Shown one piece after another: positions 1 to 24,999 of a stretch of 24,999 bases of DNA. Every line of letters begins with the position of its first letter. Position 1 is the first letter of the stretch. The stretch covers positions 1-24,999 of IMG/VR virus record IMGVR_UViG_3300009149_000255; one strand, given 5' to 3'. The stretch comes from a virus. The translations under genes were made by a program, and so were the position numbers. A model generated the notes under the pieces. The model ran no database searches. It had not been told where the DNA came from and worked only from the letters and a program-made list of their open reading frames with translations.

Positions 1-662
1 GGTTCACCAATTAGGATTGGGTTATTCTTTTTTCTTCTAGTTAAAATTTGAACCACACGTTCAATTTCCTCATCTCTACCAATAATGGGGTCAATACCAC
101 CTTTTGAGGCTATCTCAGTTACATCCCTACCGAAATTGTCTAGGATAGGTGTGTTAGATTTTGTGGTATTTTTTTTACTACTACCACTACCTGATTCATT
201 ATACTCATCTGTAAAACTCATATTTATTTGTTTTTTAATTTGGCTTATTTTTTCTTCAAAGTTTTTATAGTTTATATCTTGGTGTTCTAACACCTTTGTA
301 CAATCTAAGTTTTTGTTTTTTAAAATGGCTAACATTAAATGTTCTTCATTTATTTCATCATCGTTTAGTTTATCAGATTCTAACCCCGCTATGTTAAGTA
401 TAAGTTTAGATTCACTACTTAAACTTAAAATACCATTTTTTTTAATGGGGTTAACAATTTTCATTCTTAAATAAGACTCAATTTTTGCTGATAAGTCAAG
501 AACGTCATAATGTAAACTTTCCAATATAGAAACAACATTGTTATCGTCATTTAATATTGCTAAAATTATATGGTCAGGAGTAATTTCATTACCACCCAAC
601 CTTAAAGACTCTTTTAAAGATTCTTTTAAAATTCTCTTAATGTTTTCACCAGTTGGTTTCAT
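1..662 (-). CDS. ClpC/ClpA-type AAA+ unfoldase, N-terminal part (cut by window edge)
   Basis: Translating the minus strand from the ATG at 662 gives about 220 residues that run off the left edge. The first 150 or so residues fit the double Clp N-domain, with an [11 protein letters not shown] segment matching the repeat core and an [11 protein letters not shown] segment matching the second copy. A Ser/Gly/Lys-rich linker follows. Then comes the very conserved entry to the first AAA+ module, with [42 protein letters not shown], ending just before the Walker A lysine. Family members unfold proteins with ATP and either feed ClpP or disaggregate. Which of these applies cannot be told because the ClpP-binding loop lies outside the window. 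The gene is transcribed away from the late genes and has its own Bacteroidetes-type promoter, which suggests early or host-polymerase expression. It could also be a ClpB relative, but the linker and N-domain look more ClpC/ClpA-like. Confidence 0.9.
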
Positions 663-670
663 TTATAGAA

Positions 671-701
671 CAAATATAACCATTTTTTATTAATTAGACA
701 A
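671..701 (-). promoter_or_regulatory. Candidate Bacteroidetes-type promoter for the Clp gene
   Basis: On the minus strand a TTG (plus 699-701) is followed after 20 bases by TATATTTG (plus 671-678). This fits the Bacteroidetes primary-sigma pattern of TTTG/TTG near -33 and TAnnTTTG near -7. The predicted transcript would begin only a few bases before the ATG at 662, so the leader would be very short. The late genes in this window carry a different motif, so this gene may be read by host polymerase. Confidence 0.5.
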
Positions 702-771
702 CCTATTTACTTTAAATGTTGTTTAAACTAATTTTAATAAAAATAAAACATTGATTTAAATAAATAAAGTG

Positions 772-981
772 ATGGATGAAAATAAACACAACATTAATTT
801 AGTTATTAAGAATAACCCCGATTCAGATGATTTTGAATATGGTACATATACACTAGAATTTAAAAATTGTTCTTTTAGAGTCAAGGGTGATTATTTCTTA
901 ATAGAGAATGAAGAAAAAAACACTAAAACAGGGCAAGTTTTCCAATTAAAAACAATTAAATCTTATAAAATATGGCAGTAG
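772..981 (+). CDS. Small hypothetical protein
   Basis: This is a 69-residue acidic and lysine-rich protein that I do not recognise. The central part alternates hydrophobic and polar residues (YGTYTLEFKNCSFRVKGDYF), suggesting a small beta sheet. A GTG at 769 lies one codon upstream, but the ATG at 772 is the more natural start and has an A-rich leader with no Shine-Dalgarno site, as elsewhere in the window. Its last 10 bases overlap the start of the KTSC-domain gene in another frame, so the two are probably translated from one message. No function is assigned. Confidence 0.65.
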   Translation: MDENKHNINLVIKNNPDSDDFEYGTYTLEFKNCSFRVKGDYFLIENEEKNTKTGQVFQLKTIKSYKIWQ

Positions 982-1265
982 TAAAAAGAACAGAAAGAGA
1001 AGATGGTGTGGTTGAATGTTTAATCGACTCATCTAACATTTTATTATCAGAGTATAACAAATCTAAACAAACCTTAAAAATTATATTTAAAGCAGGTACA
1101 CAATACCTTTATAAAGATGTTTTGGATAGGGATTATGTTAGATTTGAAGTTTCTGAGAGTCAGGGTTCGGTTTTTAACAAAACAATGCGTAAATACGAGT
1201 TTGATAAGCTGGATAAAGTTGATACTTCTAATTTATTGGAACAAATAGCGGAACATAAAGGTTAA
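972..1265 (+). CDS. KTSC-domain protein
   Basis: This 97-residue protein matches the KTSC domain, a short module named after the C-terminus of some lysyl-tRNA synthetases and also found alone in many bacteria and phages. Visible signature parts are the SSN near residue 20, a tyrosine in SEYNKSKQTLKIIF, the FKAGTQYLYKDV strand-turn-strand, and the GSVFNKTMRKYEFDKL end, which corresponds to the G-x-x-F-N-x-x-I-R-x-x-Y signature. Its biochemical role is not established in the family. It overlaps the upstream small gene by 10 bases and stops immediately before the stop codon of the opposing gene at 1266, with no terminator visible between them. Confidence 0.85.
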   Translation: MAVVKRTEREDGVVECLIDSSNILLSEYNKSKQTLKIIFKAGTQYLYKDVLDRDYVRFEVSESQGSVFNKTMRKYEFDKLDKVDTSNLLEQIAEHKG

Positions 1266-1598
1266 TTAAGCCTTTGTATAAGCAATAACATCTATTACTT
1301 CCATACAAGGTGGTTCAGCTTCAGAATTACTCATTGTAGCAACAACGAAAATAGGTCCTTCGGTATGAATAATATATCGAAGGATTTTTTTATCATCTTC
1401 ACCATAACCTAAAAATTTAATATTAACATCCTCAAAACCATATTCCATTAGTTTCTTACTAATTAAAGATTTAATACTTTCACCTGTACAAGGTATTTCT
1501 TTTAAAACACTTGCGAGTTCTATTGCACTAACTTCGTTAATTCTAGACTCAGTTAGTTTTTCTAATTGTGATTCTGTTAATCTAATTACTCTTTTCAT
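1266..1598 (-). CDS. Small protein with the recurrent LTES-type N-terminal tag
   Basis: This is a 110-residue protein whose N-terminus (MKRVIRLTESQLEKLTES) is nearly the same as that of two genes located 18 to 19 kb away (19533 and 20341). The rest is a compact alpha/beta-looking domain of about 80 residues that I cannot name. It contains SAIELASVLKEIP, LISKKLMEYGFEDVNIKFLG and a final hydrophobic strand. The tag resembles T4 capsid-targeting peptides and is followed by an I-N-E sequence that fits a gp21-type cleavage site, so packaging into the head is a plausible inference. It lies 3 bases behind the GX3-repeat gene and is probably co-transcribed with it from the divergent promoter near 2200. 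Confidence 0.75.
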   Translation of the reverse strand: MKRVIRLTESQLEKLTESRINEVSAIELASVLKEIPCTGESIKSLISKKLMEYGFEDVNIKFLGYGEDDKKILRYIIHTEGPIFVVATMSNSEAEPPCMEVIDVIAYTKA

Positions 1599-1601
1599 AT
1601 A

Positions 1602-2192
1602 TTAATAATTTTCATTATAATCCTCATCATATTCTCTAGGGTCAAAACCAGATTCAATTCTTTCTAGATCGTCTACTTCTACACCAGCTTCATAAGCTCT
1701 ACCTTCTTCAAAGGCTTTATAGTAAGCTTCCTCAGAACCTTCTTCACGACCTTTTTGGTACCCGTCTATTAAACCTTCATCGTACCCTTCATCAAACCCC
1801 TTATCGTACCCTTCTTCATATTTTTCTTCAGCCTCACTGTCGATATCGGCTCTCATATCTTCTTGTCCTTCGTCATAACCCTCACTATAACCTTCTCTAC
1901 GAGCTTCACCCCAAGCCTCTTGTTGCCCTTCTTCTCTACCATTCTCATAACAAGAATAAGCGAAATCGTGTAAAGCTTTATAAAGGTCGGTTAATTTATC
2001 TCCACTCATACCTAAGTTATAGATTGAGTTGACAAGCATATTTTTTTCTGGGTTATGAACATAATACCCAAATCCTTTTAAACCATCCAGTGAATTACCT
2101 ATTTCTGATTTTGATGCTGGATTAGTATCCCTAACCCAATCAAAATCATTATCTTCTTTTAATATTTTCTTAATTAAATCTTTCATTATCAT
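1602..2192 (-). CDS. Acidic GX3-repeat protein with N-terminal tag
   Basis: This is a 196-residue strongly acidic protein. It begins with a short amphipathic segment ending in I-L-K-E (KDLIKKILKED), related to the tag seen in other genes here. Residues of roughly 85 to 175 form a long run in which Gly recurs every four residues, for example EGYSEGYDEGQED and EGYDKGFDEGYDEG. A G-x3 periodicity of this kind is known from the deca-GX3 motif of Yae1/Lto1 proteins, where it forms a helical hairpin. Homology is not implied, only a similar helix-packing pattern. Two possible starts exist, ATG at 2192 and ATG at 2186. The start lies immediately below one arm of the inverted ATATTTAT motif at 2196-2215. 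Function is unknown. Confidence 0.75.
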   Translation of the reverse strand: MIMKDLIKKILKEDNDFDWVRDTNPASKSEIGNSLDGLKGFGYYVHNPEKNMLVNSIYNLGMSGDKLTDLYKALHDFAYSCYENGREEGQQEAWGEARREGYSEGYDEGQEDMRADIDSEAEEKYEEGYDKGFDEGYDEGLIDGYQKGREEGSEEAYYKAFEEGRAYEAGVEVDDLERIESGFDPREYDEDYNENY

Positions 2193-2195
2193 TTA

Positions 2196-2215
2196 ATAAA
2201 TATCGTGATATTTAT
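2196..2215. promoter_or_regulatory. Back-to-back copies of the ATATTTAT motif (divergent promoter candidate)
   Basis: GATATTTAT is present on the minus strand (plus 2204 down to 2196) and on the plus strand (2207-2215), separated by two bases, forming an almost perfect palindrome between two divergent genes. Each copy points at the gene on its side. The distance to the start codons is only 0 to 5 bases, shorter than for the other copies, so the transcript would be leaderless or the true start would lie slightly inside. An operator is an alternative reading. Confidence 0.5.
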
Positions 2216-3776
2216 GAATATGAACATAAATGAGAAAGAAATCGAACAAGCCAGTAGAAAGATAGATTTATCGGGGTTCAAAATGCAGGACGAACTTAAC
2301 CCAAAGATATGGGATAAGGAGCAAAAAATGAAACCTGAAGTTAAAAAAACTTTGTTAAAAATAGCTGATGATTATTTTGAGTCTTTGGATTTACCTGGGG
2401 TTGATATCGAAGATGTAACCATGACAGGTTCTTTAGCGAATTATAATTGGTCCAAATACTCTGATGTAGATTTACATATAGTAATTGATTACGATGATTT
2501 ACCAATGGAAAGAGATTTAGTTCAAGATTTTCTTAAATCTAAAAGTTCTAATTGGAATAAAGAACATGATGTCAAAATATATGGTTATGATGTTGAACTT
2601 TATGTTCAAGATATTAATGAACCACACCATTCAACAGGAGTTTATTCTATTTTAAATAATGAATGGAATATCGAACCTGAAAAAAAGAAAATTTCTTTTA
2701 GTGATAAATCAGTTAAAGATAAAGCCAATCGTCTAATGGATAGAGTAGAAGAAATTTATGATGAAATGGATGATGTTGAAAATGAAGAAACGGTTAAACG
2801 TGTTGATAAATTAACAGAAAAGATTAAAAAAATGCGTCAATCAGGTTTAGAGTCTGGTGGTGAGTTTTCTGTTGAGAATATTGTTTTTAAGGTTCTAAGA
2901 CGTAACGGAATGTTGGATAGGTTATATGATATTAAAACCGTTGCGTATGATAAATCAGTTACACTAGAATCAAGTCAACTAAATAAACTAACTGAATCAA
3001 TGTCAGAAGATCCCCTACAATGGATGAAAGAAATAAACCCAACACCAATAGATAGAGAGGGTAGTTCTTTTGGTGATCATGGTGCTGAATATGATATTGT
3101 AATGGATTATTTTAATAAACAACGTGTACAACAAGAGGGTGAATGGAAATATTCTATGGATAGTCTTTCTGGTTCCATTGTGTGGTGGCAAGATAGTCAA
3201 AATGATATTATTTTTTACGCAACCCCTTTTTGGAATGGTGAGGATACCCTTCCAATAGATTATCAAGGAGATATGGGTGATTATGATACTGTTGCACACA
3301 TAGATTTACCCAAATTTAATTATAAGGAAGAACTAATTAATTGGTTGGAGAATGAATACCCACAAATAGTCCATAAAGAAATTGTGGAAGTCATTGGTGA
3401 TATGGGTCCTTTACCAGAATCTGTGAATGAAAGGCTAATGGACAAAATTAAAAAGTTTAAACCAAAAGAAGAAATAGAAAAAGCTAGAGCGTTCTTTAAA
3501 AAGTTTCGTGAAGCAATGAAACAAGAGGGTAGAGAAACAAAAGAAGCGTGGGGTATTATATCTAAAGCTATTAAAGAAAAAAGAAAGTTAACAGGTGAAG
3601 AGGAAAAAAAAGTAAAAACACAAATGGGTGATCTATTTAAAACAACAGGTTTAACTATCGCCACTTTTTTACCTGGTGGAACACTTTATCTATTATTGAC
3701 AAGAGTTCCACGTTTTAAGAAATATTTACTTCCTTCTGCTTTCTCTGATAATTCTAACGAATTTAAAGAAGAATAA
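2214..3776 (+). CDS. Nucleotidyltransferase-fold protein with LETM1-like C-terminal segment
   Basis: This protein has about 520 residues. Counting from the ATG at 2214, residues of about 30 to 150 form a Pol-beta-superfamily nucleotidyltransferase domain. It shows TGSLANYNWSKYSDVDLHIV, giving the G-S motif and a D-x-D metal pair, and a later DVELYV strand supplies the third acidic residue. The catalytic residues look intact. A coiled-coil-like acidic stretch follows. Around residue 255 a copy of the LTES motif appears internally (SSQLNKLTES), and then comes a second domain I cannot name. The last 100 residues are helical and end in FKTTGLTIATFLPGG and KKYLLPSAF, which resembles the conserved segment of LETM1-type proteins. 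Similar nucleotidyltransferases are common in marine phages, but their substrate is not known. An upstream GTG at 2205 is possible but less likely. Confidence 0.8.
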   Translation: MNMNINEKEIEQASRKIDLSGFKMQDELNPKIWDKEQKMKPEVKKTLLKIADDYFESLDLPGVDIEDVTMTGSLANYNWSKYSDVDLHIVIDYDDLPMERDLVQDFLKSKSSNWNKEHDVKIYGYDVELYVQDINEPHHSTGVYSILNNEWNIEPEKKKISFSDKSVKDKANRLMDRVEEIYDEMDDVENEETVKRVDKLTEKIKKMRQSGLESGGEFSVENIVFKVLRRNGMLDRLYDIKTVAYDKSVTLESSQLNKLTESMSEDPLQWMKEINPTPIDREGSSFGDHGAEYDIVMDYFNKQRVQQEGEWKYSMDSLSGSIVWWQDSQNDIIFYATPFWNGEDTLPIDYQGDMGDYDTVAHIDLPKFNYKEELINWLENEYPQIVHKEIVEVIGDMGPLPESVNERLMDKIKKFKPKEEIEKARAFFKKFREAMKQEGRETKEAWGIISKAIKEKRKLTGEEEKKVKTQMGDLFKTTGLTIATFLPGGTLYLLLTRVPRFKKYLLPSAFSDNSNEFKEE

Positions 3777-3778
3777 AC

Positions 3779-3787
3779 ATATTTATA
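3779..3787 (+). promoter_or_regulatory. ATATTTATA late-promoter candidate
   Basis: An exact ATATTTATA lies 15 bases before the ATG at 3803, in the 26-base space after the preceding stop codon. The stretch between motif and start is A-rich and has no Shine-Dalgarno site. The motif recurs in the same position before several other genes. Confidence 0.55.
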
Positions 3788-3802
3788 TAAAAAAAGAAAA
3801 TT

Positions 3803-4093
3803 ATGGGCACTAGTTATTATATAGTAGACACAGTAGCAACAGCTAATTATTCGGCTAATACATACTATCAAATTTATGTTGACTCTACAGCATCATTAAC
3901 CTATAAAGGTGTTGCTTTTCCTGGACCATCAACGGGGGCAATAGTGGTAGATTTAACGGTAAATGGACCGGCGGACGTTGCTGGTAGTAGTGATATAATC
4001 TTAATGGGTAAAAAGAAACCTGAAGCTTTCGCTACGGGACCAGCTGGTCAAGGTGGTGTTAACACAGATGGAACTTGGAACATAAGAGGATAA
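3803..4093 (+). CDS. Small beta-rich protein, possibly a virion decoration protein
   Basis: This is a 96-residue protein rich in Thr, Ala, Gly, Val and Tyr and with few charged residues, unlike its acidic neighbours. The sequence alternates as in beta strands (YYIVDTVATANYSANTYY, then TGAIVVDLTVNG) and ends in a Gly-rich tail (GPAGQGGVNTDGTWNIRG). That composition is usual for small phage surface or decoration proteins, and the gene has its own candidate late promoter. I cannot match it to a named family, so the structural role is inference from composition and place. Confidence 0.6.
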   Translation: MGTSYYIVDTVATANYSANTYYQIYVDSTASLTYKGVAFPGPSTGAIVVDLTVNGPADVAGSSDIILMGKKKPEAFATGPAGQGGVNTDGTWNIRG

Positions 4094-4111
4094 ATAATAA
4101 AATAATATAAA

Positions 4112-6202
4112 ATGAGAAAAAGTACTTTACAAAGAATGTTACAATTAGCTGACATTAAACCTGTCATAAAAGAAAGTAAAATTACACTTTCTAATTTTGA
4201 ATTGGTTAAAGAGTCTGTTAACGGTAAAACATACGCTATTGTTAGAGAAAATAACAAATATCATATAAAGGAGGCTCAAACAAAAAATGGTTTAACTGAG
4301 TCTGACTTTAATTACGTTGGTGGTGTTATGAATAAAATGAAAAAATCATTTCATTCTTACAGTGATGCAACCAAACATTTAAATCTTATGTTTGAAGAAA
4401 TTAATAACCATCATGATGTTGATGTTATTAATATTCTAGAATCAGATCAATTATTAAACGAAAAGAAATTTGTATTAAAATTAGATAAAAAGAAAAAATC
4501 TAAACCAGTTCCACCAGCAGAAGAACCTGTAGCTGATGAAGGTGATGAAGAGGAAGAAGAATTCGATTTCGGTGGTGAAGAAGAAGGTGATACTGAAGGA
4601 GAAGAAGATTTCGATTTCGGAGGTGAAGAAGAAGAAGATACTGAAGGAGAAGAAAATTTCGATTTCGGAGGTGAAGAAGAAGGTGATACCGAAGAAACAG
4701 ATGTTGAGGAATTTGGCGATGAAGGTGATGAAGATTTAGAGTTAGAAGATTCTGATGATGAAATCAAAGATATACAAAGCACAACAGGAAAATTAGGCCA
4801 ACAACTTAGAGATGTTGAGGATATTTCTTCTGATATGCAAAAATGGGTTGCCAAATCTGTTTTATCGGCTTTAGATTTAGATACAATGGATTCGGAAGAT
4901 AAAAAAGATATTATCAAAACTATCAAAAAGAAAGAAGAAGAACCAACTGAAGAAGAGAGTGGTGAGGAGGATTTTGACTTTGGTGGTGAAGAGGAAGAAA
5001 TGGAAGAATCATACGATAACTACATGGGTAGTGACTATGATGATGACATGGATGGTATGGATGGTTATGATTGGGATGGTGTGAATGTAGAGGATGAATT
5101 CCCTTCTTATGAAGATGTCTATGAAAAAGATGTTGAAATGAGGGATATTGAAATGCCTATCAAAAATAAAAGACATTTAAACTTAGACCCAGCTAACACA
5201 AAAAACCCTTACGATGACTACGATTCTTATATGGAAGAAAAAGGTTTTAATGAGGAGGCTTTTGATTCTTTTATGGATGAGATGGAAGAATTGGGTATCA
5301 CGTCTAAAGATTCCAAATACGAATCTTATATGGAAGATACTGAGTTAGGTGGTGATGAAGATGATAAAGTTGCAGGACCTGATGAGGTTGATGGTGGTAT
5401 GTTATTATTAGACATAGATGAGGATATGGGTCCTGAAGAAATGGATGCTTTATACGGACCAAACTCGTCAAGAAATTATAGTAGGTCACAAAGTTCTAGA
5501 GCTATGAGACAGGCTAATAAAGATATTTCAAAACATTACCATAGACCAGCAGCACCGGGTTATGAAAGTGACCCTGTAGAAAAATGGGCAAAACATAAAT
5601 TACCTTATGATATGGAATTTATGGGTGAAGGTGATTACATGAATGAAGACCATTTGAACGACAAGATGGATACATACGAACAAGAAAAGGCTTATGAAGA
5701 TGTTGAAACTGTTGTTAGGCGATATGGGATGGATGTTAAATTAAGAGAAAAACAAGATTCAGAAGATCCTGAAGAAACTTTAATTTACTTAGATATTGTA
5801 GACGGTAATAAAAAAATACTTGTAACAAGAATTAATTCTGTGGGTGATATTGAGGTAGGTGAGATGCGAGGAAACAAATTTTCTGGTGAACCTCTTGACA
5901 GTGTGGAAGATTTTATCGAAATTTTTGGAGAAGATTTAACTAGTAAAGAAAGAAAAGATTTAGACATGGCAGAAAACATTGAAATGAGTCCAGCTCCACA
6001 AAAAGCACCTGAAAAGGATCCAAGTCAACCAGCTACAAAACCTGGTAAACCTGAAAAAACTCCGGGTAAAGATAGACCATCAAGAAGACCGTTTAGTCCA
6101 CCATCAAAAATAGACCCAAACGATCCTGATGCAATACCAGCACCTAAAGCCCCAGCTCCTGAAAAACTACCAACAGCTGATAATGACATAGAATTCGAAT
6201 AA
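4112..6202 (+). CDS. Large acidic repeat protein, probable head or virion component
   Basis: This is a 696-residue, very acidic protein. Residues 1 to about 130 form a folded domain with KESVNGKTYAIVRENNKYHI and a helical part ending near NHHDVDVINIL. Then come low-complexity Glu/Asp runs with three tandem copies of a 16-residue unit containing FDFGGEEE, and a fourth degenerate copy near residue 285. A Tyr/Asp/Met-rich stretch follows that includes ESYDNYMGSDY, and a second folded region lies near residues 540 to 620. A Pro/Lys/Ala-rich tail ends the protein. Several (I/L/V)-x-E-S sites (VIKES, LVKES, LTES) fit the specificity expected of a gp21-like protease. The exact role (internal head protein, scaffold-like core or other structural protein) is not settled. 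Transcription appears to end at the hairpin at 6221. Confidence 0.7.
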   Translation: MRKSTLQRMLQLADIKPVIKESKITLSNFELVKESVNGKTYAIVRENNKYHIKEAQTKNGLTESDFNYVGGVMNKMKKSFHSYSDATKHLNLMFEEINNHHDVDVINILESDQLLNEKKFVLKLDKKKKSKPVPPAEEPVADEGDEEEEEFDFGGEEEGDTEGEEDFDFGGEEEEDTEGEENFDFGGEEEGDTEETDVEEFGDEGDEDLELEDSDDEIKDIQSTTGKLGQQLRDVEDISSDMQKWVAKSVLSALDLDTMDSEDKKDIIKTIKKKEEEPTEEESGEEDFDFGGEEEEMEESYDNYMGSDYDDDMDGMDGYDWDGVNVEDEFPSYEDVYEKDVEMRDIEMPIKNKRHLNLDPANTKNPYDDYDSYMEEKGFNEEAFDSFMDEMEELGITSKDSKYESYMEDTELGGDEDDKVAGPDEVDGGMLLLDIDEDMGPEEMDALYGPNSSRNYSRSQSSRAMRQANKDISKHYHRPAAPGYESDPVEKWAKHKLPYDMEFMGEGDYMNEDHLNDKMDTYEQEKAYEDVETVVRRYGMDVKLREKQDSEDPEETLIYLDIVDGNKKILVTRINSVGDIEVGEMRGNKFSGEPLDSVEDFIEIFGEDLTSKERKDLDMAENIEMSPAPQKAPEKDPSQPATKPGKPEKTPGKDRPSRRPFSPPSKIDPNDPDAIPAPKAPAPEKLPTADNDIEFE
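4553..4696 (+). repeat. Three tandem 48-bp repeats encoding FDFGGEEE units
   Basis: Units lie at 4553-4600, 4601-4648 and 4649-4696. Each encodes a 16-residue block of the form E-E-x-F-D-F-G-G-E-E-E-x-D-T-E-G/E. The second and third units differ at only a few bases. A diverged fourth unit begins near 4965. The near identity points to recent in-frame duplication, and copy number could vary between relatives. Confidence 0.85.
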
Positions 6203-6220
6203 AATAAAATAATAATAAGG

Positions 6221-6252
6221 AAACATAGTCATTCGTTTGGCTATGTTTTTTT
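6221..6252 (+). terminator. Rho-independent terminator after the acidic repeat protein
   Basis: A 10-base-pair stem (AAACATAGTC at 6221-6230 with GGCTATGTTT at 6239-6248, two G-T pairs) with an 8-base loop is followed by a T run to 6252. It lies 18 bases after the stop codon at 6202. Confidence 0.85.
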
Positions 6253-6265
6253 ATGCTTCTTAACA

Positions 6266-6274
6266 ATATTTATA
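6266..6274 (+). promoter_or_regulatory. ATATTTATA late-promoter candidate
   Basis: An exact ATATTTATA sits between the terminator at 6221-6252 and the start codon at 6279. The motif is only 4 bases from the ATG, so a transcript from it would have essentially no leader. Its position directly after a terminator supports a new transcription unit. Confidence 0.5.
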
Positions 6275-6278
6275 ATAT

Positions 6279-6692
6279 ATGTATTTAATTTATATCAATA
6301 GAATAGGGAAAACATTTAAAGGTGAGAATATCTTTGAATTCTTGTTTTCCGACTCAACGGATTGGGAATGGGATGATTCGTGGTATGAATCATCTGTTTT
6401 AACAGATACAAGAGAGTTATCACCTGACGAGTCCATTATTAAATTGGTGGGTACCCTTAAAAATGATGAATTAGATTTAGAATTAGTTCAGGAAGATGGT
6501 GTTCGTGATATTTATAACGCAGTGGAGGGTATTATAGCCTTAGGTTGGGAGAAGTTAGGGGAAGAAGATGAAATACCTGAAAAACGTAGGGTATTTAAAT
6601 TTGGTGATACTAAAGAATCGGTAGATGAACAACTTTATGAGTATGATCTATCATTAAAATATAAAGAAAATAAAGTAATAAATAATGGCTAA
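6279..6692 (+). CDS. Conserved-looking acidic hypothetical protein
   Basis: This is a 137-residue acidic protein that starts MYLIYINRIGKTFKG, continues with an IFEFLFSDSTDWEWDDSWY segment and has a VEGIIALGWEKL stretch near residue 90. The aromatic and acidic pattern and the small mixed alpha/beta look suggest a globular domain, but I do not recognise a named family. The final 8 bases overlap the ATG of the next gene, so they are probably made together. A GATATTTATA copy lies inside the gene at 6507-6516 and might serve the next gene. Confidence 0.7.
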   Translation: MYLIYINRIGKTFKGENIFEFLFSDSTDWEWDDSWYESSVLTDTRELSPDESIIKLVGTLKNDELDLELVQEDGVRDIYNAVEGIIALGWEKLGEEDEIPEKRRVFKFGDTKESVDEQLYEYDLSLKYKENKVINNG

Positions 6693-8421
6693 CAAAGAAA
6701 AAACAAAAGAAGAACCATATCTTTTAAACGATGATCAGAATATTGATGAGGTTGAGACTAGTACTGTCAATGTAACCTCCTATGATACGACAAAAGACGA
6801 AGATATGGAACAATTAACAAACGACATCAAAAAAATACCTAGTAATAATTCTGACTCTGTCTCTTATGACGATAAAGAAAATAAGGTGAAAATTAAAACA
6901 GAATCTAAAATTATTAAAAAAAATGATGTAATTAATATTCTTAAAAACCACAATAAAATAAATTTGTCGGAATCAGATATTATGTCTATACTTGAAGAAA
7001 CTCAGAACCCTATTATGAAAAAATCTGAGTTAATAGAATCTATTAAAAACAATTTAATATCCGAGGCAAATATGAATGATAATGTAAGAAGAAGTTTTGA
7101 GAGTGGTGAAAACGATTACCAAGATATATTGGGTAGTGATTTAACAAATCAATTAGCACAAGAAGCTTTTGAAGAAATAGCAGACAATATTAGAAGAAAA
7201 ACAGGTAAAAGAAATGTAACACTACAGGATGTACAATCACTTTTAGGAAATTCTTTAATGGCTGCAGCACAAGAAGAGTATCGTATAGGTACTGAAAATC
7301 TAGAGAGAAAGGCTGTGAATATGATTCGTAAACAATATAACATACCGATTGATGCAGTTGAGTTTGATGCCAAAATAGTTGGTTTACCACCACAAATGTT
7401 AGCGGGACAGGATATGACACCTCAACAAATGGAACAATTGTCTAGACAGGCTGGTATTAAGGTTGGTAAGATCAATCGTGAGGGTCTTAAAATGTCTAAA
7501 GGTGAAAAAGAACCACCTCAAGATAAAACACACGAAGAATTAAAACCAGCAATCAAAAGACGTAGGTTAACTAACGCTATGATGCATGGAGCGGCTAGAA
7601 AATCACAGAACTTACACCACTTAGACGACCAATTAAGAGAAGAAAACCCTGAATTGGGTAGAAATTACGCTAACTTAATGGCGGCTAATGACGCTAATTA
7701 CTTTTTAATAGATGATGAAACTATTAGAAGAGAGGGTGAAAGTGGTATTCACGCTGGAAACGTTAAATTAGACCTTTCTAATCCAGAAAAACCAAAAATT
7801 ATAGCACAAGGAATGGTTTTCCCTATTCTTTTACATGAATTATCTAAAGGTGTTGTTGAATTAATGTCTCTTTGGGGATTATCTGAGGACCCTGAAGAAA
7901 GAAAATATGTCTTAGATAAAACAGATAATTTAGCTTCTGAAACTAATGATATTCGTTTGGGTACAAAAATATGGGAAAAATTTGTGGCACAAATACCGGT
8001 AAATAACCAAGAAGTGATTTCTCTTACTTGGAATATGTTACAAGAGTTACCTGATAATGAATATAACCAAATTATAGAAGGTTTGATTAGTGGTAGTGGT
8101 GACGCTCAAAATAAAGTAAGAAGAATTGCTGAAGAAGCTCTAGAAGAATTACAAAGAGAAGCTTCAGAAGATGTTTTTGGTGGATACGATGATAGTCCTG
8201 AAGATGAAGATGAGGGTGATACTTTAACACCACCTGAAGAAGGAGAGGAAGAAGATGATGAATTAAGTAGATTAATCAAAGGTGATGAACCTGAAGGTGA
8301 GGATGAAATCGATTACGAAAGAATGTCAAAAAGAGACCTTGAAATAGCTATAGATGACGCTTTAGATTCTGGTGATATGGATTTGGTTAGATACTTAGGT
8401 TCACTACTGAATAAGAAATAA
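6685..8421 (+). CDS. Large hypothetical protein of the packaging/head module
   Basis: This is a 578-residue protein. Residues 1 to 130 are Asp/Lys/Asn-rich and look disordered. Residues 150 to 270 are helical. A more compact core lies at about 290 to 450, with RRRLTNAMMHGAARKSQNLHHL, then AQGMVFPILLHELSKGVVEL near residue 383. The C-terminus is a run of Glu/Asp and a final small helical domain. The core looks like a conserved domain that I associate with T4-like phages of this kind, but no biochemical role is known to me. The HELSKG motif is not a complete zinc-protease signature. The gene is placed immediately before the terminase and closed by a strong terminator. A structural or packaging-associated role is possible. 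Confidence 0.7.
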   Translation: MANKEKTKEEPYLLNDDQNIDEVETSTVNVTSYDTTKDEDMEQLTNDIKKIPSNNSDSVSYDDKENKVKIKTESKIIKKNDVINILKNHNKINLSESDIMSILEETQNPIMKKSELIESIKNNLISEANMNDNVRRSFESGENDYQDILGSDLTNQLAQEAFEEIADNIRRKTGKRNVTLQDVQSLLGNSLMAAAQEEYRIGTENLERKAVNMIRKQYNIPIDAVEFDAKIVGLPPQMLAGQDMTPQQMEQLSRQAGIKVGKINREGLKMSKGEKEPPQDKTHEELKPAIKRRRLTNAMMHGAARKSQNLHHLDDQLREENPELGRNYANLMAANDANYFLIDDETIRREGESGIHAGNVKLDLSNPEKPKIIAQGMVFPILLHELSKGVVELMSLWGLSEDPEERKYVLDKTDNLASETNDIRLGTKIWEKFVAQIPVNNQEVISLTWNMLQELPDNEYNQIIEGLISGSGDAQNKVRRIAEEALEELQREASEDVFGGYDDSPEDEDEGDTLTPPEEGEEEDDELSRLIKGDEPEGEDEIDYERMSKRDLEIAIDDALDSGDMDLVRYLGSLLNKK

Positions 8422-8426
8422 AAGAA

Positions 8427-8460
8427 AACGGATTTAGGACCGTTATCAGTTACGACTGAT
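8427..8460 (+). other. Two tandem hairpins preceding the terminator
   Basis: AACGG at 8427-8431 pairs with CCGTT at 8440-8444 around an 8-base loop. Directly after it ATCAGT (8445-8450) pairs perfectly with ACTGAT (8455-8460) around a TACG tetraloop of the stable UNCG type. Together with the terminator hairpin at 8462 this makes three adjacent stem-loops in the 3' untranslated region. It might protect the message end or form a small structured RNA. Confidence 0.6.
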
Positions 8461-8461
8461 T

Positions 8462-8497
8462 AAACCCGCCAAAGTTCGCTACTATGGTGGGTTTTTT
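8462..8497 (+). terminator. Strong rho-independent terminator before the terminase gene
   Basis: A 10-base-pair stem (AAACCCGCCA at 8462-8471 with TGGTGGGTTT at 8485-8494, one G-T pair) closes a 13-base loop and runs into a T tract to 8497. It separates the 6279-8421 unit from the terminase unit. Confidence 0.9.
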
Positions 8498-8507
8498 CTT
8501 TATCTAA

Positions 8508-8517
8508 GATATTTATA
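8508..8517 (+). promoter_or_regulatory. GATATTTATA late-promoter candidate for the terminase gene
   Basis: GATATTTATA lies between the terminator and the terminase ATG at 8521. As at 6266 the distance to the start codon is very short (3 bases). Confidence 0.5.
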
Positions 8518-8520
8518 GAC

Positions 8521-11500
8521 ATGAGTTTATCCAAAGCACAAATGTTATTAGAGATAGGTAAATGTTTAACAGACCCTATCTATGCTATTGAGAATTATTT
8601 AGAAACTGAAGATAGGACACAGGATGGTTTTGTTCCTTTTAAGTTATTTCCTAGACAAAAGGAGTTAGTTAGTGCGTATAAAGCACATCACCACAATATA
8701 GTGATGAAACCTCGTCAGGCTGGTATATCTACTACTACAGCAGCCTATTTATCAGTATTAACCGCTTTGGCATCAAATAAAAGTACACAAAAAGTACTTA
8801 TAGCGGCGAACAAACAAGAAACAGCTAAAGAATTCTTAAAAAAGATTAGAGATTTCACGGTACAACTACCAGCATGGATGGATGTTTATCGACCACCAAA
8901 TTCCGATTCTTGGTTTGACCCTGAGAAAAACTCTAGTTCACACTATAAATTATGGAATGGTTCTGAGGTGAAAGCGGTGGCTTCATCGAAAGATGCTTTA
9001 AGGGGTTATACACCATCAGTTATTGTTGTTGATGAGGCGGCCTTTATCGAGGGTAATAAAGGGGAAGAATTTTATACCGCAGCACAACCATCACTTTCTA
9101 CAGGTGGTAGGTCTATCCTTATTTCTTGTGTTACGGATGATACTTTTGTGTTAACACCAAAAGGTATTAAAGAAGTATCTGATTTTGTAGAATATGATAA
9201 AGAAGGTGGTTATTTTACGAAAGAATATGAAGTTTTTGGTTATGGTAAATCTAGAAAGTCTAATATATTCCATAATAATGGTTATGTTGACACAAAAATT
9301 ATAGAAACTAAGTTCAGTAAATTAGAGGGTAGTAATAACCATAAACTATATGCTTATTCTGAAAAAGATAATAGATTCGGATGGTATAAATTAGAAGAAC
9401 TAAATGTTGATGATTATGTACCAATTATTTATGGTCATGATGTTTGGGGTGATAATGATGATTGTTCCGATTTTACACCAATAGAGAATATAAGAAATAA
9501 AAATAAATTTAATCCTTCTGTAATAACTGAAGATATATCTTATTTTATGGGGTTATTTTTAGCTGAAGGTTCTACATATAAATTCATTAAAAATGGTAAA
9601 CATTATGGTACTTCTATAACGATTAGTTGTGGTGATGATGTATCCCATGTTTTTGATAAGTTGGGGTTAAACCATTCTTATGATGGTCAATGGCATTATA
9701 CAACAGGTTCCAAAGAGTTGGGTGAATTTTTAGAATATATTGGCTTTGATTTAAGTAAGAAAGCAAAAGAAAAAGTTATACCAAAAAGAATATTCGAATT
9801 ATCTAGAAATAATGTTATTGCCTTTATTAAAGGTTTTATGGATGGTGATGGACATAGTCGACAAGATAATGGTAGGGTTGGTTTGTGTTCTTCATCTAAA
9901 CGATTAGTAGAACAATTTAGGATGTTATTCATGAATTTTGGTATTTTATGTGAATATCAAGAAATATTAATGAAACCAACCAAAAGAGTTAAAGTAGAAT
10001 CCACGAATTTTAGGTTAAACATGTCTACTAGAAATTCTAAAAAATATTATGATATAATAGGTTTTGATTTTGAAAGAAAACAGATTAAAAGAGAAAATTT
10101 AGTCACACCAACACTTAGAAATTCTTACGATGTTATACCAATGGGTGTTGAGATAGTAAAAGAATCTTACAAAAAATCTAAAAAGGGATTGAAATTTTTT
10201 AGAGATAATGGCTGTGATATCTCACATGTTACCAAAAATAATGGTAAAGTTAAACATGTTAGTAGAGAATTAATGTTAAGTTTTCTAGATTTAGTAAATG
10301 AGGAACATGGTTTAGTTAAGGATAATATCACTTGGGTTAAGATTAAAAGTATCACCAATAATAAAAATGAGACATATGATTTCTCCCTACCCGACTCAGA
10401 AGAAGATTTTTGGTGTCATTCAGTTTTATATAATGGTATATTAGGTCACCAAACACCCAATGGCCACGATCCGCTTTATCATAAAGCATATGTGACAGCT
10501 GAAAAAGGAAAAAATAATTTTAACATTATATCAATGAAATGGTATGAAGATCCTAGGTATAATGGTAGAAACGATGGTTCAGGTATGTCTTGGATATTGA
10601 GACATGAAAAAACTGATGAGGTAATTGAAGAAATTGTGGACCCAAAAAGTGGTTTTGGGCCTGATGCTGTTGTTCCTGAAGAAAAGTGGGTCGAAATGAT
10701 TGAAAAAGGGTATGAACCTAGGTCAAAGTGGTTTGATGATATGTGTGCTCAACTTAACCATAATGCTAGGTCGATTGCTCAGGAGTTGTTGTGTTCTTTT
10801 GTTGGTTCAGGTAATAACGTAATTGACGGTAAGTACAAAAACAGACAAGAAAGAGATAATGTAAAAGACCCAATCAGAAAAGAATGGATTGATGGTAATA
10901 TGTGGATATGGGAAGACCCAATTGAAGGTCACCAATATATTATGTCGGCTGACCCTTCTTCAGGTTCTTCTGATGACTTTGCAGGTATTTGTATTTGGGA
11001 TTTCACAACAGGTAATCAAGTTGCTGAATATCATGGAAAAGTAGCACCCGATGTCTTAGGCGAAATATGTAAGTATTATGGTGAATCATATAACGCCTTT
11101 GTAGTAGTGGATATTACAGGTGGTTGGGGAGCTTCTGTTATTCTTAAATTAATAGAATTAGGTTACCCAAAAAAGAATCTTTATTATGATGTGGTGGTTG
11201 GTATTGATTCGGTTGAAAACAATAAAGCCTTACAAAAATTTATGGACAAAGGTAAATTACCTGGTTTAAGTTTCCAAAAAAATAGAAATACGATTATCTC
11301 AAAATTAGAAGAGTCGGTTAGGATGGATTCTTTTAAGATTCGTTCTAAAAGAGCTTTAGCAGAAATAGAAACATTTGTTTTCATTAGTGGTAGAGCAGAC
11401 CATATGAAAGGTTATCATGATGACCTTTTAATGTCTATTGCTATGTGTTGTTTTGTTGGCGCAACTTCTTTTAAAGATATTGAAAAATCAAAGGGACAGG

Positions 11501-11682
11501 CCAAAGCTATTGTTAATAGTTGGTCTGTTGAAACTAATAATATTAGTGATAATAAAATTTTGGGTGAGGTTGCTGGTACGGGCTTCTACACAGACCAAAA
11601 AACAAAAAATAATAATGTCACCGTTGACCAATTTAAAGAAAACATGTGGTTATTTGGTGGTATGAGGGGATTTAAAAAATAA
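8521..11682 (+). CDS. Terminase large subunit (gp17-like), interrupted by an in-frame intein
   Basis: The ATP-driven motor and nuclease that packages phage DNA into the prohead. The 1053-residue precursor consists of a terminase of about 611 residues, close to the 610 of T4 gp17, plus a 442-residue intein. The ATPase part shows a Walker-A-like KPRQAGIST (residues 63-71) and Walker B VIVVDEAAF with D171 and E172. After removal of the intein the sequence reads GRSILIS joined to TPNGHDPLYH, which restores the conserved coupling motif. The C-terminal nuclease domain shows its acidic residues in MSADPSSGSSDDFAG, VVVDITGG and YHDDLLMSIAM. Both parts are therefore complete and the open frame is intact, so the gene should be functional if the intein splices. 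It follows a strong terminator and a candidate late promoter. Confidence 0.96.
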   Translation: MSLSKAQMLLEIGKCLTDPIYAIENYLETEDRTQDGFVPFKLFPRQKELVSAYKAHHHNIVMKPRQAGISTTTAAYLSVLTALASNKSTQKVLIAANKQETAKEFLKKIRDFTVQLPAWMDVYRPPNSDSWFDPEKNSSSHYKLWNGSEVKAVASSKDALRGYTPSVIVVDEAAFIEGNKGEEFYTAAQPSLSTGGRSILISCVTDDTFVLTPKGIKEVSDFVEYDKEGGYFTKEYEVFGYGKSRKSNIFHNNGYVDTKIIETKFSKLEGSNNHKLYAYSEKDNRFGWYKLEELNVDDYVPIIYGHDVWGDNDDCSDFTPIENIRNKNKFNPSVITEDISYFMGLFLAEGSTYKFIKNGKHYGTSITISCGDDVSHVFDKLGLNHSYDGQWHYTTGSKELGEFLEYIGFDLSKKAKEKVIPKRIFELSRNNVIAFIKGFMDGDGHSRQDNGRVGLCSSSKRLVEQFRMLFMNFGILCEYQEILMKPTKRVKVESTNFRLNMSTRNSKKYYDIIGFDFERKQIKRENLVTPTLRNSYDVIPMGVEIVKESYKKSKKGLKFFRDNGCDISHVTKNNGKVKHVSRELMLSFLDLVNEEHGLVKDNITWVKIKSITNNKNETYDFSLPDSEEDFWCHSVLYNGILGHQTPNGHDPLYHKAYVTAEKGKNNFNIISMKWYEDPRYNGRNDGSGMSWILRHEKTDEVIEEIVDPKSGFGPDAVVPEEKWVEMIEKGYEPRSKWFDDMCAQLNHNARSIAQELLCSFVGSGNNVIDGKYKNRQERDNVKDPIRKEWIDGNMWIWEDPIEGHQYIMSADPSSGSSDDFAGICIWDFTTGNQVAEYHGKVAPDVLGEICKYYGESYNAFVVVDITGGWGASVILKLIELGYPKKNLYYDVVVGIDSVENNKALQKFMDKGKLPGLSFQKNRNTIISKLEESVRMDSFKIRSKRALAEIETFVFISGRADHMKGYHDDLLMSIAMCCFVGATSFKDIEKSKGQAKAIVNSWSVETNNISDNKILGEVAGTGFYTDQKTKNNNVTVDQFKENMWLFGGMRGFKK
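9127..10452 (+). mobile_element. Intein with LAGLIDADG homing endonuclease inside the terminase
   Basis: The element spans precursor residues C203 to Q644. Block A begins CVTDDTFVLTPKG. Block B is GSNNHKL with the expected histidine at 274. The endonuclease part carries two LAGLIDADG motifs, FMGLFLAEG (342-350, acidic residue E349) and FIKGFMDGDG (435-444, acidic residue D443). The C-terminal region has TYDFSLPDSEEDFW and ends LYNGILGHQ. The first extein residue is T645. The nucleophile Cys, block-B His and penultimate His are all present, but the terminal Asn is replaced by Gln. The insertion point, right after Walker B in the conserved IS/TPNG motif, is a place where inteins are known in phage terminases. 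It is in frame with no stop codon. Confidence 0.95.
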
Positions 11683-11686
11683 GATC

Positions 11687-11923
11687 ATGGCTAGAGTAAG
11701 TTCAAATAATCCATTTAGTAATAAACCTAGTGTTAGAAAAGGGGCGGGTCCTGTTTATAATACAATAAAAAACCAACCCAATGTTAGAAACAACAGTAAA
11801 AAGGCTAGGGAAGTAAAGGAACCTTGTTTTGGGCCATACGATAATTTGGTAAAGTATGTTTTTGAGGTTGATACCGAAACAGGTAATCGTTTAGCTTATG
11901 TAGATTGTGACTATGTAGACTAA
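11687..11923 (+). CDS. Small basic hypothetical protein
   Basis: This is a 78-residue protein with a basic, Asn- and Ser-rich first half that looks disordered (NNPFSNKPSVRKGAGPVYN, later NVRNNSKKAREVKE) and a short C-terminal beta-like part (YVFEVDTETGNRLAYVDCDY). It follows the terminase stop by 4 bases and is surely co-transcribed with it. Its last 4 bases overlap the end of the convergent gene on the other strand. No family is recognised. Confidence 0.65.
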   Translation: MARVSSNNPFSNKPSVRKGAGPVYNTIKNQPNVRNNSKKAREVKEPCFGPYDNLVKYVFEVDTETGNRLAYVDCDYVD

Positions 11924-12489
11924 TTAACCTTTCTATTCGATCCTCTTCTATTATTTGTGATAGACAAAGAATCTTTTACGTAATTTAATTTTAAAACTTC
12001 TTCTTTTAAAGAACTTATTAACTCTTTAAGTTTGGTGTTTTCTTTTTTCAATAATTCGTATTTTTTATTTAATTCTTTTAAACTATCTAAAGATTCTGAT
12101 TTCAACTTCTCTGAATTAATTTTTTCTATAGTAATCACTTCATACATTTCTTTAACCCTTTCTTTTTCTTTTTCTACTAATTTTTTAAGTTCATTAGACT
12201 TAAGGCTTAAATCATTTAATTCCTTGGTTTGTTGTTCTATTTTAACTTGTTTATTTTTAACCAAATAATCTAATTCATTTATTTTAGTTGAATCACTTTT
12301 CTTTCTTTCTGAGATATCACTAATCACTTCTTCTGCGATTAAAAAAACACTATCCCTTTCATTATGCATAACCACAATTTCTTCTTTAATGTCAACAATA
12401 AAATCATCATTGTATTTAGACTCCATAAAATATGTGATTAAAATAATTGAAACTAGGCTGGACAATAAAAATATATAACGTTTTTTCAT
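11920..12489 (-). CDS. Membrane-anchored coiled-coil protein, possibly inner-membrane spanin-like
   Basis: This is a 189-residue protein with a basic N-terminus, one membrane segment at about residues 5 to 21 (IFLLSSLVSIILITYF), and then an almost continuous coiled coil rich in Lys, Glu, Leu and Ser to about residue 175. The tail is basic. An N-terminal anchor with a long periplasmic coiled coil is the plan of inner-membrane spanins (Rz type), which disrupt the outer membrane at lysis. However, no lipoprotein partner (Rz1 type) is visible and the gene runs opposite to the holin-containing cluster. The call is therefore tentative, and a phage-membrane or sensor role is equally possible. It follows the 73-residue gene by 2 bases in the same direction. 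Confidence 0.65.
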   Translation of the reverse strand: MKKRYIFLLSSLVSIILITYFMESKYNDDFIVDIKEEIVVMHNERDSVFLIAEEVISDISERKKSDSTKINELDYLVKNKQVKIEQQTKELNDLSLKSNELKKLVEKEKERVKEMYEVITIEKINSEKLKSESLDSLKELNKKYELLKKENTKLKELISSLKEEVLKLNYVKDSLSITNNRRGSNRKVN

Positions 12490-12491
12490 AT

Positions 12492-12713
12492 TTATCTTTT
12501 TTTAACTTCGGTTAGTATTTCTATAATTTTTTCGTTAAGTTTTTTGTTATCTTCTTTTAACAATTTAACTTCCTCCTGTAAATTTTTTACTTGGGTCTCC
12601 AAGGTGGATGTTTGTGCTACATAAAGATAACCTATAGCCATTAGACACATAAATAATAATGCAACTATAGGGTTTTTAACAAATTCCTTAAATGATATTG
12701 TAGGTAGTGCCAT
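12492..12713 (-). CDS. Small single-membrane-span coiled-coil protein
   Basis: This is a 73-residue protein with a membrane segment at about residues 15 to 31 (PIVALLFMCLMAIGYLY) and then a Leu/Lys/Glu heptad coiled coil (LETQVKNLQEEVKLLKEDNK) to the end. It is the first gene of a two-gene minus-strand unit with the larger coiled-coil gene downstream. The similar architecture of the two suggests that they may pair through their coils. A candidate promoter motif lies 14 bases upstream of its ATG. Confidence 0.65.
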   Translation of the reverse strand: MALPTISFKEFVKNPIVALLFMCLMAIGYLYVAQTSTLETQVKNLQEEVKLLKEDNKKLNEKIIEILTEVKKR

Positions 12714-12727
12714 AACCTTTTTTATTA

Positions 12728-12736
12728 TATAAATAT
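12728..12736 (-). promoter_or_regulatory. ATATTTATA motif reading into the minus-strand coiled-coil pair
   Basis: Exact ATATTTATA on the minus strand, 14 bases before the ATG at 12713. With the plus-strand copy at 12776 it forms a divergent pair in the 92-base gap between the coiled-coil genes and the portal gene. Confidence 0.55.
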
Positions 12737-12775
12737 AATGTTCACATTAATAATTTACCCATTATCTTTATTTGT

Positions 12776-12785
12776 GATATTTATA
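12776..12785 (+). promoter_or_regulatory. GATATTTATA late-promoter candidate for the portal gene
   Basis: GATATTTATA lies 20 bases before the portal ATG at 12806, followed by an A-rich leader. Confidence 0.6.
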
Positions 12786-12805
12786 AAAAAGAATATTCAA
12801 ATATT

Positions 12806-14695
12806 ATGGCAGAAAATAATAAAAACCTAACAGTATACCAAAAATTATTTTACTTGTTTGGACAAGGTAATGGTGGGGTTAAAGCTAATGTCACCAATAA
12901 AAAATATGCTTTAGGTGATAAGGATTTAATTGTTTCAAAATCTAGAGAAGACTTTGAAAGAGAACGTTTACAACAACAACAACAAAAATATTTAGAAGGA
13001 CAATGGGCTAAAGTAGAAAATGATTTATACCAAAAATCTGTTTTTTATGAAACAACTAGAATAGCTTCCTATATGGATTATGAGGGAATGGAGTTTACTC
13101 CGGAAATAGCTGTATCTCTTGATATTATGTCTGAGGAGTCTTGTACTTTAAATGAACAAGGTAATATTATGTCTATTTATTCTGATTCTAGTAGAATAAA
13201 GAAAGTTTTAGAGGATTTATTTTTTAATATAATAGATATCCACTCTAACCTACCAATGTGGACTAGAAACACATGTAAATATGGTGATAATTTTGTCTAC
13301 TTAAAAATTGATTACAAGTCAGGTATTATAGGGGTTAATCAATTAACTAACCTAGATGTAGAAAGAAAAGAATCTAATTCTTTCCCTTTTCAGTCACAGA
13401 ATATGGAGGCTATGGGTGATGATACTAAAAAAAGGGAGGTCAAATTTATTTTAAAAGATAAGAATATTGAATTTAATGCATGGGAATTAGCTCACTTCCG
13501 TTTATTAGGTGACGACAGAAAATTACCTTATGGAACATCTGTATTAGAAAAAGTAAGACGTATATGGAAACAACTTCTTTTAGCTGAGGACGCAATGTTA
13601 GTTTATCGTGTTACAAGAGCACCTGAAAGAAGAGTTTTTAAAGTTTATGTGGGTAATATAGATGATGCCGATGTAGAATCATATGTACAAAAAGTTGCTA
13701 ATAAATTTAAGAGAACACAAACTGCTGATAGAGAAACTGGACAAACTGATATTAGGTATAATACATTAGCGGTAGACCAAGATTATTTTGTTCCTGTTAG
13801 AGACCCTAACGCTTCCATGCCTATAGAAACACTACCTGGGGCATCAAATCTAGACCAAATAGCCGATATTCAGTTTATTCAAAGAAAAATGGTAACCGCC
13901 TTAAGAGTTCCTAAAACTTTCTTAGGTTTTGAGGATGTTGTTGGTGAGGGTAAGAATTTGGCCTTAATGGATATTAGGTTTGCAAGAACTATTAATAGAA
14001 TCCAACAAGCTATGATTCAAGAATTGAATAAAATAGCTATTATTCATTTGTATATATTAGGATTCCATGATGAACTTAATAATTTTAAATTAACACTTAA
14101 TAACCCATCTACACAAGGTGAGATGTTAAAGGTTGAGCAATGGAAAGAAAAAGTTCTTCTTTATAAAGATTTAACTGGTAGTGATGGTGGTATTGCCCCT
14201 ACATCACATACATGGGCTAAAAAGAATATATTTAATTGGTCTTCTGATGAAATTTTAGAAGATTTAGAACAACAAAGATTAGAAAAGGCTGTCGTTACTG
14301 AACTAGAAAAAACATCTGAAATCATTAAAAATACTGGTTTCTTTAAAAAGGTTGATAAACTTTATGGTGAATTACCTATGGACCAAGGTCAGGCTGACAT
14401 GGAAGGTGATGATACTGGAGGTGATACAGGTGGATTCGGTGGGGATACCGGAGGCTTTGGTGGGGATACCGGAGGATTTGGTGGTGAAGAAGCTGGTGGA
14501 TTCGGTGGTGGTGAAGAAGCTGGTGGTGAAGAAGCTGGTGGATTCGGTGAAAGTTTTAGAGGTGATGAAAATACAATAGAAAAATTACTTTTAGAGGGTA
14601 AGAAAAAAAATGAAGACATATTTAATATGACTAAAGGTATTGACATACTTTTAAATGAAGAAAATGATGACGATAGTGAACTACTTATAAATTAA
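12806..14695 (+). CDS. Portal protein (gp20-like)
   Basis: Forms the dodecameric ring at one capsid vertex, through which the terminase pumps DNA and to which the neck attaches. The protein is 629 residues, longer than T4 gp20 (524). The gp20-like features are the MDYEGMEFTPEIAVSLDIM segment near residue 95, WTRNTCKYGDNFVYLKID, the AWELAHFRL block, YGTSVLEKVRRIWKQL, VTRAPERRVFKVYVGN, and the LPGASNLDQIADIQF and KTFLGFEDVVGEGKNLALM stretches. The extra length is mainly a C-terminal Gly-rich repeat (GGFGGDTGGFGG) and a tail containing KLLLEGKK, which fits a gp21-type cleavage site (L-L-E/G). It has its own candidate late promoter and is followed by a second one. Confidence 0.95.
   Translation: MAENNKNLTVYQKLFYLFGQGNGGVKANVTNKKYALGDKDLIVSKSREDFERERLQQQQQKYLEGQWAKVENDLYQKSVFYETTRIASYMDYEGMEFTPEIAVSLDIMSEESCTLNEQGNIMSIYSDSSRIKKVLEDLFFNIIDIHSNLPMWTRNTCKYGDNFVYLKIDYKSGIIGVNQLTNLDVERKESNSFPFQSQNMEAMGDDTKKREVKFILKDKNIEFNAWELAHFRLLGDDRKLPYGTSVLEKVRRIWKQLLLAEDAMLVYRVTRAPERRVFKVYVGNIDDADVESYVQKVANKFKRTQTADRETGQTDIRYNTLAVDQDYFVPVRDPNASMPIETLPGASNLDQIADIQFIQRKMVTALRVPKTFLGFEDVVGEGKNLALMDIRFARTINRIQQAMIQELNKIAIIHLYILGFHDELNNFKLTLNNPSTQGEMLKVEQWKEKVLLYKDLTGSDGGIAPTSHTWAKKNIFNWSSDEILEDLEQQRLEKAVVTELEKTSEIIKNTGFFKKVDKLYGELPMDQGQADMEGDDTGGDTGGFGGDTGGFGGDTGGFGGEEAGGFGGGEEAGGEEAGGFGESFRGDENTIEKLLLEGKKKNEDIFNMTKGIDILLNEENDDDSELLIN
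14411..14548 (+). repeat. Tandem Gly-rich repeats in the portal C-terminus
   Basis: Imperfect repeats encode DTGGFGG units three times and then EEAGG(FGG) units three times. Base-level copies such as GGGGATACCGGAGG and GGTGAAGAAGCTGGTGG recur with few changes, indicating slippage or unequal recombination. T4 gp20 has no comparable segment. Confidence 0.85.
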
Positions 14696-14697
14696 GG

Positions 14698-14706
14698 CAT
14701 ATTTAT
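14698..14706 (+). promoter_or_regulatory. ATATTTAT late-promoter candidate
   Basis: CATATTTAT lies in the 26-base gap after the portal stop and 15 bases before the ATG at 14722, with an A/T-rich leader. Confidence 0.5.
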
Positions 14707-14721
14707 TATAAAAATAATGCT

Positions 14722-15522
14722 ATGAACTTTGGAACTGTTAAAGATATATTTGTTGAAAAATTAGTGGAATCTTACACTAATGGTGATGATAAGGGTAAAA
14801 AGTTGTATAAAAATTTTTTAAAATTAATTAAAGAAAGTGAAACTTTAAAAACAGCTTTTATTGTTTTTAAAAATATAGAAGATAACACTTTTAAAAGTGA
14901 ATCTAGTGCTATTGAGTATATAAAAGAATCTGTTTCTCTTTTTGATAATTTTAAAGGTGAGAAGTCATTGAACTCTGAAATAGAAAAATTAACTTCTTTA
15001 CTAGAATCTTATGATGTAGATTATAAAAATAAAAAGGTTAAAACTATACACAAAGATTTACAAAATTTAATCACATCCCCTAAAAATGTTCATACATTAA
15101 ACAAACTACAAGAAGCTAAAGAGGGTTTGGTGTCATGGTTAATGACTGAAAAATCTGTAATTAAAGAAGAATCTGACCAAAACATTATTAAAAAGAATGT
15201 TGACCCCAAAAAATTCTTAGATATTGCTGTTAAAAAGTTTAATGAAAAATACAAAGACTCTCTAACAGAAGAAGAAAAAGATATATTAAAGGTTTTACGT
15301 GAAAACAACGAAGAAAAAATTAAAACCTTAGTATCAGAATTAGTTAAAGAAAACATTTCTTTAGTTAATCAACATTTAGAAAAAAATGTTGACAACGTTA
15401 CAATTAAATCAAAACTACTAGAAACTAAGGACACTATTTATAAAATGGTGGAAAATAACGACAGTTTCGGTCAACATGTTTTGAGACTGTACGAACTAAA
15501 GAAAAACCTTAAAAATGATTAA
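14722..15522 (+). CDS. Helical hypothetical protein next to the portal
   Basis: This is a 266-residue, Lys/Glu-rich protein predicted to be nearly all helical, with no membrane segment or Cys. Recognisable pieces are NFLKLIKESETLKTAF, EYIKESVSLFDNFKG and LTEEEKDILKVLRENNEEK. It starts with a segment ending LVESY and contains several (I/L)-x-E-S sites (LIKES, YIKES), which fit gp21-type processing. The location directly after the portal suggests a head-assembly or internal protein, but this is inference. It overlaps the holin ATG by 8 bases. Confidence 0.7.
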   Translation: MNFGTVKDIFVEKLVESYTNGDDKGKKLYKNFLKLIKESETLKTAFIVFKNIEDNTFKSESSAIEYIKESVSLFDNFKGEKSLNSEIEKLTSLLESYDVDYKNKKVKTIHKDLQNLITSPKNVHTLNKLQEAKEGLVSWLMTEKSVIKEESDQNIIKKNVDPKKFLDIAVKKFNEKYKDSLTEEEKDILKVLRENNEEKIKTLVSELVKENISLVNQHLEKNVDNVTIKSKLLETKDTIYKMVENNDSFGQHVLRLYELKKNLKND

Positions 15523-16033
15523 CAAATTATTAAATCAATTCGTATCTACTTTTGGATTTAACTGTACTGGAGATTTTACTGACTCAATCATACATAGTAA
15601 AATTTTAGGTATAACATTACCATTGGCTGGCATTTCAGCTTTATTAGAAAATTCATTAGGTCTACAACATTTAACTCTAATATCTTTTGTTGTCTTAGTA
15701 ACATTAGAGCTAGTTACAGGGTTAATAGCTGCTAAAGTTAAAGGTGAACAGATCGTATCAAATAAATTTGGTAGGTTTGGTCTTAAAGTATTGGTTTGGT
15801 TGATTTTACTTTATGTTACCAATTCAATGAGATTAGAGTATTATGGTAGTTTAGAAAGTTTTAGAAATTTGGCAAGTGGATTTTTTACTTGGTTACATGG
15901 TACAATGTTTATTTATATTGTATTGGAGTATTTAATATCGGTTTTAGAAAATTTAGGGGCAATAACTGGTAAGTCAAAAGACAACCTGATAAAATCTATT
16001 ATAGATAAATTAAATAACCTACTTAAAAAATAA
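15515..16033 (+). CDS. Phage holin family protein
   Basis: This is a 172-residue membrane protein with four likely membrane segments: about residues 29-48 (ILGITLPLAGISALLEN), 54-74 (LTLISFVVLVTLELVTGLIA), 89-105 (GLKVLVWLILLYVTNSM) and 128-147 (HGTMFIYIVLEYLISVLENL). The second segment followed by a basic loop (AKVKGEQIVSNKFGRFG) and the last segment with ISVLENLGAI agree with the toxin-secretion/phage-lysis holin family (Bacteriophage holin family 4, PF05105). Such proteins form holes in the inner membrane and time lysis. A basic tail ends the protein. The gene overlaps the upstream one by 8 bases and is followed by more membrane proteins. No endolysin is visible in the window. Confidence 0.75.
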   Translation: MINKLLNQFVSTFGFNCTGDFTDSIIHSKILGITLPLAGISALLENSLGLQHLTLISFVVLVTLELVTGLIAAKVKGEQIVSNKFGRFGLKVLVWLILLYVTNSMRLEYYGSLESFRNLASGFFTWLHGTMFIYIVLEYLISVLENLGAITGKSKDNLIKSIIDKLNNLLKK

Positions 16034-16036
16034 TAA

Positions 16037-16231
16037 ATGAAACCTTCAAAATTAATATTCAATCTACTCCCTAGTATTTTAACAGGTATTGCAGGTATAC
16101 TATGGCCTATATGGGTAATGGATGGTGCTTTTGATGACGCAATCATACCAGCGATAGGATCTTTTATTGCTATTTATGGTGGTTTTGTTGCAAACATAGT
16201 TTGGATTTATAAAAATTGGGATAAAAAATGA
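16037..16231 (+). CDS. Small protein with two membrane segments
   Basis: This is a 64-residue protein with two membrane segments (LLPSILTGIAGILWPIWV and AIGSFIAIYGGFVANIVWIY) joined by a short acidic loop and ending in KNWDKK. Two spans plus a basic tail is a usual plan for small holins or antiholins, and it lies 3 bases behind the holin gene. A lysis role is possible but unproven. Its stop codon overlaps the next start codon in an ATGA arrangement. Confidence 0.65.
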   Translation: MKPSKLIFNLLPSILTGIAGILWPIWVMDGAFDDAIIPAIGSFIAIYGGFVANIVWIYKNWDKK

Positions 16232-16617
16232 TGTTACTATTAAGCATATTTTTGATTATCTTATCTGGTATAGCTGAAGGTGTAATGGATACGATACAAT
16301 TCCATTACATGTCATCAAAATTTAAAAATTTTAAGAATCATTTATTTTGGGACCCATATCATTCATGGAGAAATAAATATAAAAATGGGAATCCAGAAGA
16401 AGGAGAACGTTTTCCTTTCTCAACTACCTTGTTAGTGGGATTTACAGATGCTTGGCATTTATTTAAATTACTTAGAAATTTATTTATTTTTAGTTCTATT
16501 TTTTTATTACTAATGTTTTTTGAACAAGGTTTGGGTACAAGTTTATTAGTAACAGCACTTTTAAGAATATTCTTTGGATTTGCCTTTACTATAATGTATA
16601 GAAAAATGGGGGTATAG
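16228..16617 (+). CDS. Membrane protein overlapping the tRNA gene
   Basis: This is a 129-residue protein with an N-terminal membrane segment (LLSIFLIILSGIAEGVMD), a central soluble loop with HYMSSKFKNF and DPYHSWRNKYKNGNPEEGE, a TDAWHLFKLLRNLF stretch, and two further hydrophobic segments. The loop and DAWHLFK motif look conserved and I believe similar proteins occur in Bacteroidetes and their phages, but no function is known to me. The last codons (ATG GGG GTA TAG) lie inside the 5' end of the tRNA-Ala gene. Confidence 0.7.
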   Translation: MMLLLSIFLIILSGIAEGVMDTIQFHYMSSKFKNFKNHLFWDPYHSWRNKYKNGNPEEGERFPFSTTLLVGFTDAWHLFKLLRNLFIFSSIFLLLMFFEQGLGTSLLVTALLRIFFGFAFTIMYRKMGV

Positions 16618-16681
16618 CTCAGTTGGCTAGAGCATCTGCCTTGCACGCAGAGGGTCGTGGGTTCGAATCCCTCTACCTCCA
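16608..16681 (+). tRNA. tRNA-Ala (anticodon TGC)
   Basis: A 74-base cloverleaf. The acceptor stem GGGGGTA (16608-16614) pairs with TACCTCC (16674-16680), including the G3-U70 wobble pair that is the main identity element for alanyl-tRNA synthetase. The D-arm GCTC/GAGC, anticodon stem TCTGC/GCAGA around CTTGCAC (anticodon TGC) and T-loop TTCGAAT are all present. The T-stem GTGGG/CCCTC has one T-T mismatch. The discriminator is A and CCA is not encoded, so the end must be added by an enzyme. The first 10 bases overlap the 3' end of the upstream gene. As part of a long late message it would need processing by RNase P and a 3' nuclease. Confidence 0.93.
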
Positions 16682-16711
16682 CTACAATAACAAAATGAGT
16701 AAAATGTTTTT

Positions 16712-17038
16712 ATGGAAAAAATAAAAAATAAAATGAAAGCAATTAAAAATTGGTTTGTCTCTGTTGGTAATAAAATCAAATGGTTTTATACTGAAATGAT
16801 GAATATGTATTCTGCTCACGATTCTTACTTCTCTAAAAAAAGAGTTGAGTCTGGTATAGCATTTCTTATCGCTCAGTTTGGTATGATTTTCTTCTTAATT
16901 AAAAAGATTGATACCATGGATGTTTACGAATTAAGTATATGGGCAGGTATGGAATTCTTGATAGCTGGTTACACAGTAAACCAAATTCAAAAAGAAAAAA
17001 AAGTTAAGGAAACAGAAGAAGACCCAAGTGTTGAGTAA
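16712..17038 (+). CDS. Small membrane protein with two spans
   Basis: This is a 108-residue protein with a basic amphipathic N-terminus, a MYSAHDSYFSKKRVESG segment, two membrane segments (IAFLIAQFGMIFFLI and LSIWAGMEFLIAGYTV), and a charged Lys/Glu tail. I cannot name a family. The two-span plan and neighbours suggest a membrane or lysis-related role by context only. The gene follows the tRNA by 30 bases and is closed by the terminator at 17053. Confidence 0.7.
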   Translation: MEKIKNKMKAIKNWFVSVGNKIKWFYTEMMNMYSAHDSYFSKKRVESGIAFLIAQFGMIFFLIKKIDTMDVYELSIWAGMEFLIAGYTVNQIQKEKKVKETEEDPSVE

Positions 17039-17052
17039 TTTAACCACTGATT

Positions 17053-17081
17053 AGCCTCCCAAAAATGGGGGGCTTTTTTTT
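17053..17081 (+). terminator. Rho-independent terminator ahead of glutamine synthetase
   Basis: AGCCTCCC (17053-17060) pairs with GGGGGGCT (17067-17074) around AAAAAT, followed by a run of eight T to 17081. It closes the portal-to-membrane-protein unit. Confidence 0.92.
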
Positions 17082-17091
17082 GTGCGTAAAA

Positions 17092-17100
17092 ATGTTTATA
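17092..17100 (+). promoter_or_regulatory. ATGTTTATA, weak variant of the late-promoter motif
   Basis: It differs from ATATTTATA at one base and lies 36 bases before the glutamine synthetase ATG at 17137, directly after a terminator. The rest of the leader is A-rich. Confidence 0.35.
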
Positions 17101-17136
17101 ATTAATAAAAAATAACAATTAATAAAAAAGAAAAGA

Positions 17137-18282
17137 ATGAAAGTTTTTTTAGAATACGTTTGGTTGGACGGTAATCAACCACAACAATTAAGGAGTAAAA
17201 CTAAAATCGTTGATTCTAGTGATTTATTTGATGACCTAGATGAGTTGGAGAATACTACCAACCCAAAAAATTATTCTGATTGGTCTTTTGATGGTAGTTC
17301 CACAAAACAAGTTAAAGCAGGTAGGGGTGAAAATACAGATTGTGTTTTAAAACCTGTTTATGTAACTAAAGACCCTTTTAGAGGTGGTTTAAATAAAATT
17401 GTTTTTTGCCAAGTATTTAATTCCGATGGTAAAACACCACATGAAACAAACACAAGATTTAAATTAGAAGAATTAACAAATTCTTTAAACTTAAATGATG
17501 AAGAATTAGTAAAATCTGATTTACCTTGGTTTGGGTGGGAACAAGAATACACTTTAACCACAAAAAAAGTAAAAGAAGTTGGTCACCCATTTACAGAAGG
17601 TGAAGGTTTACCATTAGGTTTCAGTGATGGTTATTTTGGTCAACCTAGACCACAAGGTGATTATTATTGTGGAACAGGTGCTGATACAGTAATTGGTCGT
17701 GACATTGTGGAAGAACATATGAATCTTTGTGTTTATATGGGTCTTGATGTTTCTGGAATTAATGCTGAAGTAATGTTGGGTCAATGGGAATATCAAATAG
17801 GACCCGTAACATCAACTAATGGTTCAGACCAACTATGGGTTTCTAGGTACGTTCTACAACGTGTGGCAGAGAAACATGGTGTAAAAGTATCTTTCCACCC
17901 GAAACCGATGAAAGGTGATTGGAATGGTTCAGGGTGTCACGTTAATTTTTCTAATAAAGAAATGCGTGAAGAAGGTGGTCTAGAGTTGATTAAGGATACA
18001 ATGATTAATCTTTTAAATAGACACGAAGAACATATTAAATCTTATGGTTTATTTAATGATGAAAGAATGACAGGTGAACATGAGACTTCTAGTATTCATG
18101 ATTTTAATTGGGGTTATAGTACAAGAGACACTAGTATTAGAATTCCTGTACAAACACAAATAGAGAAAAAGGGATACTTTGAAGATAGGCGGCCAGCCTC
18201 AAACTGTGACCCTTATACGGTTTCTTTAAAAATGTTAGAAACTGTGTATAACCAAGTTAATCAACTTGTGGGTGTTGAGTAA
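17137..18282 (+). CDS. Glutamine synthetase, type II (GSII, eukaryote-like)
   Basis: Makes glutamine from glutamate, ammonia and ATP. The 381-residue protein covers the whole GSII length. Signature parts in order: YVWLDGNQPQQLRSKTK (7-23), WSFDGSST (49-56), PWFGWEQEYTL with E135 and E137, GDYYCGTGAD and GRDIVEEHMNLC (174-198), SGINAEVMLGQWEYQIGP (206-223) with E211 and E218, GDWNGSGCHVNFS (260-272) with H268, ERMTGEHET (309-317), SIRIP (333-337) and GYFEDRRPASNCDPY (346-360). All metal- and substrate-binding motifs appear intact, so activity is expected. The length and motif set exclude GSI and GSIII. The gene sits in a late unit between two terminators, with a structural-gene neighbourhood on both sides, so it is best read as a phage-carried metabolic gene. 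The codon and base composition do not stand out from its neighbours by eye. Confidence 0.97.
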   Translation: MKVFLEYVWLDGNQPQQLRSKTKIVDSSDLFDDLDELENTTNPKNYSDWSFDGSSTKQVKAGRGENTDCVLKPVYVTKDPFRGGLNKIVFCQVFNSDGKTPHETNTRFKLEELTNSLNLNDEELVKSDLPWFGWEQEYTLTTKKVKEVGHPFTEGEGLPLGFSDGYFGQPRPQGDYYCGTGADTVIGRDIVEEHMNLCVYMGLDVSGINAEVMLGQWEYQIGPVTSTNGSDQLWVSRYVLQRVAEKHGVKVSFHPKPMKGDWNGSGCHVNFSNKEMREEGGLELIKDTMINLLNRHEEHIKSYGLFNDERMTGEHETSSIHDFNWGYSTRDTSIRIPVQTQIEKKGYFEDRRPASNCDPYTVSLKMLETVYNQVNQLVGVE

Positions 18283-18290
18283 TTTAATGT

Positions 18291-18728
18291 ATGAAAAGAG
18301 GAAAAGAAATTAAACTAAATTTACCAAACCAGTACAATGTAATAACCGGGACTGTAGATAATAAAAACCCTAAGTCATTATATATTCAAATATCAGCATG
18401 GGGTAAACCTAAAAAATATGGTGTAGAAGATTATGATAGCGTTATTAAATCAAAATCAAAAACCATTAAAAGAAATTTATATGAGATATTAGATGAAAAC
18501 CTATTTTATAAAAAAAACTCTATAATAGATTTTAATATGGCTTCTTCTGGGGTTAGTTATGGTAAAAAAAGTTACATGTGTGTAGAATTGACTCTATTTA
18601 AAAAAGAACCACTTTTACCAATAAATTCTGAAGAAATGATCCCTATAATGGAAAATATATCGGAAGAGCTAATAAAGAAGGTGTTTGAAGTCGATGATGA
18701 TTTTGAATTTTACAATAAAAAAAGTTAA
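18291..18728 (+). CDS. Hypothetical protein downstream of glutamine synthetase
   Basis: This is a 145-residue protein that starts 8 bases after the GSII stop. It shows alternating strands (YNVITGTVDNKNPKSLYIQI, then SYMCVELTLFKKEP) and a basic middle, and ends with a helical acidic tail (ELIKKVFEVDDDFEFY). I do not recognise the family. Its placement between GSII and a strong terminator makes a two-gene unit, so it could be related to GSII function or simply co-transcribed. Confidence 0.65.
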   Translation: MKRGKEIKLNLPNQYNVITGTVDNKNPKSLYIQISAWGKPKKYGVEDYDSVIKSKSKTIKRNLYEILDENLFYKKNSIIDFNMASSGVSYGKKSYMCVELTLFKKEPLLPINSEEMIPIMENISEELIKKVFEVDDDFEFYNKKS

Positions 18729-18730
18729 AT

Positions 18731-18759
18731 AAAATGGGGGTCACTGACCCCCATTTTTT
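18731..18759. terminator. Rho-independent terminator, near-perfect palindrome
   Basis: AAAATGGGGGTCA (18731-18743) is mirrored by TGACCCCCATTTT (18745-18757), with T residues to 18759. It begins 2 bases after the stop codon at 18728. The flanking A and T runs would let it work on either strand, but only plus-strand genes end here. Confidence 0.92.
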
Positions 18760-18777
18760 GTTTTAAACTAAAATTGG

Positions 18778-18787
18778 CATATTTATA
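18778..18787 (+). promoter_or_regulatory. CATATTTATA late-promoter candidate for the protease operon
   Basis: An ATATTTATA (18779-18787) follows the terminator and precedes the protease ATG at 18802 by 14 bases, the same spacing as at 3779 and 12728. Confidence 0.6.
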
Positions 18788-18801
18788 AAAAAAATATAGA
18801 T

Positions 18802-19533
18802 ATGAAAATATTAAAACCGGGTGAAGAAGGACGTGGTTATCTAGTTGAGTTTGATTCTGGATTTATTTCGTCAGAATTAACTTGTCAAGACGGTGTTTGT
18901 TCAAACCATAATCTAATAAATGAATTTAAATCAGGTTTAACTCTAGGAAAAGATGGTTCTTTACCTGATAAAATCGAAATATACGCAGTTCTCCAAAAAT
19001 GGGGTGTAGAAAATAAAAACGGTAGAGTTTACCCCGAAGAAATCCTTAAAAGGGAGGCAAAAAGATACCAAGAATTTATCGACATGGGAACTTCTCTAGG
19101 TGAATTAAATCACCCTGAATCTTCTATTATTGATGCAGATAGAGTATCCCACAGAATCACAGAAATTTGGTGGAATGGTAAAACGCTTATGGGTAAAATG
19201 GAATTGGACACAACTCCAGGTTATCTTAAATCAGGAATTATTTCATCTGTAGGTGATAAAGTTCTTAATATGATTAGAAAAGGTTGGACCGTGGGTATCT
19301 CATCAAGAGGTGTTGGTTCACTTAAAAACGAAAATGGTAAGAATGTGGTACAAGATGATTTTGAATTAATCTGTTGGGATATCGTTACATCACCGTCAAC
19401 TCCGGGTTCTTGGATTTCTACGAGTAAGAAAGATTTAACTTCTTTTATGGAATCAACCAAAGATAATAAAACAAAATTAATCTCTGAAAATGATTCAGAT
19501 TTATTGGATAGTTTAAATAAATTTTTATTGTAA
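18802..19533 (+). CDS. Prohead core protease (gp21-like, peptidase S77 type)
   Basis: A serine protease of the T4 gp21 family that sits inside the prohead, degrades the scaffold and trims capsid and internal proteins before DNA packaging. The 243-residue protein shows the family order: IYAVLQKWGVENKNGRVYP (60-78), GTSLGELNHP with catalytic His104, then DADRVSHRITEIWW, and GWTVGISSRGVGS (161-173) with the likely nucleophile Ser168, followed by FELICWDIVTSPSTPGSW (187-204). T4 gp21 is of similar size. The C-terminal part contains LISENDS, which fits self-processing at an (I/L)-x-E site. The stop overlaps the start of the tagged protein gene at 19533 by one base, linking protease and tagged proteins in one operon. 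Confidence 0.95.
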   Translation: MKILKPGEEGRGYLVEFDSGFISSELTCQDGVCSNHNLINEFKSGLTLGKDGSLPDKIEIYAVLQKWGVENKNGRVYPEEILKREAKRYQEFIDMGTSLGELNHPESSIIDADRVSHRITEIWWNGKTLMGKMELDTTPGYLKSGIISSVGDKVLNMIRKGWTVGISSRGVGSLKNENGKNVVQDDFELICWDIVTSPSTPGSWISTSKKDLTSFMESTKDNKTKLISENDSDLLDSLNKFLL

Positions 19534-19844
19534 TGAAAAAAAGAGTTGTAAAATTAACTGAATCGGATTTGGAGAATTTGGTTAAACGTATTATTAAGGA
19601 ATCTGATGAGGATTGGTTGACTAACACTTATGGTGAAGATTTACACACAGAAGAAGAAATGAATTATGTGTGGGATAAGTTAAATAGAATGAATAGTGAT
19701 ATCGTTTTTGAAAGAATGGAAAAAACATTTAACGAAGAAAGTATGAGTGTTGAGAGTTTCGTAGATTACTTACCAACCCATTTTGGTTTGGATGAAGATT
19801 ATTTAATTTCAGTATTAAAACAAATTCAAAAAGAAGGGATATGA
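19533..19844 (+). CDS. Tagged small protein 1 (LTES...IIKE N-terminus)
   Basis: This is a 103-residue acidic protein. The N-terminus KRVVKLTESDLENLVKRIIKE is basic and amphipathic and ends in I-K-E-S, which matches the cleavage rule of gp21 proteases. It is nearly the same as the N-terminus of the genes at 20341 and 1266. The rest (WLTNTYGEDLHTEEEMNYVW and FVDYLPTHFGLDEDYLISVL) is helical and unrelated to the other tagged proteins. This mirrors T4 internal proteins, in which a short N-terminal targeting peptide is removed by gp21, so packaging inside the head is the best inference. The start overlaps the protease stop by one base. Confidence 0.75.
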   Translation: MKKRVVKLTESDLENLVKRIIKESDEDWLTNTYGEDLHTEEEMNYVWDKLNRMNSDIVFERMEKTFNEESMSVESFVDYLPTHFGLDEDYLISVLKQIQKEGI

Positions 19845-20314
19845 AAAATATTATATCAGAAACGGAATTAAAGAGAATGGTAAAGAAAGTTGCCAGAAAA
19901 GAAAAACTTAATAAGATTAATGAAAGTTATGACAACTATATGGGTGATTCTATTTTTGATGATATTGATAATGATATAATGGAAATGCCAAAAGAAGAGG
20001 CTTTAGATTATTTAGACGAAATCATCAACTTTTGTATTAATAAACAAGAAGATTTAGGGTACGATAATTATATGGATGATGTTCACGAAGAAGAAAAGTG
20101 GATTCAAAAAGCTATTAAAAAACCAGGTTCTTTAAGAAGAAAAATGGGTAAAAAAGAAGGTGAGAAAATAACATCAACTGATATTAAAAATAAATTAGCT
20201 TCATTAAGAGCTAAAGATGAAGACCCAACCAAAAAAGGTGTTCAAGGTTTGGGTAAAAAAGATTTAAAAACTTATAGACAATTAAATTTAGCCAAAACTT
20301 TACGTGGCTTATAA
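19841..20314 (+). CDS. Tagged small protein 2
   Basis: This is a 157-residue protein. The N-terminus (SETELKRMVKKVARKEKLNK) is a variant of the tag, ending in I-N-E-S. Immediately after it comes ESYDNYMG, the same octamer as in the large acidic protein encoded at 4112. An acidic helical middle follows, then a basic C-terminal half rich in Lys/Arg (KKPGSLRRKMGKKEG, later GLGKKDLKTYRQLNLAK), which could bind DNA. An acidic-to-basic layout with a targeting peptide is compatible with an internal head protein that meets packaged DNA. This is inference. It overlaps the previous gene in ATGA style. Confidence 0.7.
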   Translation: MKNIISETELKRMVKKVARKEKLNKINESYDNYMGDSIFDDIDNDIMEMPKEEALDYLDEIINFCINKQEDLGYDNYMDDVHEEEKWIQKAIKKPGSLRRKMGKKEGEKITSTDIKNKLASLRAKDEDPTKKGVQGLGKKDLKTYRQLNLAKTLRGL

Positions 20315-20340
20315 ATACTTATATAATAAATAAAAAAAAA

Positions 20341-20658
20341 ATGAAAAAGAAGATAGTTAGACTAACAGAATCAGATTTGGAAAAATTGGTTCAACGTATT
20401 ATTAAGGAAGAGGATGAAATAGATCAAAACACACCTGAAGATGGTGGTGAAAATGAAGATAATCCACAAGACGTGAAGAACTTCTTGGAAGCGATGAAAA
20501 AATACTTTATGAATAAGTACCCAAGATTTGCTAATAAAATTAATACTAGAAAAGAAAAAGCAATGTTACTAGCTGCATTAGCTGAAGAGTTGGGTGTGGA
20601 TACTAATATGATTAACATGGCTAAAGGAGAATTAAAAAAATCTGGTCTAAATAAGTAA
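20341..20658 (+). CDS. Tagged small protein 3 (LTES...IIKE N-terminus)
   Basis: This is a 105-residue protein whose N-terminus KIVRLTESDLEKLVQRIIKE is almost identical to that of the gene at 19533. A short acidic linker (EDGGENEDNPQ) follows, and then a helical domain (FLEAMKKYFMNKYPRFANK and ALAEELGVDTNMINMAKGEL). The body differs from the other tagged proteins, so the tag looks like an exchangeable module. The ATG has a long A-only leader and no Shine-Dalgarno site. Confidence 0.75.
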   Translation: MKKKIVRLTESDLEKLVQRIIKEEDEIDQNTPEDGGENEDNPQDVKNFLEAMKKYFMNKYPRFANKINTRKEKAMLLAALAEELGVDTNMINMAKGELKKSGLNK

Positions 20659-20659
20659 C

Positions 20660-21184
20660 ATGAACATCCGTAGAATCATAAAAGAAGAACTTCTTAAAGA
20701 GGTGGGTGGTTATGATGACCCAAATGTTATGGCTACACATGCTGGTCATACTATGGGTGTTTTAGCTGATTCTTATAATGACTTATCAAACACTTTACAA
20801 GGTTTGGCTAACGCAATCATGGATAAAGCAGAAAAAGAAGACCTTGTTATTTTTTTAAAGGAAACTTCAAAAAAAATTAGTTTCCTTGTTGATGTTATTG
20901 AAAGGGTGTTAAAAGATTTCACCGAAGATGATTTAATAATGAAAGCCAAATCAATAATTAAATCACTAAAATCTTTTAAAAGAAAAATAGATGTTCTTTC
21001 TAATTTTTCTGATGTTATGGGTGGTAATGAAGATTTTATTGAAAGGTTAAAAATTCTATTAATGGATTTAATCCCTTCTATACAAGAATATGGTGAACAA
21101 TTAAGTATTACAAATAAAATGTTTGGTGATAGAACTTCTGGTATGGGTAGAGGTTCTTTTGGTTCAGGATTTAGTCCAAATTAA
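20660..21184 (+). CDS. Tagged helical protein 4
   Basis: This is a 174-residue protein starting MNIRRIIKEELLKEVGGYDD, a shortened tag with two possible (I/L)-K-E sites. The body is helical (NTLQGLANAIMDKAEKEDL and SFLVDVIERVLKDFTEDDL) and ends in a Gly/Ser-rich tail (TSGMGRGSFGSGFSPN). No family is recognised. It starts 1 base after the previous stop codon, so translation is likely coupled. Head-internal location is inferred only from the tag and operon. Confidence 0.7.
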   Translation: MNIRRIIKEELLKEVGGYDDPNVMATHAGHTMGVLADSYNDLSNTLQGLANAIMDKAEKEDLVIFLKETSKKISFLVDVIERVLKDFTEDDLIMKAKSIIKSLKSFKRKIDVLSNFSDVMGGNEDFIERLKILLMDLIPSIQEYGEQLSITNKMFGDRTSGMGRGSFGSGFSPN

Positions 21185-21254
21185 TACTTCACTAATTAAA
21201 ATATAATCATTAGTATTAGTTTAATTAAATTATAAAAAATAAAAACGTTTTAAA

Positions 21255-21488
21255 ATGGGAGATCAAACATTAAACTTTTTTCTTGTAAGAGTAGAATTCA
21301 AAACAATTAACGAACAAACAGGAAAACCAAAAAAAATCAAAACACAATACTTGGTTGATGCCATGACTTGTACTGAAGCAGAAGCAAGAACTCATCAATA
21401 CTTAAATGGAACTGTATTGGATTATGAGATTGTATCAGCAGTTAAATCACCAATCGAAGATGTGATTAGAGTTGAGGTTCTAGCTTAA
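21255..21488 (+). CDS. DUF4494-like protein
   Basis: This is a 77-residue protein with the pattern NFFLVRVEFKTINEQTGKPK, then TQYLVDAMTCTEAEARTHQY. This corresponds to the DUF4494 family, small proteins of unknown role found widely in Bacteroidetes and their phages. The family is the strongest taxonomic hint in the window. The gene has an A-rich leader and is followed by a convergent terminator. Confidence 0.75.
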   Translation: MGDQTLNFFLVRVEFKTINEQTGKPKKIKTQYLVDAMTCTEAEARTHQYLNGTVLDYEIVSAVKSPIEDVIRVEVLA

Positions 21489-21504
21489 CAAAAACTGTTA
21501 AAAC

Positions 21505-21536
21505 AAAAAAAAGACTCAGAAATGGGTCTTTTTTTT
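21505..21536. terminator. Bidirectional terminator between convergent genes
   Basis: A-run plus AGACTC (21505-21517) pairs with GGGTCT plus T-run (21524-21536) around a 6-base loop. It stands between the gene ending at 21488 (+) and the one ending at 21535 (-), so both can use it. The minus-strand stop codon overlaps its last bases. Confidence 0.85.
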
Positions 21537-21963
21537 AATCTCTATATTCTTCAGGTAATCCCATACCATCAGCAATCTTATCAAATAACCCATCATGTTC
21601 TTTGTGTTTTGGTAGGTCCTCACCCACACAGGCATGAATTAATTCATGTACAATAACCCATTTAAGATATTCTTTATCATCCAAAGCTTTTGATTTAATA
21701 CCCATTAAACCATTTTTACCATTTTTAGGGTGATTAAAGCCAGCTATTTTCCCATCAACAATATCATCATCTATTTTAATGTCTATTGTAGGTAAGTCTA
21801 AATCTTTACCTGTAACATCTAAATAAACTTTTTTTAACTTTTTTTCTATTGAATTTTTTAAAGACCTGATTTGATTCAAATCCCCATTTTCTTCATTTAA
21901 AACAAATCTTTTAGCCTCACTAAGTAAGGTTCTTTTAATGATATTTTTAATATTTTCTCCCAT
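21535..21963 (-). CDS. SprT-like zinc metalloprotease with N-terminal tag
   Basis: This is a 142-residue protein. VIVHELIHACVGEDLPKHKEH (104-123) contains an HExxH zinc site (H106, E107, H110), and H123 with the following GLF fits the third ligand as in SprT/WSS1-type metalloproteases. The N-terminus (NIIKRTLLSEAKRFVLNEEN) resembles the tag of the small head proteins, with L-S-E-A matching the gp21 cleavage consensus very well. The protein may therefore be carried in the virion. The substrate is unknown; DNA-bound proteins are degraded by SPRTN relatives, which makes a DNA-associated role possible. A candidate promoter motif lies 6 bases upstream. Confidence 0.75.
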   Translation of the reverse strand: MGENIKNIIKRTLLSEAKRFVLNEENGDLNQIRSLKNSIEKKLKKVYLDVTGKDLDLPTIDIKIDDDIVDGKIAGFNHPKNGKNGLMGIKSKALDDKEYLKWVIVHELIHACVGEDLPKHKEHDGLFDKIADGMGLPEEYRD

Positions 21964-21969
21964 ATAAAG

Positions 21970-21978
21970 ATAAATATC
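21970..21978 (-). promoter_or_regulatory. GATATTTAT motif before the metalloprotease gene
   Basis: GATATTTAT on the minus strand, 6 bases before the ATG at 21963. It points into the metalloprotease gene and is paired with a plus-strand copy at 22032. Confidence 0.45.
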
Positions 21979-22031
21979 GAATATATCAAGATTGTTTTAA
22001 TAAAAAAAAAATAAACTTTTCCACATTACTA

Positions 22032-22040
22032 GATATTTAT
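22032..22040 (+). promoter_or_regulatory. GATATTTAT late-promoter candidate for the scaffold and capsid genes
   Basis: GATATTTAT lies 67 bases before the scaffold ATG at 22108, giving the longest leader in the window, A/T-rich and ending in A-rich sequence. No terminator is visible between scaffold and capsid genes, so this motif may drive both. Confidence 0.5.
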
Positions 22041-22107
22041 TTGAAAAATACGCATTTTAATGTGCTGATTTTTTAATAATAATAATTAAAAGCAAAAAAA
22101 AAGAAAA

Positions 22108-23310
22108 ATGGCTGAAACAAGAAAGTCTATCATCGATGAAGCTTTTATGGAAGCAGAAGCAATTGAGCAAGCTTTCAAGGTCAACTCAAAAGAAATACTG
22201 GCCCACACAATGGGTTCAGATATTGAACAAATGGTAAAGGAATCTTTAGAAGGTTCGAATGGCTTAAAAGAAGACGAAGATGAAGAGAATGTTGAGTTAG
22301 AGTTAGACTCTGATGAGGCCGGCTTAGATGCTGGTGACGACCTTGACCTAGAATTAGGTGATGAGGATGAAGATGAAATGGACATGGATTTCGACTTAGA
22401 AGACGAAGACATGGATATGGATTCTGAGGAAGACCTTGATGTAATAGACCTTACAGGTGAGGATGATGACAAAATCATTTCTGTGTTTAAAAAAATGGCA
22501 CCAGAAGATGAGATTGAAGTTGTTCAAACAGCTGATGGTGTAGAAATCAAGGATAACGAAACTGGTGCTGAGTATAGAATAGAACTTGGTGGTGATTCTG
22601 AAATGGAAATGGATGACATGGACATGGAACTTGATTTAGATGATGAGGACATGGATATGGATGACATGGATATGGATGATGAAGAAGGTGAAGAAATCGA
22701 ATACCAAATCGAACTTGATGACGAGGAAGATGAAGAAGGTGGAGAAGAAGGTGGAGAAGAAATGGAAGATGAAATGGAAGAAAGTTACGCTGGTAAACGC
22801 AGAAAAGGTAACAAATACCATGGAGCAGCTCATTTCCCAACAAACGAATCTAGAGCACCTAAGTTCTTAAAGTTAGTTAACGAAAACAAAGTTCTAAAAA
22901 ATAAAGTTAGTTCTATAGTGTCTGAAAACGATACTTTAAAAGAAGACTACAACAAAATGGTAGACGCTCTTAAAGAGTTCAGACAAAAATTAAATGAGGT
23001 AGCTGTTTTTAACAGCAATCTTACTTATACAGTTAGATTATTTACTGAACACTCAACTACTAAAGATGAGAAAGTTGATATTATCAAAAGATTCGATGAT
23101 GTAAAATCACTTAAAGAATCTAAAAATGTTTACAAAAACTTAGTGAAAGAAATTTCTAAAACTAAGGCTCCTTTAAAGGAATCTATTGATAATAGACTTA
23201 ATCAAACTAAAAGTAGTGGTTCAGCAACTGAAATAACTGAATCAAAAGTTTATGTAGATCCACAAATTGAAAAAATGAAAAAATTGTGGTCATACGAATA
23301 TAAACAATAA
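22108..23310 (+). CDS. Prohead scaffold protein (gp22-like)
   Basis: Forms the internal core around which the capsid assembles and is later cut up by the prohead protease. The 400-residue protein has a short helical N-terminus (SIIDEAFMEAEAIEQAFKV and MGSDIEQMVKESLEG), then about 180 residues of extreme Asp/Glu/Met composition (runs such as MDMDFDLEDEDMDMDSEEDL), an EMEESYAGKRRKGNK junction, and a C-terminal coiled coil (NENKVLKNKVSSIVSENDTL, later FNSNLTYTVRLFTEHSTTKD). The coiled-coil region and the place directly before the major capsid gene fit gp22. The acidic part is larger than in T4 gp22. IEQMVKES and KSLKES are possible cleavage sites. Confidence 0.85.
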   Translation: MAETRKSIIDEAFMEAEAIEQAFKVNSKEILAHTMGSDIEQMVKESLEGSNGLKEDEDEENVELELDSDEAGLDAGDDLDLELGDEDEDEMDMDFDLEDEDMDMDSEEDLDVIDLTGEDDDKIISVFKKMAPEDEIEVVQTADGVEIKDNETGAEYRIELGGDSEMEMDDMDMELDLDDEDMDMDDMDMDDEEGEEIEYQIELDDEEDEEGGEEGGEEMEDEMEESYAGKRRKGNKYHGAAHFPTNESRAPKFLKLVNENKVLKNKVSSIVSENDTLKEDYNKMVDALKEFRQKLNEVAVFNSNLTYTVRLFTEHSTTKDEKVDIIKRFDDVKSLKESKNVYKNLVKEISKTKAPLKESIDNRLNQTKSSGSATEITESKVYVDPQIEKMKKLWSYEYKQ

Positions 23311-23340
23311 TAACAACAAAAAAAATTAAAAACCAAAAAA

Positions 23341-24999
23341 ATGGGATATTTATTAAAATCAGGTGAAGTCGGAAATATCGGACTTAAACACCAAAAAGCA
23401 GTTCGTGAAGCAACTGTAAGCAAATGGGAATCTTTAGGATTCTTAGAAGGTCTTAATGGCCACGTAAGAGAAAACATCGCTTTGTTATATGAAAACCAAG
23501 CGTCTGTTCTTATTAATGAAACTACTGACGCTGGTTCTTCTGGTTCTTTCGAAACTGTAGTTTTCCCTATCGTAAGACGTGTATTCTCTAAATTATTAGC
23601 GAATGATATCGTATCTGTACAAGCTATGAACTTACCAATCGGTAAATTGTTCTACTTCGTACCTAAAATTTCTGAAAGAAATGGTGATGGTACTACAGCA
23701 CTTTCTACACATGGACAGCCTGTTATCGCAACTTGTCTTGACAGTACTTGTCCACCAACTAGTTACTCTGACGCGGTTAAAAACCTTTATGACCAATTTT
23801 ATAACGATGGTTTATTTGATCAATCAAAAGGTGCTTTTACAGCAATCACTTCAACACCAATTCTTGTGATTTGGACGGCTACTTCAGCTGAGTTTACAAC
23901 TGGTGTATCTGCATTCGCTGGTGATGGTTCTGTTAGAACTCAAATCGTTAAATTATGTGGTTTCAATACAGCTGGAGCAGGAAGATTAACTGGTCCTAAT
24001 GGAAATGAAATGGATTCTGAAGAGTTCTTAGCTTCTTTAGATATTACAACTAATAGTGTATTAGTAGACAAAGATAACAAGACAATTATCGCTTCTGGTG
24101 ATAGAGTTCCTTTTAGAGTTGTTACTCAAAGATATGGTAAAGGTATTGTTAACTACGGTGATATCTGTAGTCCTCAAGGATGTATTTACTTAGAATTAGA
24201 TTTAACTCACCCAGTATGTGTTGAGTGTGGTGATGGTACTTTCGATGGTTACATCGGAGCACAATCAGGTTCAACAACTATCGTTCCTGGTGCAGGTGTT
24301 GTTAATTTAGGTGGTACTTCATTCGTAGCAGTTTGGAGACAATATGAGTCTTTAGAACTTGAATCTCAAATGGGAGAAGTTTCTTTCGAATTAGATTCTG
24401 TAACAGTATCTGTAACTGAAAGAAAACTAAGAGCTACTTGGACTCCTGAATTAGCTCAAGACGTAGCAGCATTCCATAACATTGATGCTGAAGCTGAATT
24501 AACAGCTTTATTGTCTGAGCAAGTTGCAGCAGAAATTGACCGTGAAATCTTACGTGACTTACGTAAAGGTGCAGCATGGCAATTACGTTGGGATTACAAC
24601 GGATATAAGAGATTACCACAATCTAACGCTTACACTCAAAAAGAGTGGAACCAAACGTTAGTAACGGCAATCAACCAAATCTCAGCACAAATCCATAAGT
24701 CTACATTGAGAGGTGGAGCTAACTTTATCGTGGTATCTTCTGAAGTATCAGCTATTTTTGATGATTTAGAATACTTCCACGTATCTAACGCTTCTCCTGA
24801 GCAAGATAACTACAACATGGGTATCGAAAGAGTAGGTTCATTATCTGGACGTTACACTGTATACCGTGACCCTTACGCACCAGCTAACTCAGTGTTAATT
24901 GGACACAAAGGACAATCATTGTTAGATACAGGGTATATCTACGCTCCATATGTACCACTACAATTGACACCTACAATGTATAACCCATTTAACTTTGTA
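23341..24999 (+). CDS. Major capsid protein (gp23-like), 3' end beyond the window
   Basis: The main shell protein. The visible 553 residues begin MGYLLKSGEVGNIGLKHQKA and show the gp23 pattern: SKWESLGFLEGL, then ENIALLYENQASVLINE, SFETVVFPIVRRVFSKLLAND, MNLPIGKLFYFVPK, then the conserved core with FELDSVTVSVTERKLRATW, PELAQDVAAFHNIDAEAELT, SEQVAAEIDREILRDLRKGA, and NFIVVSSEVSAIFDDLEYF, down to APYVPLQLTPTMYNPF. A site L-I-N-E (57-60) before T61 fits the maturation cut that in T4 follows Glu65. The codon choice is richer in G and C than the neighbouring genes, as expected for a very highly expressed gene. It starts 30 bases after the scaffold gene with a leader that is nearly all A. The reading frame is open at the right edge. 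Confidence 0.97.
   Translation, partial: MGYLLKSGEVGNIGLKHQKAVREATVSKWESLGFLEGLNGHVRENIALLYENQASVLINETTDAGSSGSFETVVFPIVRRVFSKLLANDIVSVQAMNLPIGKLFYFVPKISERNGDGTTALSTHGQPVIATCLDSTCPPTSYSDAVKNLYDQFYNDGLFDQSKGAFTAITSTPILVIWTATSAEFTTGVSAFAGDGSVRTQIVKLCGFNTAGAGRLTGPNGNEMDSEEFLASLDITTNSVLVDKDNKTIIASGDRVPFRVVTQRYGKGIVNYGDICSPQGCIYLELDLTHPVCVECGDGTFDGYIGAQSGSTTIVPGAGVVNLGGTSFVAVWRQYESLELESQMGEVSFELDSVTVSVTERKLRATWTPELAQDVAAFHNIDAEAELTALLSEQVAAEIDREILRDLRKGAAWQLRWDYNGYKRLPQSNAYTQKEWNQTLVTAINQISAQIHKSTLRGGANFIVVSSEVSAIFDDLEYFHVSNASPEQDNYNMGIERVGSLSGRYTVYRDPYAPANSVLIGHKGQSLLDTGYIYAPYVPLQLTPTMYNPFNFV

Follow-up and report, generated by a model that had tools for sequence, protein, structure and literature searches.

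A recurring N-terminal tag likely to target diverse proteins to the capsid in large T4-related phages

Introduction

In phage T4, capsid targeting sequences (CTSs) are found at the N-termini of IPI, IPII, IPIII, and Alt, and they are cut by gp21 (PMC9026906; PMC3012670). The internal proteins of the T-even phages are diverse, with the CTS alone being conserved (PMC3012670). T4 has just a handful of CTS proteins, and identifying injected effectors in other phages normally requires proteomics. In the giant phages SPN3US and phiKZ, ejection proteins carry long propeptides (PMC5694885). The bS21-encoding Bacteroidetes phages have genomes of up to 331 kb and express their head genes late, and bS21 itself was speculated to be encapsidated (Chen et al., 2022; PMC9723584).

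The window analyzed here is a whole 24,999-nucleotide stretch of viral DNA that encodes a T4-like head module and proteins with a recurring N-terminal tag (Table 1). The tags resemble the T4 CTS in being short N-terminal peptides that end in (I/L)xE on otherwise unrelated small proteins, and the tagged phages have S77 protease, gp20, gp22-like, and gp23 homologues in the T4 order. However, the main tag (class A) spans 20-23 residues, compared with 10 in the IPIII CTS, several non-homologous classes exchange on one body, and more genes carry tags. Sequence homology to the CTS peptides of T4 was not supported: the class A profile had no match in T4, where IPI begins MKTFKEFTSTTTPVSTITE↓A (arrows mark known or predicted cuts). 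The inferred role of the tags is also similar to that of the SPN3US and phiKZ propeptides, which occur on diverse host-delivered internal proteins and are removed by the phage prohead protease after a short Glu-ending motif. In contrast to the tags, most of those propeptides exceed 100 residues; they use other motifs (e.g., AxE, SxE) and include no repeated short tag, and the heads of these phages belong to another lineage.

The tagged phages are very likely the same group as the bS21-encoding phages of Chen et al. (2022). Of 26 contigs tested, almost all with tags, 19 encoded bS21, and in most of these it lay between portal and protease on the opposite strand; the gene is absent from the window fragment. 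No mention of tags or processed internal proteins was found in the consulted passages of PMC9723584. An equation of the protease co-transcribed gene of that study with a tagged gene was dropped, as bS21-type contigs have an untagged DUF4494-like protein downstream.

Results

Head module and tagged proteins of the window

Table 1. Features of the window, named in the text by their first coordinate.
Feature	Position	Strand	Evidence or remark
Window, IMG/VR record IMGVR_UViG_3300009149_000255	1..24,999		Virus, 24,999 nt
Tagged protein, proposed cargo; class A variant MKRVIRLTESQLEKLTESRINE↓V	1266..1598	-	Tag profile E 8e-9; orthologue in G038
Class C tag MKDLIKKILKE↓D before FDWVRD-containing protein	1602..2192	-	De novo class C cluster member; orthologue in L379
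TATTTAT, putative element	2196..2202	-	5' of 1602(-)/1266(-)
Acidic protein, proposed tag not supported	4112..6202	+	Orthologue N-termini not conserved
gp20-like portal protein	12806..14695	+	phrog_213 E 4e-56
TATTTAT, putative late promoter	18780..18786	+	5' of protease/tag cluster
gp21-type prohead protease (Peptidase_S77), proposed processing enzyme	18802..19533	+	PF03420 E 8.8e-29, phrog_207 E 4e-43
Tagged protein, proposed cargo 1	19533..19844	+	Class A tag residues 1-23, predicted cut E23↓S24; tag profile match
Class A tag of 19533, MKKRVVKLTESDLENLVKRIIKE, then S	19533..19601	+	
Tagged protein, proposed cargo 2; diverged tag MKNIISETELKRMVKKVARKEKLNKINE↓S	19841..20314	+	
Tagged protein, proposed cargo 3	20341..20658	+	Class A tag residues 1-23, predicted cut E23↓E24
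Class A tag of 20341, MKKKIVRLTESDLEKLVQRIIKE, then E	20341..20409	+	
Tagged protein, proposed cargo 4; short tag MNIRRIIKEELLKE↓VGGYDD, four-helix-bundle body	20660..21184	+	
SprT-like metalloprotease; variable amphipathic N-terminus MGENIKNIIKRTLLSE↓A	21535..21963	-	PF10263 E 3.5e-4, below Pfam cut-off
TATTTAT, putative element	21970..21976	-	5' of 21535(-)
gp22-like acidic scaffold	22108..23310	+	Flanked by gp21 and gp23 homologues, as in T4
gp23-like major capsid protein, propeptide site LINE60↓T61	23341..24999, continues past window end	+	PF07068 E 1.8e-64

The head genes of the window follow the T4 order, gp20-x-gp21-x-gp22-gp23. The protease scored 100.8 bits against PF03420 (cut-off 27), which places it in the Peptidase_S77 family of T4 gp21, and only 13.6 bits against PF20034 (cut-off 23.4), below membership in the S80 family of the phiKZ/SPN3US type. 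The scaffold had no family match of its own in Pfam or PHROG; its N-terminus SIIDE↓A is also compatible with the cleavage motif, and relatives start with KKKSI(L/I)EE↓A.

A sequence-only reading of the window had reported a recurring N-terminal tag, which was confirmed and found to be more extensive than stated; its ORF coordinates were confirmed as well. Its description of the tags of 19533, 20341, and 1266(-) as nearly identical held in part, 1266(-) being more diverged. The shorter or diverged tags claimed at 19841 and 20660 were upheld by orthologues with a full tag joined at the same Glu, such as those of 19841 in L015/L162, where a full class A tag precedes the same body. The claim for 1602(-) and 21535(-) held partly: these proteins have different short N-termini ending in I/L-x-E that are conserved in relatives. 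The tag offered with reservation for 4112 was not supported, as its orthologues lack a comparable N-terminus. The statement that four tagged genes follow the protease and overlap it or each other held only in part: 19533 shares 1 base with the protease gene and 4 bases with 19841, whereas gaps of 26 bases and 1 base precede 20341 and 20660, respectively.

Both tag and body of 19533 were kept in orthologues in L097, L004, and L018. Among 12 orthologues of 20341, E23 and several tag columns were invariant, and Glu14 of 20660 was invariant across 18 orthologues, even with a class A tag in L008 and L162. The N-termini of the 21535(-) orthologues diverged, with hydrophobic-x-E at a similar place in most. 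In a structure model of 20660, the body had a pLDDT of about 90, while the tag helix and junction were of low confidence; a Foldseek search of the model against PDB and BFVD returned only generic helical bundles and nothing significant. The cargo proteins of the window had only SprT-like, Yae1_N-like, and weak matches in Pfam and PHROG.

Spread of the class A tag

The class A tag, with the consensus (M)KKxIRLTESDLxRLVKRVIxE, begins proteins 19533, 20341, and 1266(-). There were 267 unique copies, nearly all on viral contigs, and 258 of them were at a start codon. They preceded 173 body clusters, 140 of them singletons; the bodies are thus unrelated, as the earlier reading had claimed and as is the case for a T4-type CTS. 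Part of the cargo is similar to endolysins or peptidoglycan-binding proteins, which do not necessarily belong to the head.

At least 119 IMG/VR stretches contained a match to a degenerate DNA pattern, and 145 of 147 matches were located 4-6 codons downstream of an ATG. When 257 Gb of bacterial and archaeal genomes were scanned for the exact pattern, there were no matches. The tag profile had 78 matches in eight tiled contigs and the window. Of these, at least 75 lay at a start codon, and 75 had Glu in column 21. The profile had no match in T4, RM378, Flavobacterium phage immuto, or nine large viral contigs chosen at random. As the tag is absent from immuto (the closest cultured relative with S77), T4, and RM378, class A is inferred to be lineage-specific. 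Searches of GenBank phages by tblastn with the tag, or with the tag and the start of one body, gave no matches, and neither LTESDL nor GDVKPL was mentioned in the literature searched.

Most S77 contigs over 100 kb had 3-16 class A matches, and by a crude count all classes together tagged about 5-19% of called genes. The tag genes were scattered along the genomes. Within genomes, the tags shared 57-64% amino-acid identity and synonymous codons matched at 0.51-0.65 (0.43-0.51 expected from codon usage), while the 30 nt upstream of tagged genes were just 35-49% identical. Since amino-acid identity was kept while synonymous codons matched barely above expectation, the peptide itself is under selection.

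Tag end and cleavage motif

Tag conservation ended abruptly at (I/L)-x-E, with Glu at P1 in 253 and I/L at P3 in 234 of 258 tags. The information content was 4.06 bits at Glu21 and 1.59, 0.71, and 0.57 bits in the next columns. The Glu was also found in 147 of 152 tags not selectable by the fetch pattern and in 45 of 46 at protease-anchored loci, which served as controls for selection bias. The propeptide site of the major capsid protein in the same phages is L-(I/L)-(N/T/S)-E↓(T/A/S), with its Glu (E60 in the window) in 54 of 55 homologues, and the tags match it at P3 and P1. In T4, the IPI N-terminus contains TITE↓A and gp23 contains FLTE↓A. The claim that most tags end in (I/L)-x-E as for T4 gp21 therefore held, but their P1' is mainly Q, E, D, or N rather than the T/A/S of the capsid site, and hence cleavage by the same enzyme is not assured.

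Tag classes, exchanges, and fusions

De novo clustering identified at least six more N-terminal classes in these phages. Homologous bodies carried different classes, 21 body clusters had more than one, and several pairs switched exactly at the Glu of (I/L)-x-E. For example, bodies of 96% identity beginning ↓TGTDSKVRF followed an RLTESDL tag in L105 and MNRSFSKIRHIQEANQRLEKRLVENVITE in L139/L282. Similar exchanges were seen on the E↓GLHDTSW body between L156 and L360, and on one body between class A in L167 and class D in L332/L347. Additionally, two natural fusions of 20341 and 20660 homologues kept the predicted cleavage site at the join (RIDE↓VGGYD in L018 and QLDE↓IGYDS in L020). In classes B, C, and D, the motif was present at residues 11-22 in only 62-64% of members (background 30%), and some members may be uncut or unrelated.

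Association with the S77 protease and a putative late promoter

An S77 protease was found in 18 of 37 tag contigs, and gp20 in the same 18 plus one with the portal at the contig edge. Asked whether the tag tracks with a gp21-like protease, as the earlier reading had proposed, each tag contig with a T4-like head module had S77, apart from one contig that ended before the expected gene. The S77-negative tag contigs had no gp23 above cut-off, no S78 protease, no Terminase_6C, and no strong T4 TerL except in the edge contig G014; weak TerL matches in G005/G037 appeared by eye to be helicase and PhoH-like proteins. Five of these contigs carried the same long tail sheath as S77-positive ones. The S77-negative contigs therefore look like fragments rather than genomes with another head type. 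In close relatives, a tagged cluster directly follows the protease.

The element TATTTAT lay within 90 nt upstream of 84 of 143 tagged genes versus 411 of 1498 other genes (p 1e-13), the latter taken from crude ORF calling, and near the protease, portal, and scaffold starts in 9 of 9 contigs each. Tagged and head genes are thereby inferred to share a putative late promoter.

Discussion

The tag is likely a CTS, a greatly expanded analogue of that of T4, removed by the prohead protease, and the tagged proteins probably enter the capsid and reach the host together with the DNA. The N-terminal position, sharp (I/L)xE end, class exchange, site-keeping fusions, S77 company, and common promoter-like element are shown from sequence; packaging, cleavage, injection, and core binding are inferred, without virion proteomics. 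The earlier proposal of a protease-removed targeting tag on diverse cargo was supported in that it withstood every computational test run, with no direct evidence of packaging or cleavage.

In this view, tagged proteins and head proteins would be produced at the same late stage of infection. The amphipathic helix of the tag, in which LTESD resembles a helix N-cap, would attach to the scaffold core while the prohead grows, and cleavage after (I/L)-x-E by the S77 protease would then set the cargo free within the head. The cargo would be packaged along with the DNA and ejected into the next host. The several unrelated classes would do the same job and be exchangeable among cargo genes.

Three alternatives were considered. 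The first, regarded as unlikely, is that the tag directs proteins to the prohead core but stays on, with (I/L)xE merely the end of a binding helix. The differing P1' favours it, and a polar residue after a helix-ending Glu would be unremarkable. However, unrelated classes have only the (I/L)xE ending in common, the motif is kept between two bodies in fused genes, and its Glu varies far less than the end of an ordinary helix. The second, also improbable, is an interaction or localisation signal unrelated to the capsid (membrane, ribosome, host polymerase, or replication site), with (I/L)xE cut by another protease or uncut. Amphipathic helices may act as membrane anchors, part of the cargo looks peptidoglycan-directed, and the tag genes are dispersed; yet the tags accompany S77 and the head module, their end matches the capsid site at P3 and P1, TATTTAT is common to tagged and head genes, and in close relatives a tagged cluster comes immediately after the protease gene. 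The third, a recombining gene-start cassette (start site and first 20 codons) whose peptide has no role, is very unlikely: synonymous codons match a little more often than expected from codon usage, so some cassette copying has happened, but the upstream 30 nt are less alike than the peptide, conservation stops sharply at the Glu, and different peptide classes share the same ending.

Under the CTS reading, a readable tag allows hundreds of candidate capsid-delivered proteins to be listed from sequence alone, for a group of large T4-related phages that is abundant in fresh and marine waters and whose hosts are probably Bacteroidota. The T4 precedents are IPI*, directed against a restriction enzyme, and Alt, acting on RNA polymerase; by analogy, anti-defence and take-over proteins may be among the cargo. 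The tags would also be new packaging peptides that can be tested for loading foreign proteins into phage capsids.

A bolder reading, for which the evidence falls a little short of an even case, is a multi-class address system, in which at least seven non-homologous, interchangeable tags, with only the protease site in common, bring a large and rapidly evolving set of injected proteins (on the order of 5-19% of genes) into the head. Within it, the classes may differ in their core protein partners or control copy number. If this reading is true, mature cargo cut at the frequent E↓Q junction would begin with glutamine.

Head genes and tagged genes of the window

The window is a 25 kb piece of an uncultured virus in which the head genes keep the T4 gene order. 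The sequence-only reading had placed four tagged genes directly behind a gp21-like protease, overlapping it or each other. Its open reading frames were all recovered in place, while overlaps were confirmed only for 19533 with the protease (1 base) and 19841 with 19533 (4 bases); 20341 and 20660 are neighbours without overlap.

Features of the window (minus strand marked (-); interval, protease-to-scaffold interval)
Position	Feature	Evidence or remark	TATTTAT upstream
1266(-)	class A tagged gene
1602-2192 (-)	class C tagged gene		yes
8521-11682	large-terminase gene split by intein-like insertion	Intein_splicing and LAGLIDADG_3 matches
12806	gp20-like portal	phrog_213, E 4e-56
16608-16682	tRNA-Ala(TGC)	only part of the 15-25 kb region with a nucleotide match among GenBank phages (Prevotella Lak phages, 86-89% identity)
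17137-18282	viral glutamine synthetase gene	Gln-synt_C, E 4.5e-20; shortly upstream of protease region
18802	S77 prohead protease	PF03420, E 8.8e-29	yes
19533	class A tagged gene	interval
19841	tagged gene	interval
20341	class A tagged gene	interval
20660	tagged gene	interval
21255	DUF4494, untagged	interval
21535(-)	SprT-like	interval	yes
22108	acidic scaffold-like protein
from 23341	gp23-like capsid protein	PF07068, E 1.8e-64

The class A tag ends at a predicted cleavage motif

Column 21 of the class A tag was Glu in 253 of 258 unique N-terminal tags (4.06 bits), after which the information dropped to 1.59, 0.71, 0.57, and 0.28 bits in successive columns; column 19 was I or L in 234 tags. 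Because the fetch pattern itself required that Glu, it was recounted on tags outside that selection, and was present in 147 of 152 that the pattern could not select and in 45 of 46 from loci fetched solely by their protease. The peak, the drop after it, and both bias controls therefore show that the tag stops exactly at (I/L)-x-E, where the sequence-only reading inferred a cut by the gp21-like protease.

The major capsid protein of the same clade carries L-[IL]-[NTS]-E60/[TAS] (slash, predicted cut) in 54 of 55 homologues, matching the cut place of T4 gp23, which has a 65-residue propeptide (PMC5694885). The residue after the cut differs between the two sites, being Q, E, D, or N in tags versus [TAS] in the capsid protein. 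Genome-wide in six tiled contigs, [ILVM]xEQ was about 7 times commoner at residues 16-24 than past residue 100. Control motifs showed a smaller rise or none, but [ILVM]xxEQ also rose, since class A has I at two adjacent positions.

Within genomes, tags shared 57-64% amino-acid identity, codons at identical residues matched at 0.51-0.65 (codon-usage expectation 0.43-0.51), and the 30 nt upstream had an identity of 0.35-0.49. These values thus indicate selection maintaining the peptide, along with slight signs of copying.

Distribution of the tag

When IMG/VR was scanned with a degenerate DNA pattern encoding R-L-T-E-S-D-L...I-x-E, at least 119 stretches matched, with an ATG 4 to 6 codons ahead in 145 of 147 matches and many different proteins represented. 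The exact pattern gave zero matches in 257 Gb of cellular genomes. With a tag profile (A1), most S77-bearing tag contigs >100 kb gave 3-16 copies each, and 1.7 Mb (eight tiled contigs and the window) gave 78 matches, at least 75 of them at a start codon and 75 with Glu in column 21. The profile also matched 12 of 14 large contigs fetched via their protease (one only at E 0.04), but nothing in T4, RM378, immuto, or nine large viral contigs picked at random.

S77 was found in 18 of 37 tag contigs (≥60 kb), and a gp20 portal in the identical 18 plus one with its portal at the extreme contig end. The remaining contigs had no gp23 above the cut-off, no S78, no Terminase_6C and, save the one with the portal at its edge, no strong T4 TerL. 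As these head markers are missing and five S77-negative contigs share their long tail sheath with relatives whose head module is complete, the S77-negative contigs appear to be fragments. The outcome that would have refuted the sequence-only reading, a tag common in phages without a gp21-like protease, did not arise. Close relatives often have a tagged gene whose start lies no more than a few bases from the protease stop codon. Additionally, bS21 was encoded in 19 of 26 contigs of the group (viral contigs G038, G039, G009, and others), in most of them placed between the portal and protease genes but on the other strand, which connects the group with the Bacteroidetes bS21 phages described in PMC9723584.

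TATTTAT occurred ≤90 nt upstream (mostly 10-30 nt) of 84 of 143 tagged genes versus 411 of 1498 other genes (p 1e-13), and ahead of the protease, portal, and scaffold genes in 9 of 9 contigs each, usually within 75 nt. It is inferred to be a putative late promoter core, the comparison genes having come from crude ORF calling.

Tag classes, swaps, and cargo

Clustering of N-termini that resemble each other on dissimilar bodies (the proteins behind the tags) recovered classes A to G; Sec-type signal peptides, a positive control, likewise emerged as clusters.

Tag classes by N-terminal motif
Class	Motif	Body groups
A	RLTESDL	175
B	MKIIITESQ	69
C	MNLQEQINRI / MKNLIRKILKE	56
D	ITEEEKNRI...YLxE	37
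E	SKIRHIQEANQRLE	30
F	LGDVKPLxxE	9
G	KRGVVISE	9

Hydrophobic-x-E within 40 residues was near-universal in classes E, F, G, and D (background 54%), with a clear, weaker enrichment in B and C. Homologous bodies with different tag classes join at an identical point, as in MKKIIRLTESDLTRLVKKVIAE/TGTDSKVRF versus MNRSFSKIRHIQEANQRLEKRLVENVITE/TGTDSKVRF and MKYIISENQYNFLLE/GLHDTSW versus MNLQEEIQRIREMMGVINE/GLHDTSW. Among orthologues of 20660, the same VGGYDD body follows MNIRRIIKEELLKE in some and the complete RLTESDL tag in others, with Glu14 invariant in 18 of 18, and an orthologue of 19841 bears the full tag. In the related loci L018 and L020, a single ORF fuses homologues of 20341 and 20660 (joins RIDE/VGGYD and QLDE/IGYDS); the predicted cleavage site is thus retained there though neither start codon nor tag is needed.

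The 253 tagged bodies formed 173 clusters, 140 of them singletons. Pfam named few of 103 representatives, most of which have no known function; those named included peptidoglycan-binding proteins (6), lysozymes, M23, LysM, L,D-transpeptidase-like proteins, GNAT, kinases, and poly(A) polymerase/tRNA nucleotidyltransferase. A structure model of 20660 was a confident four-helix bundle with low confidence in the tag helix and junction, and its structural-neighbour search gave nothing informative.

The T4 capsid targeting sequence (CTS) is an N-terminal peptide sufficient for scaffold-core loading, cut by gp21 after (I/L)xE and borne by fast-changing cargo (PMC9026906, PMC3012670). The tag anatomy agrees with these features, whereas the tags are not homologous to the T4 peptides by sequence. 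By analogy, the tags likely work like a CTS, as the sequence-only reading proposed; cleavage, packaging, and injection are inferred, not shown. What is new is the set of peptide families, how many genes are tagged, and the finding that unrelated tag classes replace one another at a single predicted protease site.

Three further arrangements were observed. A conserved tagged protein, YMFFSNLEQ...KLCARG...CKGRMPGLDGKK (loci L366:550-1041, L320, L327, L336, L344, and L389), is encoded in several genomes on the other strand from the majority of tagged genes and varies in tag class (RLTESDL-like or MKIKLTEEQYKKIIKE). Tandem double tags, class D then class F, occur in L149, L315, L349, L370, and others, with the layout LSEEEKNSIREQHTGG, then FSKLLNSKLGDVKPLxSE/Q. 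Finally, a [DE]FDWV motif right behind the predicted cut is conserved in many class C proteins (1602(-), L383, L389, and L390), and a simple picture of unrelated bodies does not account for it.
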